A stretch of 64,000 bases of DNA from Paraburkholderia azotifigens (GTDB lineage: Bacteria; Pseudomonadota; Gammaproteobacteria; Burkholderiales; Burkholderiaceae). The DNA is taken from assembly GCF_007995085.1 (NCBI RefSeq), contig NZ_VOQS01000005.1:2480001-2544000 (forward strand), given 5' to 3'. Under the pieces are notes generated by a model. The model ran no database searches. It had not been told where the DNA came from and saw nothing but the letters and a program-made list of their open reading frames with translations. This document shows positions 1-64,000 of the stretch, one piece after another. The position numbers and the translations under genes were made by a program. Every line of letters starts with the position of its first letter. The first letter of the stretch is position 1.

Positions 1-324
1 GCCGTCCCGTCGAATTGTCAATTAAAACGGCTGATAAGTGGTTCGTTTTCACCCTGCGCATGCCGGATTGCAAGCGGTGATTCAGGTGTCGGCGCCTGGT
101 CGATTCAGGAAAATATTGCCGCATGATTCATGCGTGATGAATTGGTTGTGGCAATAAATTACCGGTCTGGTTGGGGATATTGTATTGACGTGTTCTCCGA
201 GTTTTTCTTCGGAAGATGAAAGTTGAATTAATAAAAATTGGCCTGTACTATACGCGCGCACTTAGTGCAAAGCAAAACCCGTTTTCTTCATGAATTATAA
301 AATTCGCACGGCGGTGAAACAAAG
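1..324. other. Upstream region of the type VI secretion operon
   Basis: No gene is supported here. The stretch is AT-richer than the operon that follows and holds the likely promoter (see 223-251) and a leader of about 70 bases before the first gene. A short inverted sequence (CTCCGA/TCGGAAG, around 194-215) could be a small hairpin. The genes missing from this secretion cluster (tssJ, tssK, tssL) could lie beyond the left edge, but this is a guess from gene orders in related bacteria. Confidence 0.5.
223..251 (+). promoter_or_regulatory. Putative sigma-70 promoter of the T6SS operon
   Basis: TTGAAT (223-228) and TACTAT (246-251) are separated by exactly 17 bases and lie in an AT-rich stretch about 75 bases upstream of the first gene. 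The match to the -35/-10 consensus is good but not perfect. It is a prediction from sequence only; no regulator site was recognised. Confidence 0.45.
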
Positions 325-1005
325 ATGAAAAATCGGCTCTTTACCAGTCTTTCTGGGGCGGTGCTGGTATGCGGCATGATTGCCGGATGCGCCACGCAGG
401 GAAACTCCACTCCGCCGACGCCTGAAGCATTTAATAAGGCGCTCAGCGACGCAGATACCGTAGCGAAGAATGGCGATCAGGACCGCGCCGTCGCGCTTTA
501 TCAGCAATTAGCCAAAACCGATCCGACACGTGAAGAGCCGTGGTCGCGCATTGCGCAGATCCAGTTCGCGCAAGGTCATTACGGTCAGGCCATCGTTGCC
601 GCGCAGGAAGCATTGCAACGCGATCAGACCGATCGCCAGGCGAAGAGCGTGCTGGCCGTCGCGGGTTTGCGCGTCGCTACGCAATCGCTCGGGGAGTTGC
701 GTCAGGATGCGGCCCTCGCCGGTGACGCAAAGTCGGACGCGCAGACGCTTGCGAAGCAGCTGCGCGACACGCTTGGCGAAGCGACGCTGTTCCCGCCCGA
801 AGCGAACGACAAGCCGGCCGTGAAGAAGCGCCGCGTCGTCCGCCACGTCGCCAAACAGGCGCCGAAGGCAAACGATTCCGCGGACACGAACGCTGCCGCG
901 CCCGCCGCAACGGCCCCCGCACAAGCGCCTGCCGGACCGTCCGTTGCGCCCGCCAAGGCGGCGCAAAGCGGCGGCGCATCCGATCCCTTCAGCGCACTGC
1001 GCTGA
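325..1005 (+). CDS. TPR-containing T6SS-associated lipoprotein
   Basis: The 226-residue product starts with a lipoprotein signal peptide (basic start, hydrophobic core, lipobox ending M-I-A-G-C at about residue 22), so it is probably lipidated and placed in the outer membrane or inner leaflet. Residues about 35-125 contain tetratricopeptide-like helical repeats (for example the stretch around DRAVALYQQLAK and EEPWSRIAQIQFAQG). The last 70 residues are rich in Ala/Pro/Lys and look disordered. It is the first gene of the plus-strand type VI secretion operon, 40 bases before tssB. A TPR protein at this place is common in Burkholderia T6SS clusters; its exact role is not established, perhaps a scaffold at the envelope. 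Confidence 0.8.
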   Translation: MKNRLFTSLSGAVLVCGMIAGCATQGNSTPPTPEAFNKALSDADTVAKNGDQDRAVALYQQLAKTDPTREEPWSRIAQIQFAQGHYGQAIVAAQEALQRDQTDRQAKSVLAVAGLRVATQSLGELRQDAALAGDAKSDAQTLAKQLRDTLGEATLFPPEANDKPAVKKRRVVRHVAKQAPKANDSADTNAAAPAATAPAQAPAGPSVAPAKAAQSGGASDPFSALR

Positions 1006-1045
1006 TATCAGGCTGGTCTGAACCACACGCACCCGGGAGCCGTCG

Positions 1046-1579
1046 ATGGCCAAGAAAGAAAGTATTCAAAAGCGCTTGCAGAAAGTGCGGCCGCCGCGCG
1101 TTCAACTGACCTATGAGGTCGAGCGCGGCGATGCGATCGAAGTGAAGGAACTGCCGTTCGTCGTCGGCGTGGTGGCCGATCTCGCCGGTCAATCGGAAAT
1201 CGAGCAGCCGAAGCTGCGCGATCGCAAGTTCGTCAATATCGACCGCGACAATTTCGACGACGTGATGAAAGCGATCGAACCGCGCGCGGCATTTCAGGTG
1301 GAGAACCGCCTGAGCGATGCAGGGGGCAAGTTCGGCGTCGATCTGCGCTTCCGTTCGATGGCCGACTTCAATCCCGATGAAGTGGTCGAGCAGATCGAAC
1401 CGTTGCGCCGTCTTCTCGAAGCGCGCTCGAAGCTCGCCGACCTGCGCAACAAGCTGGCTGGCAACGACAAGCTCGAAGACCTGCTCGGCGAAGTGCTGAA
1501 GAACACGCAGCAATTGCAGGCGCTTGCGGGAACCACGCAGAGCACGGACGGCGGCGACGCGCCTGACGAGAACAAGTAA
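1046..1579 (+). CDS. tssB: Type VI secretion contractile sheath small subunit TssB
   Basis: TssB (VipA) pairs with TssC to form the contractile sheath around the Hcp tube in the cytoplasm. The 177-residue length fits the family, and the N-terminal half carries the family sequence (KESIQKRLQKVRPPRVQLTYEVE, then ELPFVVGVVADLAG). The C-terminal helix around LRNKLAGNDKLEDLLGEVL is typical. GGGAG lies 9 bases before the ATG. It is followed 24 bases later by tssC, as is normal. Confidence 0.96.
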   Translation: MAKKESIQKRLQKVRPPRVQLTYEVERGDAIEVKELPFVVGVVADLAGQSEIEQPKLRDRKFVNIDRDNFDDVMKAIEPRAAFQVENRLSDAGGKFGVDLRFRSMADFNPDEVVEQIEPLRRLLEARSKLADLRNKLAGNDKLEDLLGEVLKNTQQLQALAGTTQSTDGGDAPDENK

Positions 1580-1603
1580 GCCTCACGAGGCACCGGGGGT
1601 AAC

Positions 1604-3091
1604 ATGAATCAGCAAGCGGCTGCAGCCCAATATTCCGACGCGCAGGCAAGCGAAGGCGCATCGCTTCTCGACGAAATCGTCGAGAAGAGCAAGGTAGCGA
1701 AGTCCGAGTCCGAACATGCGCGCGCGAAAGATCTGATCGGCGAACTCGTGAATCAGGTGCTCGACGGCACGGTGATCGTATCGGACAACCTGTCGGCGAC
1801 CATCGATGCGCGCGTCGCCGAACTCGACCGCCTCATTTCCGATCAGTTGAGCGCCGTAATGCATGCGCCTGAATTCCAGCGCATGGAAAGCACGTGGCGC
1901 GGGCTCGACTATCTGTGCAAGGAAAGCAATACGGGTTCGACGATCAGGATCAAGGCGCTGCACGCGCCGAAGCGCGACCTCGTGCGCGACTTCAAGACGG
2001 CGATCGAATTCGATCAGAGCGCGCTCTTCAAGAAGGTCTATGAAGAAGAGTTCGGCACCTTCGGCGGTTCGCCGTTCGGCACGCTGATCGGCGATTTCGA
2101 AGTGACGCGCCAGCCGGAAGACATGTATTTCATCGAGCAGATGTCGCACGTCGCGGCAGCCGCCCATGCGCCATTCATCGCGTCGGCGTCGCCGGAACTG
2201 CTCGGGCTCGAAACCTTCGCCGATCTCGGCAAGCCACGCGATCTCGGCAAGGTGTTCGACACCGTCGAATACGCCAAGTGGAAGTCGTTCCGCGACGCAG
2301 AAGACTCGCGTTACGTGGGCCTGACGTTGCCGCGCTTTCTCGGCCGTCTGCCGTTCAATCCAAAAGACGGCGCAACGGCCGAAGGCTTCAATTTCGTCGA
2401 AGACGTGGACGGAACCGATCACAGCAAGTACCTGTGGTGCAACGCGGCGTGGGCATTCGCTGCGCGCCTCACAGCGGCATTCGACGACTTCGGGTGGTGC
2501 GCTGCGATTCGTGGCGTGGAAGGCGGCGGTCTGGTCGAAGATCTGCCTACTCACACGTTCAAGACCGACGACGGCGAAATCGCGCTGAAATGTCCGACTG
2601 AAATTGCGATCACCGACCGCCGCGAAAAAGAACTGAGCGACCTCGGTTTTATTCCGCTCGTCCATTGCAAGAACTCCGACTACGCTGCGTTCTTCGCCGC
2701 GCAGTCCGTACAGAAGCCGAAAAAATACAATACCGATAGCGCGAATGCGAACTCCGTGTTGTCCGCGCAATTGCAGTACATCTTCTCGGTATCGCGCGTT
2801 GCGCACTATCTGAAAGCGATGATGCGCGACAAGATCGGCAGCTTTGCGTCGGCGCAAAACGTCGAAGTGTTTCTGAACCGCTGGATCTCGCAATACGTGC
2901 TGCTCGACGATAACGCGACCCAGGAACAGAAGGCGCAGTTCCCGCTGCGCGAGGCCTCGATTCAGGTCGCCGAAATTCCGGGCAAACCCGGCTCGTATCG
3001 TTCGGTCGCTTTCCTGCGTCCGCACTTCCAGCTGGATGAGCTTTCCATTTCGCTGCGGCTTGTTGCGGATCTGCCGAAGCCGGCAAATTGA
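1604..3091 (+). CDS. tssC: Type VI secretion contractile sheath large subunit TssC
   Basis: TssC (VipB/EvpB family, 495 residues, normal length) builds the contractile sheath with TssB; on contraction it drives the Hcp tube outward, and ClpV disassembles it. Recognisable family stretches include RMESTWRGLDYL, EEFGTFGGSPFGTLIGDFE and LGFIPLVHCKNSDYAAFF, and the C-terminal region ends with QLDELSISLRLVADLP. The start has a G-rich ribosome binding site (GGGGG) 7 bases upstream. It is followed by a perfect 8-bp hairpin and then hcp. Confidence 0.97.
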   Translation: MNQQAAAAQYSDAQASEGASLLDEIVEKSKVAKSESEHARAKDLIGELVNQVLDGTVIVSDNLSATIDARVAELDRLISDQLSAVMHAPEFQRMESTWRGLDYLCKESNTGSTIRIKALHAPKRDLVRDFKTAIEFDQSALFKKVYEEEFGTFGGSPFGTLIGDFEVTRQPEDMYFIEQMSHVAAAAHAPFIASASPELLGLETFADLGKPRDLGKVFDTVEYAKWKSFRDAEDSRYVGLTLPRFLGRLPFNPKDGATAEGFNFVEDVDGTDHSKYLWCNAAWAFAARLTAAFDDFGWCAAIRGVEGGGLVEDLPTHTFKTDDGEIALKCPTEIAITDRREKELSDLGFIPLVHCKNSDYAAFFAAQSVQKPKKYNTDSANANSVLSAQLQYIFSVSRVAHYLKAMMRDKIGSFASAQNVEVFLNRWISQYVLLDDNATQEQKAQFPLREASIQVAEIPGKPGSYRSVAFLRPHFQLDELSISLRLVADLPKPAN

Positions 3092-3106
3092 TAAACGCAG
3101 TCAGTA

Positions 3107-3129
3107 CACCCGGGTAGGCCGCCCGGGTG
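3107..3129 (+). promoter_or_regulatory. Stem-loop between tssC and hcp
   Basis: An 8-bp perfect stem CACCCGGG (3107-3114) and CCCGGGTG (3122-3129) with a 7-base loop lies in the 74-base gap between tssC and hcp. There is no T-tract, so it is not a classical terminator. Hairpins at this place can stabilise or process the mRNA so that the abundant Hcp subunit is made in larger amounts; that role here is inference. Confidence 0.5.
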
Positions 3130-3165
3130 ACTGTTAAAACCACCTCTTTGGGGAGTCGAGTAATT

Positions 3166-3669
3166 ATGAAGGACATCTACTTAAAGTTCGGAAATCCTGC
3201 AATCAAGGGCGAGTCCGCCGACAAGGACCACCAAGGCTGGATCGAAATCGATTCGTGGACGCATGCAATCACGCAGCCGCGTTCGGCGACGGCATCGACG
3301 GCGGGCGGTCACACGTCGGAGCGTTGCGAGCACGCCGACATGGCGTTCACGAAGGACATCGACGTCGTGAGCCCGCTGCTGTACCAGCACGCTTCGGGCG
3401 GCACGACTTTCGACGAAGTGACGATCGACTTCATGCGTTCGGATGGCGAGGGCAATCGCATCAAGTACCTCGAAGTGAAACTCAAGTACGTGATCATTTC
3501 GAGCATTACGCCGAGCGTTATTGGTGAAGGCCTGCCTAGCGAAGCATTCTCGCTGAAGTACGCTGCCGTGCAATGGAAGTACACGCAGCAGAAGATCGGC
3601 GGCAATCAGGGCGGCAATGCGCAGGGCGCATGGAGCCTGACGAAGAACGACAAGACGTACGCGGTCTGA
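3166..3669 (+). CDS. hcp: Type VI secretion tube protein Hcp
   Basis: Hcp forms stacked hexameric rings, the tube expelled by the system. The 167-residue product begins MKDIYLKFGNPAIKGES and contains family stretches HVSERCEH-like (GGHTSERCEHADMAFTKDID) and LLYQHASGGTTFDEVTIDF. The ATG at 3166 was chosen instead of an upstream in-frame GTG at 3127 because a strong GGGGAG ribosome binding site precedes it and the protein then matches Hcp ends. A hairpin precedes the gene. Confidence 0.97.
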   Translation: MKDIYLKFGNPAIKGESADKDHQGWIEIDSWTHAITQPRSATASTAGGHTSERCEHADMAFTKDIDVVSPLLYQHASGGTTFDEVTIDFMRSDGEGNRIKYLEVKLKYVIISSITPSVIGEGLPSEAFSLKYAAVQWKYTQQKIGGNQGGNAQGAWSLTKNDKTYAV

Positions 3670-3743
3670 TGACGGCGGGTCCGTGCGCGGCCATGTGCGC
3701 GGACCTGTTATCGCAGACGCATTGAGGTCGCCCGATTCAGTTC

Positions 3744-4223
3744 ATGAAGCGATTCGAACCCAGTTTCTTCGACAAGCTGTTCGACGACGAACCGCATCTG
3801 CCGGCGCCCGCCGCGATGCGGCAATTGTCGCTGGAAGAATTGAAGTCGAATGTCGCGCGCGATGTCGAGGCGATCCTCAATACGCGTATCGCGTTGACGG
3901 ACGCCGAACTCGCCGCGTTGCCGGAGTGCCAGCGCTCGGTGCTCACGTATGGCCTGAACGACTTTTCGGGTTTGAGTCTCGCGAGTCACTACGATCGCAT
4001 GTTCATCTGCAAGTCGATCCAGCAGGCGATCGGGCGGCACGAGCCGCGTTTGCAGCAGGTCGCGGTGACGCTCGAATTGAACGAGCAGTCGACCAATGCG
4101 CTGTACTTTGCGATCCAGGCTTTGCTGGTCGTGCATCCGGCGGAAGAGCCGGTGAGTTTCGACGCGATGCTGCATCCGTCGACTTTGCAATACTCGGTGA
4201 CGCGCGCACGCGCGAAGCTGTGA
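3744..4223 (+). CDS. tssE: Type VI secretion baseplate subunit TssE
   Basis: TssE is the gp25-like baseplate wedge protein that starts sheath assembly. The 159-residue product has the N-terminal region with FDKLFDDEP, a central helix SVARDVEAILNTR, and the gp25-type segment SVLTYGLNDFSGLS around residues 55-70. The ribosome binding site is weak; GAGG lies rather far upstream. It sits 74 bases after hcp and 55 bases before tssF, the standard order for Burkholderia clusters. Confidence 0.94.
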   Translation: MKRFEPSFFDKLFDDEPHLPAPAAMRQLSLEELKSNVARDVEAILNTRIALTDAELAALPECQRSVLTYGLNDFSGLSLASHYDRMFICKSIQQAIGRHEPRLQQVAVTLELNEQSTNALYFAIQALLVVHPAEEPVSFDAMLHPSTLQYSVTRARAKL

Positions 4224-4278
4224 TACCGCGCGCCTGCTTGCAGGCCGAAGCGGAAAGATCTGGCTCGGGGATGGAGTA

Positions 4279-6117
4279 ATGGAAGAACTGCTGCCGTATT
4301 ACGAGCGAGAGCTGTCGTTTTTGCGGCGTTATTCGCGCGATTTCGCCGAGCGCTATCCGAAGATCGCCGCGCGTCTCGCGATGACGGGCGAGCATTGTGA
4401 AGATCCGCATGTCGAGCGGATGATCGAGTCGTTTGCGCTATTGGGCGCACGCATCAACAAGAAGCTTGACGACGACTACCCCGAATTCACCGAAGCGCTT
4501 TTCGAAGTGCTTTATCCGCATTATCTGCGGCCGTTTCCATCCTGTTCGATTGCGCAGTTTGGCGTGTCGAGCGGTATCAGCAATCTCACGCAACCGGCGA
4601 CCGTCGAGCGCGGCACCGAACTCAAGTCGCGTCCTGTTCGCGGCGTGCAATGCCGTTTCCGCACGGCCTATGACGTCACGCTTGCGCCCATCCGAATTTC
4701 CGAAGCGAAGTACACGTCGGTTGCAATGGCGCCCAGCGCGACCGTGCTGCCCGCCAACGCGACGGGCATGCTGTCGATCACGATCGAATCGACTGCGCCG
4801 CAACTCGATCTCGGCGCGCTGAAGCTGAGTACTTTGCGCGCGCATCTGCACGGCGAGCAATCGTTCGTTGCGGCACTGTCCGACTGCCTGTTCATGCATG
4901 CGCTGGCGGCGTACGTCGAACCCGAACGCAATGGCGTGTGGAAGGCACTCAAAGTCATTCCGGTCGAACAGGCAGGCTTCGACGACCAGGATGCATTGAT
5001 CGACTATCCGGCGAAGTCGCATCCAGCTTATAGACTGTTGACCGAGTACTTTGCGTTTCCGGACAAGTTCAGTTTCGCCGATTTCAATCTCGCTTCGATG
5101 CTGCGTGCAAGCGGCCGTTGTCAGCGCATCACGTTGCATGTCGTGCTAAGAGACGTGCGCAGCGATTCGAACATCGCTCGCCTGCTCGATGCAATGTCGG
5201 CGCAGCATCTGCGGCTTTTCTGCACGCCCGTCGTGAATCTTTTCCGGCAGCACGGCGAGCCGATCCGCGTCAGTCATCAGGCTGTTTCGTATCCCGTGGT
5301 GGCCGAAGCGCGCCGCGCATTCGCGTACGAGGTTTATTCCATCGATTCGGTGAAGCTCGTGCGTCAGCAGGCGCAGGGCGAGTCGGTGACAGAGTTTCGC
5401 CCGTTCTATTCGCTGCATCACGGCGAGACGGCTCACGCGGGCCATTACTGGTTTGCGCGCCGCAACGACTGGGTCGCGCAAAAGAGTCCCGGATACGAGA
5501 CGGAAATCTCCATCGTCGATATCGACTTCGAACCGGCCGCACCGCAAACGGATACGCTGAGCGTCGACCTTACGTGCACGAACCGGGATCTGCCTGCGCA
5601 GCTTGCGGCAGGTCTGGAAGGCGGCGACCTGTTCCTCGAAGGCGGCTCGCTCGCAAGCACGCTGACGCTATTGCGCAGACCCACGCGAAGCGTCCGCTTC
5701 GAACGGGGCCGCTCCGCGCACTGGCGTCTGATTTCGCATCTTGCGCTGAATCACGTGTCGCTGGCGGGCAGCGGGCTCGCCGCGCTCAAGGAAATGCTCG
5801 CGTTGTATGACTTGCGGCGCACGGCGGTGTCGGCGCGTCATGTCGACGGGATTGCCGGCATCGATCAGCGCGCGGCCGTGCAGTGGTTGCCGGGCAATCC
5901 GTTCGCGACGTTCGTGCGTGGCGTCGAAGTGCGTTTGACCGTCGATGAAGAGCATTTTGTGGGCGCGAGTCTCGCTTCGTTCGTCGGCGTGATCGATCGC
6001 TTCTTTGGGCTGTACGTGCATCTGAACAGCTTTGTGCAACTGGTCGTCGTGTCGAAGCGCACGGGCGAGGAGATCTTGCGATGCAAACCGCGCAGCGGCG
6101 AATCGATCCTGGTGTAG
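4279..6117 (+). CDS. tssF: Type VI secretion baseplate subunit TssF
   Basis: TssF (VasA, DUF879; 612 residues, usual length) joins TssG, TssE and TssK in the cytoplasmic baseplate. The start MEELLPYYERELSFLRRYSRDFAERYPKIA is a family hallmark, followed by DPHVERMIESFALLGARI and ALFEVLYPHYLRPFPS. GGAG precedes the ATG by 6 bases. Its 3' end overlaps tssG by 37 bases, which suggests coupled translation of the two partners. Confidence 0.97.
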   Translation: MEELLPYYERELSFLRRYSRDFAERYPKIAARLAMTGEHCEDPHVERMIESFALLGARINKKLDDDYPEFTEALFEVLYPHYLRPFPSCSIAQFGVSSGISNLTQPATVERGTELKSRPVRGVQCRFRTAYDVTLAPIRISEAKYTSVAMAPSATVLPANATGMLSITIESTAPQLDLGALKLSTLRAHLHGEQSFVAALSDCLFMHALAAYVEPERNGVWKALKVIPVEQAGFDDQDALIDYPAKSHPAYRLLTEYFAFPDKFSFADFNLASMLRASGRCQRITLHVVLRDVRSDSNIARLLDAMSAQHLRLFCTPVVNLFRQHGEPIRVSHQAVSYPVVAEARRAFAYEVYSIDSVKLVRQQAQGESVTEFRPFYSLHHGETAHAGHYWFARRNDWVAQKSPGYETEISIVDIDFEPAAPQTDTLSVDLTCTNRDLPAQLAAGLEGGDLFLEGGSLASTLTLLRRPTRSVRFERGRSAHWRLISHLALNHVSLAGSGLAALKEMLALYDLRRTAVSARHVDGIAGIDQRAAVQWLPGNPFATFVRGVEVRLTVDEEHFVGASLASFVGVIDRFFGLYVHLNSFVQLVVVSKRTGEEILRCKPRSGESILV

Positions 6118-7166
6118 TCGAGCAGTTGCTCGACGAGCCGCACCGCTTCGAATTCTTTCAGGCGGTGCGCTTGCTCGAAAAGTGGTTCGGACAGAACCCA
6201 TCCCAGCGTCCTGGCGACGTCGTCGCGCAACGCATGACGTTTCGCACGACGCTGTCGCTCGCCTTTCCGCCGAGCGAAATTCACGGCGCCGTGTCGTACG
6301 GCGAAGACGGCAGCGCGTTAAAGGACAAGGCTCAACGCACGGCGGCGCTCGCGGACGACACGATCGACAAGGTCGACCTGACACCCGCATTCTTCGGCTT
6401 GCTGGGCGGTCAGGGCGCACTGCCGCTGAACTATACCGAGCAGTTGATCAATCGCGAACAGCTGACGCGCGATCGAGCCGCACGCGAGTTTTTCGATATC
6501 TTTTCGAATCGCGCAACGGCGCTCTTCTATGCGGCATGGAAGAAGTACCGCTTGCCGTTTCACTATGAACTGGATCGCGATGAACGCTATTTGCCGTTGT
6601 TGCTGTCGCTCGCAGGTGTCGCAGATGCCGACACGCGCACGAGTCTGCAACGCGGCGAAGGCGCGCTATTCGACGAAGCGATCGCGGGCCACGCACTCGC
6701 TGCGCGTCATCGGCCCGTGTCGGCTGCGTATCTGCAGCGCAATCTGTCCGAGTACTTCGGTGTGCCCGTTCAGGTCGAGCAATTCGTCGGCAAATGGTAC
6801 GACGTGCCGCACGATCAGTTGACAGTGCTCGGCAGCGTCAACGCAACGCTCGGCGCAACGGCATTGGCGGGCACGCGTGTCTGGCAGCGTGACCTGCGCG
6901 TGCGCCTGCTGATCGGTCCGCTCACGAAGGCCGACTATGAGGCGTTCCTGCCGGGCGCGGAACGGGCAATCGCGCTGGAGCGCATGCTGACTTTGCTGGC
7001 GGGCGTCACGCTCGAATACGAAGTCAAGCTGAAGCTGCGCCACGAGGACGTCGGACCCAGCATTCTCGGCAAGGGCTCGCGTCTCGGCTGGGACGCGTTC
7101 CTTTGCACGCACGAGGTGGTCGAGGATCGTGCGGATGCCCGCTACGAACTGCACGTGATTCACTGA
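6081..7166 (+). CDS. tssG: Type VI secretion baseplate subunit TssG
   Basis: TssG (VasB, DUF1305; 361 residues) is the partner of TssF in the baseplate wedge. Family features include the N-terminal stretch PHRFEFFQAVRLLEKW, FRTTLSLAFPPSEI and the later TPAFFGLLGGQGALPLNYTE. The ribosome binding site GAGGAG is inside the end of tssF. The 37-base overlap, with a start inside the previous gene, supports tight coupling. It is followed 40 bases later by clpV. Confidence 0.96.
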   Translation: MQTAQRRIDPGVVEQLLDEPHRFEFFQAVRLLEKWFGQNPSQRPGDVVAQRMTFRTTLSLAFPPSEIHGAVSYGEDGSALKDKAQRTAALADDTIDKVDLTPAFFGLLGGQGALPLNYTEQLINREQLTRDRAAREFFDIFSNRATALFYAAWKKYRLPFHYELDRDERYLPLLLSLAGVADADTRTSLQRGEGALFDEAIAGHALAARHRPVSAAYLQRNLSEYFGVPVQVEQFVGKWYDVPHDQLTVLGSVNATLGATALAGTRVWQRDLRVRLLIGPLTKADYEAFLPGAERAIALERMLTLLAGVTLEYEVKLKLRHEDVGPSILGKGSRLGWDAFLCTHEVVEDRADARYELHVIH

Positions 7167-7206
7167 CGGCCACACAGAACCACACGAAAACATCGGACAG
7201 TACGCC

Positions 7207-9858
7207 ATGAGCACGCCATTGAAGACCCTGATCGCCAAACTCAACCCGACGTGCCGTCTGGCAACCGAGCAGGCCGCGAGCCGCTGCCTGTCGCGCGGCC
7301 ACTACGAGGTCGATCTGGAGCATCTGTTCGGCGCCTTGCTCGACGAAGCCGCAACCGACGTGCCGCTCGTGTTGCGCGCGAGCGGCATCGATCTCCATGC
7401 GCTGCGCAGCGATCTCGAACACGAACTGGAACGCCTGAAAACGGGTAATACGCGCACGCCCGTTTTCTCGGTGCATCTGATCGCGCTGTTCGAGCAGGCG
7501 TGGCTGATTGCTTCGCTCGATTCGCAGATTGCGCGTATCCGATCGGGGCATCTGTTGCTTGCCCTGCTGAGCGAGCCGGATCTCGCACAATTCGCGCAGC
7601 GTATGTCGCCGCTCTTTGCACAGGTGCGCGTCACCGAGTTGAAGCACAAATTCGATGAGCTGACGCAGGGCTCGCGTGAGAGCGAGGCGACGACGTCGAC
7701 AGAAAGCGCCGAGTCTGCCGATCACAGCGCGCGCGTCGATGCACCGTCGAAAACGTCTGCGCTCGACACGTACACGACCAACCTCACGCAACGCGCACGC
7801 GACGGTCGCATCGATCCCGTGATCGGCCGCGAAGCGGAAATCCGCCAGACGATCGATATCCTGATGCGTCGCCGCCAGAACAATCCGATCATGACGGGTG
7901 AAGCGGGCGTCGGCAAAACGGCTGTCGTCGAAGGGCTCGCGCTGCGCATCGCCGTCGACGACGTGCCGCCGCCTCTGCGCGGCGTCGCGCTGCATGTGCT
8001 CGACATGGGGCTGTTGCAGGCGGGCGCGAGCGTGAAGGGTGAGTTCGAGAATCGCCTGAAGAGCGTGATCGGCGAAGTAAAGAAGAGCGCGCATCCCATC
8101 ATCCTTTTTATCGACGAAGCGCATACGATCATCGGCGCGGGCGGCACGGCTGGCCAGAACGATGCGGCGAACCTGCTGAAACCGGCGCTCGCGCGGGGCG
8201 AGTTGCGCACGATTGCGGCGACGACATGGAGCGAATACAAGAAGTACTTCGAGAAAGATGCGGCGCTTGCGCGGCGCTTCCAGGTCGTGAAGATCGAAGA
8301 GCCGGGTGAGGCGCTGGCAGCGGCGATGTTGCGCGGCATGGCGGCGCTGATGGAGAAGCACTTCAACGTCCGCATTCTCGATCAGGCCATTACGGAAGCG
8401 GTGCGGCTGTCGCATCGCTATATCAGCGGACGTCAGTTGCCGGACAAGGCGATCAGCGTGCTCGACACCGCTTGCGCGAAGGTCGCGCTTGCGCAAAGCG
8501 CAACGCCCGCGGCCATCGACGACACCAGCAGGCGGATCGAACGCATCGATGCAGAGATTGCCGCATTGGAGCGCGAAGCGGCGAGCGGCGCAACGCACGA
8601 TGAGCGGTTGACAGAACTGCGCGAGCAACGCGCGACCGGGATCGAGCGGCTCGAACATGATCAGACGCGATACGAAAAGGAGCGTGCGATCGTTGGCGAA
8701 ATCGTGGCGTTGCGCGAACAGATCGACGCGTCGCGTGATGGCAAGGGCAATGCCGATGAAATCGCCAGTGCGCGCGAAGCGCTTGAACGCCGTGTGGCGG
8801 AACTCGCAGAATTGCAGACATCCACGCCGATGGTGCCGTTGCAGGTGGACGCGCATGTCGTCGCTGAAATCGTCGCGTCATGGACGGGCATTCCGCTGGG
8901 CCGCATGGTGAAGGACGAATTGCGCACCGTGCTGAATCTTCAACCGCTTTTGACGGCGCGCGTGATCGGCCAGGATCATGCGCTCGAAGCGATTGCACAG
9001 CGTGTGCGTACTGCAAGCGCGAATCTCGAAGACCCGAACAAGCCGCGCGGCGTATTCATGTTCGTCGGGCCATCGGGTGTAGGCAAGACGGAAACGGCAC
9101 TCGCGCTGGCCGACATTCTTTACGGCGGCGAGCGCAAGATGATCACGATCAACATGAGCGAATATCAGGAAGCGCACAGCGTATCGGGACTCAAGGGTTC
9201 GCCGCCGGGTTATGTCGGTTACGGCGAAGGCGGTGTGCTGACGGAAGCGGTGCGGCGCAATCCTTATTCCGTCGTGCTGCTCGATGAAGTGGAAAAGGCG
9301 CATCCGGATGTGCTGGAAATGTTTTTCCAGGTGTTCGACAAAGGCACGATGGACGATGCCGAAGGACGCGAGATCGACTTCCGCAATACGCTGATCATCC
9401 TGACATCGAATGTCGGTTCTTCTGCCGTGATGCAGGCGTGCCTGAACAAGAGCGCTGAAGAACTGCCCGGCGCCGACGCGCTCGCGGAGATGCTGCGTCC
9501 GCAGTTGTACAAGGCGTTCAAGCCCGCGTTTCTGGGCCGTATGAAAGTGGTGCCGTATTACCCGATCTCGGACGACGTGCTCGCCGAGATCATCGAACTC
9601 AAACTCGAACGCATCCAGCGCCGTATCGAGGCGAATCACAAGGCTCGCTTCGAGTGGGATGAATCGCTGGTCGATGCCGTGCTCGCGCGTTGCACCGAAG
9701 TGGATTCCGGCGCGCGCAATGTCGATCACATTCTGAACGGGACGCTGCTGCCGGAGATCGCCCAGCAAGTGCTGGAACGAATCGCGGATGGCGCGCCCAT
9801 CAAGCGGATCGGCGCACGCGCGACGGAAGCGGGCGAGTTCGACTACACCGTTGCCTGA
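7207..9858 (+). CDS. tssH: Type VI secretion ATPase ClpV/TssH
   Basis: ClpV is a cytoplasmic AAA+ disaggregase that recycles contracted TssB/TssC sheath. The 883-residue protein has an N-domain (1-150), a first ATPase domain with Walker A GEAGVGKT near residue 232 and Walker B ILFIDEAHT, a middle coiled-coil (residues about 440-540, rich in Glu/Arg), and a second ATPase domain with Walker A GPSGVGKT near residue 620 and VVLLDEVEKAH. Both nucleotide sites look intact. The length is typical of T6SS ClpV and its place in the operon separates it from the general ClpB. Confidence 0.97.
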   Translation: MSTPLKTLIAKLNPTCRLATEQAASRCLSRGHYEVDLEHLFGALLDEAATDVPLVLRASGIDLHALRSDLEHELERLKTGNTRTPVFSVHLIALFEQAWLIASLDSQIARIRSGHLLLALLSEPDLAQFAQRMSPLFAQVRVTELKHKFDELTQGSRESEATTSTESAESADHSARVDAPSKTSALDTYTTNLTQRARDGRIDPVIGREAEIRQTIDILMRRRQNNPIMTGEAGVGKTAVVEGLALRIAVDDVPPPLRGVALHVLDMGLLQAGASVKGEFENRLKSVIGEVKKSAHPIILFIDEAHTIIGAGGTAGQNDAANLLKPALARGELRTIAATTWSEYKKYFEKDAALARRFQVVKIEEPGEALAAAMLRGMAALMEKHFNVRILDQAITEAVRLSHRYISGRQLPDKAISVLDTACAKVALAQSATPAAIDDTSRRIERIDAEIAALEREAASGATHDERLTELREQRATGIERLEHDQTRYEKERAIVGEIVALREQIDASRDGKGNADEIASAREALERRVAELAELQTSTPMVPLQVDAHVVAEIVASWTGIPLGRMVKDELRTVLNLQPLLTARVIGQDHALEAIAQRVRTASANLEDPNKPRGVFMFVGPSGVGKTETALALADILYGGERKMITINMSEYQEAHSVSGLKGSPPGYVGYGEGGVLTEAVRRNPYSVVLLDEVEKAHPDVLEMFFQVFDKGTMDDAEGREIDFRNTLIILTSNVGSSAVMQACLNKSAEELPGADALAEMLRPQLYKAFKPAFLGRMKVVPYYPISDDVLAEIIELKLERIQRRIEANHKARFEWDESLVDAVLARCTEVDSGARNVDHILNGTLLPEIAQQVLERIADGAPIKRIGARATEAGEFDYTVA

Positions 9859-9859
9859 G

Positions 9860-11002
9860 ATGCCTGAGAACATGCCGACTAATTTCACCACGTTGCTTGA
9901 ACCTATCACGGAAGCCTTGCCGTGCGGCGAAGACCTGCTGTTCTCGGCGGAATTCGATGCGATCCAGCACGCCCGCCGCTTCGACGATGCCTCGCTGGAT
10001 CAGGGCGAATGGGTGACGGAGATCAAGGAAGCCGACTGGTCTTTCGTCATCGAGCAATGCACGACGCTGCTGAAAACGCAGACCAAGGATCTGCGGCTCG
10101 CCGCCTGGCTCACCGAGGCGCTCGCGATCGAAGAGGGCGCAGTCGGGTTGACGCAAGGCTATTCGCTGCTGGCGGGCTTGTGCGAACGCTATTGGGAGAG
10201 CGTGCATCCCCTCGTCGATGGCGACGATGCGGAGTACCGGCTCGGCAATATCGGCTGGCTGGTGGTGCGCACGGCGGAGTTGCTGCGCGCGCTGCCCGTC
10301 ACGCAGGCACCGGGCAGTTCGTTCAGCACGCTCGATTGGGACGTGGCCACGCATGTCGCGCAGGCGGTCAGGCGCGACCCCGAGCATGCGGACGATATTG
10401 CGCGCGGCAAGCCGTCGAACGAACAGATCGAGATGTCCAAACGTTCGACGCAGCCCGCGTTCTACACGGTTCTGCTTGCCGATCTGCGCGCATTCGAAGC
10501 GGCGATGCGTTCGCTCGAAAGCGAACTGGAGCGTCACGCGGGCGACGCCGCGCCGAGTTTCCGCCAGGCGAAGGAGGCCTACGAAGCCGTGTATCGGCTT
10601 GCCGAACGCTTCGCCAAAGACGTCGGTGCGAATACAGCGAGTACACGGTCGCCCGCCGCCGAACCGCAAGAACAACAACCCTCTGCCGAAGAACGCAGCG
10701 AGCCTTCGTTCAGGACGCCGCCGCAGCTCGAGGAGCCGCCGTTGCCCATGCCGACTACGACCGTGTCCAATCTGACGCCAGGCGTCATTCAAACCCGCGC
10801 ACAGGCCGTTGCGCAACTGCGTGCCGTCGCGCGCTTCTTTCGACATACGGAACCGCACAGCCCCGCCGCCTATCTCGCGGACAAGGCTGCCGAATGGGCC
10901 GACATGCCGCTGCACCAGTGGCTTGCGACCGTCGTCAAGGACGACGGCTCGCTTGCGCATATCCGCGAAATGCTGGGCGTGAAGCCCGACGAGAACAGCT
11001 AG
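9860..11002 (+). CDS. tssA: Type VI secretion system protein TssA
   Basis: TssA helps prime baseplate and sheath assembly. The 380-residue product carries an ImpA_N-type N-terminal domain (ITEALPCGEDLLFSAEFDAIQHARRFDD, WSFVIEQCTTLLKTQTKDLRLAAWLTEAL) and a Pro/Glu-rich linker near 270-310, then a short C-terminal helical domain. The ATG at 9860 starts one base after the tssH stop; an ATG at 9872 is an alternative giving a protein four residues shorter. It is the last gene of the plus-strand operon and faces the convergent ompA gene, with a hairpin between them. Confidence 0.93.
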   Translation: MPENMPTNFTTLLEPITEALPCGEDLLFSAEFDAIQHARRFDDASLDQGEWVTEIKEADWSFVIEQCTTLLKTQTKDLRLAAWLTEALAIEEGAVGLTQGYSLLAGLCERYWESVHPLVDGDDAEYRLGNIGWLVVRTAELLRALPVTQAPGSSFSTLDWDVATHVAQAVRRDPEHADDIARGKPSNEQIEMSKRSTQPAFYTVLLADLRAFEAAMRSLESELERHAGDAAPSFRQAKEAYEAVYRLAERFAKDVGANTASTRSPAAEPQEQQPSAEERSEPSFRTPPQLEEPPLPMPTTTVSNLTPGVIQTRAQAVAQLRAVARFFRHTEPHSPAAYLADKAAEWADMPLHQWLATVVKDDGSLAHIREMLGVKPDENS

Positions 11003-11013
11003 AAACCCGACGC

Positions 11014-11037
11014 GCGCGCTGCCAGCAAACAGCGCGC
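11014..11037. terminator. Hairpin between convergent T6SS operons
   Basis: A perfect 8-bp stem GCGCGCTG/CAGCGCGC with an 8-base loop lies in the 41-base gap between the convergent tssA and ompA genes. There is no T-run, so termination would be weak or need another factor, but the position between converging genes fits a shared bidirectional terminator. Confidence 0.45.
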
Positions 11038-11043
11038 ATGGGA

Positions 11044-11988
11044 TCAGGAACCCGCGCGGAATTCGATGCGCCGGTTGCGCGCACGGCCATCGGCCGTATC
11101 GTTCGTCGCGATCGGCTGATCGGGTCCGACACCGAGCGTCGACAGCTGTTGAGGCGAAAGGCCTTTCGCCACGAGGTAACCTTTCACGGCATCCGCGCGC
11201 GCCTGGCTCAGCGCGATATTCGACGTGCGATTGCCCGACGTATCCGTGTGTCCGATGATGGCGACCTGCCTGGTCGTCATCTTTGTGAGTACGGACGCCA
11301 TCTGATCGAGAATCGCGCGGCCCTGCGGCGTCAACGTCGCGCTGCCCGTTTCGAATTCGATCGTGCGATTGGCGAGCGTCTGATCGAGCAGACCCTGTTC
11401 GGACGCGCTGACCCGCAACGCGTTTCTGATCGTATAGGTCGGGTTCAGCGCGTTCGCCATATCGCTGGCCAGCTGCTGGCGCTGCGCTTCATTGCGCACT
11501 TCGCCCTTCACTTCGATCGACGTGCCGTCGATCTTCAACTGCCCCTTGCTGATCTGCTTGAGTTCCGGGCCGATCAGCTTCTGCACGTTCGTGCTCCAGT
11601 TCGGCGGCGTCGCTACATCGCCAATCTCGATCTGATCGACGACATTCGCCGCGCCATACGTGTCGCGCAAACGCGCGAGCACGGCGGCCTTGGTCGCTTC
11701 GTCGGGCAGCTTGCCGCCCACCACCACCTGGCCCGGCGTTGCGTTCGCGGCAGGCGGCGCTGACGTGACGGCGCCCGTTGCAGCAGGCGCCGACGCGTTG
11801 GACAGAGAAGCGGGCACAGAAGCGGGCACAGAAGCGGGCGCGCCCAGCACCGTCGTACGGATCCTGTTGCCGCTGTTATCGACAGGCGTGACGTTCGTGG
11901 GGCCCGCGTTGTCTGCAAACGCCGTGATGCTGACCGACGCGGCGAGCAGTGCCGCGCCGAGCAGAGGAAGCTTCAATTGCATCGTCAT
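11044..11988 (-). CDS. OmpA-family T6SS-associated peptidoglycan-binding protein
   Basis: The 314-residue protein starts with a signal peptide (MTMQLKLPLLGAALLAASVS..AFA). It then has two BON-like modules around residues 80-200 and a C-terminal OmpA-like domain (HTDTSGNRTSNIALSQARADA; final RARNRRIEFRAG) that binds peptidoglycan in the periplasm. TagL-type OmpA proteins anchor the T6SS membrane complex to the wall; here the domain is in a separate exported protein. A 12-bp in-frame tandem repeat encodes repeated PASV units near residue 55. The start at 11988 follows the tagF stop by 4 bases, so the two are probably co-transcribed in the tssM-tagF-ompA operon. Confidence 0.9.
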   Translation of the reverse strand: MTMQLKLPLLGAALLAASVSITAFADNAGPTNVTPVDNSGNRIRTTVLGAPASVPASVPASLSNASAPAATGAVTSAPPAANATPGQVVVGGKLPDEATKAAVLARLRDTYGAANVVDQIEIGDVATPPNWSTNVQKLIGPELKQISKGQLKIDGTSIEVKGEVRNEAQRQQLASDMANALNPTYTIRNALRVSASEQGLLDQTLANRTIEFETGSATLTPQGRAILDQMASVLTKMTTRQVAIIGHTDTSGNRTSNIALSQARADAVKGYLVAKGLSPQQLSTLGVGPDQPIATNDTADGRARNRRIEFRAGS

Positions 11989-11992
11989 GGTC

Positions 11993-12982
11993 TTACGCTC
12001 CTGCAAACGCTTCGCGGAACGTGTCGATGCTGACGCGTAGCGACAGTTGCGGTTGATCGAGGTAACTGACGAGCTTGCTGATGCCATGATCGTTGTGTGC
12101 GTGTTCGTCGATCCATTCGGGATCGTCGATATCGATGTTGTGCTGCGCGTACGCTTGCGGATCGACGACACTGTGCAGCGTTTTCGCTGATGCGCCGTTG
12201 AAGCCGATCACGAGACGTTCGCGTTGCGCGATCGTGCCGATGAAAATGGCCAGTTCGAAGTCGGCATGCGCGACGAAGGGTGCGATCAGTTCGAGCCAGA
12301 AGGCCGCGACGAGCGTGCGATAGAACGGGTCGTTCGGCAACGGCAACGTGAGACCGCGTTCGAGATGCGATGTTCCGCTCGTCATCACAGGGCGCAGCAA
12401 CGAACCGAGCGCGAGCATCGCGCCGCGCAGCCGCACGGGATGCCCGTTCGCGAGCAGCATCTGTTCGAGACCCGACAGCGTCTGATGCTCGACGAAATCG
12501 TTGAACGTGCCGTCGTGCGGATTGCCGGGTCCGGCAATTTCGATGGGCACCTGCGTTTCCCCGAGCGCCTGCAACGCGCCCGCCGGTTCCGTCGAATCGA
12601 GCAGCGGCTTCATCTGTGCGGCGACGCGCGACCACAAACGCGCAAAGGCGAGCGGACTGCGCGCGAAGAACGCGAGCGGCCGGTCCACTTCGAGCGCGGT
12701 CGCGACGAGAAACGGAAAGCGGCGCGCCGACTGATCCTGGCTCGCGACCATATGCCCCGCAATCGCCAGCTTGCTGCGCGAGCCGAGAAACGCGAAGTGC
12801 ATCGGCTTCGCGCTTTCGTAGACGATTTTCCAGCGCGGATCTTCGGCGAGCAGTTCCATTGCCTGCGCGATCCAGCGGTCGAGCGTTTGCAGCAGTTGCG
12901 GATTGTGCGCGCTCTTCACGAAGTCGCCGCGCGACGGAATCTTGCCGAAGTAGGCGATTTGCGCCTGCACGGTCTGGCTCAT
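11993..12982 (-). CDS. tagF: Type VI secretion-associated protein TagF
   Basis: TagF (329 residues) is a cytoplasmic protein which in Pseudomonas represses T6SS assembly post-translationally. The family signature IAYFGKIPSRGDFVKS lies at residues about 9-24, followed by the DUF2094 domain with FPFLVATALEV and ending DQPQLSLRVSIDTFREAF. The start codon overlaps the tssM stop as ATGA (12979-12982), showing translational coupling. Confidence 0.94.
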   Translation of the reverse strand: MSQTVQAQIAYFGKIPSRGDFVKSAHNPQLLQTLDRWIAQAMELLAEDPRWKIVYESAKPMHFAFLGSRSKLAIAGHMVASQDQSARRFPFLVATALEVDRPLAFFARSPLAFARLWSRVAAQMKPLLDSTEPAGALQALGETQVPIEIAGPGNPHDGTFNDFVEHQTLSGLEQMLLANGHPVRLRGAMLALGSLLRPVMTSGTSHLERGLTLPLPNDPFYRTLVAAFWLELIAPFVAHADFELAIFIGTIAQRERLVIGFNGASAKTLHSVVDPQAYAQHNIDIDDPEWIDEHAHNDHGISKLVSYLDQPQLSLRVSIDTFREAFAGA

Positions 12983-15900
12983 TGCGCGCTCCCGTTGTTG
13001 TTGGCGGCGACGGCAGCCGTGGCCGTTTGCGACGTGACAGCCGGCGTCGAAGCCGCAGCGGCAGCCGTGCCCGCAGCCGTGCCCACATCGGCGATCGACG
13101 AAGGCAGCTTCAGGCCGCGCAGCGATTGTTGTTGAGGTGCATCGCCGCTGGCCGTTGCCTGCGATGTGCTGATGATGCGCATGCTCACTGCGACGCTCAC
13201 GCTGCCTTGCGTCCATTCGAGATCGAACGTGCCATCCGGACGGCGCTTGCGCTGCGCCGAGTTGATGAGTTTCTCGAGACCGTAGCGGCCCGGTTCGTTG
13301 ACGAGCTGGATCGTCCGGCCGTCGAAGGTCGTTGCCGACAGCGTTGCGCCAGGCGAGCCCGACGGATTCGGCCACACGAAGTTCGTCCATTGCGGTGGCG
13401 TGTTGCGATAGCGCAGCTGCTGGCCGTCGATGGCAATCGTGTACTCGGTCGTGCCGCTGCTCGGCTGCGGCAGGATCTGGAACACGGTCTGCGGTTCGGA
13501 CGAAGCCTGTGCGCCACCCGCTGCGCCGCCTGCAAGCGGCGCGACCCAGCGCGCGAAGCCGTTCGTGAAGTCCGGCGTCAGCGCGAGGCCCATATCGCCC
13601 CACGTGCGGGCCGTGAGCGTGTCGCCGCGGCGCACCGCGAGCGGTCCGAGCGTGGAGCCGACGAACTTCGCGACGGCGCCATCCGGTCCGAAGATCTGCG
13701 CGATTTCGCTTGCGCCCGCTTCGACCTTCGCGTCGCCCGCGAACGGATACTTGCTGGCGAGCGACGCCTGGAACGGCTGATACACCTGCGCGTTCCACAC
13801 CTTGTTGACTTCGGCGCTGGCGGGCTGGATCACGACGGCATACGCCTGCATCAGCGGACGCACGAGCAGCGGACGCAGGGCTTTGCGCTGCGCGTCCGTG
13901 AGGCCCGTGAGCATCTGTTCGTCGACGTACTTGAGCGAATCGGCGAGTTCGGAGCCGTTGCCGTCGAGCGTCTGCTGCATCAGCTGACGCGCGCCCGGTC
14001 CCGGATCGCCCTGATTCTTCAGCACGTTGAAGCGCGTGCGCACCTTCGACAGCGAGTCCATATAGCCGCGCAGCAGCGACACGTCGCCATTCTTTACGAC
14101 GATGCGCGCGAGCCCCGCGAAGTCCGCGCCGACGGGGCCCATCGGCAGATCGACGGGCTTGCCGTTGATGTCGATGTTCGCATTCACCTGCGATGCCGGC
14201 GTGCGCGAGAACCACTGCTTGACCCAGTTCACGACGCCGCCTTGCGCGCTCTTCAATGCGACGTTCGCGAGCGACGGGTTGTCCCACGAGGTCTGTTCGT
14301 ACGCGGTTTCGAGCACTTTGCGGATCGGCGAATCTTGCGGATCGCCGAGACGGTTCATCGCATCTACGGCCTGATTGAAATTGCCGAAGCTCTGCACCGC
14401 GATGCCTTGCATGAATTTCTGCCAGTGCTGCGCATACTCGGTCTTGTACATGCCGACGAGCGCCTTCTGGATCTGCTCGGGGCTGCCTTCGAGCGTGAGA
14501 TCGTCGCGTGCGGAAGTGTTGAGCACCCAGTCCTTCGCTTGCAGTTCTTTGGTCGCGGCATCGCGGATCGCGGGCTGCACGTACTGGAACCACGCATCGC
14601 GCGTGAAGGTGCCGGGAATCGCATAGCTGCCCGCGATCACGCCCGCGTTGTTGTCGCCGACGATACGCGCGATCGTCATCGGCGCAAAGCGCGTCGACGC
14701 GCGTGCCTTGATCTCTTCGTACACGCGCTGACGTGCGGGCATGCCGCGCACGACGCGGCGCAGGTTGTCGCGTGTCTGATCGACGAGCGACAGATTCGCG
14801 TCGATCATCGGCCAGTCGTCGTCGCTGACGCGCGACAGGTAGAACGTGATCATTCGCTCGGCGCTCTTGATCATCTCGTCGCGTGGCATGTTGCCGCGAT
14901 TCTGTTCGAGCCAGCCGCGCCAGAAGCGTGCAACCTGGTCCGTCAGGTGCGCGGTTTCGACGTGACGCTTGTCGGACAGCATCAGGTAGGTCTTCAAGGC
15001 GTTATATGCGTCCTCGACATTGGTCGGCGATGCATCGCTATAGAGGCCGCCCTGGGCCGCCGGGGTCATCGCCGTGTGCGCGGAAACAGGGATCGCGCCG
15101 GAGTCGGGCGCGTGCGTCATCGGCGCGAGCTGGTCGGGGTGCGCGTCGACGTCCTTGAGGAACGACGCGAGGCTCTGCGAAACGGGCGTCAGCATGATCT
15201 GCCTGATGCCGTTGTAGTACTCGGTCAACAGCCGCTGTTCGAGACGGTCGCCCTGATATAGACCCAGCGACACCGACAGCGGCCGCTCGCGGCGGAATTG
15301 TTCGAGTTGCTCGATGCGGTCTTCGAGCACGTCCATCGCTTGCAGGCGCGATTGCAGGTCGTTGCGGCCCTGCTGCATGCGCACGACGTTATCGAGGTCG
15401 GCCTGCACGTTGGCGGCGAGCTGCTGGTTGCCGATCGTCGACCACGTCCAGCCGCCCAGCGCGAGCGCGAGAATCACGACGAAGCCGAAGAACGTCGCGA
15501 CACGCAAACGCGCCTTGGCGGGACTCGCGAATTGCCGCACCGTCTGACGGTCCGCGAAAATGACCTTCGAAAACAGATCGCGCAGGAAGAAGCCGTTCTT
15601 CGAGAACGCGCTTTGTGGCTTCGGCAACGCGTCCGAACTGAGGCCGAAGCGATTCGCGATGCGCTGCGCAGCGGCGCTGTTCGTTTCGCCTTCCTGCAAT
15701 GCGCTGGTGAAATAGAAGCCGCGAAAGATCGGCTTGTACTGGAAGGGGTTGTTCTCGAACAGGGTGGCAATGAAGGCGCGCAGCGACGGCTTGATCGTCG
15801 AGAATTCGAGCGGGAAGCTCAGCTGGCCCGGCGAGAGCCGGTTGCCGCGGCTGATGGACAGTTGCGCGACGCTGATCTCTTTGAGCCCTTCGTAGAGGTC

Positions 15901-16836
15901 TTCGAAATGCTGATCGAAAAGCGCAACCACGTCGCGCTTCTCATCGGGCTGATAGGGCAGGGTAGCGCCCCACACGCGGTCGTATTCGTGACGCTCGTTG
16001 CCGCTGAAGAATTCCGTGAAGCCCGTGATCAGGTCGGCCTTCGTGAACATCACGTACACGGGCGCGAACACTTCGAGTTTTTCGGTCAGTTCCTGCACGC
16101 GTTGGCGCAGGTTCTTCGCGAGATTGATCGCGAACTCCGGCTTGCTGCCCGTCAGTTCCGCAATGCTCGCTGTGACGATGATCCCGTTGATGGGCGCTTT
16201 CGGACGAAAACGTTTGAGCAGGCCGAGAAAGCCGAGCCATTCGGTGCGGTCTTCTTCATGGACCGAATAGCGGCCCGCCGTGTCGAGCAGAATGCCTTCC
16301 GTCGTGAAGAACCAGTCGCAGTTGCGCGTGCCGCCGATTCCATGCACGACGGCGTCGTTCTTGTCCGCAAACGGAAATTGCAGGCCCGAGTTGAGCACAG
16401 CGCTGCTCTTGCCTGCGGCCGGGTTGCCGATCACGATGTACCAGGGCAGTTCGTAGAGTGCGGAGCCGCCCGACGTCTGGCCGATCTTCGATGTCTTGAT
16501 GGTCTTCACGGCATCGACGAGACGCGTGCGCAGCACGTCGAGATCCGCCTGACGCGTGGGCGCGGCGGGGGTAGACGCGGTAACGGCCGCATCGTTGCCG
16601 ACCTGCGCCTGCTGTTCGAGCATCTCGCCGAGCTTGCTGTTCGCGCGGCGAATGCGGATGCGTTTGACAATCCATGCGACGATCAGTAACGCGACCAGCA
16701 AGCCGACCGCAATGGCCGGCCAAACGGGATCGATCTGGAAGAAGTCTGCGGCGACGAACAGTACGGCCGCGAGCGCGAGCACGCCGACCATGGTCAGTGT
16801 GCGTCGGGAGGTCAACCCGTTGAGGAAGCGTTGCAT
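12979..16836 (-). CDS. tssM: Type VI secretion membrane complex protein TssM (IcmF)
   Basis: TssM is the inner-membrane core of the T6SS channel. The 1285-residue protein has two N-terminal membrane helices (about 14-33 and 39-58), a cytoplasmic GTPase-like domain with an intact Walker A GNPAAGKS (137-144), and a third membrane helix near 455 (FFGFVVILALALGGW). A large periplasmic part follows, with the IcmF-related and C-terminal beta domains expected to contact TssJ. The Ala/Thr-rich tail (about 1245-1285) is low complexity. It is the first gene of the minus-strand operon that meets the plus-strand operon head-on at 11.0 kb. Confidence 0.96.
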   Translation of the reverse strand: MQRFLNGLTSRRTLTMVGVLALAAVLFVAADFFQIDPVWPAIAVGLLVALLIVAWIVKRIRIRRANSKLGEMLEQQAQVGNDAAVTASTPAAPTRQADLDVLRTRLVDAVKTIKTSKIGQTSGGSALYELPWYIVIGNPAAGKSSAVLNSGLQFPFADKNDAVVHGIGGTRNCDWFFTTEGILLDTAGRYSVHEEDRTEWLGFLGLLKRFRPKAPINGIIVTASIAELTGSKPEFAINLAKNLRQRVQELTEKLEVFAPVYVMFTKADLITGFTEFFSGNERHEYDRVWGATLPYQPDEKRDVVALFDQHFEDLYEGLKEISVAQLSISRGNRLSPGQLSFPLEFSTIKPSLRAFIATLFENNPFQYKPIFRGFYFTSALQEGETNSAAAQRIANRFGLSSDALPKPQSAFSKNGFFLRDLFSKVIFADRQTVRQFASPAKARLRVATFFGFVVILALALGGWTWSTIGNQQLAANVQADLDNVVRMQQGRNDLQSRLQAMDVLEDRIEQLEQFRRERPLSVSLGLYQGDRLEQRLLTEYYNGIRQIMLTPVSQSLASFLKDVDAHPDQLAPMTHAPDSGAIPVSAHTAMTPAAQGGLYSDASPTNVEDAYNALKTYLMLSDKRHVETAHLTDQVARFWRGWLEQNRGNMPRDEMIKSAERMITFYLSRVSDDDWPMIDANLSLVDQTRDNLRRVVRGMPARQRVYEEIKARASTRFAPMTIARIVGDNNAGVIAGSYAIPGTFTRDAWFQYVQPAIRDAATKELQAKDWVLNTSARDDLTLEGSPEQIQKALVGMYKTEYAQHWQKFMQGIAVQSFGNFNQAVDAMNRLGDPQDSPIRKVLETAYEQTSWDNPSLANVALKSAQGGVVNWVKQWFSRTPASQVNANIDINGKPVDLPMGPVGADFAGLARIVVKNGDVSLLRGYMDSLSKVRTRFNVLKNQGDPGPGARQLMQQTLDGNGSELADSLKYVDEQMLTGLTDAQRKALRPLLVRPLMQAYAVVIQPASAEVNKVWNAQVYQPFQASLASKYPFAGDAKVEAGASEIAQIFGPDGAVAKFVGSTLGPLAVRRGDTLTARTWGDMGLALTPDFTNGFARWVAPLAGGAAGGAQASSEPQTVFQILPQPSSGTTEYTIAIDGQQLRYRNTPPQWTNFVWPNPSGSPGATLSATTFDGRTIQLVNEPGRYGLEKLINSAQRKRRPDGTFDLEWTQGSVSVAVSMRIISTSQATASGDAPQQQSLRGLKLPSSIADVGTAAGTAAAAASTPAVTSQTATAAVAANNNGSAQ

Positions 16837-17003
16837 AAGCCTGTCAGGTCTTGATGATAGGAATAGCGTGTTAAAGACGTCTAATGCGGCGCAATCAGCT
16901 TTTAACGGTCAATTGACCGGCCGTTTCAATGCGTCATGGATAAAAATTGAATGCCCGTATTTCGCGCGATTCGCGGCGGTCCAAAAGCTGGATTTAACAT
17001 TTA

Positions 17004-17872
17004 TCAATTACGGCCGAGCACGAAACCGGGCTTGTGGTATTCGACGTGTCCAAGATCCATCATTTTCCATCGTCCGCCCCATGTCAGACCCACTTGTTCG
17101 GCGACTTGCCCGTATAGCTGATAGCCGCGCATGGCCCAAGGGTCTTTTTCGGAAATGACGATCTTGCCGTCGCGCAAAAAGGCATTGTCGGCCGCCAGAC
17201 CGTATTGATGATAGCTTTGGAACGCAGCGGCATTTGTGACATTGCTACCCATTTGCGCCAGGCGGTTTTGGCGTTCCGGACTCCGGTAACCTTCCAGTAA
17301 AGCCATTTCGTATCCGTATTGCTCGCGCATGATTTTATAAACGAGCAATAGACGCGTTCGGAAATCCGCATCGAGCAGGTTCCAGTCGCGGCTGGCGTCC
17401 TTGAGCGCCGGCCTGATCTGCTCGACCTCTTGCGTGGCAAAGGCTTCGGGCGGCAACGGCGGAGGCGGCACGAGCTGTTCGCCATTCAGCAATTGGGCGA
17501 TTTTTCGTCCGGTGACCTCGAAATGTCATCGAACTGGAATAACTGTTTGCCGCGCAATGCAATGGCGGCTAATGGCGGCGCCGCAAGAATACCTGCCGTC
17601 GTTAAAATCAGCAAGCGCCGCCGGGCAAGTAAGTTTTGCATATCGGCTAATGCCGTTTGAGACATTTTTGCCGAATAGCTTAATTGTGCTTTCGCCTTCA
17701 ATGCGCTATTCGATGCGTGTTGCATGAAGCGCGCATGAAAACTGGCTATACCGCCGAAAATTGTTAAACGGACAGGCGGTAATAGAGCGATTGCTGCAAT
17801 CAGAACAGCAACGGCGAAATAAGCGAGGAGGGCAACGGCAATCAAAGGAAAGACCCCGGAAATTCTCAGCAA
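17004..17872 (-). pseudogene. M15-family peptidoglycan peptidase (TagX-like), broken by a frameshift
   Basis: Two adjoining minus-strand reading frames make one protein. The upstream part (17486-17872) has two hydrophobic segments (FPLIAVALLAYFAVAVLIAAIALLP and LLILTTAGILAAPPLAAIAL). The downstream part (from 17492) is an M15/VanY-type peptidase with SYHQYGLAADNAF (His and Asp zinc ligands) and LGHVEYH. Just before the upstream stop the other frame reads E-V-T-G-R-K-I-A-Q-L-L-N-G-E with no start codon. Restoring one base near 17519 (TCGAG to TCGGAG) joins both parts into one protein of about 290 residues. Such enzymes cut the cell wall to let the T6SS complex assemble (known for TagX of Acinetobacter). 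The start at 17872 is TTG and uncertain. It could be real loss of function or a sequencing error. Confidence 0.7.
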
Positions 17873-17972
17873 TTGTTTTTTGTAATGCTTGCTCTTAGAA
17901 TCAGGCGTGCCCCGGAAAGGGGCTTTTACACATTACCGTCGCAGATATTAACCAGATTTGAAGAGACAGTGA

Positions 17973-18905
17973 ATGAGTGCGCCTGAATCGAACTCGAAAG
18001 TTCCGCCAAGTCTGCTGTCCGGGCCGGCTAAAGACGGGCAAGCGGGCGGTTCACGCATTCTTGCCAATCTGGAAGGACGCGTCGATCCCTCCGCGAACCC
18101 GAAGCCAAAGCGTTCGCGAACACTGCCCTTGGCGATCGCGGCACTGGTGATCGTGGCAGGCAGCGTCGGTGCTTATCAGATGCAGCATCGTTCTGCCCGT
18201 ACGGACACGCAGAAAGAGGCGGCGAATGGCGCATCGACTGTCATTACGTCGAGCGTGAAGCTTGCCAGCGGTGTGACGGCAAGCGCGTCTGCTGCATCGG
18301 CTGCGGCACCCGCAACGATCATCGCGGATGACGACGTCAGCAAGGACACGCAACGCGCGCAAGCATCGAACGACGATGGCAGCCGTCTGTCGCGCGCGTT
18401 GGCGGACGGAGCGGGGGCGCCGGATGAAGCGTCGTCGGCGGCTATCGTGTCGAACGCAAAAGCTGATGGCACAACGAAGCCCGCGAGTGCGGCGAGCGCG
18501 AAGCATGTGGAGGCCGCGTCGAAAACGGAGCACGGCAAACACGACAAGCGACAGCTCGCTGAAGAGCGGCACGCGAAGGAAAGCAAAACGGCCGTGGCGT
18601 CGCGCGCGAAAAAGCAGAACAGCAAGCAGGATGCAAAGGACGATTCCGATGCCGATCTGCTGGCGGCACTCGTTGCCCGCACGAAACCGGCTGCCGCCAA
18701 AGGCGATAAACCGGCGGAAGCGCAGGCTGCATCGAAGAAGGTCAGTGCGACAGGCAACTCGACAGCGACGCTCGCCGAACGCATCAACGAATGCGGCCAG
18801 CACGGGTTCTTCGAGGAACAACTGTGCCGCTGGCGCGTTTGCGACGGACACTGGGGTAAAGACCCGCACTGTCCCGCAGCGTCGGCTCAGGCTCGACAAC
18901 CCTGA
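17973..18905 (+). CDS. Uncharacterised single-pass membrane protein beside the T6SS cluster
   Basis: The 310-residue product has a short cytoplasmic start, one membrane helix at about residues 48-64 (LPLAIAALVIVAGSVGAY), and a long Ala/Lys/Ser-rich region (65-255) that is probably disordered and periplasmic. A compact C-terminal tail contains four cysteines (NECGQHGFFEEQLCRWRVCDGHWGKDPHC). The cysteine-rich tail may be disulfide bonded. I do not recognise a family. It is divergent from the broken M15 gene and follows the T6SS cluster, so a link to secretion is plausible but unproven. Confidence 0.65.
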   Translation: MSAPESNSKVPPSLLSGPAKDGQAGGSRILANLEGRVDPSANPKPKRSRTLPLAIAALVIVAGSVGAYQMQHRSARTDTQKEAANGASTVITSSVKLASGVTASASAASAAAPATIIADDDVSKDTQRAQASNDDGSRLSRALADGAGAPDEASSAAIVSNAKADGTTKPASAASAKHVEAASKTEHGKHDKRQLAEERHAKESKTAVASRAKKQNSKQDAKDDSDADLLAALVARTKPAAAKGDKPAEAQAASKKVSATGNSTATLAERINECGQHGFFEEQLCRWRVCDGHWGKDPHCPAASAQARQP

Positions 18906-18958
18906 GCCCGCGGTTTTCGTCGTTCCCGGCGCCCTGAAAGCGGCGTCAGCTTACGCTG

Positions 18959-19225
18959 TCAGAGCCCGTGCGCCTTCCGCAACCGGGCGCCTGTTTCCAG
19001 ACGTTGTCTGGTTGGGCGGACATGAAATGCCGCGGCAACGACGAAGAGAATTCCCGCTACAGGCCACATGTAGATGGCAGCGGCGAAGCCGACCCAACAC
19101 GCATATTCAGGTGGGTAGGCGGCGAGCGCCCATAAAAAGCATGCAACTGGCAACATCAGGATGGACAGAGCCGTCCAGTTAAGAAAAGCTGCGACTGTCG
19201 CTTTCTTGTGCGTTTCAGATTGCAT
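18959..19225 (-). CDS. Small two-helix membrane protein
   Basis: The 88-residue product starts at the ATG at 19225, which has GGAG 7 bases upstream; an in-frame ATG at 19237 lacks a good site. Two membrane helices are evident (VAAFLNWTALSILMLPVACFLW and CWVGFAAAIYMWPVAGILFVVAA), with a basic tail. No family was recognised. It lies downstream of the phospholipase gene on the same strand. Confidence 0.55.
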   Translation of the reverse strand: MQSETHKKATVAAFLNWTALSILMLPVACFLWALAAYPPEYACWVGFAAAIYMWPVAGILFVVAAAFHVRPTRQRLETGARLRKAHGL

Positions 19226-19454
19226 GCCTGGCTCCATTAGGAATGGCACTGAGACATAGCGTCGCACACTCGTCATTTCACGAATACTTGGTAATATCCC
19301 TGACATAGGGCCGTGCTTGGGCGTGCTCGTCAGCAGCTCTGCAGTATCGCTTTGCAACATCATTCGAGCCGTTTCACAACGGCCAGTTCTTTCGCCGTCC
19401 TGCAAACACGACGCTCAACCCGTTACAGCTCGCCACATCGTGCGACTCACCGAC

Positions 19455-21521
19455 TCACGCGGCCGCAGGATCGCTGACAAGATCACGGCCGGTCTCGATG
19501 CGGCCAGCCAGGCGCCGCAGGAATGCAGGTTGTCCAGCCACCGTTACGGAGAAGTCGTACCAGTTGCCGCTTGCGGAAACACGCCAACGGGTCTGTATTT
19601 CCCCGCCGGCAGGAACCGGAAATGTCCACGGACCATCCTGGTGATAGGCATTCGCGGTGACGAGAAATGTGCACGCCGTCTTGCCTGTATTTATCAATCG
19701 CAGGCAGAGCTCATTGCTCGATCTGTCGTATGTGGCCTTGATCTCAAGATGCGCTGTCGACGTTCCCGACGCAGTGGAGACGTCGCCTGCAAATGTGCGC
19801 AGATAACCATTTGGGCCGCGTAACGCGAGATGGTATCGAGTGCCTATCATCCTGGCATGTCCCCACTCGTCGGATAGCGTGGTGCCGGGCGCGAGTGCAT
19901 AGCGACTCGGTGGATTGGTCCGGGTCCGAAGATCGTAGACGGACAACGGAACGCCATTCGGCCCGGCGTTGCGCATCACAAGACGAAGCGTTCCGTTACG
20001 CGCGTCCACGTGAGCATTCGCCTCGATATCGTAGGGCAAGGCTCGTGACGCGCGGATGCCTCGTTCCTGCCGCGGCATCGATTGCATTGCGGGCACAGTC
20101 GGTTCAGGCAGTGAACTGCACTGGCGGTTGGCATCCGCTATGTACGTGCCTGTGTCGGGCAGTGACGGCCAGGCTGCGTCCCGAGTCCTGAAGTCGAACG
20201 CCGACATGAGGTCGCCGCATACCGCGCGACGCCATGCGCTGATGTTCGGGCAGTGAATGCCAAAGCGCCGCTCGATGAACTGGATGACCGACGTGTGATC
20301 GAAGATCTCGGAGCATACGTAGCCGCCTTTCGACCACGGCGAAACGACCGTCATCGGCACCCGGAAACCGAGGCCTAGCGGCAGTCCTTCGTAGATTTCT
20401 CCCGTCGTAGCGATCGTGGTTGCGCCGTCGCTATTCGCGGCGGGTGGAGTCGGCGGCGGCTCGTGATCGAAGTAGCCGCCCTGCTCGTCGTAATTCAGCA
20501 GGAAGACAGTCTTCGACCACACATCGGGATTCGCGACAAGCGCCGCGAGCAGGCGCGCAGTGAGGTCTTCACCCGCCTGCGGATGGTAGCTGGCGTGTTC
20601 CGACAACGCCGCCGGTGCGATGATCCACGATACTTGCGGCAAAGAACGGGCGGCGACGTCGGCAGCGAAGGCGCGGACGACGTCGTCCACTCTCGCCATG
20701 CCTTTGCGGTACAGTGCGCTCGATAACGACGCAGACCGGAAACTTCGAAACAGCGCAAGCGCGTTATCGTCGAAGTTGTCTGCCTGCTGATACACGCGCC
20801 AGCTTATGCCGGCTAGCTCGAGCGTTTCGGCGACAGTCGGCCACGCGAAGCCAGCAGTGGGTTCGACATTGTCGAGTACCGGTAAGAAACCGGCAGACAG
20901 GCCGCTGCTGCCGCTAAAGAGATGCAGACGATTCGGGTTGGTCTGCGTGAAAGTCGACGCATAGTACTGGTCGCAAATCGTGAAAGCGTCGGCGAGTGCA
21001 TAGTAGAACGGCAAATCGCTCCGATCGAAATAACTCATTCCGAGTCCCGCGAAACGGACTTTGTTCCATTCGTCACATCGACCCTGATTCCACATGGCAA
21101 TGTCGACGGGGTAGTTCATCGAAGGCGCCCGCGCGCAGGTCGCGCGCGTGAGGGCAGTGTCTGCGTGGAACGGCAGGATATGGCCGGTGTCCGTGGGCTG
21201 CATCCATACGGGATTGCCATTCGGCAGCACGATGGCCATACGGTCGTTGAATCCCCGCACGCCGCGAAGTGTTCCGAAGTAGTGATCGAATGACCGGTTC
21301 TCTTGCGTAAAGATGACGATATGCGCGACGTCGTTGAACGTGCCCGTCAAATTCGACGGACGCGTCGCGAGTGCTTCGCGAATGAGCCTTGGCATCACCG
21401 CCGCGGTTGCCGAGGCGCCGAGCGCACCCACAGCCCTCCGCAGAAATGCGCGACGTCCTCCTCGGCCTGCGTTTTGGCCTGCAACGTACGCGTCGGGAAG
21501 AGTTTTGCGAATCATTGTCAT
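19455..21521 (-). CDS. plcN: Phospholipase C, phosphocholine-specific type (Tat-exported)
   Basis: The 688-residue enzyme belongs to the phosphoesterase family of PlcN/PlcC and hydrolyses phospholipids such as phosphatidylcholine outside the inner membrane. A twin-arginine signal (GRRAFLRRAVGALGASA) is near residue 20 after this start. The catalytic hallmark FTQENRSFDHYFG follows, then YDEQGGYFDH and FLIERRFG-like segments; the two C-terminal domains typical of this family are present (the RNGTLRLVMRNAGPNG region and the final beta domain). The ATG at 21521 was chosen because it puts the Tat motif near the N-terminus; an upstream TTG at 21587 is also in frame. No ribosome binding site is strong. 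The hydrolase could also accept sphingomyelin. Confidence 0.9.
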   Translation of the reverse strand: MTMIRKTLPDAYVAGQNAGRGGRRAFLRRAVGALGASATAAVMPRLIREALATRPSNLTGTFNDVAHIVIFTQENRSFDHYFGTLRGVRGFNDRMAIVLPNGNPVWMQPTDTGHILPFHADTALTRATCARAPSMNYPVDIAMWNQGRCDEWNKVRFAGLGMSYFDRSDLPFYYALADAFTICDQYYASTFTQTNPNRLHLFSGSSGLSAGFLPVLDNVEPTAGFAWPTVAETLELAGISWRVYQQADNFDDNALALFRSFRSASLSSALYRKGMARVDDVVRAFAADVAARSLPQVSWIIAPAALSEHASYHPQAGEDLTARLLAALVANPDVWSKTVFLLNYDEQGGYFDHEPPPTPPAANSDGATTIATTGEIYEGLPLGLGFRVPMTVVSPWSKGGYVCSEIFDHTSVIQFIERRFGIHCPNISAWRRAVCGDLMSAFDFRTRDAAWPSLPDTGTYIADANRQCSSLPEPTVPAMQSMPRQERGIRASRALPYDIEANAHVDARNGTLRLVMRNAGPNGVPLSVYDLRTRTNPPSRYALAPGTTLSDEWGHARMIGTRYHLALRGPNGYLRTFAGDVSTASGTSTAHLEIKATYDRSSNELCLRLINTGKTACTFLVTANAYHQDGPWTFPVPAGGEIQTRWRVSASGNWYDFSVTVAGQPAFLRRLAGRIETGRDLVSDPAAA

Positions 21522-21880
21522 CGCCGCGATGGCTGTCGGATGCGTTGCCTGTGTAAGACGCAAGACATATGGATCCGACATGATCAAAACGATTTCGTTG
21601 GCAATGCTACATGACGGTGCTTAACGAAACATTAAGGCCAGGCCAGTTCGCTACGGCATCTTCATGTCATTGCGATGAATCGGGCAATCAGATTGGCTAC
21701 CTTTCAAAGTGAATCGAATCAGGCTGACGGTTGAAAGCTGCGGTAACGCTGCGTAACAGTGGCTTAACGTTTTCTTCAGATTGAGTCCCTTACGATCGCG
21801 TGGATCGGGCTCAATCTTTTGCAGCCGCCCGATGCCGTCAATGAAGATCATGTGTCGAGCGGTCGACAACGAGAGCGCCA

Positions 21881-22204
21881 ATGAATAGCACAATGGTTAG
21901 ATCAATCCGGGCGCATTTGATAACGGCGTCGATTGCAGCGACATGCATCAACGCGGTTGTGCTCGTGCGGATGTTTGTCTTCGGCGTCAGCGAATCCACG
22001 TTCGAGACGGGCGGGTTCAGGATCGCCGTCGTTGCCGCGGTCGCCATTGCAACTGGCTTGACGCGCCTGTTCGCGCTCGGCGCATATCGCTATGCGCTAA
22101 AGCAATCGGGCTTGTGCGCGACAATTGACGAGGGCCGCTACGTGCATGGCGCGGGTCGATTTCGAGCGCTCGTGTCGCTGCATCTTCGTTTCTCCGGTGT
22201 CTGA
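21881..22204 (+). CDS. Small two-helix membrane protein preceding hpnI
   Basis: The 107-residue product contains two hydrophobic helices (residues about 11-34 and 47-68) and a basic C-terminus. GAGAG lies 6 bases before the ATG. It ends 17 bases before the HpnI-like gene on the same strand and is therefore probably co-transcribed with it. I do not recognise a family. Joint action with the hopanoid genes is inference from position only. Confidence 0.55.
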   Translation: MNSTMVRSIRAHLITASIAATCINAVVLVRMFVFGVSESTFETGGFRIAVVAAVAIATGLTRLFALGAYRYALKQSGLCATIDEGRYVHGAGRFRALVSLHLRFSGV

Positions 22205-22221
22205 CAAGGCGGATCACGCAC

Positions 22222-23436
22222 ATGACATCGGACGCAATGGTTATGGCTGCGCCACTCGTCACATTCGATGGGGCACGCCTCGTATTGGCCTGTTTTTTCG
22301 GACTGTGCGCTGCATTTGGCGTCGTCTATACGATCGTTGCAACGGTACTCATCGGGCCTTTCTTAGCCCGACGCTCACCCGCATGTGACCGCTATCCTTC
22401 AGTGACGGTCATCAAGCCGCTAAGCGGAATGGAGGCGGCGCTTCTGTCGAATCTGCGCAGCTTCTGCGAACAGGATTATCCGGGAACCGTGCAGTACCTT
22501 TTTGGCGTGCATGACGGGCGCGATCCCGCACTCGAGGTCGTCAGGGAACTCCAGGTTCTTTATCCGGCTGCGCATATCACCACCATTGCGAATAGCGCAC
22601 TGCATGGCTGCAATAGAAAGGTCAGCAATCTCATCAACATGCTTCCGTCCGCCGAATACGATGTTTTCGTTTTCGCGGACAGCGACGTCACCGTTGCCGG
22701 CGACTACCTGTCGCGCGTCGTCGGCGAACTGGAGGCAGAGGGCGTGGGACTCGTGACCTGCGCGTATGTCGGAGTACCTGATCCCGGCTTCTGGCCGCGG
22801 CTATCCGCGAGGGCAGTCGACTACCAGTTTTTGCCGGGTGTCGTCGCCGGTCTGCGAGCGGGCCTTGCCCAGCCGTGCTTCGGGCAGACCATCGCGATGC
22901 GGCGTCAGACGCTCGATGCGATCGGCGGCCTTGGCCAGTTTGCCGGTCTGCTTGCCGAAGACCACGCGATCGGCGTGGCCGTGCGAGCGACAGGGCAGAA
23001 GGTGGTGGTGCCGGGTTTCGTGGTCGGGCACGCATGCCCCGAGTCGACAGCGACGCGCCTGATGGAACACGAGTTGAGATGGAGCCGAACGATCCGGCGT
23101 ATCGATCCCATTGGCCACGCAAGTTCCGCCCTGAGCTATCCCGTCGCATGGGCGGCGCTTGCACTCATGACGGGCGGCGCGCCCATCTGGGCAGTGCTTC
23201 AGCTCGTCGTCGCGCTCGCCGCGAGGGCGCTGCTACAGTTGCGTATCGACACGATCCTGAAGCGGCCCGTTCGCGGCTTGTGGTTACTGCCGTTGTGGGA
23301 TCTCCTCGCATTCGGCATACTTTGCCTGAGCTTTTCTTCGTCGCGCATCGTCTGGCGCGGAGTCAGTTTCCGCGTCGATGGCCGCGGCACGTTGACGGTC
23401 GAACCAGGGCGCTCGTCTGCGGATCGCGCCAGCTGA
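22222..23436 (+). CDS. hpnI: Hopanoid-type glycosyltransferase HpnI (ceramide glucosyltransferase family GT21)
   Basis: The 404-residue membrane protein has an N-terminal helix (ACFFGLCAAFGVVYTIVATVL), a GT2/GT21 catalytic domain and three C-terminal membrane helices. The expected motifs are present: HDGRDPA (D1), FADSDV (D2), LLAEDHAIG (D3) and the (Q/R)xxRW-type ELRWSR. In the hopanoid pathway HpnI adds N-acetylglucosamine to bacteriohopanetetrol; relatives make glucosylceramide, so the acceptor is uncertain. The first ATG has weak support and a second in-frame ATG lies 12 bases on. The deacetylase gene hpnK, often next to hpnI, is absent here. Confidence 0.8.
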   Translation: MTSDAMVMAAPLVTFDGARLVLACFFGLCAAFGVVYTIVATVLIGPFLARRSPACDRYPSVTVIKPLSGMEAALLSNLRSFCEQDYPGTVQYLFGVHDGRDPALEVVRELQVLYPAAHITTIANSALHGCNRKVSNLINMLPSAEYDVFVFADSDVTVAGDYLSRVVGELEAEGVGLVTCAYVGVPDPGFWPRLSARAVDYQFLPGVVAGLRAGLAQPCFGQTIAMRRQTLDAIGGLGQFAGLLAEDHAIGVAVRATGQKVVVPGFVVGHACPESTATRLMEHELRWSRTIRRIDPIGHASSALSYPVAWAALALMTGGAPIWAVLQLVVALAARALLQLRIDTILKRPVRGLWLLPLWDLLAFGILCLSFSSSRIVWRGVSFRVDGRGTLTVEPGRSSADRAS

Positions 23437-23454
23437 CCGACACCCTGAGTTTCG

Positions 23455-24417
23455 ATGATCAAGCACCTCGGCAGATACACGGCACTCGCGGGACTTGCGA
23501 TAGCCCTTTACACCGTCTGGCACAGCCATCCTGCGCAGGTGCTGGATCTGCTGCGCGACGCGAGCGCGGGCCTGCTGGTCGCAGCCCTCGCACACGTGCT
23601 CGCGATGCTTGCCAACGCACGCGACTGGCAGACGCTGATACGAGGCGCCAACCGGCCTGTGCTGGCTTCGATGTTGAAGCTCGTGTGGATACGGGAGTCA
23701 GTGAACTGCATGTTGCCCGTTGCGCGCGTCGGCGGAGAGCTCGTGTCGTTTCAGCTTCTGAAGCGATGGGGTCTGAGGACGTCGACTGCAGCCGCGAGCC
23801 TCGTTGTCGATCTGCAACTCACCATCATCAGCCAGTTCATTTTCACCATGGCAGCCGTCGGTTTTCTGGCCGTCCATGGGGGCTCGGCCGCGGGACATGT
23901 GATTGGCGTTCTTTCGTGGAGCGCGGCGCTGCTCGTCCCCGTGCCCATCCTGTTCGCGCTCGTCCAGCACGCCAATCCGTTCGGATTCGCTTCCAAAGCG
24001 CTGGGACGGCTGACGAGCGGCAAGCTGGACGCACTGGTGGGCCCATCGGTAAAGACCGATCAGGCGATCAAGGCAATCTGGCGCAGACGCGGCGTGATCG
24101 TGCGATACCTGTTTTTATGGCAACCGCTTCAGTGCGCGGCGACGGCCTTCGAGTTGTGGATTGCGTTGTATTTCCTTCGATCCGACACGAGCTATGCCGT
24201 TGTACTCGTCATCGAAATCCTGATACAGGCGGTGAGCAGTGCGGCGTTCGTCGTCCCCGGCGCGCTGGGCGTCCAGGAAGGCGCTTTCGTCGTGATCGGC
24301 GGCTGGTTCGGGATCGAGCCGGCGACGAGCCTGGCGCTTGCAGGAGCGCGGCGTATCCGCGATCTGATGTTCTACGTTCCAGGGCTCGTTGCGTGGCATT
24401 TCTCGGTGCGCGATTAA
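23455..24417 (+). CDS. hpnL: HpnL-like multi-pass membrane protein (lysylphosphatidylglycerol synthase TM family)
   Basis: The 320-residue protein has about seven to eight membrane helices and the UPF0104/LPG-synthase transmembrane pattern (MLPVARVGGELVSFQLLKRWG and the late GALGVQEGAFVVIG). Such proteins are linked to hopanoid export or modification (HpnL). It starts 18 bases after the HpnI-like gene on the same strand, so the two form an operon. The function is inferred from family and neighbour; it could also act in another lipid path. Confidence 0.75.
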   Translation: MIKHLGRYTALAGLAIALYTVWHSHPAQVLDLLRDASAGLLVAALAHVLAMLANARDWQTLIRGANRPVLASMLKLVWIRESVNCMLPVARVGGELVSFQLLKRWGLRTSTAAASLVVDLQLTIISQFIFTMAAVGFLAVHGGSAAGHVIGVLSWSAALLVPVPILFALVQHANPFGFASKALGRLTSGKLDALVGPSVKTDQAIKAIWRRRGVIVRYLFLWQPLQCAATAFELWIALYFLRSDTSYAVVLVIEILIQAVSSAAFVVPGALGVQEGAFVVIGGWFGIEPATSLALAGARRIRDLMFYVPGLVAWHFSVRD

Positions 24418-24777
24418 GGGCGGTGCCGGCGGCGCATCGCCTTTTTATTTACTCGAAAATCGCAACTAACTGTCTGTCGCGACCAACCCCCACCAACGCT
24501 GTCGCGCAACCCTGCGTCTACAGATAGAGCGCGGGTACCTGCAGCCATCATTCGGCGCAACGCCTGAAGTGAAACAAACCGACCCATTTCGACATGCACC
24601 ATCGACGGCGCGTGCTCAACGACAGTGCTAGTCTTTGCGCTGATCGCGCACAAGCGGGCCTTGCGAACTTCATCGAGCGTCGCGGCTCCTAGCGAAGAAC
24701 GGTGACGTGCCGCCTGCGCACACGGGCGGCGAGCGCCGTGCTCGATCAACGCAGACAACCGACGCGAGGTAACGTGA
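24418..24777. other. Intergenic stretch before the HAD gene
   Basis: A 360-base gap in which I see no supported gene. Open frames in it are overlaps with the HAD hydrolase in other frames. It should hold the promoter of the HAD gene; no clear -35/-10 pair stood out. Confidence 0.4.
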
Positions 24778-25467
24778 ATGAACACACCATCAAGCAACGA
24801 CGTTGTCTTTCTGTTCGATGTCGATAACACGCTGCTCGACAACGATCACGTGCTGACCGACTTGCGCGCACACATGACGCGGCATTTCGGCGAACAGAAC
24901 AGCGCACGCTACTGGCAGATTTTCGAAGATCTGCGCGGCGAACTCGGTTATGCGGACTATCTCGGCGCCTTGCAGCGCTATCGAAACGAGCATCACGACG
25001 ACACGCAGCTCTTGTTGATGTCGTGTTACCTGATCGACTATCCGTTCGCGAATCGCATTTTTCCGGGCGCGCTCGATGCGCTTCGCTATGCAAGCCGCTT
25101 CGGCAAGACAGCAATTCTTTCGGACGGCGACGTCGTGTTCCAGCCGCGCAAGGTGTCGCGCTCCGGCTTGTGGGACGAAGTGGAGGGGCGCGTGCTGATC
25201 TACATTCACAAGGAGCTGATGCTCGACAACGTGATCGCGCATTACCCTGCGCGGCACTACGTGATGGTCGACGACAAGCTGCGCATTCTCACGGCGATGA
25301 AAGAGAAATGGGGCAACCGCCTGACGACGATCTTTCCGCGCCAGGGACATTACGCCCTCGATACCAGGGAAGTCGCGAAGTATCCGGACCCTGACATTAC
25401 GATCGAAAGAATCGGCGAACTGACGTCGATCGATTTCGAGGCCCTGGCAGCGAAAGGCCGACGCTAG
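24778..25467 (+). CDS. HAD-superfamily hydrolase
   Basis: The 229-residue protein carries the haloacid dehalogenase signature: motif I FDVDNTLLDND with nucleophile Asp14, motif II ILSDGDV around residue 118 and motif IV MVDDKLR near 161. The cap region between motif I and II is helical (about 25-95). Members hydrolyse phosphate esters; the substrate here is not known. The gene stands alone, convergent with the LysR gene, with an ATG preceded by GAGG. Confidence 0.85.
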   Translation: MNTPSSNDVVFLFDVDNTLLDNDHVLTDLRAHMTRHFGEQNSARYWQIFEDLRGELGYADYLGALQRYRNEHHDDTQLLLMSCYLIDYPFANRIFPGALDALRYASRFGKTAILSDGDVVFQPRKVSRSGLWDEVEGRVLIYIHKELMLDNVIAHYPARHYVMVDDKLRILTAMKEKWGNRLTTIFPRQGHYALDTREVAKYPDPDITIERIGELTSIDFEALAAKGRR

Positions 25468-25499
25468 GCGAGCAGAATGAAGCGACAGCGCAGGCGGCG

Positions 25500-26534
25500 C
25501 TATTCGCTCATCCATTCGCCGCTCAGATCGCTGCCTTGCAGCAGTTCGAGCAGCGTGCCGGCGGGATGACTGAGCCGCTTCGCAGCCAGTGCGATGAATT
25601 CGACGTCGGGCAGCGCGGGCAGGCTTGCGCTGTTCACGGGCGGCGCGAGGCCGCGCGCCGACACGTACTGCGATTTCGCCGTCAACCCCAGGCCGCCGCG
25701 CGCGGCCGCGATGCAGCCCGCGTGGCTGCTGCTCGTGCAGATCACTTCCCAGCCAAAACCTTTTTCCGCGAGCGCATTCAGCACGACCGCGCGCGTGACG
25801 CTCGGCTCCGCGACGAGCACGAGCGGCAACGGCTGTTCGAGATCGACGACCGTGCCAGGCCGCGCAATCCATTCAAGCCGCGAGCGCAGCAGCGGCGTGC
25901 CGCGCCGCTCGCCGAGCCGACGCTTGCCGACGAGCAGATCGATCGAACCGGCATCGAGCAGTTCGTACAGGCGGCTCGTCATGCCGATGGTGATTTCCAG
26001 TTCGACATCGGGATGTGCGTGGCGGAATGCGGCGAGCACGTTCGGCAGGGCGCCCAGCGCGATATCGTCGGACGTGCCGAGCCGCACGCGCCCTTTGAGG
26101 CGGGGCTTGCGGAACTGCGATTCCGCGCGGTTCATCGCCTGCAGGATCACGTTGGCATGCACGAGCAGCGCTTCGCCGTCGGCCGTCATCGCAAGCGAAT
26201 GCGTGTCGCGCACGAATAGCCGTCGGCCCACGCTCTCTTCGAGGCGGCGGATATGTTCGCTGACGCTCGACTGATTCAGACCGAGCCGTTTGCCCGCTTC
26301 CGTGAAGCTGCGGCAACTGGTGACAGTCGCGAACTGGTGAGAGACAAACGAAACCTGTTCTTGGGAACGGGCTAACTCATTGATTTTATTGAAATCTATA
26401 TTTCCGCGTTTTTTGAATGTACAAAGAAATCTGAACTGGGCAAGTTGTCGAAGTCTGTCGCCATGACAAACGAAATCTGAACTGAGGTGACGCGGCCCAT
26501 GTTTGGTCCCCGCCGCCACGCTGAGCGTCTGCAC
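25500..26534 (-). CDS. LysR-family transcriptional regulator, 5' end displaced
   Basis: The protein has a winged helix HTH (SFTEAGKRLGLNQSSVSEHIRRLEESVGRRLF) and a LysR substrate-binding domain to the end. The first helix of the HTH normally starts a few residues after the initiator Met, but no ATG, GTG or TTG exists in frame near that place. The only in-frame start is a GTG at 26534, giving about 65 unrelated residues. Just upstream of the conserved region (about 26340-26480) lie three similar repeats, so the natural start has probably been replaced by a mobile-element end or the island border. The protein may not be made or may start at a rare codon. Targets are unknown. Confidence 0.6.
   Translation of the reverse strand: MQTLSVAAGTKHGPRHLSSDFVCHGDRLRQLAQFRFLCTFKKRGNIDFNKINELARSQEQVSFVSHQFATVTSCRSFTEAGKRLGLNQSSVSEHIRRLEESVGRRLFVRDTHSLAMTADGEALLVHANVILQAMNRAESQFRKPRLKGRVRLGTSDDIALGALPNVLAAFRHAHPDVELEITIGMTSRLYELLDAGSIDLLVGKRRLGERRGTPLLRSRLEWIARPGTVVDLEQPLPLVLVAEPSVTRAVVLNALAEKGFGWEVICTSSSHAGCIAAARGGLGLTAKSQYVSARGLAPPVNSASLPALPDVEFIALAAKRLSHPAGTLLELLQGSDLSGEWMSE
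26338..26480. repeat. Three similar direct repeats at the LysR 5' end
   Basis: Reading plus strand, the copies are GAGACAAACGAAACCTGTTC (26340-26359), GTACAAAGAAATCTGAACTG (26419-26438) and ATGACAAACGAAATCTGAAC (26463-26482). The shared core is ACAAA(C)GAAA-CTG. They lie at the point where the LysR coding similarity stops. Spacing and similarity resemble transposase-binding sites at element ends, which is inference; no partner end was found. Confidence 0.5.
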
Positions 26535-27160
26535 TTGAGGGGCGCAATGCCGCAGAACTATGCAGGTTGCTTGTCGTTCGCAGCTAACATGTGGAACAGC
26601 AAGTCACTCGTGCTTGACGACGGTCTTTGTTCCGCGTAGTCTGGCACCCACTCGCATCCCCCCGCGAGTTCTGTTACCTCGCTGTCTGCAGCGAATCCTT
26701 TTTAAAGCCCCGAGCGACCTCGTCGCCGGCCTGATGGATTCGTTCGAGCAGAGGTAGTCATGAAACAGAGTTCCGCATCCCATAGCCAGTTCAGCCGTAG
26801 CAATCTCCCCACTTTCCCGAGGCGCCAGGTCATCCCAGCCAGCCGGCCGATCTGTCGCTGGCTCGGTGCGACCGCAGTCGTTGCCGTCGAAACCTACCTG
26901 CTGTCGATAGCGGTACACGCGTCCCATGACCCGTGCCGTCTCTCCGCCTCCGAAGCCGCGTCTGCTGTAAAGGCACGTTCCTTCGTCGCATCCAGATTTG
27001 ACCGTGAAGCCGACAGCGCAAGCCTCGGCGTAGCTCGCCCCCACCGCTCGACAACTTGAATGATGCGTCTGCCTGACTTTGATGGACGCAATTGCTTGAA
27101 CCGAAGCTCCGCTAGTCGGGCGCCTATCGGTTCACACATGACAACTTGAGGACACAAGAA
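26535..27160. other. Stretch without a supported gene
   Basis: About 620 bases. A 146-codon minus-strand frame (26604-27044) and a 99-codon plus-strand frame overlap each other; neither has a good ribosome binding site or recognisable domain, so I do not call either. The GC content remains high. It may contain the promoter for the next gene. Confidence 0.4.
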
Positions 27161-27610
27161 ATGCTGAACCTAGAATTGACGTTCTACCGGAACTCGAACG
27201 ACGTCTGGATTGGCGAGCTGTCGAACGGGGAAACCCGTTTGCTGGCCACGACTCATCCGGCTACCATTGCTGCCGCGATTTTCGCGATGGATGAATACAG
27301 TGTGCACGTTGAAACGGAGCGTGGCAGTTTCGAGATGGAGTTCCCCGCAAACACGGGCGAGCTGGACGCGCTGAGTCAACTGATGCTGGACCAGGAGATG
27401 GGGAAGTGGATGAGCGGCTTCTGCACGTTCTCGCGCATCGATTTCGTCGATCCGCATGCTATGGATAATCAGGCAGACGTTCACTTCCGGACGGCCATCC
27501 ACCACTTGCCTCCCGAACTCGTGAAGGTCCGACCGTTTGAAATTGAGCCGAAGGGGTTCGGGAAGCAGTTGAAGAAGCGCAATCAGTTCATCTACTATCC
27601 GTGGTGTTAG
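27161..27610 (+). CDS. Uncharacterised soluble protein
   Basis: The 149-residue protein starts at the ATG at 27161, which has GAGG about 9 bases upstream; a TTG 15 bases earlier is less likely. It is acidic, without signal peptide or membrane helix. The first half is predicted beta-rich (LELTFYRNSNDVWIGELSNGETRLL), the second half mixed. No family was recognised. It stands alone and is followed by a hairpin terminator at 27659. Confidence 0.6.
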   Translation: MLNLELTFYRNSNDVWIGELSNGETRLLATTHPATIAAAIFAMDEYSVHVETERGSFEMEFPANTGELDALSQLMLDQEMGKWMSGFCTFSRIDFVDPHAMDNQADVHFRTAIHHLPPELVKVRPFEIEPKGFGKQLKKRNQFIYYPWC

Positions 27611-27658
27611 AGTCGGCGCGGACTCCGGGGCAACGCCCGGTCCACGTCATGATTCACG

Positions 27659-27692
27659 AAGCCCGCGCCGAACCCTTGGTGCGGGCTTTTTT
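27659..27692 (+). terminator. Rho-independent terminator
   Basis: An 11-bp stem AAGCCCGCGCC/GGTGCGGGCTT with one G-T pair and an 8-base loop is followed by a run of T. It lies 49 bases after the preceding small gene, which it probably terminates. Confidence 0.8.
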
Positions 27693-28354
27693 CGATGAGT
27701 TTGCCAGTAGCGTCGGGGACCGTGCGAGTGTCAATTGGCTTGCGGTTATGCAGCCGACCGTTGGACGTACCGCCTACGTATGAGATGCAGCAGGAAGGAT
27801 CGAGCAGCTCCAGTTCTCACTGCGCTCGTCGATTTTCTTCCTGGAAGTAGGCGACGCGCAGACCGTGCTCCGGTTCTACCGGAGCGGGGCGGTCGATGCG
27901 GTCTAGTCGCTGGCGTGTATGTCTCAGGACCGCTGATGAACTTCAGGGACGAGCGGAATGCGACGCGAAGGCGAACGCTCTGGAGTATGAGCGTCGGCAA
28001 TTGAGCAATCGATGGTTCGAGAAGGAGACCGCGCCGTACACGCGAATCAGATGTGCGGCGCCAAGCGCCCTTCCTGTGAGCGTTACCGGCTCCGCTTGCG
28101 TCCGATCAACCACGAGGGCCGTGGGTTTGGGGTGATCATCGGTGGCGGGCATGTCGGTCAATTCGGCGGCGAAGCAGAGTATTACTTTCGGTCTGAGCCG
28201 ATACCGTGTGAGTCAGTCGCATGCCGTGGTTTCGCCAGAGTCAGCCCTGCGAGGCATCTCAGTGAAACTAGGCAACCCGCACAACACATGGAGGTTCAAG
28301 GGAGGTAACTCCGAAGGGTGTGGAAGCAAAGCCTAGTCCGTTGGCGCGTGCGTC
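27693..28354. other. Stretch without a supported gene
   Basis: About 660 bases between the terminator and the tandem repeat. Only short overlapping frames in several directions were seen, none with a good start or family likeness. It may be decayed coding DNA at the border of the accessory island. Confidence 0.4.
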
Positions 28355-28437
28355 GCAGATGTTACTGTTTTGTTCCGCGACTCGCGGCAAGAAACAGCAG
28401 ATGTTACTGTTTTGTTCCGCGACTCGCGGCAAGAAAC
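28355..28437. repeat. Tandem 41-bp direct repeat at the end of the HTH gene
   Basis: Two identical 41-base copies, 28355-28395 and 28397-28437, start GCAGATGTTACTG and end GGCAAGAAAC; they are separated by one base. The right copy contains the last codons and the TAA stop of the minus-strand gene 28404-29438. The left copy repeats those codons just behind the gene. This is a simple tandem duplication. Confidence 0.95.
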
Positions 28438-29438
28438 TCAACAATTTCATTCCACCTCCCGTCGCTCTGCATTCGGCTATGGAGACTATTGCAGGCGTTG
28501 TAGCTGCAGGAAGAATCGTCAAGTTCAGTCCAACCCATGCCTGTCCCCATCTTGACAACTATGCCGTTGAGGATGTCGCGCAATTCGTAGCGAAGAGGTC
28601 GACCGCCATTGTTTTCTTTGTACTCTCGCCGACTCGAAACTATCTCTTTGATAACGCTCCACTCACCATCGGTGAGTTTCCAGCCGTCATTCGTTGGCAG
28701 CAACCGGCTATCCCGAGTCTTCCGAGCCCTGTGATGCTGCCGCATGCCGTGCTCGAAGAAGTATCTCGTCGCTGACACCCTCGCCCATTCCACTGGAAGC
28801 TCGAGTGGTTTTAACTCCATGATCACAATGCTCCGAGCATAGAAGACATCGTCAACATAATGTCCATGCGCCGACATGAAAACCTCCGCAGCAGGGAGAT
28901 CTAGAGCAATTTTCCCAGAGCACGCAAAACGATAGATGCTATTCCAGGTACGATAAGCAGAGGGGTACGCATAAAACCAATTGAGCCGCTGAGGAACGGA
29001 GGGAGATACCCTAATCCCATATAGTGGACGCAGCGCGTCCATCTCCGTGCGAAACTCGCGCTCGTCCAGTATGGGCGAGCAAAGCTCCTCCAGCCCATTT
29101 GGCAGATAAACGTACTTGACGATTGCTACGGAATCGCTAAGGAGGGCTCGTTGGAGTAGCCAGGCTGGAACCACGACACTTGTACCTGTCGAGGGTATGC
29201 GATACACGTCATGTTGTTCGGTAACGTGTGATTTAACTCCGAAAACCGCTGCGTATTCCCGGGCCGAAGCTCGTTCCCATTCATTGAACGATGTTTTGAA
29301 GGAGATCGAGTTGCCTTTTTCTCCTCCGAGCTTCGCCTTCTTCATTTCCGTTGGAGTCAGCATTTCTGTTTGACCTGACTCCGTGACTGCAACAATCCTC
29401 AGTTTCCCATCGACCCGCACAAATCTATCAAACCACAT
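28404..29438 (-). CDS. Unknown protein with a C-terminal IS5-transposase-type HTH domain
   Basis: The 344-residue product starts at the ATG at 29438, preceded by AGGAG 8 bases upstream. Residues about 1-250 match nothing I know (mixed alpha/beta, with WFDRFVRVDGKLRIVAV at the start). Residues about 255-340 resemble the N-terminal DNA-binding part of IS5-family transposases: LTDGEWSVIKEIV, then RYELRDILNGIVVKMGTG and W-x-x-L. The IS5 transposase at 46.7 kb has DEEW and [18 protein letters not shown] in the same order. The DDE catalytic domain is missing. It follows the 414-codon gene by about 60 bases on the same strand. It may be a DNA-binding regulator or recruiter. Confidence 0.6.
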   Translation of the reverse strand: MWFDRFVRVDGKLRIVAVTESGQTEMLTPTEMKKAKLGGEKGNSISFKTSFNEWERASAREYAAVFGVKSHVTEQHDVYRIPSTGTSVVVPAWLLQRALLSDSVAIVKYVYLPNGLEELCSPILDEREFRTEMDALRPLYGIRVSPSVPQRLNWFYAYPSAYRTWNSIYRFACSGKIALDLPAAEVFMSAHGHYVDDVFYARSIVIMELKPLELPVEWARVSATRYFFEHGMRQHHRARKTRDSRLLPTNDGWKLTDGEWSVIKEIVSSRREYKENNGGRPLRYELRDILNGIVVKMGTGMGWTELDDSSCSYNACNSLHSRMQSDGRWNEIVEFLAASRGTKQ

Positions 29439-29499
29439 GATACGTCTCCTGAGTTTCATGAGACGTATAGACGTTGGTTTTAAATACGTACCTCGCAAG

Positions 29500-30708
29500 C
29501 TACCTCAGGTCGGTAATCTTGCGCTTCAACGATGCGGGGAGGCTGTTGCAGCTTGCTTCGTCCCCTGAGAGAGTATCGAGACTAACGCGGTCTTGCACAT
29601 CAGGATATTCTTTCGCGCTAGCGTTCTGCCTAAAGAGCTGCAGTAATTCGGCGAAGTGATTAAACCGATGCACGACGAGGCAACACTGCTTTGTGCCGAC
29701 ATAAAGTATCGCTCGTTCAGTGCGTGCCGTCACGAGATAGTCGAGTGTCTTTTGCGCATCGAGCCACAAGGCACCGCTTCCGAGCCGGAACAGCGCAGTG
29801 GGGGCGCTATTCGAAGTGCCGGTTGCTAAAAAGCACTTGATATCTGAGTCTGACAATCCAGTTACGTGCGGGCGCTCAAACCAGGCGTCATCGATGGTAG
29901 CAGCAAGACACATACGCTCAGTCGTATGTTCTGACAGTCCTGCAGGAAGCGCAGGGCGGTCGAGCAGAAACGCGCTATTCGCGCCGAGCTTCATCCTTCT
30001 GATTTCATCGACAAGCTCGGACGATTCTTCCGTAACATACGCGGGGCGTGTCTCGCTGTATGCCTTCGAGCGAAGATTAGCCCGTCCTCTGAGGATTTTC
30101 AGCATCTCTCGTGCGGCGACTTGAAATGCCCACGTGCCATATCCTGGAGTGACGAGCTCGCTCTCGTCGACATGATAGATGTTTTCGTCTTTTTCCATGT
30201 CGTACCATCCTTCATGGTCTGACTGCACGTTTTCATCATCCGAAAAAATAAATACATTTTTCGCTTCCAGGAACGCCAGCGTTGCTTGCAGCTGGGATGC
30301 TTCGTCTCGCGCGAAGATTTCTGCCTCGAACGCGGGAATGTTCTCCTCAGCGTTCCGCACGCATGCTTCAACCGAGTCCATCAGTCGAACCAGGCACATA
30401 ACCCTGATACCGAGAAGTTCCTTGAGATTCGCGTCGTCGATGGCAGCGGCAAGCTGGGCGTCATCTTCTTGCAGCCAAAGAAAGAGGTCGTCCGTATCTA
30501 TCGCGTGCCAAAATAACAGCGTCTCGCACTCCCAGACCCGTGCGAGTGCGGCAAAGCAGTACGCCTCCGCGCGCCGCATCAACTCTACGTATCTATCGCT
30601 CTCGGCTTGCGATATCACCACCCCTTCGTTTTCGGCTAACCATTCGAGGCGCGGTGTAGCGGAAATCAGGGAGTATTCGGGGTTGCTTTTAATCTCGTTC
30701 ATTTCCAT
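29500..30708 (-). CDS. Uncharacterised protein, partner of the HTH gene
   Basis: The 402-residue acidic protein starts near 30708 (ATG), with a second ATG 6 bases later; a GTG at 30744 has no ribosome binding site. The first half is helical (long Ala/Glu/Leu segments), the second half contains FLLDRPALPAGLSE and ERAILYVGTKQCCLVVHRFNHFAELL, which look like alpha/beta elements. There is no membrane segment or motif I recognise. It is upstream of, and probably in an operon with, the gene having the IS5-type HTH. Confidence 0.6.
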   Translation of the reverse strand: MEMNEIKSNPEYSLISATPRLEWLAENEGVVISQAESDRYVELMRRAEAYCFAALARVWECETLLFWHAIDTDDLFLWLQEDDAQLAAAIDDANLKELLGIRVMCLVRLMDSVEACVRNAEENIPAFEAEIFARDEASQLQATLAFLEAKNVFIFSDDENVQSDHEGWYDMEKDENIYHVDESELVTPGYGTWAFQVAAREMLKILRGRANLRSKAYSETRPAYVTEESSELVDEIRRMKLGANSAFLLDRPALPAGLSEHTTERMCLAATIDDAWFERPHVTGLSDSDIKCFLATGTSNSAPTALFRLGSGALWLDAQKTLDYLVTARTERAILYVGTKQCCLVVHRFNHFAELLQLFRQNASAKEYPDVQDRVSLDTLSGDEASCNSLPASLKRKITDLR

Positions 30709-31201
30709 CGGTCCGTCAGCGGCAATGCCGTGTATCAATTCCACACAACGTTGTTCGTTGCTGATGAGCTATTGTGTAGAGCGACGTTTTAGATGCGGTA
30801 CCCGGTGCGAGCTTCTGTCGGGTTGTCCATGCTTGAATGCTGGCGCGGTTGCGGACCTGAGTTAAGCTAGCCGATGTCGGCAACGTTGAAGATTCGAGAC
30901 GCGTTTCGATTCGCGGCTGGTTGGTGGCGTTGCTCAGAATGCCGGGTAGGTTTTGGTACGCTGCGCTTCAATGAATCGGAAGCCAGCGCGCAACCTCGGT
31001 CCACGGCCCCGCATTGGGGAGATTTCTGACTTCATGAGCGTCGGCCTGTGGTTGTCGAGAAACCGGGTGTCGGTTGCGCTTGCGTGAAAACCAGGCCGAG
31101 ACAGAGCCCGCGAATCACCCGGATCGACGGACGGCATGAGTTGACACAGCGCGGTGCTTGATACAAGGCGCAGCAAAAAAAGTGCTTTCACACCGTTGCA
31201 A
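30709..31201. other. Stretch without a supported gene
   Basis: About 490 bases upstream of the 402-residue gene. Open frames are short and have no likeness to proteins. The 30760-30790 part, AT-richer, may contain the promoter of the minus-strand pair. Confidence 0.4.
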
Positions 31202-32365
31202 TCATGTGGATGATGCCGCCTTGTACCCTGCAATTTCATGCATCACTTCCCGGATATATCCGACGACCTTATAGCCATCGAGTTCCAGGAAATCGAGGTA
31301 GTCGCTTTCGTCGTTTGCTTCAAGATGCTCTTCGAGCAACTCGTACAGGTCATCGTCATCGTCGGGAACCTGGTTCTCTGGCAGACTCAACAGATACGTG
31401 GCGCAGTATTCATCGAACTGGCGTGTGCCAATATCATGGGCAAGCAAGTCAGCGAAGGGATTCGAATTCGAGTCGGGTACCCGCCAGTGCGATTCCAGTT
31501 CGCACATGTACTCCGGTTGAAAGTTGTAGAGTTCCTCAAGGAAGGTCTGAGAGTTGATTCCGCGCCAGAAGCTTCCGGTCGATGTCTGGAAATTCTGCTG
31601 GATGGCACGCCTGAAATGATGCGGCATGGCCGAGGCGGGTCGGATGCCTAGCGGCAGGATTTTGCGTGCGACCTCGGCCTCGATGGATTGACTAGCCAAA
31701 TTGGGTTTCTTTGCGCTGGTTTCAGTAACGGCTGCTTGCGCTTCGTTGAAATTCGACTCGGACATAGCGACGGCAATAGCAGCTGCGCGATTTAGCGATG
31801 CTTCCTTGCACCGCATAGCGAGAGGAAATGTGACGCCATCGAGCGCGGATGCGCAGGCTTGGTAGTGTTCGACGGCCTTGGTCTTTTGTCCCGTAACGTC
31901 CAGGCAGAACGCGTGATTGAACAGCGCAAAAATGCCGCTACCAATCAGTTCGTGTCTGGAACGAGGATAGGTTTCGATTTCGGAGACGAATTTCTCCATC
32001 GAAGTGAGGCGGTTCAGGACTGTCAAGTCATCTCGCAGCAGCGCGTCGAGGCACTCTGTCACGGTATCCTCCGTAACGTCGCCCGCGCGGATCACCATCG
32101 GAATAGACGCGCCGCCGATTCGCGCACCGTAATCGCCCAGACCAGCATTGGGAGCGGCGTCGTCAAATTCGTGCGCGAAAGACCAGAACCCATGGCACCC
32201 GAAGGACGAAAATTCGCCGGAGTCGTCAAAAGTCCATGTGATCCCTTGGCGGAAGCTGGGGAAAGTTCGTTCGGCCACGTCCGGCGTGCGCATGACGAAG
32301 CCGAGCGGCGCGAGGTGTTTGACGAAGAAAGTCTGGAAAAGGGCGGTGATGATTGCTCGATTCAT
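31202..32365 (-). CDS. Uncharacterised protein
   Basis: The 387-residue soluble protein starts MNRAIITALFQTFFVKHLAPLGFVMRTP; such a start (a helix, then L-x-P-L-G-F) is reminiscent of DUF4304-type proteins, but the match is weak. The middle is helical and the end is strongly acidic (DDDDDLYELLEEHLEANDESD). No signal or membrane helix. It stands alone on the minus strand with an AT-rich upstream region. The role is unknown. Confidence 0.55.
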   Translation of the reverse strand: MNRAIITALFQTFFVKHLAPLGFVMRTPDVAERTFPSFRQGITWTFDDSGEFSSFGCHGFWSFAHEFDDAAPNAGLGDYGARIGGASIPMVIRAGDVTEDTVTECLDALLRDDLTVLNRLTSMEKFVSEIETYPRSRHELIGSGIFALFNHAFCLDVTGQKTKAVEHYQACASALDGVTFPLAMRCKEASLNRAAAIAVAMSESNFNEAQAAVTETSAKKPNLASQSIEAEVARKILPLGIRPASAMPHHFRRAIQQNFQTSTGSFWRGINSQTFLEELYNFQPEYMCELESHWRVPDSNSNPFADLLAHDIGTRQFDEYCATYLLSLPENQVPDDDDDLYELLEEHLEANDESDYLDFLELDGYKVVGYIREVMHEIAGYKAASST

Positions 32366-32975
32366 GATGCGTTCAGTTTTTGCGACGACCGTCCTCCGAT
32401 TTCTCCACGAGGAAGAAGTCGAATCGAAAGTCAGAGTAAATGTCGATTAAAGGAATGCGCAGAATGTACGGCAGCCAAATATCTGATGTCAACGTATAAA
32501 TGACCCTTTGTAATTATTATATGTGTCAAAATGACATTAAATGCCTTTGTGTAAAAATAGCAAATTCGTTGTCGCGATCCTTATCTAGGGAGGGTAGTTG
32601 AGAAAGGCAAAGTCTTCGGCGCGATTGGCTCACGGCCGTTGATGAAAGATGTCGGGTTCCGGTCGTCACCACCATCACTGGTTTCACCGGTTTCCAGCCA
32701 CGGTTCATACAGGGATTACCGAGCTGCTGGCGGTACTATGGCGGCCGCTGCTGGTGTTAGATAGCCGCCGTCTCAGCTGCCGCTGGAAGGACCGTCGTGG
32801 CATTCTGAAGGGCGTGCAAAATACGATTAAATCCTAACCGCGATTTTTTATACCGTCTAAATATTTATCGAAGACTTGGTCGAAATCGCGCAGAGAAATT
32901 TATACCTTGATTTCTATGCAATCGGTCGTTAATCTGATCTCCATTCTCGATTGACCCCGCAAAGGCAAGAATACA
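32366..32975. other. AT-rich gap with repeat-like motifs
   Basis: 610 bases without a supported gene. From about 32475 to 32575 the DNA is very AT-rich and contains AAATGACCCTTTGTAATTAT, the palindrome TGTCAAAATGACA and AAATGCCTTTGTGTAAAAAT. These spaced related motifs resemble the transposase-binding ends of Tn7/Tn5053-type elements but may merely be promoters for the two divergent genes. The rest is GC-rich non-coding DNA. Confidence 0.4.
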
Positions 32976-33656
32976 ATGTCTGTTTCGAACTTGGACCTCA
33001 AGAAATTTAACGTCTCATCTCGCATTCCACTGGGAATGATGTTGCCGGCGAGCCAATATAAGCTCCCCAACCTGCGCGGGCCCGTGCTGGAACAGATGGT
33101 CTCGTTCAATCCCAAACGCTATGTTCGAGAGAGTCGTGCAGTCTTCAATGCGTTTCCTGCTATCGGTCCAGAGATGCCCATGGTGCATTTTGTTCTTCAC
33201 CTGGGTGATGCGCGGTTAAGCTGGCTTGCCGACCCGACTGAACCAGGAGTATGGGACGCAATGGCGCAGTGGAACAAAAACGGGGTGGTTTCGATAGCCT
33301 TAAGTCGCGAGGAAACCCATATGTTCACCATTCCCTTGCGGCACAAGCTTGGAGAAGCCCCACTTGACGCCTTGCGGCGACTCAACAATAAGCCGGCATC
33401 GCATATTTTCGCCACGCAGGCTATTGAAATGTTCGAGCTGGATGTTATTGATGCGAACGAGGACCCGAAGGCGCCCCCTTCGACGTACCGACATTCCTGT
33501 CTACTGCATACGGCGAAGGTAGCGTGGGTACTGAACCGCCGGGGATACGTGACCGTCCAGCCGCGTGCCACGAGCGATACGGACGGCTTTTATGCAGAGG
33601 TGCCGCCAGCGACCAGTCATTCGCCTAAGACGGCCGAGTGCGATACCGCGCACTAA
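32976..33656 (+). CDS. Uncharacterised protein, member 1 of the WLAD/PGVW family
   Basis: The 226-residue protein starts at an ATG with AAGG upstream. Its centre reads VHFVLHLGDARLSWLADPTE, then PGVWDAMAQWNKNGVVSIAL. This core recurs in the protein at 44341 (YWLADSADPGVWAAI..KKNEEVGFML) and more weakly in that at 43667 (LSDPELWKTLGIWKQNRGLVVV), which indicates a family of related genes in this island. No known family was recognised; it is predicted soluble. The function is unknown. Confidence 0.6.
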   Translation: MSVSNLDLKKFNVSSRIPLGMMLPASQYKLPNLRGPVLEQMVSFNPKRYVRESRAVFNAFPAIGPEMPMVHFVLHLGDARLSWLADPTEPGVWDAMAQWNKNGVVSIALSREETHMFTIPLRHKLGEAPLDALRRLNNKPASHIFATQAIEMFELDVIDANEDPKAPPSTYRHSCLLHTAKVAWVLNRRGYVTVQPRATSDTDGFYAEVPPATSHSPKTAECDTAH

Positions 33657-33970
33657 CGACTCAGGCTCGATATCGGCCGAGGTCGCTATTGTGCGACTTG
33701 AGCCCGGATGTGTCCGATGGCTTGACCCGTGCGGTCGCCGACATCGCACTTGGGCTGGCAATGCGGAGGACCTTGCCTACAGGTATTTCCGGGTATCTGT
33801 CCGCGTTTGTGCCATGGGCTGAACTCATTGCGACTTGCGGCGAGCTTCTGAAACCGACCGAAACTCTGCCAATTCGCTACGAGGTTGACGAGTTTCCTGC
33901 CGACGGTGTCTTCTTGGCTCTGAGCGAGCGATTCGACAAGTTGGGTGTGGGTGCCCCGTCAGTCGTCTGA
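33638..33970 (+). CDS. Possible small protein
   Basis: A frame of 110 codons overlaps the end of the preceding gene. A GTG start at 33638 or a TTG near 33688, with GAGG upstream, are possible. The C-terminal 60 residues (YLSAFVPWAELIATCGELLKP, FPADGVFLALSERFDKLGV) have a plausible protein composition. There is no family likeness. Confidence is low. Confidence 0.3.
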   Translation: MRYRALTTQARYRPRSLLCDLSPDVSDGLTRAVADIALGLAMRRTLPTGISGYLSAFVPWAELIATCGELLKPTETLPIRYEVDEFPADGVFLALSERFDKLGVGAPSVV

Positions 33971-34060
33971 TGGACTGAAACTATTGGCCAACCGCTGCTG
34001 GATTTACGCAGCGAGCCGATGGCGAGGGTATCGACCCAAAAAGGGCTCATTCACGTGAAA

Positions 34061-34082
34061 AAGCCCGCTCGAAAGCGGGCTT
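34061..34082 (-). terminator. Rho-independent terminator of the HU-like gene
   Basis: A perfect 9-bp stem AAGCCCGCT/AGCGGGCTT with a CGAA loop is followed, in the minus direction, by a T run (34058-34062 as A on the plus strand). It lies 22 bases after the HU-like gene. Confidence 0.85.
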
Positions 34083-34103
34083 CGAAAACTTGCGTTACTG
34101 CAT

Positions 34104-34523
34104 TCAGGCTGCTGCGTCTTTCAGCTTCTTCAGGGGGCGCACCTTCAAACGCACGGTTGCGGGTTTGGCGTCAAACCAACGCTCCTCGCCCGTGAACGGA
34201 TCCTTGCCGAAACGCTTCTTCTTTGCCGGTACTTGCTGCACACCAATCTTGAGCAGACCGGATAGTGTGAATTCTCCGGCGCCCTTCTTGTGAACCGAAC
34301 CGAGGATCGTTTCTTCCAGAGCTGCGAGAATAGCCTTGGCCTGCTTCGGCTCAACGCCGGCCTGCGTAGCAACGTGGGTCGCGAGGGAGGCCTTGGTGAA
34401 CTGTTCCTTCAGCGGCTTCAGCGGCGCTCTTGCGACTGCAGCTTTTTTGGCCGGCGCTGCTTTCTTTGCTACGGGTTTTGCCGCGGCCTTCTTGGCTGCT
34501 GGTTTTGCGGTCTTCGTTGCCAT
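34104..34523 (-). CDS. HU/IHF-family histone-like DNA-binding protein
   Basis: The 139-residue protein has a 45-residue Ala/Lys tail at its N-terminus (repeats of PAAKKAA) followed by a bacterial HU-type domain (KEQFTKASLATHVATQAGVEPKQAKAILAALEETI, then F.GLLKIGVQQVPAKKKRFGKDPFTGE). The fold forms dimers that bend DNA. The start ATG at 34523 has AGAGGA upstream and gives the typical KxAKP tail; an upstream in-frame start is less likely. A clear terminator follows. It may help to package the island or act as an accessory factor for recombination. Confidence 0.9.
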   Translation of the reverse strand: MATKTAKPAAKKAAAKPVAKKAAPAKKAAVARAPLKPLKEQFTKASLATHVATQAGVEPKQAKAILAALEETILGSVHKKGAGEFTLSGLLKIGVQQVPAKKKRFGKDPFTGEERWFDAKPATVRLKVRPLKKLKDAAA

Positions 34524-35049
34524 CGACTTCCTCTCATTTTTCAGGTTTAGAGAACCGCTTAAGACGGCACACGACGCCACGCGTTACTGTGCCGTCTTAA
34601 GCTGAGTGCTAGCGTAGCAATGGTTGATTCACTTCGCAAGCAGGCGAGCCTATAAAACAAGGGTTTTTTCATTTTATGGATCACGAAGAGGGCGATGATG
34701 GCTTCATATCACGGTGCGCGGGCAAGACCTGAATCCGCTGAAATTCACCTGCTATCAGGCGTGAATAAAACAAACCTGTTGATGGGATTTCTGCTTCGTT
34801 GAGTGTGGTGATTCTGGTATCGGCGATGACTAGCTAGGCCAGATACCGTCAACGGCGCCATTTCAAGGCTGCATCGTGAATTAGGCTTCCTTTGGCGCAC
34901 CAAGTCTGCTTAGGGCGGCCGCGCGCGACGCAATCGCTGATGTGACGGACACATCGAGAATATCGAACGGGGGGACACCGAAGGTATAGGCGCTGCCGTA
35001 GCGTGTTGTGCGCTCGTGCATAGCGAAACATGGTGGCTATGGGAGGCGC
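34524..35049. other. Stretch without a supported gene
   Basis: About 525 bases upstream of the HU-like gene. No coding frame is convincing. It includes the promoter for the HU-like gene in the AT-rich part near 34600-34680. Two imperfect motifs ATTCACTTCGCAAGCAGG and ATTCACCTGCTATCAGG were noted at 34629 and 34741; meaning unknown. Confidence 0.4.
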
Positions 35050-35922
35050 CTATGTCGGGGATGCTACGGTCCTTCTTTTCAAATCCTGAAGGGTAACCCC
35101 GTCCGCATTTTTCCAGTCGAGCCACCCGTTGCACGTGGTCCCGCAAACCACAGCCGACGCCCCGCTAGGAGAAGTGAAGAGAACGTCTTCGTTGAATACG
35201 AGTACGCCATCGCGCAATGCGATTTTCCCCTGTTGAAGGAGACCCTCTCGAAGCCGGAAGAACGAATGTCCCTGGAACCCACGTCCGACTTCGGCTTTCC
35301 CTACCGAGTCCTTATACACAACGAATCCTTCATCCGTATAGCAGCCGCGAGCCATTGAGCCGGAGCGCCTGCAAAACAGCGTGTCGTCTTGAGACTCGCC
35401 ACTCGTGGGCTTGGCAACCGGCTCGAAAATTGGGTAGCCGAGTGATGTGACCAAGGTTCGTGCAGATTCGAAGAGTTCCATGCAGTCAGCAGCGAGAGGC
35501 AGAGGCGTGTGCGACCTTGTCCCTTCATTGCGGTTCTCGGTTATGTAGCGACCGGCATTTTTTGACGCTTGAATGAACAGATTCTCAAGGTAGAGTACGT
35601 GAGTGGAGGTGAGGCTTTCCGTCTTCGTCGTGAGGACGAGGGCACGCTGCCAGAAGTCTTTCTCCTTGTTGTGCGCGTGTAGACGCGACCGCACGTCGCC
35701 GCTCTGCCCAATGTATATCTGAGTGCCGGCACCATCCTCCTGTTCGCCTATCAGGAAATAGAGTGACATCCGTTCACTCTCATCCATCGCCAGAAAGTCT
35801 GCAAGCCGGCTTCTTGGAACATCGATAGCCTGCACGATACGAGTAGTGATTTCGGCCATCCGGATGCCACGCGGGTCACCGTTCGGAAGGAAGATTTGAA
35901 TGGTTTGGGGACGGTAAGTCAT
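35050..35922 (-). CDS. GIY-YIG nuclease-domain protein with DUF4357-like C-terminus
   Basis: The 290-residue protein starts at the ATG at 35922 with GAGG upstream. The GIY-YIG-like signature is spread over residues about 50-105 (MSLYFLIGEQEDGAGTQIYIGQSGDVRSRL; catalytic-type Tyr and Arg and later Glu-Asn in YLENLFI). The C-terminal part ends with WLDWKNADGVTLQDL, as in DUF4357-type domains (substrate or partner contact). It is the next minus-strand gene after tniQ, 165 bases on, and is probably cargo of the Tn7-like element. Nuclease activity was not proven and it may act as an anti-phage or restriction enzyme. Confidence 0.75.
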   Translation of the reverse strand: MTYRPQTIQIFLPNGDPRGIRMAEITTRIVQAIDVPRSRLADFLAMDESERMSLYFLIGEQEDGAGTQIYIGQSGDVRSRLHAHNKEKDFWQRALVLTTKTESLTSTHVLYLENLFIQASKNAGRYITENRNEGTRSHTPLPLAADCMELFESARTLVTSLGYPIFEPVAKPTSGESQDDTLFCRRSGSMARGCYTDEGFVVYKDSVGKAEVGRGFQGHSFFRLREGLLQQGKIALRDGVLVFNEDVLFTSPSGASAVVCGTTCNGWLDWKNADGVTLQDLKRRTVASPT

Positions 35923-36086
35923 AGGGCCTCTAAGTGACCGCGACAGCTCGCTTTGTCTGGAATTGCGACGCTGCAATGCGTAGTCACTTGAGTAGCGACC
36001 GGATTTTATCCGGGGGAGGCGGGGCTGCGAATCTGGGCCATGGGACAACGATTTCCGACGATCTCACGGTCAACGTCCTAGAATGA

Positions 36087-36968
36087 CTAGAATGACACAA
36101 GGTGATCGAAAAGGATGTTCAAGAGGATGTGCTTCGTGGTGTTGAAAGGAAACCTTGAGGAAATCAAAGGCACGGATCTGCGGGGATCCAAAATGACACT
36201 TCGTCGCACGACGACCCAGTCGAAATTCACGCGGGAAAGGTACTCTGGTCCGTAGAATGCCTTGAGCGCGGCGAACACTGGATTCTCAGATGGATCGGAG
36301 AGATGTGTGCCGGCAAGCATCTGCAATAGTTGGCTGTATTTCGAAACCTGAGCTTCCACGCTCCATGTCCGCCCTTGGAGGCATTCCAACGAAGCGGACG
36401 AGACCTCCTCAGTCAGCAGGGAGGCTATAGCCTGGTCTGCGGTCTTGCTCGGCATTTCTGCCGGGAGAGCGTCGCGAATGGATGACAGCAGTACTTGGGC
36501 CTCACGCAAGGGATGTTGGTGGATGCGGCAACTGAATATTCCCGGAAGCAGGTGTTGCCGGTGCCAGTAAGGTTCACCATACTGTTTCGCGTCCTCGGCC
36601 GCACAATCATCGCAATAGCGGACGAAAAACTGCCTTTGCCGAACGTCACCCGCAAGGTAGTTGAATTTCGTGAGCAAGCTGGCTGAGAATTCCAGTTCAA
36701 TCGAATGATGCAAAACATCTCTCACCGCTGGCGACATAAATGCGACCACGTAGGGGAAAAACGTATGGCGATACAACAAGTCATTGAGCGGGATCCGGGT
36801 CAACCTGGAAAGCGCCGACAGCCCAAACGGTCGAACGAAGTTGATCTGTCCGGGATTCACTCTCAGGTAGTGGCGAATGAACGAGGGCAGGTCGTAACCT
36901 ATGTGGCGAGCCGCCCGTATCAGCAGACTTGCGGTTGGCTCGTCTGGATACGGGCGCGGAAAGTACAC
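36087..36968 (-). CDS. tniQ: TniQ/TnsD-like target selection protein
   Basis: The 293-residue protein starts MYFPRPYPDEPTASLLIRAARHIG, the start typical of the TniQ family, and has a zinc-binding type segment FFVRYCDDCAAED...YGEPYWHRQHLLPGIFSCRIHQHPL. TniQ links TnsC to the chosen target. It is shorter than Tn7 TnsD (about 500 residues), more like TniQ of Tn5053- or CAST-type elements. The start is GTG and follows the tnsC stop within a few bases, so the last gene of the tnsABC-tniQ operon is translationally coupled. Confidence 0.85.
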   Translation of the reverse strand: MYFPRPYPDEPTASLLIRAARHIGYDLPSFIRHYLRVNPGQINFVRPFGLSALSRLTRIPLNDLLYRHTFFPYVVAFMSPAVRDVLHHSIELEFSASLLTKFNYLAGDVRQRQFFVRYCDDCAAEDAKQYGEPYWHRQHLLPGIFSCRIHQHPLREAQVLLSSIRDALPAEMPSKTADQAIASLLTEEVSSASLECLQGRTWSVEAQVSKYSQLLQMLAGTHLSDPSENPVFAALKAFYGPEYLSRVNFDWVVVRRSVILDPRRSVPLISSRFPFNTTKHILLNILFDHLVSF

Positions 36969-36970
36969 GT

Positions 36971-38617
36971 CTAGCTCAATTCGAGCAGTTCGTCGAGGTC
37001 ACAGACGTGTCCCATCGCATCAAGCTGTGCGAACACGGTTGTCTTGCCGTCTCGAGCTGCTGCAATAGCGTTCCGATAGTCATCGGGTGGGAGTTCGGCG
37101 GCCGATTTCCTCTGGTCCGCAGCCCCTTCTTTCGTTGCCTTTGTCTTTTTGGGAGGCTTCACCTTATCGAGCGCGGCCTGAGTGCCATCGAGCAGATTCT
37201 TGGCTTTGCCGTCGGTTTCAACAGAAGACGCAATCTGCGAGGCGAGTTCTGCATCGATACCCATTGCCTTGAGCGTTGCCGTAATAGTCGGGACGAAATC
37301 GCGGTGGCCCGGACGTACGAACTTCTCGCGAACTCGAACGCCTTCGTACCGATTCAGCGCATTGTCCAGAAGTTTTTCAGACTTGAGCGGGGCAATGTCG
37401 TGATATTTATCGAGGGCCTCAGGGTCGTTCAAGCGATACGCGTCCATCATTGTGTGGATGAGCTCGAAATCTCTTTTCCATACCTGCTCAATCACCTGCG
37501 CCGTAATCGTTTCGCTTTGGTCCAGTATGCATTGCCACTGGACGCTCGCGAAGAGTTTGACGGCAATGTCGGTAATTCCCTGACTATGGTGGAACATCAG
37601 GTCAGAGAGGGACTGTGTCAAAGGAACAGGGTTGTGCAACCATTGGAAGGGCCACACGGTGCTTATGAAATCTTCCCATTCGTCGGGCTTTTTGAGGTCC
37701 GAACTCCTTTGTAATGCAGTCCAGTTATAGATAGCGTTTCCAACTGAACGCCGAGCTGGACTTGCGTCGAGCCCCAGCACGTTTGCGGCACGGTTCGTTC
37801 CGACGAACAGGATGGGTACACCAAGTTCGTTGGATGCGGAAACGAGGAGAGCCATCATTTTTTCCATGCTCTTGCCACCATTCTTGAGATTCTGAATCTC
37901 GTCGGCGACAAGTAGACCCACGCAATGCGTATGCATCAGGCGCGCAGCGTGGTTAAGAAGTGTTTCGGCAGAGTATGACTTCTTTCCGAACCTTTCATAG
38001 TAGTTTCCGTCGGGGATGAGCCGGTCAAGCTCCCGGAGAATCGAAAATGCAAGACCCTTGGTCGATACTCCGTCATGCGGAGCTTCGATATGCAAGTAGG
38101 TTATTTGTGTAATATCCAAATCTGGATGGTAGATTACCTGCGGATACAGGTTAAGAATACGCTTGAGACTCGAGGTCTTCCCGACGCCTGAAACGCCAAG
38201 GAGGGCACTTGAGAGCTGGGCGGTTGCATTCTGCTTGGTACGGACACTGAAAGGCGCATTCGCCTTGCGCGCTTCATAGAGCTTCTGGTATGTCCTTGTG
38301 TGGCTTGCCGTCCGAGGCACGCGGGCGACGTAACCCTGTCGTACAAGCATATCGACAGCCCACCCTAGATGGACGTGTCGATTCAGCACGACCATGCTGT
38401 CCAAGAGTTCCGAAACCATATGAATACGCTCGTGAGCAGGCCAGGTCCGCTGCACGCTATCGAACTCGGGAAGGTCGAATAAGTCGACTCCCAGACTCTC
38501 ATAGTCGAGCAAAGGCGGTAATGCCTCGATGAGTGCGTTGTCCTTGTACCGTGGAATCCGTGACTGTGTGTAGACGGCCGTCACAGCGTTCGGGTTGATG
38601 TTACTGTGTGCGTGCAT
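36971..38617 (-). CDS. tnsC: TnsC-like AAA+ transposition regulator
   Basis: The 548-residue protein has the AAA+ ATPase core with Walker A LLGVSGVGKTS (140-149, Lys147) and Walker B GLLVADEIQN (234-243), followed by a sensor-like FVGTNRA. TnsC forms ATP-bound filaments on DNA that connect TniQ to TnsAB. The long N-terminus (about 130 residues) and the Lys-rich C-terminus (KPPKKTKATKEG) probably hold partner-binding parts. The ATG at 38617 overlaps the 3' end of tnsB by 17 bases, showing coupled expression. Confidence 0.93.
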   Translation of the reverse strand: MHAHSNINPNAVTAVYTQSRIPRYKDNALIEALPPLLDYESLGVDLFDLPEFDSVQRTWPAHERIHMVSELLDSMVVLNRHVHLGWAVDMLVRQGYVARVPRTASHTRTYQKLYEARKANAPFSVRTKQNATAQLSSALLGVSGVGKTSSLKRILNLYPQVIYHPDLDITQITYLHIEAPHDGVSTKGLAFSILRELDRLIPDGNYYERFGKKSYSAETLLNHAARLMHTHCVGLLVADEIQNLKNGGKSMEKMMALLVSASNELGVPILFVGTNRAANVLGLDASPARRSVGNAIYNWTALQRSSDLKKPDEWEDFISTVWPFQWLHNPVPLTQSLSDLMFHHSQGITDIAVKLFASVQWQCILDQSETITAQVIEQVWKRDFELIHTMMDAYRLNDPEALDKYHDIAPLKSEKLLDNALNRYEGVRVREKFVRPGHRDFVPTITATLKAMGIDAELASQIASSVETDGKAKNLLDGTQAALDKVKPPKKTKATKEGAADQRKSAAELPPDDYRNAIAAARDGKTTVFAQLDAMGHVCDLDELLELS

Positions 38618-40904
38618 TTACAAGCTCCATTTGTTTCAATCGTAGTTTTTCCTGGAACGAGAGCGGACGCGCTGGTTCAGTACTGGTGGCATCCGCTCCA
38701 GCGGGCAATGATGAAGTACCTGATGAGGTGCCAGAAGGCACGGACGGCACTGTGTCAGTTGTAGGGCAACGGGAGTCCTGCGCGTGCAGTGCGGCGGCGC
38801 TTCCAACGAGAGTCGGCGACAAGTCGTCGGACGTCGGCAAGCTAATTGCGGCTTCGCCAGCCCGTCGTTGGGCACGTTCCTTGTTGCGGTCCTCAGCAAT
38901 ATCGCGCTTACGGGACGCTCGAGACTTCCCAGCAGACGCCTTCTTGGTCGCCGCACGCGCCGGCTTGGCAATATCTGATATGGTCGTGTGCAGCTGCACC
39001 CGCTGTCGCCGGTCTTCGTTTTTGTTGGCCCGTTGAGTGGCAACTGCCTCATTCTCTACGAAAGCGACTTCAGCGAACGAATACCCGTTATAGGAGGTAC
39101 TTCTTGGGGTGAGCTCGCAAAGGTAAGATTTTCGGCCGTTCTTTTCGGTGTGGACGACAACTCCATTGACCAGACGCCGGTCATACGACACCTCAACGTC
39201 CCATCGCCCTCTGTTTTTTGCCGTGATGAACCAGCCGAGCTGTTCGAGTTCTGGACAAGAGTAGTAGCAGCCTTTGAATAGAATACCGCTCTCTGTGACG
39301 GTGGCTTTATCACGGGGAAGGAGCTGAAGGCGCAGGTAGTCTTCGGTGTAACGTGAAAGCATGCCAGCAGAACGCGACATGTCATGTTCCCAGATGTCGA
39401 TTGGCGTCGGAGGTAATCCTTGCAAGACCATTGCGGGTGTCATGCCGTAGTTGGGCATGAGCGATCGGTTGTGCTTGATGATGGCCGCAAGAACGATTGC
39501 AATGAACTCGTCCAAGGTCAAGCTTGCATCCTGGTCGTATTTCTTCCCACGGCGGCGCATGAGGTTTCTGGCTGGTTCATAGCCGGGCGTATCCATTGCA
39601 ATGGATTGGTGCAGCAGTCTGAAGCCGCATTCGACAGTGCCCTTGTTCTGCGGCGTCAAAGGCGGCGCATTGGAAATTGTGCTTTCCATGCCCACGCAAA
39701 TGCGGTTGCTGTTCCGGGAGATCATCTCCCCACAGTCACCGAGGAATTTCTGCGGAAACATGCCATGAGCGGGCCAGTCGCGCGGGTCGTACTCGATGCC
39801 GTGCTTGAGGCAAAGCGCTTCCTTGTCTTCGGCGATACTCAATATCGCCTGCATCGCGGTTTCCCATCCTGGGTTTTCTAGTCCCACATAGAATCCGACG
39901 CAGAGGCGGCTGAACCGATCGTAGATGAGGTAGAGCGTTGGCTTTCCAATAATCTTCGAGCGATTGTCCATGGCGACGAGATACACGTCAGCGATCGTGG
40001 CGTCGATCTCGTAGATGTGCCCGACGCACTTCGCCTCATGGAGCGCGCCGACAATTTTGTGGTTATGATCCCGCTCAAAATCGCTGTTGCCTTTCTTGCG
40101 GCGCAGAATCTCCTCAGTAGTAAGGCATCGTTTGACAACTGTCAGGAACTGCCGGTATGTGGGGCACTCCCCAAAATCCTTCGGAAGGCTTTTCCCGTTG
40201 CTGTCCAAATATGAATAGTGCTCGGCGAGCATTGCATGGTATGCACCCGCGAGCGTGGCCACGTCGCCGGTCAGATAGTGCTTCTTAACGGCGGCTTTAA
40301 TATTGACGTCATCGACCTTCGGGTCCATCTGATAGGTCTTGTACCACCCTTCGACCGGTGCGCGGCCCCGGCCGTGTGTTTTGCCTGACTGTTTAAGACC
40401 AATGTTCGGAAAATTTGCTATAAGCGCCTGTTTCGACTGACCTCCGCGCCAGTACGTGCGGAGATGTTTGTATATGGTGGTTCTCGACGCACCCGTGCTT
40501 TCTGCCCGCTCGGTAACCAAGGGGCCGCGCAGCTTTGGATGAAAGATTGCGGGATTCTTAACGAGCGGTTCAATGATGTCCCACGCCTCCTTCAACCGGG
40601 CATCAGCGGCCTTTGATTTGAACGGGAGCTGGCCATCGCCTGTGTTCGTCACAACGGTGAATTCTTTCGCCACGAGCGATTCGAGGAGTAGTGTGTAACG
40701 GCATTCGCGAGGCCAGCCGTCTTTATCGCTCACGTTGATGATCCACGCACTCCCGTCTTCAGCAACTTCGAGCAATCGGAAGCGTGGACCGCCCGCGCGC
40801 TCAAACAGGTCATTTTTGACAAGGGTTGCGGGGGCAACGGATCTCACCGGCGAGTGTGTCGGAACGACGAGCGCGTTGCCTGTTAGCGTGACCGACGTGT
40901 CCAT
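38601..40904 (-). CDS. tnsB: TnsB-like DDE transposase
   Basis: The 767-residue protein has a retroviral-integrase-type catalytic core with the DDE residues at D301 (IYEIDATIADVYLV), D390 (FLGDCGEMIS) and E425 (NKGTVE); D390 and E425 are 35 residues apart, as expected. N-terminal helix-turn-helix parts (ESTGASRTTIYKHLRTYW) would bind the element ends, and the C-terminal tail is disordered. It makes the 3' strand cuts and joins. The ATG overlaps the tnsA stop as ATGA. Confidence 0.94.
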   Translation of the reverse strand: MDTSVTLTGNALVVPTHSPVRSVAPATLVKNDLFERAGGPRFRLLEVAEDGSAWIINVSDKDGWPRECRYTLLLESLVAKEFTVVTNTGDGQLPFKSKAADARLKEAWDIIEPLVKNPAIFHPKLRGPLVTERAESTGASRTTIYKHLRTYWRGGQSKQALIANFPNIGLKQSGKTHGRGRAPVEGWYKTYQMDPKVDDVNIKAAVKKHYLTGDVATLAGAYHAMLAEHYSYLDSNGKSLPKDFGECPTYRQFLTVVKRCLTTEEILRRKKGNSDFERDHNHKIVGALHEAKCVGHIYEIDATIADVYLVAMDNRSKIIGKPTLYLIYDRFSRLCVGFYVGLENPGWETAMQAILSIAEDKEALCLKHGIEYDPRDWPAHGMFPQKFLGDCGEMISRNSNRICVGMESTISNAPPLTPQNKGTVECGFRLLHQSIAMDTPGYEPARNLMRRRGKKYDQDASLTLDEFIAIVLAAIIKHNRSLMPNYGMTPAMVLQGLPPTPIDIWEHDMSRSAGMLSRYTEDYLRLQLLPRDKATVTESGILFKGCYYSCPELEQLGWFITAKNRGRWDVEVSYDRRLVNGVVVHTEKNGRKSYLCELTPRSTSYNGYSFAEVAFVENEAVATQRANKNEDRRQRVQLHTTISDIAKPARAATKKASAGKSRASRKRDIAEDRNKERAQRRAGEAAISLPTSDDLSPTLVGSAAALHAQDSRCPTTDTVPSVPSGTSSGTSSLPAGADATSTEPARPLSFQEKLRLKQMELVNARTQ

Positions 40905-41752
40905 CAGCTACCTCCCGCGGCGTCGAGGACGCCCGCAGGAGCGCTGCAGCGGAAGGTCGAAAGCGGAGCAGTTGCGAGGTCTGGATTAGTCAGGTCGCAC
41001 AGCAGGGTTCGCTCATACATGAGCAGCTTCGCGACGCGCAGCCCCTCTGCCGGAGACATACCATGGCGGATTTCAAAGTTCGCGCAGTACTCATTGAGCG
41101 GCATGTTACGCGTAGAGTTGGCCAGTTCGTGGGCCATGATGCGTGACTTCTCGCGGAAGTAGCCCGGATAACGCTCCTGTTCCCCCGACTTGATGAGTCC
41201 GCTACGCATCCATTCGATGTTGCGGATATGGGTTTTCGGTAGTCGCGAGTGGAAAACGAGCCGATGCGGCACGTCCATGCCGGCGAAGTAAGTCCGGGTG
41301 ATTTGCAGTTTCTCTATTGCGTGAGTATCTTCGGCGGCTTCGGTCCGTTTGCAGTCGATGGCCTCGTAGCCTGGGACACCGTTCCTGACGACCTTGCAGA
41401 ATAAGTCGACGGTCATTACAGTCGGAACATCTGTACCCGGGTAATAAGGGTGGCGAATGTTGAGGTATTTGGCGATTTCGAGTGTGATTTCCCGGTCGAG
41501 CGGGTACTGTTCTCGCGCGTCGAGCACACGTTGCGAGTACTCAGCGGCGTAGAAAGTGTCCCGCTCGACATCGGACATCAAATGAATAGTGCGTCCGAAC
41601 CGCGCGCTTTCGGTGCGTTCGACGCGCCCTATGGACGAAAAATCGAACACCTCCAGCCAAGGTTTGTACTTCGGACCTTCGCCCTTACCGCGACCTTCCT
41701 TCTGCCACTGGGCGATGAGCGCCTCAGTCATCTTCTTCGGTCCACGTCCCAT
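40904..41752 (-). CDS. tnsA: TnsA-like endonuclease
   Basis: TnsA cuts the 5' strands of the element to allow cut-and-paste movement. The 282-residue product carries the restriction-enzyme-like fold: YSQRVLDAREQYPLDREITLEIA, TVDLFCKVV (Asp116) and YEAIDCKRTE (Lys135), in the order of Tn7 TnsA catalytic residues. A C-terminal winged-helix part is likely. GGAGG precedes the ATG at 41752. It is the first gene of the tnsABC-tniQ operon. Confidence 0.92.
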   Translation of the reverse strand: MGRGPKKMTEALIAQWQKEGRGKGEGPKYKPWLEVFDFSSIGRVERTESARFGRTIHLMSDVERDTFYAAEYSQRVLDAREQYPLDREITLEIAKYLNIRHPYYPGTDVPTVMTVDLFCKVVRNGVPGYEAIDCKRTEAAEDTHAIEKLQITRTYFAGMDVPHRLVFHSRLPKTHIRNIEWMRSGLIKSGEQERYPGYFREKSRIMAHELANSTRNMPLNEYCANFEIRHGMSPAEGLRVAKLLMYERTLLCDLTNPDLATAPLSTFRCSAPAGVLDAAGGS

Positions 41753-41961
41753 GCCACACCTCCATTGCAGTTGTCTCTGTCCCGGAAATCTCCAGGACTC
41801 CTACAAGTGAAGCGACCGACACGACCAGCTTGAATAACTGGTTATACGGCAAGCCGAATACCTAAATTACAGGGTGAATATCCCACATTTGAGACTATAT
41901 ACCAAGATTCGCCGGAAAGCATGGCATACTGATCACCTCGATTCAGACACCGGTTCGTTAG
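41753..41961. repeat. Possible Tn7-like element end next to tnsA
   Basis: In Tn7-type elements one end lies just upstream of tnsA. Read on the minus strand, the gap has three spaced motifs of the type TATTCACCCTGTAAT, TATTCGGCTTGCCGTAT and TATTCAAGCTGGTCGTG (between about 41840 and 41895), which could be transposase-binding sites. Candidate ends ...ACA are at 41868-41872 and 41884-41888. No matching opposite end was found, so the boundary is only a proposal. Confidence 0.35.
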
Positions 41962-42195
41962 ATGGTCGACTGGAACAAGGAGGCGAAGCGGGTCCTCCGG
42001 GCTGAACTCGTGCGTAAGCAGATTGGTTACAAACAGCTTTCTGTTTTGCTTGAAGGGCTGGGAGTTGAAGAGACCGAGCGCTCCATCGCGAACAAGATTT
42101 CGCGCGGCGCCTTCACGTTTATCTTCTTTCTTCAGTGCATGAAGGCCTTGGGCAAACCGGCTGTGAGCATCGATCTGACCGACGTCGCCGAGTAG
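41962..42195 (+). CDS. DUF6471-family small protein
   Basis: The 77-residue protein (MVDWNKEAKRVLRAELVRKQIGYKQLSVLLEGLGVEETERSIANKI..) matches the DUF6471 pattern of a small helix-turn-helix-like protein (K-Q-L-S, E-T-E-R-S-I-A-N-K-I-S-R-G-x-F-x-x-x-F). Such proteins are likely DNA-binding regulators. It stands just outside the tnsA-proximal region on the plus strand. The ribosome binding site is weak. Confidence 0.7.
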   Translation: MVDWNKEAKRVLRAELVRKQIGYKQLSVLLEGLGVEETERSIANKISRGAFTFIFFLQCMKALGKPAVSIDLTDVAE

Positions 42196-42488
42196 CCGAA
42201 CGCTCAGTGCGTGCCCGCTCGATGATTGAATTGAGAATCCGCAACTGCGGAGGCGAGCGCTCGCCTGTCGATTTATAAGCGCGGTTCGCCGCCCCGGTCG
42301 CGAGCGATACAGGACGACGTCCAGTATGTTCGAGCGAGTGGTATCGGGGTGTACACCATGCCGCTGGCCTTGGATCGTGTCGCATGCGGCGTGTGAGGCA
42401 CCTCCTGGAAACTCTCACTTGTTCACGGGAACGACCGCATTCTTGCATCGTCGTGCTCTTCGCCGGTTCGAAATTCTCTGAGACTGAA

Positions 42489-42716
42489 ATGAGTCCTTCA
42501 GCAATTGCAGTCCATGTCGATGCGACGCACTTCGTCGTGGTTCTTTCCGACGGTCGGACACTCCGCGTGCCGTTTTCCTCGTTCCCGCGCTTGCTCGCGG
42601 CTTCGCCAGTCCAGCGCGGCAAGGTTCGCATCTCATCCTCAGGACAAGGTTTGCACTGGGACGAACTTGACGAAGATATAAGCGTGAAAGGGCTATTGCG
42701 TGTCCAGCGTGACTAG
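42489..42716 (+). CDS. DUF2442-family small protein
   Basis: The 75-residue protein has the DUF2442 pattern: strands around HFVVVLSDGRTLRVPFSSFPRL and the ending LHWDELDEDISVKGLLR. DUF2442 proteins often accompany toxin or DUF4160 genes; no such partner was seen immediately next to it. The ATG at 42489 was chosen because the protein then begins with the domain. Confidence 0.75.
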   Translation: MSPSAIAVHVDATHFVVVLSDGRTLRVPFSSFPRLLAASPVQRGKVRISSSGQGLHWDELDEDISVKGLLRVQRD

Positions 42717-42871
42717 GCCACCCGTAAAAGCTCACCTCTCGTCTTTGCGTCGTGTCGAGGTGTGATAGCGGCGGCACTGTTGAATTGAAGGGCCGAACGG
42801 CATGGGCACAGATATCCCGGTCTGGGATGGGTGTCGTGAGTCGTGGCTACAAACAGAGAACGAGGCGGAGC

Positions 42872-43415
42872 ATGAAAGTTCGAGAACTAATTGCCCAACT
42901 GGAGCGCGCGGATCCCAACGCGACTGTACTTTTTTTTGGGTCCGTACGCCGATGCCTGTGATGCTGCGCTTGTCGACGACGTGTTTCTCGACGAGCGACA
43001 CTGGCTTCGGTTTAGCGAATCTGCTAAGGCCGACCATTTCCGTCCTGAAATAGTCGAAGACGCCGCGGAGAAAGAAGGTATGGCGTGCCACACGCGAACG
43101 AGTGGTCGTGCTCGGCATGTATGGACCAGTTGCGAAAGTACGGCTTTTAGCTCGCCACAATCAGCTCGTCTGACTGGGGTGTTCGCGAGCACATGGGAAG
43201 CGACGGTCAGGGTAGTCGGCCTTCGAAGAGCTTCACTGTTTCGTCGTCGACGTTCTTTCGTTCTTTCTTCATCAGATTTCCACAAACGAGGCGACTTCCG
43301 GTGCATGTCGGAGATTCGACCGTCAAACCGCGCATTGATGAAGATGCGCAATCCTCTGCACACGCAGTTCTCGGCGAGCTTAGTCGGACCACCATTGAGC
43401 TCGCGGGCTCGATGA
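42872..43415 (+). pseudogene. Small protein gene broken at a T8 tract
   Basis: The frame starting at 42872 reads M-K-V-R-E-L-I-A-Q-L-E-R-A-D-P-N-A-T-V-L-F-F and stops at 42961. Removing one T from the T8 tract (42930-42937) would continue into F-L-G-P-Y-A-D-A-C-D-A-A-L-V-D-D-V-F-L (another frame, open to 43415). Proteins with the start MKVxELIxxLExxDPNAxVLFLxPYAD are known in Burkholderiaceae as small unknowns, so this is one gene with a one-base change, or a slippage site. The natural C-terminus is uncertain and the last part may not be original. Confidence 0.5.
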
Positions 43416-43627
43416 GCCTGCTCGTTTCACGGGGAAAGTCGGTTATTTGATGTATTTGATTATTCGACGTATTTGAACGAACGACTTAGCAGGAATAGAT
43501 GAAGGGTAACGTTTATATGGAATGCGGTTACCTGAAAAGTGTGCTGCTCCTTTTTTTGGTTTTTAAATTTTAAACGTAAAAATATGGGTTAATCACTATG
43601 TTGCATTTTCTCAATGGAGAAAATAAG

Positions 43628-43666
43628 ATGAGCAGCAAGGAAAAGCTCGTCGTCGCATTGAGATAG
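43628..43666 (+). CDS. Possible 12-codon leader peptide
   Basis: An ATG preceded by GGAG opens a 12-codon frame (M-S-S-K-E-K-L-V-V-A-L-R) whose TAG stop directly abuts the ATG of the next gene. The strong ribosome binding site belongs to the short frame, not to the longer gene, so the longer gene may be translated by restart. It could also be a chance frame. Confidence 0.4.
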   Translation: MSSKEKLVVALR

Positions 43667-44344
43667 ATGCGCTTAAAAATTCAACAAAACGGAAACCAGA
43701 TGCAGTCGTATATTTATCTTTCAACCTACACCGGGAACGACCCGAAGTTCAAGCGCTTCGTCGGCAGCCCGTGTCTCGTCTATAACGCGGTTTCGAACGA
43801 ATGGGACAATGATGGCTCGCGGGGCATCAGCCCAACATTTACGTTCGCAACCGCAGACAATCCGGAGGCGCGCGTATTGGTTCTTGAGACCCAAATCAAT
43901 AACATATTTCACTATGCGTTAATGGATTTATCAGACCCCGAGTTGTGGAAAACTCTGGGTATCTGGAAACAGAACCGGGGACTCGTTGTGGTTAGGGGGA
44001 TGGCGGGGGGTGTTAGCGTGAACGCGTGCGGGCTGGACGACGAGAGCGCTACTTTCTACGAGAAGTATCGTCGAGACGGGCGGGTGCCTAATCCGGATGC
44101 GTTTTATCGCTACGCGCAATCGTTACTTGAACACAAGTCATTCGAACAGTTGGCAGCTCACAGGTTAGAGCAAGCAGGTGGTGAGGAGGGTGTCACTCCC
44201 ATTGTCGAGGTCCAGATCCTTGAGGGTGCAGACGTGCGAGGTGAGGGCACCGCGCGGGGGGCATTGGCTGGCCTGCACCGGACACTCCGTATGCGACAGC
44301 CGACAATCCTGATTACGTTCCGACGCTCGCACCAATCGGAATGA
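43667..44344 (+). CDS. Uncharacterised protein, distant member of the WLAD/PGVW family
   Basis: The 225-residue soluble protein contains LMDLSDPELWKTLGIWKQNR followed by GLVVV, which lines up with the core of the genes at 32976 and 44341 (x-D-P-x-x-W-x-x-x-x-x-W-K/N-x-N). It starts at 43667 right after the short leader frame; an ATG at 43700 is an alternative. Its stop overlaps the next start (ATGA), so both are co-translated. Function unknown; no known domain recognised. Confidence 0.6.
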   Translation: MRLKIQQNGNQMQSYIYLSTYTGNDPKFKRFVGSPCLVYNAVSNEWDNDGSRGISPTFTFATADNPEARVLVLETQINNIFHYALMDLSDPELWKTLGIWKQNRGLVVVRGMAGGVSVNACGLDDESATFYEKYRRDGRVPNPDAFYRYAQSLLEHKSFEQLAAHRLEQAGGEEGVTPIVEVQILEGADVRGEGTARGALAGLHRTLRMRQPTILITFRRSHQSE

Positions 44345-44952
44345 TAGAAAAGGCGTCTGATTTCGCTGGAAGGTCGGCTTCCGCTTCGTCCATGAAGCCC
44401 GACACGCCTGTGCTCGTGTCGTCTATCGACTTGAATCGCTTCCTCGATTTGGCTCATGTAGAGGGCACATTTGGATTCGGGCATTTCCGACTCGATGGGC
44501 GCATCGTGCTGTCTTTGCGCTATCAATCCGGAGCGGCGCAGATTTACTGGCTTGCTGATTCTGCTGACCCAGGTGTATGGGCAGCCATCGACGCGATGAA
44601 AAAGAATGAAGAGGTTGGCTTCATGCTGGAGGAGGGAGGCCACGGTGCGTTTGTTCGATGCGAACTGCCACCGAATCACGAGGATATTCGTGTACTCCGT
44701 GCGGAAAGTTTGAGTCACCCCGGCGGTCTCTCCGATGCGGCTGCCGCGCTCGCCAACAGTGGATGTGTGCAGGCGAACGCGACCACCGACATTCCTGGCA
44801 TTGAGCTTCAGTATGTTCACGTGAACGTTCTCGCGAGCCAGTTCGTGCTGCAAATGCTTCAGGCAATTCAGACATCGCTTCCCGAGAGCGCCAAGCACCA
44901 TCGTGGAAGGTTTGAAGACAACATGGCGAGCGCGGGACATTCGCTCCAGTGA
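44341..44952 (+). CDS. Uncharacterised protein, member of the WLAD/PGVW family
   Basis: The 203-residue protein has the core IVLSLRYQSGAAQIYWLADS then ADPGVWAAIDAMKKNEEVGFML, matching the gene at 32976 (SWLADPTEPGVWDAM..NKNGVVSIAL). Strand-rich N-terminus, helical C-terminus. It is coupled by ATGA to the preceding, distant family member. The duplicated pattern suggests these proteins act together or are immunity-type variants; nothing else is known. Confidence 0.6.
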   Translation: MIEKASDFAGRSASASSMKPDTPVLVSSIDLNRFLDLAHVEGTFGFGHFRLDGRIVLSLRYQSGAAQIYWLADSADPGVWAAIDAMKKNEEVGFMLEEGGHGAFVRCELPPNHEDIRVLRAESLSHPGGLSDAAAALANSGCVQANATTDIPGIELQYVHVNVLASQFVLQMLQAIQTSLPESAKHHRGRFEDNMASAGHSLQ

Positions 44953-45435
44953 CGTCAGACGCCCGAGTACCTCAGCTGTTGTCATGCTCTCGCATAAGAT
45001 GTCGCGATCCCTTGCGTCGCGACGCCTTATGCAGGCTATGCGAGAACTACTTGGTGAAGCGCTTGCTCATTCGTTGAAGCTCATCGGCGGTTTATGCGTC
45101 GCTCGTTAGGTACGGGCGCGAAGGGCGCAACTATGCCATGCACCATGCGCTATCAGCCGTAACGGAGATCATGAAGCCGGGCGACTCCTGCATAACAAGT
45201 CGTCCGGAGATAACATAATGGAGAACAGAAACGCGTTTGCCGTAGCAAGCGATGTTGTGCTTTCGAATAGGCGATGACCGCAATGCGGGACATGCGTCGA
45301 GCCAGGCACGGCGACCGGTATGGTGAGCTTTTACGGGAGATTCAATGGTCCTGGGCACGTTCATAGACGACGCGAAAGGGAACATCAAGAATCTCGAAAC
45401 GTGGCCGATAATCAGATGTCTGAACTGTAAAGAAA
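44953..45435. other. Stretch without a supported gene
   Basis: About 480 bases between the paralogue pair and the next open frame. Only short overlapping frames were seen. It should contain the promoter for the following gene group; I see no clear terminator. Confidence 0.4.
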
Positions 45436-45960
45436 TTGAAAGTGGCAACTGATCTTCAACATCTTGAGGCAATCGCCTGTCGCGCTACCGTGGATGCCGT
45501 TCGCAAGGCCGAGGGGAAACCTCGCCCCGAGGACCTTCCCCGAGGATCTATTGCGCGGATGCTTGCGGAGATCGATCTCATAAGCGATACCCTGCGCATG
45601 CTTGGCATCGATCCTAAGAACCTTGGGGAGGATGGTTGGGCCTCTCCCATGATGGCATGCTGTGAGCGGAGCGGTTGGCGGCATTTCTCCGCAATAGTGA
45701 CTATCATGCGTTTGATTCCTGGCGGCACCAACGTTTGGTACGGACCATGTCAAGCGAGACGTGCGCGGCGCAGACCTGCTATAGCAGACGACTCGTCGGG
45801 AAGAATCGAAGGATCCGGCATACTTCGAACTTCCAGGTTTCCGATGGATCGTGCTGTACTACCGGGTCCGACGGAGGCCTGGTGTCTACGTTGTCGAAGT
45901 AATATGTCAGTCGGACCTTTAATAAATAAGAATCTAGAGCGTGTTAGGCACTTTTGGTGA
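45436..45960 (+). CDS. Uncharacterised protein, 3' end replaced by an IS5 insertion
   Basis: The frame of 174 codons begins with [22 protein letters not shown] and has a plausible helical N-terminal half; the second half is compositionally less protein-like. The IS5-family element inserted at TA 45935-45936 cuts it. If the element and one TA are removed, the same frame continues and stops at a TGA that overlaps the ATG of tcmP as ATGA. This indicates the frame was originally coupled to tcmP. The function is unknown. Confidence 0.5.
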
Positions 45961-46793
45961 GGTTTCCGAAATGGACGAGCATCAGAACGGCAAAGATGAC
46001 GAAGTGAAGCCCGGCAAGTGTTTCTGGCAAGCGCTCGTAATCGCGCGCGAGTCGACGAAAGCGATTCAACCAGCCGAAGCTGCGCTCTACAACCCAGCGG
46101 CGCGGCAACAGGACAAAGCCCTTTTTCGCTTCCGCCAGTTTGATCACTTGAAGCTCAATTCCCTCGTCAAGCGCGGCCTGCGCAGGTTCCTCGCCGGTAT
46201 ATCCCTGATCGGCAAACGCGACTTTCACTGTCTGGCCGGTGGCCTGCTGGACCTGACGCGCAAGCTCGCCGACCTGTGCACGCTCCTGTTCATTGGCTGG
46301 TGTTACATGCACAGCAAGCAACTGCCCCAGAGTATCGACGGCCATATGGACCTTGCTGCCTTGTTTGCGCTTGTATCCGTCATAACCGGCTCGCGGCCCG
46401 CTCTCGCACGTCGACTGCAGCGTGCGCCCATCGAGAATCACCGCGCTGGGCTGCCCCTGGCGCCCCTGTGCGACTCGTATGATCGAACGCAAATCGCTGA
46501 CCATGGCCTCGAAACAACCCGCCTGAATCCAGCGTTGCGTTTGCTGATAGACCATCTCCCACGGCGGGAAGTCATTGGGCAACAGGCGCCAGGGTGCACC
46601 CGCGCGCACGATCCAGCGAAGCGCGTTGAACATTTCGCGCAGTTCGTATCGACGCTGCGGTGCGTCTTTGTTCATCAAGGTCAAATACGGCGCGGCGAAG
46701 TGCCATTCTTCATCCGATACATCCGTTGGGTAGGGGCGGCGTTTGCTCATTCCGCCAGGTTACCAGGTTTGGCAGCAAGTGCCTAACACGCTC
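45937..46793 (-). mobile_element. IS5-family insertion sequence (IS427-type)
   Basis: An 857-bp element with inverted ends GAGCGTGTTAGGCACTT (left) and its complement AAGTGCCTAACACGCTC (right), flanked by TA on both sides (45935-45936 and 46794-46795). The element carries a single transposase gene. The ends and TA duplication fit the IS427 group of IS5. Confidence 0.9.
45944..46750 (-). CDS. IS5-family transposase
   Basis: The 268-residue transposase has the DUF4096-type N-terminus ([35 protein letters not shown]) and the DDE core: [22 protein letters not shown] and [16 protein letters not shown]. The product seems complete. It acts on the ends of its own element. The start ATG at 46750 gives the typical [10 protein letters not shown] start. 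Confidence 0.96.
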
Positions 46794-46818
46794 TAGAGAG
46801 ACCTCGAGGCAGAGAACA

Positions 46819-48009
46819 ATGACATTTGTCGTCCCTGCAGAGTACGGTGGCCGCGAACAGGCGCTGGTCAAACATGAGTTACTCAAAAGTTACCTTGAGA
46901 AGCTGGTGCTCATCATCGGAATGAGCGCAAAACGGAGCGGCAAGGTTGAAATCTGTTATGTCGACTGTTTTGCCGGCCCTTGGGGCGCGCGAGGGGAAGA
47001 TCTCGATGGAACGTCCATTTCGCTCTCGCTTAGTCTTCTTGCTGTCACCAAGCTGGCCTTGGAGAAGCAAGGCGTGAAATCCAGGATGAGGGCACTGTAC
47101 GTGGAGAAGGGGAAGCAAGCCTTTGCCCGGTTATCGACCTACCTTCGGGAGCGCGCACCCTCGTCGGTTGAGCACGATTGCCGCAATGGCGACTTTCTGG
47201 ATCTTCAGGCGGAAATTCTCGATTGGTGTGGTCCAGATGCGTTCACGTTCTTCTTCGTTGATCCGAAAGGCTGGAAGGAGATCGGGCCAAAGAAAATGGA
47301 GCCCCTATTGCGGCGCCCCCGTTCCGAATTTCTGATCAATTTTGCGTTCAACAACATCAATCGTACTGTTTCGATGGATGCGTGGCAGGACGACATGAAG
47401 GAATTGCTGGGGGCAACTGTTGAACTCGAGGACATGCTGCCAGCCGACAGGGAAGAAGCGCTCGTCAACGCTTACCGCACGGCCTTGACACGGCGCGTGC
47501 CCGCAAAGCATTCGAAGTATCGCGCGCGGACAGCGTATGTCACGGTTCTCGATCCCTTGCAACAGCGGACAAAGTACCACCTTGTATACCTGACAACGCA
47601 TCCACTGGGCATCGTCAAGTTCATGGAAATTTCGGAACACGTCGATGCAGTTCAAAAGAAGGTGCGAGCGGCCACCCGGTTCGATGCGCGAAGTAAGGAA
47701 ACCGGCATGCTGGATATGTTTGGTCCTTCTCCTGATGCCGCCGAAGGAGCCCGGGAAAATGGAAGATTGCCGGTCGATGTCGACAACTACTGGCGCACCT
47801 ATCTCGCCGACGGTGAACGACTGATCGACACAGATGCGTTTGCTGAAATCCTTGAGCAGACCAACTGGTTACCATCGGAGCTGCAAGCGTCACTAGTGAG
47901 GCTGCTGAAGGCTGGTGAACTTCGAAACCTTGATGCTAACGCAACTACTCGATACAAGCGGCCGCTGCACTTTGAAGCGAACGAGCGATTGCAGCTGATT
48001 AAAGTCTGA
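46819..48009 (+). CDS. tcmP: Three-Cys-motif partner protein TcmP
   Basis: The 396-residue protein is the TcmP family member: it opens KHELLKSYLEKLVLIIGMSA, then a nucleotide-binding or methyltransferase-like segment YVDCFAGPWGARGEDLDGTSISLSL, and FTFFFVDPKGW. TcmP proteins occur beside DUF5131 (three-Cys-motif) genes, as here. GAGG stands 10 bases before the ATG. The gene is downstream of the IS5 element and lost its presumed coupled upstream gene. Biochemistry is not known. Confidence 0.9.
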   Translation: MTFVVPAEYGGREQALVKHELLKSYLEKLVLIIGMSAKRSGKVEICYVDCFAGPWGARGEDLDGTSISLSLSLLAVTKLALEKQGVKSRMRALYVEKGKQAFARLSTYLRERAPSSVEHDCRNGDFLDLQAEILDWCGPDAFTFFFVDPKGWKEIGPKKMEPLLRRPRSEFLINFAFNNINRTVSMDAWQDDMKELLGATVELEDMLPADREEALVNAYRTALTRRVPAKHSKYRARTAYVTVLDPLQQRTKYHLVYLTTHPLGIVKFMEISEHVDAVQKKVRAATRFDARSKETGMLDMFGPSPDAAEGARENGRLPVDVDNYWRTYLADGERLIDTDAFAEILEQTNWLPSELQASLVRLLKAGELRNLDANATTRYKRPLHFEANERLQLIKV

Positions 48010-48265
48010 CGCGTCGGCGCTGTCCGGCGTTGCAATTGTGACCGATATAGTCGACTTCGGCGCTCCATCCGAGGTCGTTGCGTTACAGCGTCAGTCTTGC
48101 CATTTAAAACCGGCAGCTACACGGACAAAGCGGGAACGGTTGCCGATCGCGTCACATGCGTAGACCGGTGCTACGGTGCCGCAGCCTCCTGTTCGATGTA
48201 CGGATTGTGTCGACGACGCGATCCGCAGCGGTACAATTCCGGGTAAAAGAGAATGGAGCTACAAA

Positions 48266-49015
48266 ATGAGCGGCGGACAGAGCAAGATTGAGTGGACAGA
48301 GCGGACGTGGAATCCAACCGTTGGCTGCACGAAGCTGTCGCAAGGATGCAAGAACTGCTATGCGGAGGGTATGGCTCATCGGTTGCAGGCGATGGGTACG
48401 CCCGGCTACGAAAACGGCTTCCACCTGACGCTGCTGGAGAACCGGCTGGACGAGCCTTTGAACAGAGCAAAGCCGACGGTCTACTTCGTCAACTCCATGT
48501 CTGACCTTTTTCATCAGTCGGTGCCAGATTTGTACATCACGCGGGTTTTTGACACGATACGGGCGTGTCCTCAACACACCTTCCAGATACTCACGAAGCG
48601 CGCGGAGCGGCTCGCAAGTTACTGTGGGCGTAATGATATTCCGACCAACGCCTGGCTGGGGGTGTCTGTGGAAGACAAGCGGCATGGCGTCCCACGTATT
48701 GACCATTTGCGCCAGGTGCAAGCCGGTATCCGCTTTCTTTCGGTCGAGCCGTTACTCGAGGACCTTGGGAAACTGGACCTGCGCAACATTGACTGGGTTA
48801 TAGTAGGCGGTGAGTCGGGACCCAAGGCGCGTCCGATGAAGTCCGGATGGGTCGAACGGGTGAAGGTTCAGTGTGAGAAGCAAGGTGTCCTCTTCTTTTT
48901 CAAGCAGTGGGGCGGCTGGGGCGCTGACGGCGTCCGACGTTCCAAGAAAGCTAACGGTCGACTGTTTGATGGTCAGACTTGGGACGCGATGCCGGACCCG
49001 ATGGCTTTGGCATAG
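48266..49015 (+). CDS. DUF5131 (phage Gp37/Gp68-like) three-Cys protein
   Basis: The 249-residue protein carries KIEWTERTWNPTVGCTKLSQGCKNCYAE, the Cys-rich motif with cysteines spaced as in this radical-SAM-like family, and NSMSDLFHQ and VSVEDKRHGVPRIDHLR. Members are found in phage and with TcmP. GGAG precedes the ATG at 48266 by 7 bases. It is 256 bases after tcmP on the same strand. The pair probably modifies a nucleic acid or a protein; that is inference from family descriptions. Confidence 0.9.
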   Translation: MSGGQSKIEWTERTWNPTVGCTKLSQGCKNCYAEGMAHRLQAMGTPGYENGFHLTLLENRLDEPLNRAKPTVYFVNSMSDLFHQSVPDLYITRVFDTIRACPQHTFQILTKRAERLASYCGRNDIPTNAWLGVSVEDKRHGVPRIDHLRQVQAGIRFLSVEPLLEDLGKLDLRNIDWVIVGGESGPKARPMKSGWVERVKVQCEKQGVLFFFKQWGGWGADGVRRSKKANGRLFDGQTWDAMPDPMALA

Positions 49016-49179
49016 AGCGGTCGTTCAGGCGAGGATGATTTGGCGAGAGTGCTTAACGCGCTCGGGCTGATACTCTCTAGAACCAATCCGAGCGGTGTTG
49101 ATCCGGCGTGACGATCGGTACTCTTTCAGGGGCAGGTGTTTCCAGCGGCCAGACATCACATGAAAATGCGATGATGCGT

Positions 49180-50723
49180 TCAAGCTATAGTGAGCACGTT
49201 GAATAATTGCGAACTCTGCACGCATAGACCAAACAGGCGGGCCGCCGCCGCTGCTTTGCGGATTTCGCTCGCAAGCGCACCAACCGCTAGTTTTGGACGC
49301 CCGTCCATCGTGTCAAGCACCACCTCTTGGGACCATGATTCAAGCTCATACGACAGGATCTCCAGATTGTCGACCAGAAGCCTCGATCCCATCGAATAGA
49401 TTGGTAGTCCTCCGTTCATAGACAAATCTAACAACGACCATGCAGCATGCAACCGCTGAGCGTCGGTCAGGTCGTTGTGGTAAGCCAAAGATCCCATCAA
49501 CTTGCGCCTTTGCAGATAGATGGTGGCAAGCAGAATCTGCGTGTCCGGTATGCCCGGATGTTGGGTCGCCAGGTTCTGGATCCAGGCAGCCCAACCCTCG
49601 TAGGGGATGGCCTGTGCATCTGAATGGACGATGACGTATCCCGCAATGATCGCCGCGTATGGGTTCGTGATCTCCGATGCAAAGATTTCCGGGCGACCTT
49701 CCAGGAGCTTCAGTGCTCTGTGCATATCACCTTGCATGAAGTAGCCGACGATCGATTGGAGAATTCCGTCGGTCAATCGGAGCCTGAGATTCCAATTTCC
49801 CGTCTGGTAATTCCATCTATCGTCTATCTCTGCGACGACGCTGCTTCGGTCCCAGCTAAGCGGCACAAGAGCCAGTTGCTCTATGCCCTGTTCGCCTCTA
49901 GCGACGATGTAGCGTTGTCGATACCACTTTAGCCGCTTGAGTCGCGCCCCCTGCCGATGTAGCAAGGGCCATAAAGCGTCGTGCGATCGCGCACTGAGCA
50001 AGCCAGATCGCAATGATTCGTCGACTGATTGCATTCTGACGATATCGTCCGTTTGGGGAACCAGGAATGAGTTAGCCCAACGTGAAACAGACGCACGATC
50101 GGAGAGCGTCTGCCACAGGCGATCTACATCGAACGAGGTGCTTACGACGTCATAGACCATCCGACGCGCCGGGTGTGGGTGACGTCGGGTTTGTATCGTG
50201 GGGCCCGTATAGGCGCCGAGAAGGTTTTTCGTGGCAGGCTGTGCCGCGACCTGCAGGAACGACTTCTGGCGGGGGGAATCTGCTGGAACTGATAACCAAG
50301 GGCCGTCCGCGTCGCCACAGGAAGCGTTGACGGAAGGGCAGCGGGCGATATTGTCCGTCGGGGCTCCCGGGGGCCCTCGAGCGCAGAAGGCGTCGTGCGA
50401 AACGTGTATCGTTGGCTCGGAAGCGAGATATTTGGCCCGGACAACACCACCCTTGCGACACCCGCTGATGGGACATTGACGATCTGAGTGAAGTGGCGGC
50501 CGTCCGGCAAAGCTGCGGAAACCCGATAGCGTCCAGCGGTCAACTGCACATCGGTTTCGCCCAGACCTGCGTCCACAAATATAGGCACGTCTGTCAGGAC
50601 GGGCCGGCCAAAGGTGGACGAGCCCTCGTCCAATAGAGCGATGTCAGCTAAGGCGGTCGTCTGCAAGTCAAAGCGTGCGGTCTCGACGTCGACAGGCGAT
50701 ATCGCAATTTCCAGCTTACTCAA
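49180..50723 (-). pseudogene. Two-domain partner of the caspase gene, broken at a G6/C6 tract
   Basis: Two minus-strand frames (50142-50723 and 49180-50160) appear to be one gene. The first encodes a beta-rich domain of about 100 residues (start MSKLEIAISPVDVETARFDL). The frame after the tract reads R-Q-K-S-F-L-Q-V-A-A-Q-P-A-T-K-N-L-L-G-A-Y-T-G, runs without stop into M-V-Y-D-V-V-S-T-S-F-D-V-D-R-L-W, and is clearly protein-like. Adding one C to the tract (plus-strand G6, 50271-50276) joins both into about 514 residues. The second part is helical, resembling a repeat protein (MHRALKLLEGRPEI, QILLATIYLQRR). The gene starts 4 bases after the caspase stop. It may be inactive, phase-variable, or a sequencing error. 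Confidence 0.65.
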
Positions 50724-50727
50724 TTCG

Positions 50728-51894
50728 CTACTCCATCGGGATTCTGACTACGGCGATTGGCGGACGAGCATCTTTCGTAACGGTACCCTGGCATGGCGTT
50801 GAGAGATTGCACGCGGCATGGAACGTGTAGCTACCAGGAGAGAGATCAAGAATCCAGCGATGATCGGGCTCCGTCGCATATGGTTGCCGCGTCTTGACGT
50901 CTATTCCGGACGCGTCTTGGCAGGACAGCGATGCGCCCGCCGAATATTCGTCAGGGTCACAACGGACCACAACAGGTATGCTGAAATCGTCCCCAAACTT
51001 GTGCAATGTGAACGTCTTGCCAACGGGTTGGCCAGATTCGGGCTCCTGGTCGACTCCTGTCACTACAGCGAGATACTGCGCCATGGCGTACTGGATGCTT
51101 GAAGCCGTCGCCACCATGCCTTCACTACGGGCGTCATAAATCGCTGCGCCTCCCTTCATACTCTGAATGAACGTGGTTGCGAAGACCGAGGGGGCGCCAT
51201 ATAGTACCCATGCTTGCGCACCACCGGCGGTTGCCCACAAAACCGACTGCGAAACCGCCCCGAGATCGTCTGGAGCGCGCCGTGCAACGATTGCGTTCCC
51301 GAATTCGGTGAAGTTATTGGTGAACGCTGGTAAAGGCGCTCGACAGGTATCCAGCAAGAATAGTTGGCGATTTGCGGCACACGTCCGCATTCCCCGTTCG
51401 AGGCCTTCGTAGTGTATCGCGTGGTCAAAAGGTGCGAGATCGTGGGCTCCGAAATCCGAGCAGAGCAGACTGTGATTCCCTTCCGAATGTCGCATTCCGT
51501 GGCCGCAGAAATAGAAGACAAGAAGGTTGTCTGGCGACAGCTGTCCGAGTTTGTACCAACGCTCAATGGCTTTCCGGACGTTGCCAAACGTCGGTTGCTC
51601 ATAATCGGTGGTCGTAACGTCTGCGGCGCCCGCTGCGCGGGACGCGAGAACGTCCACGCTCTTGACAGTGAATCCTCGGTTACGGAGGTTGCCATTGGCA
51701 AACCATTCACCTAACAGTTTGCAAGAATGAGTCGGTGCATCCAGCACGCTAAAGCCCGCGCCTAGTTCCCTATGCGTACCATCTTCCTCATGCAGGTATT
51801 CGTATCTATCGACACCAATTAGCAGGATGTGAATTCCGGGTGTAGTGTCCCCGGTCGGTGGTTCGACAATATAGGTCATTATTCGAGAAGCCAT
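50728..51894 (-). CDS. Caspase-family (C14) cysteine protease
   Basis: The 388-residue protein has a caspase-like core: GIHILLIGVDRYEYL near residue 20, the catalytic His132 in FYFCGHGMRH and catalytic Cys184 in LFLLDTCRAP. After the core comes a C-terminal beta domain of about 90 residues (DFSIPVVVRCDPDEYS, LDLSPGSYTFHAAC, IAVVRIPME). The ATG at 51894 is used; an ATG at 51879 is possible. It forms an operon with the partner gene, divergent from the MBL gene across 77 bases. Bacterial caspases in such islands often cleave partners to kill an infected cell; here that is inference. Confidence 0.85.
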   Translation of the reverse strand: MASRIMTYIVEPPTGDTTPGIHILLIGVDRYEYLHEEDGTHRELGAGFSVLDAPTHSCKLLGEWFANGNLRNRGFTVKSVDVLASRAAGAADVTTTDYEQPTFGNVRKAIERWYKLGQLSPDNLLVFYFCGHGMRHSEGNHSLLCSDFGAHDLAPFDHAIHYEGLERGMRTCAANRQLFLLDTCRAPLPAFTNNFTEFGNAIVARRAPDDLGAVSQSVLWATAGGAQAWVLYGAPSVFATTFIQSMKGGAAIYDARSEGMVATASSIQYAMAQYLAVVTGVDQEPESGQPVGKTFTLHKFGDDFSIPVVVRCDPDEYSAGASLSCQDASGIDVKTRQPYATEPDHRWILDLSPGSYTFHAACNLSTPCQGTVTKDARPPIAVVRIPME

Positions 51895-51971
51895 TGTGAG
51901 CGGAGTGATAGTCTCACAACGTGGGCTGGATGCCCATAGATGATTTGAATATCGAAACTCACAGGTACTGA
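51895..51971. promoter_or_regulatory. Divergent promoter region between the caspase and MBL genes
   Basis: The 77-base gap must hold the start sites for both directions. It is moderately AT-rich. AGG before the MBL start is a weak ribosome binding site. No regulator sequence was recognised. Confidence 0.4.
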
Positions 51972-53078
51972 ATGAGCTTAAAAAATAAGGAAAGCATTTT
52001 TCGCCTGCGCGTGCTCGCCGCTGGAAACGGAGATGCGCTCTGGATTGAGTATGGCGATTCCAACACCCCTCAGCATATCCTGGTCGATGCGGGCACCCAA
52101 GGTACCTCGACGGCCGTTCGAGCAGAGTTGAGGAAGGTAGCAAAAGCCGACGCGTCGACGAGCCACAGGCTACTAGTCATAACCCATGTTGACGAGGATC
52201 ACATCGGAGGCGCGCTTGCGTTGATGGAGGATCCCGCCATCGCCAGTCAGTTTGATGAGGTCTGGTTTAACGGTTGGAAGCATCTGGAGCAAGCGCCGGG
52301 TTTGCGTTCGTTGGGAGCAGTGATGGGAGAGCGCTTGAGCGCAGCTCTCGAAAAGGCGCCCGGTCGATGGAACGCTTCGTTTTCCGACGGTCCGGTTATG
52401 CGCAACCTTGATGGAGCGGCGTGCACGAAGCTTTTCGGGGCTGCCACGCTAACAATTCTGTCGCCCAGTGCGGAGGAACTCCGCAAGCTCAAAGGCAAAT
52501 GGGCGGCGGAGATTATTGCCGCTGGTTTGGTACCGGGAGCCCTGCCGAGGAAAGCGACGCTGGGCCCACCCGGGTTGGTGCCACTGGGCGGGATTGACGT
52601 AGACCGCTTGGCCGGCCAGCAGGAGAAGGAGGACACGGCCGAAGCGAACGGGAGTTCCATTGCCATGCTCGTCGAATTTGAAGGAAAGAGGCTTCTTCTC
52701 GCCGCCGACGCTCATCCATCCGTGTTACTGGCGGGCATCCGGCAGGTCGCTACCGCGGGCAAGCTCACGGTCGATGTGTTTAAGGTTGCGCACCATGGCA
52801 GCGCTAAAAACGTAACCGATGAGCTGCTCCAGGCGCTCGAGGCGAAGGTCTTTGTCTTCTCCTCAAACGGTTCACGTCATCATCATCCTGATGCACAGGC
52901 TGTCGCGAAGATCATACGAGCGTACAAGGACCGCGACATAGAACTCGTCTTTAACTATGAAACGCAATATACGCGGGTCTGGAAAGACGCAGCCCTGCAG
53001 CGAAAGTGGGGCTACCGGGTTCGATATGGAAACAACGACGAAGGGGTGACCGTCGATCTTCTCGATTGTCCCGCCTGA
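51972..53078 (+). CDS. MBL-fold metallohydrolase (ComEC/Rec2-like type)
   Basis: The 368-residue protein starts with the MBL pattern: RLRVLAAGNGDALWIEYGDS, LVDAGTQG, then the metal-binding motif VITHVDEDHIGG (His72, Asp74, Asp76, His77), LLLAADAHPS and FKVAHHGSAKN. The ending with HHHPDA and FNYETQYTRVWKDAAL is as in the ComEC-like subgroup. It is probably a soluble nuclease or phosphodiesterase. It faces away from the caspase gene, sharing the promoter region, which suggests linked roles. Confidence 0.85.
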   Translation: MSLKNKESIFRLRVLAAGNGDALWIEYGDSNTPQHILVDAGTQGTSTAVRAELRKVAKADASTSHRLLVITHVDEDHIGGALALMEDPAIASQFDEVWFNGWKHLEQAPGLRSLGAVMGERLSAALEKAPGRWNASFSDGPVMRNLDGAACTKLFGAATLTILSPSAEELRKLKGKWAAEIIAAGLVPGALPRKATLGPPGLVPLGGIDVDRLAGQQEKEDTAEANGSSIAMLVEFEGKRLLLAADAHPSVLLAGIRQVATAGKLTVDVFKVAHHGSAKNVTDELLQALEAKVFVFSSNGSRHHHPDAQAVAKIIRAYKDRDIELVFNYETQYTRVWKDAALQRKWGYRVRYGNNDEGVTVDLLDCPA

Positions 53079-53668
53079 GAGCGCTTGCGTTGAGCCGATG
53101 CCGAGATAGTCGACGCGAGGATGGGTGTGTCTCCCTGATACCGTCGAGGCCGTAGGCAGAACGGTCGCATCACACTACAACCTTTTCAGGAGCTACGTCG
53201 GAAGCGAATTTAAATGCTATCAATTATTAAATAGTATAGTTTTATACTAACACTCACGTAGTGCGATCATTGTGGGAGCGTCCTGCACGCGTGGCGAGGA
53301 AGAGGCGGCGCCCCACGAATGCCGTTCTCACAATTTTTCGCCTTTATCTTTCCGGTTTTTGAGACTGCAGGGGAACGAAATTCGTTGGACCGAGCGTCCC
53401 GTAAACTCAAAGAGTTCCCAACGAATTCGGGCACGCTACAGATGACGGGGGCCGAATAAATTGGATTCGCCGGATTTAAGAGCCGAAATTGTTGGATTTG
53501 CCGGAGTGTTAGAGCGACCTGCATCGCGCCTCTGCGAAAGGCTGCGCGCGGGCACTTGCAGTAATTCACCTGTACGCGCAACCGGACATACGGCCGTGGG
53601 CTGCTCGTCAGACTGCTGACCTCCGCCACCTTAATGTTAGGCGAACCGCGAATTGTCCTTGGAAGTAC
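53079..53668. other. Stretch without a supported gene
   Basis: About 590 bases. A very AT-rich segment lies at 53205-53250. Two similar motifs AAATTGGATTCGCCGGA (53457) and AAATTGTTGGATTTGCCGGA (53487) stand 30 bases apart. A 120-codon minus-strand frame overlaps these and is not believed. It may be the remnant of a mobile element end. Confidence 0.4.
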
Positions 53669-55021
53669 GTGCTATTCTTTCAAAACCCTGTTTCAATAAT
53701 ACAAAAAATGTATAAAGGAACGCGCCATTCAGGAAGGACTTGGGGATACAAAGCCGGCTCGATTAGCACGTCGTCGTTTTCGACTGACGGGGAATGCCGG
53801 GCCATCGTCGCAAAATGCAAACAGACTTTTACTGATCTGGGCCTGTTGCGCGAAGCGGATTTTGACGAGCTACGGTCCCGGGTGGCCTTCGATGCGACGA
53901 AGGCGGTCGGGGCGCGCATTGGCCGCGGAAAGGAACTGCTTGCGAGCATTGGCGTGCCGCAACCTATTATTTTCGCGGTACCGAACTACCTGCTGGTCGC
54001 GCCCAAGCTTGGCGCCTTGCTCTCCCTCATGCGACGCGCCGAGACCGGTCGGCTTCCGGTCGAGTTACGGGATCTGCAGAAGCATCTGAAGAACAACGGC
54101 GCGCTACTGGATGCGCGAGCGCCTGGCGCCGTACACGCGACGCCCAAAGCTCTCTTCCACGTCGCGAAGGATGGTTCGCGGACGGCCTTCACGCCTACCA
54201 GCTCTTTCCAGGCTGAGCGGCTCAAACGACAGAGCGGCGGGAATCAGCCACCCCGCGCGGCTACGATCGCCACTGCGCCACCGAAGCCCGAGGAAACACC
54301 CGCACCTGTCGATACGATCTTCCGATGTGACCTCAAACCCACACCAGCCCAGAAGTCCCTCCTCGACACGCTGTTCTCTGGTCCGACTCTTCTCAGATCG
54401 CTGCTTTTGAAAGCCGAACGGAAGCCTCAATCTCGGCACGATGCCTCGATGTTCCTCTTGCAACACCATAAGGAACTTCAGCCTTACCTGGTTGCGGGAC
54501 ATCGCGGCGACGCAGTCGATCTGTTGAAGAGTCTCGTTATCCAATGGGCTTCCCGCATCCCTGAGCGGATCGAGCTTAAATTTTCGGGCGACTGCGCTCT
54601 CTCAGACTCGAATAAAGTTATCCTGCCCATTCCCCGGCTCGGGGCCGTAACCGTGCGAAACGAAAGCCGGTTGATCGAGGCGCGACACCACTCGCAATAT
54701 AAACCTGCCTTCGCACTCGCTCACTCCACACACGGCTACCTCATAGAGATCATTTTCCATCGTCCATTCACCGGCGCACCGGCGCCTGCGGCGGTGCGGG
54801 CTCGAGAACCTGAAAAGCGCGTTCGACGCGAACCACCGCACAAGCGACCGGCTGAAGAGCGGTTGGAGTTTGGCAAGTTCGTCTCGCTCTTCAGCGCATT
54901 GGACCAGCTGCGAGAGAACGAAGCTCGGATCGGGAGACAGTTCGTGAAGCCGGATCTCGCTGCCCTTGAGGGGAGAGCGGTGCAGGGAGGCCTACCGACG
55001 CTAGGGAAACGGAGAAAGTAG
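53669..55021 (+). CDS. Uncharacterised protein
   Basis: The 450-residue protein (GTG start at 53669 with GGA upstream; an ATG at 53708 has no ribosome binding site) has no domain I recognise. It is basic. A proline-rich linker lies near residues 200-220 and a region PTPAQKSLLDTLF to LEIAR-type is helical, followed by a beta-rich segment (KVILPIPRLGAVTVRNESR). The last 80 residues are Arg/Glu-rich. The N-terminal RTWGYKAGSIS and C-terminal parts suggest nucleic-acid binding. Its place in the island suggests an accessory function. Confidence 0.55.
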   Translation: MLFFQNPVSIIQKMYKGTRHSGRTWGYKAGSISTSSFSTDGECRAIVAKCKQTFTDLGLLREADFDELRSRVAFDATKAVGARIGRGKELLASIGVPQPIIFAVPNYLLVAPKLGALLSLMRRAETGRLPVELRDLQKHLKNNGALLDARAPGAVHATPKALFHVAKDGSRTAFTPTSSFQAERLKRQSGGNQPPRAATIATAPPKPEETPAPVDTIFRCDLKPTPAQKSLLDTLFSGPTLLRSLLLKAERKPQSRHDASMFLLQHHKELQPYLVAGHRGDAVDLLKSLVIQWASRIPERIELKFSGDCALSDSNKVILPIPRLGAVTVRNESRLIEARHHSQYKPAFALAHSTHGYLIEIIFHRPFTGAPAPAAVRAREPEKRVRREPPHKRPAEERLEFGKFVSLFSALDQLRENEARIGRQFVKPDLAALEGRAVQGGLPTLGKRRK

Positions 55022-55740
55022 CCAGCGACCAGCACTGGGTCAGGTGAAACGGGCGGCGCCGAGCTAGGCGGCCGAGATCGGGCCAGTTACGGTTGTTCGA
55101 CAACCGCGGGTGGATCGCTGACACCCATTAACGGGTCCGGTGTCAAGCGAGCATCTATATGTCGATGAGGCTGGAGCGCGGAACACCGTTTTAAATGGAC
55201 GTCGCGCAGTTTGGCTTGGCTTGACGGGGACGGAGCCACGATATCGACCGGCGAGATGGCGTCGATGAGATTCACAAACTATTGCAAGCGCCGCCCGAAC
55301 GCGAGTGCTCGATCGCCAATACATCTTTTTCCGACGGTCCGGTCATCACGCGTGAGTACTCATGGGGTACCTACAAGGTGCCGAGAAGCCATCATCTTGA
55401 CACCAGTCCTCCTAAGCCTTCGATAGCGGCGCACGGCGTGGAAAAATCTGAAATTCCTTCGGCGAGGCGTTGATAACCCACCTGGAGTAGATGCCCTACT
55501 AGTCAAAGTTCTTGATTCGGTAGAACAGTCAACTCTGCTCTAGGTCGTGCGACACCGAGACAAATTGCCATCAAGCACTGGCGCGGCGAAACGTGGCTGA
55601 TAAGCCGAACAGCCGAATAGCCATGAATTGTTCCGATTGAGCTTATTGGCGATCACTTGACCCAAAAATTAGCGCCGAAAGCTCGCACTCCGCCATTTTT
55701 ATATGGCATAGTGCGGCCGTTGACATCATAGGGAGGGAAT
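55022..55740. other. Stretch without a supported gene
   Basis: About 720 bases. Short overlapping frames only. It includes the promoter of the H-NS gene, which has GGGAGG (55732-55737) shortly before the ATG at 55741. No repeats or hairpins of note. Confidence 0.4.
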
Positions 55741-56613
55741 ATGGCAACACTCGAAAAACTGCAATCGCAAATCGCGAAACTGCAGGCTCGTGCGAATGAA
55801 CTGATCTCCAGGCAATCCTCAGTCGGGATCGCGAAGATTCGTGACATCATGGAAAAGCATGGTTTGACTATCGCCGATATAGATGCACATATCGCGGGAA
55901 ACGAACGGGGCGGTCAGCCACAGCAAAAAGTCAGCGTCGCTTCCACCGCATCGCTTCCCAAATACCGCAATCCAAAAACTGGCGCCACATGGACCGGGCA
56001 TGGCCGTGCGCCCGCTTGGATTGCTTCGGCGAAGGACCGTAACCGATTTCTGACAGAAAGGGGCGAAGGGGCTGCTCCTACTGGCCCAGCAGCGAAGCGT
56101 GTTGGCAATTATCCGACGGGGCCTCAGCCGGCAAAGTATCGCGACCCGAAAACTGGCGCCACCTGGAGCGGTCGCGGTCGTGCACCGGCGTGGCTGGCTG
56201 GCGTAAAAGATTTGTCCTCGTTCTTGATTGACGGAAGTCCTGAAACGTCGGAATCGACAACCGCTGGTCCGGCGAAAACTCGCGGCATGAAGAAAGGCGT
56301 GAACGCAGCGCGGACACAAGCGATCGGGAAGAAAGCTGCTGCAACAAAGAAGCCTGCTGTGAAAAAGACGGTAGCGAAGGCGGAAATTGCAGCTAAACCG
56401 GCGACGAAAAAGGTGTCGGCGACTCCGGTGAAGACAGCCGCGAAGAAAGCGGCTGCGAAGAGGGTGGCGGCACAAAAAGCGGCTGCAAAGGGATCGACCG
56501 TCACTCGTAAGGCGGCAAAGAAGGTCGCTGTGAAGAGTGCAGCGAAGGTCGCGGAACCCGCGGTGGAGACGCCGGCGGCCCTTACCGGTGAAACTGCGAC
56601 GGCGGACGCGTAA
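55741..56613 (+). CDS. H-NS-family nucleoid protein with two DNA-binding motifs
   Basis: The 290-residue protein has an N-terminal coiled-coil dimerisation region (1-50), then two copies of the H-NS DNA-binding motif: KYRNPKTGATWTGHGRAPAW (residues 74-93) and KYRDPKTGATWSGRGRAPAW (132-151). The last 130 residues are an Ala/Lys-rich histone H1-like tail (repeats of AAKKAAAK). Usual H-NS proteins have one motif. It probably silences AT-rich accessory DNA such as this island. GGGAGG precedes the ATG. The gene is alone, convergent with the membrane-protein gene. Confidence 0.9.
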   Translation: MATLEKLQSQIAKLQARANELISRQSSVGIAKIRDIMEKHGLTIADIDAHIAGNERGGQPQQKVSVASTASLPKYRNPKTGATWTGHGRAPAWIASAKDRNRFLTERGEGAAPTGPAAKRVGNYPTGPQPAKYRDPKTGATWSGRGRAPAWLAGVKDLSSFLIDGSPETSESTTAGPAKTRGMKKGVNAARTQAIGKKAAATKKPAVKKTVAKAEIAAKPATKKVSATPVKTAAKKAAAKRVAAQKAAAKGSTVTRKAAKKVAVKSAAKVAEPAVETPAALTGETATADA

Positions 56614-58226
56614 CCTCCAATCCAGCGCAGCCAAATCGGGTGCGAGTATCAGGGCGGGTCTCGGTCCGCCCGGATATCGAGCGTCTTGACGGCGCCATAT
56701 ACACCGACAAGATTGCTATGCAGGCCGTGGAGCCTTTCCTGCGCGCGACTGGGCCTCGCGCTTTTGTTCGACATACTGCTGCCTCTGACTGACATCGGAC
56801 GGAAATAGCGCTTGTACAAGTCGGTCGACGAACTGAAAGAATCTGTCGGAGGCATATCCGGCGACAAAAGCGATCGCTAGCGGAGACACCTCGGTGCCGC
56901 CATGAACTAAATCACTAAAAAGGCCGATTGAAATGCCGACGATAACGGATGTTGTGACGTGCGACCGGTTGGCGACTTTTGAATATTCTGGATGGAACAG
57001 GCATGCGGCGGTATCGTCCCGCAATTTGCGTAGGATGGCAGCAGTCGCACCAAGCCACGCGTACAAGATAGGCAGGACGAAGCCTGTTGACATTCCAACA
57101 AACGTTAAAATGTTGTCGCGTGCGTAATTTGCCGTAGCGCGAATCTGCTGATAGATGGCAATCTTCTGAAATCCCTGTTTCACCGTGTCATCCGGGATTA
57201 TCATTCTGTGCTTGCTATCAGCCGTGGTGCCGATGTCGAAAAGAGGTAAGTCGACCTCTAGCGCACGGCGAATTGATTCGGTCGTGCACTCCCAACCGGC
57301 GACTGGAGGTGCCGCGGGCCAGTTCAAGCTAAATCCGTACTTCATGCCATCAACGAATGTAAAGTCTTGGTTAGCGGCGCTCGCGGCCTCTGCCTTGTCG
57401 CAACCATCCGCGTACCGGCTGGATACGATTCCCCAACTTTCTCCCCATGGCTCACCGAATAAGGCGAAAACATGCTTGCCGACAAGATTGGGAACCCAGA
57501 AAAATAGCCTGCTAATCGTTCTCGTCCGATCGATGTCTGAATAGAGTTGCCGGTTATTCGTGGCAAATTTCTGTAACGTTTCCTTTATCGCGACGGCTTC
57601 CGGTGAATTTTGCATTTGCGACAGCACGTCAGGAGACGGATGTTCGTTGGCTTTCGCGAGCGCAGCGGAATACGCTTGCAACTGATTGTGCATTATCAAG
57701 GCGATCGGATCGTTTTTCTGAATCCCGTCATGAACATCTTCGGATATCTGCTTGATTACGAATAGCAGACACGACAATACCAACACGAAGAAGGTGAGTG
57801 CCGCTGCAGAGACTGAGTAGTTCCTGATCGCTATCCGCGCGCCTTTACGCGCGTCCGCACCTACAGTTTCGCCCGATACAGGCTCAATCGCCTGCGAAAT
57901 TCGGCTCATCGCGTCATAGAACGGTACTTCTACCGACGCACACCATCGGAATGCTGTCTGTGCCTCTCGCGCAACGGAGAGTGCTTCAATGTCGGAGCTT
58001 GAAACAGGTTTCCCTGCGAGTCTTGCGTAAGACAACGCATCGGCGCAGTGCCGGAGGTCATCAGCAACCTTCGCGCTTGGAAAAACAGTGTGCGCTACGA
58101 TGTATGGCATCGCGCGATAGAATGCAGACTCCGTTGTTGCGCTGACTTTGTTAGCCTGTATTTGTGCGCGAGCGTTTTTGACGGCGCGAAGCTTCAATCT
58201 GGGAATTCGCACGCCGGCGCGTGCCG

Positions 58227-58231
58227 CGAGT
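58227..58231. repeat. Left target duplication of IS21 element
   Basis: CGAGT at 58227-58231 is repeated at 60882-60886 on the other side of the element, a 5-bp duplication typical of IS21-family insertion. Confidence 0.9.
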
Positions 58232-58316
58232 TGTCACGGATCGGCGTAAAGGCGCCGGGGATGATCGCCGTAATGGCGCCAGTTGGAAGTGGTGTTAAAC
58301 GCGGATTCGAACGGCC

Positions 58317-59105
58317 TCAAGAATGCGGTTTTTTACTGGATTTTGCAACGGCAACTTCGCCGTTTTCAGGCATCGGTTTGGGCTTGCGGAAGCTCTCGCC
58401 CTCGATGACGATGCGATAGGCACCGTGGCGTAGGCGGTCAAGTGTCGCGGCGCCGAGGACCCGGTTGTCGGGGAAGGCATCGCCCCATTCGCTGAGGTCG
58501 AGATTGGATGTCAGGATGGTAGCCGCCCGCTCATACCTGGCCGCCACCAGGTCGTGGAAGTCTTCGTCGTGTGGCGCGCGCAGAGGTTTGAGCGCGAAGT
58601 CGTCAACGATCAGCAACGGCACGCGCACGAACTGCTGGAACTTGCGTTCGTAGAGGCCCGTGGCGCGAGCCGCATGCAGTTTCCTGATCAGATCGGTTTG
58701 CGTGACGAACAGCACGTCACGCCCCTGACGTGCAGCGCAGTGGCCCAGTGCCTGGGCAATGTGGGACTTGCCGACGCCGGTTTGACCGACCATCAGGATG
58801 GCCACCTTCTCGTCGATGTAACGACCGGTGGCGAGATCGTGGATGTGCGCGCGGTTGAGCTTCGGCAGCCGATCGAAGTTGAAGGTCTCCAGTGTCTTGC
58901 CTAGCCCGAAGCCGGCGCGCACGAGACGCGCGCCGAGCTTCTTCTGGTCCCGCCGCGCGACTTCATCATGCAGAAGCATGGCGAGGAATTCCGTGTAGGC
59001 GAGCTGTCCGTCGATTGCCTGACGGTTGCGCTGCTCGAGCGAGTCGAGCACGCCCGACAGGCGCAGCTGCTTGAGGATCGTATTTAGTTCGGGACTGGGA
59101 TTCAT
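58317..59105 (-). CDS. istB: IS21-family ATPase helper IstB
   Basis: The 262-residue IstB has an AAA+ core with Walker A VGQTGVGKSH (106-115) and Walker B LLIVDDFAL. It assembles with DNA and helps IstA choose and bind the target. The ATG at 59105 gives the usual start MNPSPELNTILKQLRLSG; a TTG at 59114 overlaps the istA stop. It looks complete. Confidence 0.95.
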   Translation of the reverse strand: MNPSPELNTILKQLRLSGVLDSLEQRNRQAIDGQLAYTEFLAMLLHDEVARRDQKKLGARLVRAGFGLGKTLETFNFDRLPKLNRAHIHDLATGRYIDEKVAILMVGQTGVGKSHIAQALGHCAARQGRDVLFVTQTDLIRKLHAARATGLYERKFQQFVRVPLLIVDDFALKPLRAPHDEDFHDLVAARYERAATILTSNLDLSEWGDAFPDNRVLGAATLDRLRHGAYRIVIEGESFRKPKPMPENGEVAVAKSSKKPHS

Positions 59106-59110
59106 GATGT

Positions 59111-60658
59111 TCAATGCAGGAGAAGGGAGTGGAGGTCACGACCGAAGCGGCCGCCGTTCAGATAGGTGTCAGCAGGCGCCGTTGACGTTTGCGCCGCTGC
59201 TGCGGCGGACTGGCTGTCCAGTCCCTTGTCGAGGATGGTCTTGACGGTGCGGTACTTCGGGCTCGCGAATGCAAGCGCACGCTCGCACGCGGCGTCCAGC
59301 CGCTGATCGCCGAACTTCTCGCGCATACGGACGATGCCCTGCGCGCCACGCAGGTTCACCAGCACCGTGTCGTTGAACATCGCGAGAACCAGCGCGTGAC
59401 AGGATGGCCCGATCTCCTTGGCACGAGCCAGGCACCACTGCGGATCGTGTTCGAGCCACGCCTGCGCCGCCGGCGGCTGGTGGTCTCGCACCGTGTGGCG
59501 CTCACCTGCCTTGCGCAGTCGCGGATGGGTTGCGATGAGTTCGTGCTGGTGGAACAGTTGTACAACCGTATCGGTCGATTTGAGCCAGAGGCTCTTGCCA
59601 ACCAGCGTGAACGGCACGGAGTACAGCGCCTTCTTGTAGACGACGTGTCCGTCCGTATGCACCTTGACTTCGCTCCATACAGCCAGCACCGGCGCAACGT
59701 CAGGCAGCGTCGTGAGCAGCGGCTTCTCGATGGCAAAGCGCGCCAGCGGCTGCTCGCGCGTCGTGCCATGTTCGCGCGTGCTGGCCTGCTGCATTATCCA
59801 TTCGCGCAATTGCCGGTTGGCATCGGTCAGGTCGCGGAACGTGCGCAGTGGCACAAAGGATTTCTTGACATACTTGACGCCCGACTCAACGATTCCCTTC
59901 TTCTGTGGGTCGTGCGGTGGACATGCGTCGATCCGGAAGCCGTATCCCTCAGCGAGCGCGGCGTACGAGCGCTGGACCTCTGGGCTGTACATGCAGGCTC
60001 TGGTGATTGCACACTTCGCGTTGTCGATGATGACGCGACCCGGGCAGCCACCGAGCCACTCGAAGGCGCGACGGTGACACGCCAGCCATGTCTCGACGGT
60101 CTGGTCGAGCACGAGCTCGACATACTGGTGCCGCGACCAGCAGAGGGTCATGACGAAGAACCACGTCTTGATCTGCGCGCCCGATTCATGTGCCAGTACC
60201 GGCCCGGAGCCGAAGTCGACCTGTGCGGCCTCCGCTGGCGCAAACTCAAGGATCGTTGTGGCCGGCACGCCGCGTTCGGCCCTCAGGCCCAGCAGGATAC
60301 GGCGCACCGCCGAGTAGCTGCCGGCGTAGCCATGGTTGCGTTTCAGCGCGTGGTGGATCGTAGTGCCCTGGACGCCGGCGTCATGCCAGTCACGGATCTG
60401 CTCACGAAACGGTTCGAGCGTGGACACACATGTGCTCGGCAAGTGCGGAGTGCGACCGAACACGCCGGCGATCACGGTATCGTCAGGCAACGGCTGCCCG
60501 GGATTCAGCCAGCCGCGCTCGCCGGCCATACGACGAACAGCGGTCAACTTCTTGCGACCCATCAGGCCGCTACGCGCGATGTCGCGATCGGAATCGCCTT
60601 GCCGCATGCGGACAAGGACTTGACGGTACTCAAACAATTCGAACCTCCGGTTGGTCAT
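59111..60658 (-). CDS. istA: IS21-family transposase IstA
   Basis: The 515-residue transposase has an N-terminal helix-turn-helix region (RQVLVRMRQGDSDRDIARSGLMGRKKL) and an integrase-like core with the three acids in AAQVDFGSGP, GRVIIDNAKCAI and KKGIVESGVKYVK. GGAG precedes the ATG at 60658 (a GTG at 60664 is an alternative). It acts with IstB, whose start is next to its stop. Confidence 0.96.
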   Translation of the reverse strand: MTNRRFELFEYRQVLVRMRQGDSDRDIARSGLMGRKKLTAVRRMAGERGWLNPGQPLPDDTVIAGVFGRTPHLPSTCVSTLEPFREQIRDWHDAGVQGTTIHHALKRNHGYAGSYSAVRRILLGLRAERGVPATTILEFAPAEAAQVDFGSGPVLAHESGAQIKTWFFVMTLCWSRHQYVELVLDQTVETWLACHRRAFEWLGGCPGRVIIDNAKCAITRACMYSPEVQRSYAALAEGYGFRIDACPPHDPQKKGIVESGVKYVKKSFVPLRTFRDLTDANRQLREWIMQQASTREHGTTREQPLARFAIEKPLLTTLPDVAPVLAVWSEVKVHTDGHVVYKKALYSVPFTLVGKSLWLKSTDTVVQLFHQHELIATHPRLRKAGERHTVRDHQPPAAQAWLEHDPQWCLARAKEIGPSCHALVLAMFNDTVLVNLRGAQGIVRMREKFGDQRLDAACERALAFASPKYRTVKTILDKGLDSQSAAAAAQTSTAPADTYLNGGRFGRDLHSLLLH

Positions 60659-60734
60659 GGACACTCCGTTCAGAAAGAACGGAGCGTACCCATCTGGAAA
60701 GTTCGAATCGCGTTCAACACCCGGCGCCGGTGGC

Positions 60735-60881
60735 GCCTATACGCCGATCATCGACTGGCTCCTTTACGCCGGTCACGGACTGGCGCCATAACGCCGATCC
60801 TACGCTGGCGCCTATGCGCCGATCATCCGGTGGCGCCAATACGCCGATCCCGGAATGGCTCGATAACGCCGGTCAGTGACA
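60735..60881. repeat. Subterminal repeats of the IS21 right end
   Basis: Six copies of a 9-10 base motif (T/A)ACGCCG(A/G)TC (one copy TGCGCCGATC) are spread over about 150 bases, alternating with GGCGCC. The left end has fewer copies. They are expected binding sites of IstA. Confidence 0.85.
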
Positions 60882-60993
60882 CGAGTGAAATACAAATCTC
60901 ACAGCGACCAACGTCTTTTCTTAGGTTGGCTAAGTTAACGTCGTCGTTCGGCGTGTCTCCATCATGCCCGGTTACACTAGATGAAGTGCTCAT

Positions 60994-61983
60994 AGGGACC
61001 TCCTTCACGAATCAGAGGGTCACCGTTTGGAAGGGGCGACCGAGAGTCTGCGAAAACAATACGGTGTATGTTGACATCGTCTGCCGTATTTTGCTTTCGC
61101 AATCAATATGTTTGTTTTCGCTATCCGGGTCGCTCGAACGGGACACAGCAGGTTGACAAAGATAGAGCGGAAAGGCGCATCTTAAGTCGCACCAAAGGCG
61201 CAATATCGTTCAAGTGGACAACTTTTGGCGCGTCTGGGTTGGCGCCGCTCGAAGGGTTCCGGCGATCGACGCTTAACTCGGAGATTTCGAATTGCTAGGA
61301 TCGCAAGACGCGCCATTGCCAATTCATCGGCTCTCCGACGATATCGAGTCTAGATTCACGGATATCGGTGCACCATATGTCGTTTGACATAGTTGGCTGG
61401 CTTGTCGGCGTGGCATTAATCGGCGATGGGCGTATCCTCATCTGCCATATTTTTAGAACAGCGGGCGTTCATACTCCTATGCGGTTTTTCGCAGGTTACG
61501 TTACGATCCGCTGGTGGGTGGAGACACCGGGATCGCTCGACGCAGTGCAACCGGATTCGGGATGGATCTGTGTCTCGCGGGGAAGGACGCAGCGGATGCG
61601 GATTTTCCGGCACAGGGGAAATTTCGGCTGATTAGCGATTTCAAGCTGCGCATTAACTGCTTTGGTGTGTATTCTGAAAAGATGCCGTCGGGCGGTGACA
61701 TTGTCTCCGAGATTTCGCCGATTTATAACAGCTGCCGCTAAGTGCAACATAGAGGTGCCGACACGGCTCACGGACTTTATCGGGGTAGCGCGGCGTAGTG
61801 CGTTGGTGCTGCCCTCTGCTGAAGCGGATGCCCCGACTATCTGGAAACTCGGCAGTCGTGTCCCAGGCACGGTAGATGCTAGCCGGCCTGCCGATTGGGT
61901 GATAGACGAGTGCTCATGGAAAAGACAGGTACACCAATGGACTGGTTTGCGAGCCCAGCGACCGACACCAGCGTCGAGGCCGC
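60994..61983. other. Stretch without a supported gene
   Basis: About 990 bases between the interrupted membrane-protein gene and the sigma-54 activator. Open frames of up to about 124 codons exist (minus 61496-61870, plus 61662-61997) but lie across each other and have no ribosome binding site or likeness. The part after 61300 is likely the border from island to normal chromosome. It contains the activator promoter. Confidence 0.45.
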
Positions 61984-63912
61984 ATGGGAGTGTCTGATCA
62001 AGGGGGGAACGCGTCGACGGATGCGTTACGCAGAATCGTAGACGAGTCCTGGCACCGATGCCTGGACGGCCGCGTCGACCCAGATACGATGTGTGCGCCG
62101 GCGCCGCTTGAAGAAGGGCCGCTCTTCGACTTGCGCATCAGGAATGACCAACTGATGCATGCGAGCGTACCGTTTATCCATCAGACAGACGAGTTCCTTT
62201 CGCAAACAGGGACCATCCTGCTGCTTGCGGATCCAAACGGAATGATTCTCGAGCACGCCGGCGATGCACGCCTTCTCGAACCGGCGCGCGAGGTCCACCT
62301 GATTCCGGGCTGCACCTGGAACGAACTCAGTTCGGGCACGAACGCGATCGGCACGACGCTGGCCGTGCGGCAGCCTGTGCAGATTCACGGATCCGAACAT
62401 TTCTGCGCGGGGATCAAACGGTGGACGTGTTCTGCGACAGTAATTCGTGATCCCGTTGACGGTTCGATACTCGGCGTTCTCGACGTATCGGGACTTGCCC
62501 GAACCTATAACCGCCACAGTCTCGCGTTCATTGTCTCAATGGCAGGGCGCATTGAGGGCAGCCTCAGCAAGTTCGCCATGGAACGACGACTGCGGCTGAT
62601 CGAGCGTTGCTGGGCTTATTGCTCGGGACGCACGGACGGCGTGATCGTCGCGGACGATCGGGGGCGCCTCGTCAGGGCGAATCCGCAAGCCTCGGGCGCA
62701 TTTGCTCGGCTAGGGATGTCGGGCACGCTGGAAAACGCTTTCCCCGTCCCTGAGATCGCGCGTATCGCCGCAGGCGCGACCTCGCCGCGAGATGCGGCGT
62801 GGCTGCACCTCGCGCGAATTGAAACGGTCTCGGAAGGCAGCGAAATACTCGGCTTTATGCTGATTGCGCCGGCCGTCGCACGGCGCGCCGCCTCACTGTC
62901 ATATTCGATACCAAACGCATCAACGCGTGTGCCGGCGTTCTCCCGCCTTATCGGGTCCAGCGCCGCACTTCGTATGACGATTCATAAAGCAACGCAACTT
63001 GCAAGAGCATCCGTCCCTGTGTTGCTCATCGGCGAATCGGGCGTCGGCAAAGAGTTGTTTGCGCAGGGTATACACGACGCGAGCGACAGGGCCGACGGTC
63101 CATTCATCGCGCTGAATTGCGGTGGCATGTCCCGCGACCTTCTGGCAAGTGAACTGTTTGGGTACGCGGAAGGGGCGTTTACTGGCGCGTGCAAATCCGG
63201 CATGACAGGGAAAATCGAAGCTGCGGATCATGGCACCTTGTTTCTTGACGAAATAGGAGAAATGCCTCTCGACATCCAGCCATTTCTACTGCGTGTTCTG
63301 GAAGAAGGCGAGATATATCGACTAGGCGAGAATAAAGCACGAAGGGTCGACTTCCGCCTTATAGCCGCGACGAACCGTAATCTGCGTGCGGATGTCGCAA
63401 ATGGCAAATTCCGCATGGATTTATACTACCGGCTCGCAGTAACGCATATTGCGATCCCGCCGCTGCGCGACCGCAAGGATGACCTGGAAGAACTGATCGA
63501 ACATTGGCTACGCCTCTTGCTCGAGAGGTACGGCCTTGCGGGCGTCGTGTTCGACGATGCGGCACGTGCCTGCCTGCTGAACTATTCATGGCCCGGCAAC
63601 GTGCGCGAACTGCGCAATGCGATTGAGTGTGCGGTGCTCATGAGCAGGGATGGTGTGATCACCGTGAGCGAGCTTCCGCTAGAAGTACGCGCTTGCCCGG
63701 CTGTTCACGGGAACGTCTCGCCGATATCTACGCGCAGCGTTGAGTCTGCTCAACAGAAGGTGGTTTCGCTCGAAATGGTAGAAGCAGAGGCAATCCGAAA
63801 GGCGATCCAGCAAAGCGAAGGCAACCTCACCCGGGCGGCAGCTCAGCTTGGGATCGCAAAAAGCACCCTCTATTTGAAAATGAACAGGTACTCTTTGAAG
63901 CGCGAGCCGTAA
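61984..63912 (+). CDS. Sigma-54-dependent Fis-type transcriptional activator (AcoR-like)
   Basis: The 642-residue protein has an N-terminal GAF-type sensor domain (GCTWNELSSGTNAIGTTLAV), a central AAA+ domain with Walker A LLIGESGVGKE near residue 350, the sigma-54 contact motif GAFTGA near 398, Walker B LFLDEIGEM, and a C-terminal Fis-type helix-turn-helix (NLTRAAAQLGIAKSTLYLKMNRY). It activates sigma-54 promoters in response to a small molecule, as in acetoin or aromatic catabolism regulators; the ligand and targets are unknown. GAGG lies before the ATG at 61984. Downstream is the window end. Confidence 0.94.
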   Translation: MGVSDQGGNASTDALRRIVDESWHRCLDGRVDPDTMCAPAPLEEGPLFDLRIRNDQLMHASVPFIHQTDEFLSQTGTILLLADPNGMILEHAGDARLLEPAREVHLIPGCTWNELSSGTNAIGTTLAVRQPVQIHGSEHFCAGIKRWTCSATVIRDPVDGSILGVLDVSGLARTYNRHSLAFIVSMAGRIEGSLSKFAMERRLRLIERCWAYCSGRTDGVIVADDRGRLVRANPQASGAFARLGMSGTLENAFPVPEIARIAAGATSPRDAAWLHLARIETVSEGSEILGFMLIAPAVARRAASLSYSIPNASTRVPAFSRLIGSSAALRMTIHKATQLARASVPVLLIGESGVGKELFAQGIHDASDRADGPFIALNCGGMSRDLLASELFGYAEGAFTGACKSGMTGKIEAADHGTLFLDEIGEMPLDIQPFLLRVLEEGEIYRLGENKARRVDFRLIAATNRNLRADVANGKFRMDLYYRLAVTHIAIPPLRDRKDDLEELIEHWLRLLLERYGLAGVVFDDAARACLLNYSWPGNVRELRNAIECAVLMSRDGVITVSELPLEVRACPAVHGNVSPISTRSVESAQQKVVSLEMVEAEAIRKAIQQSEGNLTRAAAQLGIAKSTLYLKMNRYSLKREP

Positions 63913-64000
63913 CGAGACGGAGCAGGATTCGATGAGGTTTAAGTTCTGTTCATTGACGAGCCGAGAAGCCAACGGTCACGTTCTGCTCGCCAAGCCCCCA
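63913..64000. other. Window end after the activator
   Basis: The last 88 bases contain no gene that I can support. A terminator was not seen. Confidence 0.4.

What the first reader, a model, noticed from the sequence alone, without database searches (positions are those of the whole stretch)
49180..53078. Caspase with two-domain partner, divergent from an MBL-fold hydrolase: candidate conflict or cell-suicide system
Seen: a caspase-family protease (His132, Cys184), a partner gene starting 4 bases after it, and across a 77-base shared promoter region an MBL-fold hydrolase with an intact HxDxDH motif. Known: bacterial caspases and MBL hydrolases are found as effectors or activators in several anti-phage and conflict systems. 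Inference: the arrangement of a protease, a partner of beta and helical domains, and a divergent nuclease-like MBL protein in a mobile island suggests a defence unit in which the protease could activate or release a toxic enzyme. I know of no described system with this exact set.
Basis: partly seen in the sequence, partly recalled or inferred. Interest (0 to 1): 0.75.

Follow-up and report, generated by a model that had tools for sequence, protein, structure and literature searches.

The report
Rearranged caspase–nuclease (Canu) defence locus
These three bacterial genes belong to Canu, a recently published phage-defence system in which a caspase switches on a DNA-cutting enzyme; this copy is unusual in gene order, has a partner gene broken into two reading frames, and has an altered presumed cut site.

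Summary
Caspase, partner and MBL hydrolase match CanA, CanB and CanC of Canu (Tuck et al., Science 2025, PMC12799240), where a caspase–partner complex converts a gated MBL pro-nuclease into a DNase that stops phage T4. The neighbourhood is conserved: 38 of 80 related MBL genes have CanB upstream on the same strand, 35 of 80 also CanA. CanA and CanC have Massilia and Rugamonas Canu loci as nearest relatives. This copy departs in three ways. canC is divergent from canAB, unlike every other canB-linked locus I examined. canB is read in two frames, changing in or next to its disordered linker. Both gating loops of CanC lack the acidic residue three before the conserved glycine, present in both loops of 45 of 45 canB-linked relatives and 4 of 4 added later. 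Otherwise CanA and CanC are no more degraded than several relatives, and their catalytic residues are intact. I read it as a rearranged Canu locus, either decaying or re-tuned; sequence alone cannot decide. New variant of a known kind.

The parts
50728..51894 (-). canA: caspase-family protease, 388 aa, catalytic His132/Cys184, C-terminal beta-sandwich domain (about residues 304-388)
50142..50723 (-). canB, first piece: N-terminal beta-sandwich domain, then an out-of-frame tail
   Evidence: CanB profile (built without the window) E 3.1e-9, profile positions 17-123 at 50666-50262; none of 2000 shuffles as high
49180..50160 (-). canB, second piece: C-terminal helical domain, in a different frame; overlaps the first piece by 19 bases; no clear Shine-Dalgarno by eye before its ATG
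   Evidence: CanB profile (built without the window) E 1.2e-33; 30% identity to Rugamonas CanB over 216 residues
50142..50470 (-). zone in which the canB reading frame changes; mostly the stretch that corresponds to the disordered linker of the relative's CanB
   Evidence: codon usage favours the first frame down to about 50470, is ambiguous to about 50210, then favours the second frame; first-frame profile match ends at 50262, second begins at 50049; linker 91-171 pLDDT under 50 in the model of the Rugamonas CanB
51895..51971 (.). 77-base gap between the divergent canA and canC starts
   Evidence: ORF coordinates; no sigma-70-like site found inside
51972..53078 (+). canC: ComEC/Avs1a/LmuA-like MBL-fold pro-nuclease, 368 aa, metal ligands intact
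   Evidence: PADLOC LmuA 222 bits; NCBIfam Avs1a 211.5 bits, under its cut-off of 420; solved ComEC MBL domain 9ic4 E 1.8e-13 with the family profile; sister to Massilia/Rugamonas CanC, support 93/89
52293..52334 (+). gating loop 1 of CanC (residues 108-121): R112-S-L-G115 where canB-linked relatives have [E/D]-x-[F/L/M/Y]-G
52566..52610 (+). gating loop 2 of CanC (residues 199-213): V203-P-L-G206 where canB-linked relatives have [E/D]-x-[F/L/M/Y]-G

Best explanation
This is a rearranged Canu (caspase-nuclease) anti-phage locus. In the family, CanA (caspase with an Ig-like tail) and CanB (beta domain, flexible linker, helical domain) form a complex that responds to phage infection; CanA then cuts CanC in two loops that cover its active site, and freed CanC degrades DNA, which kills or arrests the infected cell. 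That chain is published, or proposed in the paper's model, for KaeCanABC and is inferred here by homology. In this genome one inversion of the canAB segment would turn the usual A>B>C operon into <B <A C>, putting the nuclease on its own transcript. canB has changed frame in or next to its linker, and both CanC loops have lost the acidic residue three before the glycine. Shown here: homology of all three proteins, conserved neighbourhood, frame change in this assembly, loop change, intact catalytic residues. Inferred: the inversion, phage sensing, cutting at the loops, and whether the copy is active.
For: The paper describes the same three-gene set and mechanism. Canu order in 38 of 38 canB-linked CanC loci among the 80 kept and in 7 of 10 fetched plasmid caspase loci. 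L017 Massilia and L018 Rugamonas are the top two relatives of window CanA and CanC; L018 is the top relative of the CanB C piece. CanC joins L017/L018 at 93/89; CanA groups with L002, L017 and L018 at 98. MALT1 is the top fold match of CanA, as published for KaeCanA. CanC matches ComEC-type MBL nucleases and has the two loops with conserved glycines. A CanB profile built without the window matches both partner pieces.
Against: KaeCanABC itself was not in hand for a direct comparison. canC is not downstream of canAB. canB is broken in this assembly. For CanB the kinship with L017/L018 is weaker: L017 is seventh for the C piece, and the N piece has its best hit elsewhere (L005, E 2e-4) and no good hit to either. 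The presumed cut-site motif departs in both loops. The Ig-like nature of the CanA tail rests on a predicted beta-sandwich and Foldseek alignment, not on a clean domain match. Activity is untested.
Confidence: 0.9

Rival explanations
1. A decaying Canu remnant: the rearrangement uncoupled canC, canB was then broken, and the loops drift because cleavage is no longer selected. The locus no longer defends.
For: Frame change in canB; loss of the loop acid in both loops; long CanA branch, 2.06 against a median of 0.31. Other damaged or partial copies exist: CanA only as a fragment in L086 and as two short pieces in L011; in L013 CanB runs into a CanC without its N-terminal part; L116 shows only a C-terminal CanB stretch and no CanA.
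Against: CanA and CanC are full length with catalytic residues intact; phi-G is kept in both loops. Control: window CanA departs at 12 conserved positions, but 6 of the 41 other rows depart at more and one at as many; window CanC departs at 10, with 7 of 45 others at more and two at as many. So the two proteins are not unusually degraded outside the loops.
Confidence: 0.35
2. The frame change in canB is an assembly error, and the real locus is an intact Canu with a divergent canC.
For: A single frame change in an otherwise open gene with intact neighbours; the assembly is in 5 contigs with 4.59% estimated contamination.
Against: No reads or near-identical copy to compare: the C piece matched 3 of 299 family genomes, own included, the other two at 29% identity. 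It does not explain the loop changes.
Confidence: 0.3
3. The MBL gene is a stand-alone nuclease of another system (AVAST, Lamassu, Hachiman or DRT type) that happens to lie beside a caspase pair.
For: Divergent orientation; its loops (RSLG / VPLG) lack the acid typical of canB-linked CanC and look more like the xLLG loops of some MBLs without CanB.
Against: Its closest relatives are CanC of Canu loci, which are also the closest loci of its neighbour CanA; of the five neighbouring ORFs scanned, none matches an LmuB, HamA/B, Avs or reverse transcriptase model.
Confidence: 0.07

Closest known systems
Canu (CanABC), Klebsiella aerogenes prototype, Tuck et al. 2025, PMC12799240
   Same: Caspase nearest in fold to MALT1, partner protein, ComEC-like MBL nuclease with two gating loops holding conserved glycines
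   Different: Nuclease gene divergent instead of downstream; partner in two frames; loop motif lacks the acid found in the canB-linked relatives examined here; direct sequence comparison with KaeCanABC not done
Canu loci of Massilia eburnea (L017) and Rugamonas sp. (L018)
   Same: Top two relatives of window CanA (31%) and CanC (45-46%); L018 is the top relative of the CanB C piece (30%)
   Different: Collinear A>B>C, CanB in one ORF, acidic loop motifs, and a second caspase-like gene plus a small gene upstream of canA
AVAST type 1, Lamassu, Hachiman and DRT systems with MBL nuclease plus trypsin-like protease
   Same: Homologous gated MBL nuclease
   Different: There the activating protease is trypsin-like and fused to a core defence gene (as the paper states); no such core gene among the five neighbouring ORFs scanned

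Membership tests
Canu | Caspase-family protease (CanA) structurally close to MALT1 | tested here: met
Canu | C-terminal Ig-like fold on CanA | tested here: inconclusive
   A seven-strand beta domain after residue 304 is predicted; Foldseek alignments to the listed MALT1 chains run 427-451 columns, but the VIA rows stop at about residue 300
Canu | MBL pro-nuclease (CanC) homologous to ComEC/Avs1a/HamM nucleases | tested here: met
Canu | Two insertions over the CanC active site, each with a conserved glycine | tested here: met
   Two loops with G115 and G206 at the conserved columns. That the loops cover the active site was not modelled here. The acid three before the glycine, present in 45 of 45 canB-linked relatives, is absent
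Canu | Third protein CanB beside CanA | tested here: inconclusive
   CanB profile matches both pieces, but they lie in two frames in this assembly
Canu | Typical, not defining (the paper calls the loci variable in organization): nuclease gene downstream of the caspase gene | tested here: not met
   canC is divergent; 38 of 38 survey loci with CanB and 7 plasmid loci are collinear
Canu | Caspase-dependent activation of CanC and phage defence | not testable with these tools
   needs a bench test
AVAST type 1 | Avs1a at curated cut-off, with protease and STAND partners | tested here: not met
   211.5 bits against a cut-off of 420; no other Avs model among the five neighbouring ORFs scanned
Lamassu | LmuB (SMC-like) gene beside LmuA | tested here: not met
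   LmuA-type MBL only; no SMC or LmuB match among the five neighbouring ORFs scanned

The most novel reading that the evidence does not exclude
A re-wired, working Canu: the nuclease has its own divergent transcript, CanB is made as two translationally coupled proteins split at its flexible linker (the two ORFs overlap by 19 bases), and the caspase's cut-site code has changed in both CanC loops at once, so this CanA would have a different specificity from the rest of the family.
Probability: 0.2. Interest if true: 0.6.

Novelty: new variant of a known kind. Interest (0 to 1): 0.4.

Why it matters
Canu is a bacterial parallel to caspase-activated DNase in animal apoptosis. The survey adds a testable rule: in the canB-linked CanC proteins examined, both gating loops carry the same kind of motif, [E/D]-x-[F/L/M/Y]-[G, rarely N/S/A], while homologues without a CanB hit carry other loop motifs, by eye often also matched between the two loops. 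That suggests each nuclease is keyed to its own protease by a paired cut-site code. This locus is the natural exception in both loops, and its gene order suggests that nuclease and protease genes need not share a transcript.

Tried and rejected
Rejected: a new kind of system (Canu is in print). Rejected: Lamassu or AVAST membership despite strong MBL hits. Considered and dropped: a CanB-CanC fusion in L013; the ORF lacks about the first 98 positions of CanC, so it looks like a deletion. Considered: inversion by the 15-nt inverted repeat at 49138-49152 / 52014-52028; the right arm lies inside canC, so re-inverting it would not give A>B>C; treated as chance. Looked for a compensating change in CanA: none of its 12 departures at conserved positions replaces a conserved basic residue; inconclusive. 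Those 12 departures, W260M among them (40 of 41 others have Trp), seemed to speak for decay until the control: 6 of 41 other CanA rows have more.

Limits: the scan kept 80 of 331 relatives; 10 of the 22 plasmid caspase records were fetched (L117, fetched later with the MBL as query, is also one of the 22). Of 66 plasmid MBL records six were fetched through that search. Of the 42 survey loci without a CanB hit, neighbours of only 9 were checked by Pfam, and several of the 42 are cut short by contig ends. The 3 canB-linked loci without CanA (L028, L091, L093) have CanB at the very start of the DNA held. The loci are related, so counts such as 45 of 45 are not independent; the loop-2 motif was taken by a regular expression, loop 1 by alignment column. 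CanA of L086, a fragment, was dropped from the CanA alignments.

Full report
What is there. On the minus strand lie a caspase-family ORF (50728-51894) and, 4 bases on, a partner; 77 bases away on the plus strand lies an MBL-fold ORF (51972-53078). The caspase matches Pfam Peptidase_C14 (E 1.3e-6) and keeps His132/Cys184, invariant in an alignment with 31 relatives. The MBL protein keeps HxDxDH (H72, D74, D76, H77) and H274/H275; it matches PADLOC LmuA (222 bits) and, below the cut-off, NCBIfam Avs1a (211.5 of 420 bits). With the family profile its nearest solved structures are ComEC MBL domains (9ic4, E 1.8e-13).

Partner gene. It is not one ORF. With a CanB profile built without the window, the first piece (50142-50723) matches positions 17-123 (E 3.1e-9) and the second (49180-50160) positions 172-381 (E 1.2e-33), in different frames. 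Codon usage favours the first frame down to about 50470, is ambiguous to about 50210, then favours the second. Of 2000 shuffles of the first 100 N-piece residues none scored as high (1079 listed, best 7.7 bits against 24.5). In a model of the Rugamonas CanB (pLDDT 72.1), residues 91-171 after the N-terminal beta domain have pLDDT under 50, so the frame change falls in or next to a linker and each piece still covers the domains on its side.

Neighbourhood. A plasmid search with the caspase found 22 records; 10 were fetched, and 7 of 10 have caspase, partner and an MBL 33-40% identical to the window's in one collinear row. A scan of GTDB genomes with the MBL alignment found 331 relatives, of which the best 80 were kept. 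CanB is found upstream in 38 of 80 and CanA in 35 of those 38; all are on the same strand as the MBL, with at most 370 nt between the CanB and CanC profile matches. Of later loci, L014, L109, L116 and L117 are collinear too. None is divergent like the window. CanA and CanB lie in one ORF in L040, L066, L075 and L117. Rarity: an MBL match at E <= 1e-20 in 9 of 399 genomes of the order and 5 of 144 of the genus, the window's own included in both; in the genus only the window's own is below E 1e-100, and the four others show no CanA or CanB on the DNA held.

Same unit. Massilia eburnea L017 and Rugamonas L018 are the top two relatives of window CanA and CanC; for the CanB C piece L018 is first, L002 second and L017 seventh; the N piece is too diverged to rank (best hit L005, E 2e-4). 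In a careful tree of 35 rows window CanC joins L017/L018 with support 93/89; in a quick tree CanA groups with L002, L017 and L018 with support 98.

What is odd. (1) Divergent canC; a single inversion of canAB in an A>B>C operon would give it (inference). (2) The frame change in canB. (3) The gating loops. In 45 of 45 canB-linked relatives both loops have the acid of [E/D]-x-[F/L/M/Y]-[G, rarely N/S/A]; among 42 without a CanB hit 11 have it in both loops. Four more canB-linked loci (L014, L109, L116, L117) also have the acid in both loops. The window has RSLG and VPLG. I did not see such a rule in the text read; the paper's sequence logos were not available to me.

Control on decay. At columns conserved in at least 80% of the other rows, window CanA departs at 12 (6 of 41 others depart at more, one at as many) and window CanC at 10 (7 of 45 others at more, two at as many). 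So outside the loops the two enzymes look no more degraded than several relatives. The doubly lost acid is therefore a rather specific change.

Reading. Membership in the Canu family is strong (0.9). Whether this copy works is open: decay, assembly error and re-tuning all remain. Intact catalytic sites and the control argue against long decay; the broken canB and the doubly altered loops argue against an ordinary working copy.

Noticed in passing
window 36087-41752 (-): Tn7-like transposition genes TnsA, TnsB-like (Mu-transpos_C), TnsC/TniB-like and TniQ; transposon ends not found, so it is unknown whether the Canu locus is its cargo.
   Followed up: partly
window 35050-36048 (-): DUF4357/RAMA-type protein matching PADLOC candidate defence family PDC-S14, E 1.1e-104.
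   Followed up: no
window 46660-49015 (+): Three-Cys-motif partner TcmP and DUF5131 genes converge on canB; they match PADLOC candidate systems PDC-M30/PDC-M41.
   Followed up: no
window 1604-9858 (+): Type VI secretion genes (VipB, TssF, ClpV-like AAA) at the start of the window (ClpV is my reading of the AAA/Clp domains).
   Followed up: no
L017:1220-3082, L018:1402-3264: A second caspase-like protein of 620 aa (Pfam C14 in L018), preceded by a 216-236 aa gene of unknown kind, lies directly upstream of canA in the two closest Canu loci; a candidate extra layer in the cascade.
   Followed up: partly
L008:7947-14594 (Bradyrhizobium plasmid): CanA followed by a 1788-aa protein with a CanB region, trypsin-like domains and a PLD domain, with no CanC match on the DNA held: possibly a Canu with a swapped, fused effector.
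   Followed up: partly
L117:275-8174 (Bosea plasmid): Two TIR genes, a CanA-CanB fusion, CanC and a second caspase in a row on one strand.
   Followed up: no
L035, L096: CanC-like MBL genes next to CHAT-domain proteins instead of CanA/CanB (weak match in L035), in line with the paper's remark on other protease families.
   Followed up: no
CanC homologues without CanB, e.g. L021, L024, L046, L100: By eye their two loops often carry a matched pair of other motifs (such as LLG/LLG), as if each protease partner had its own paired cut-site code.
   Followed up: partly
L116:4479-6077 (Agrobacterium plasmid): CanC preceded by only a C-terminal CanB stretch and no CanA match: another partial Canu locus, whose annotated sequence recurs in many walnut Agrobacterium plasmids.
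   Followed up: no
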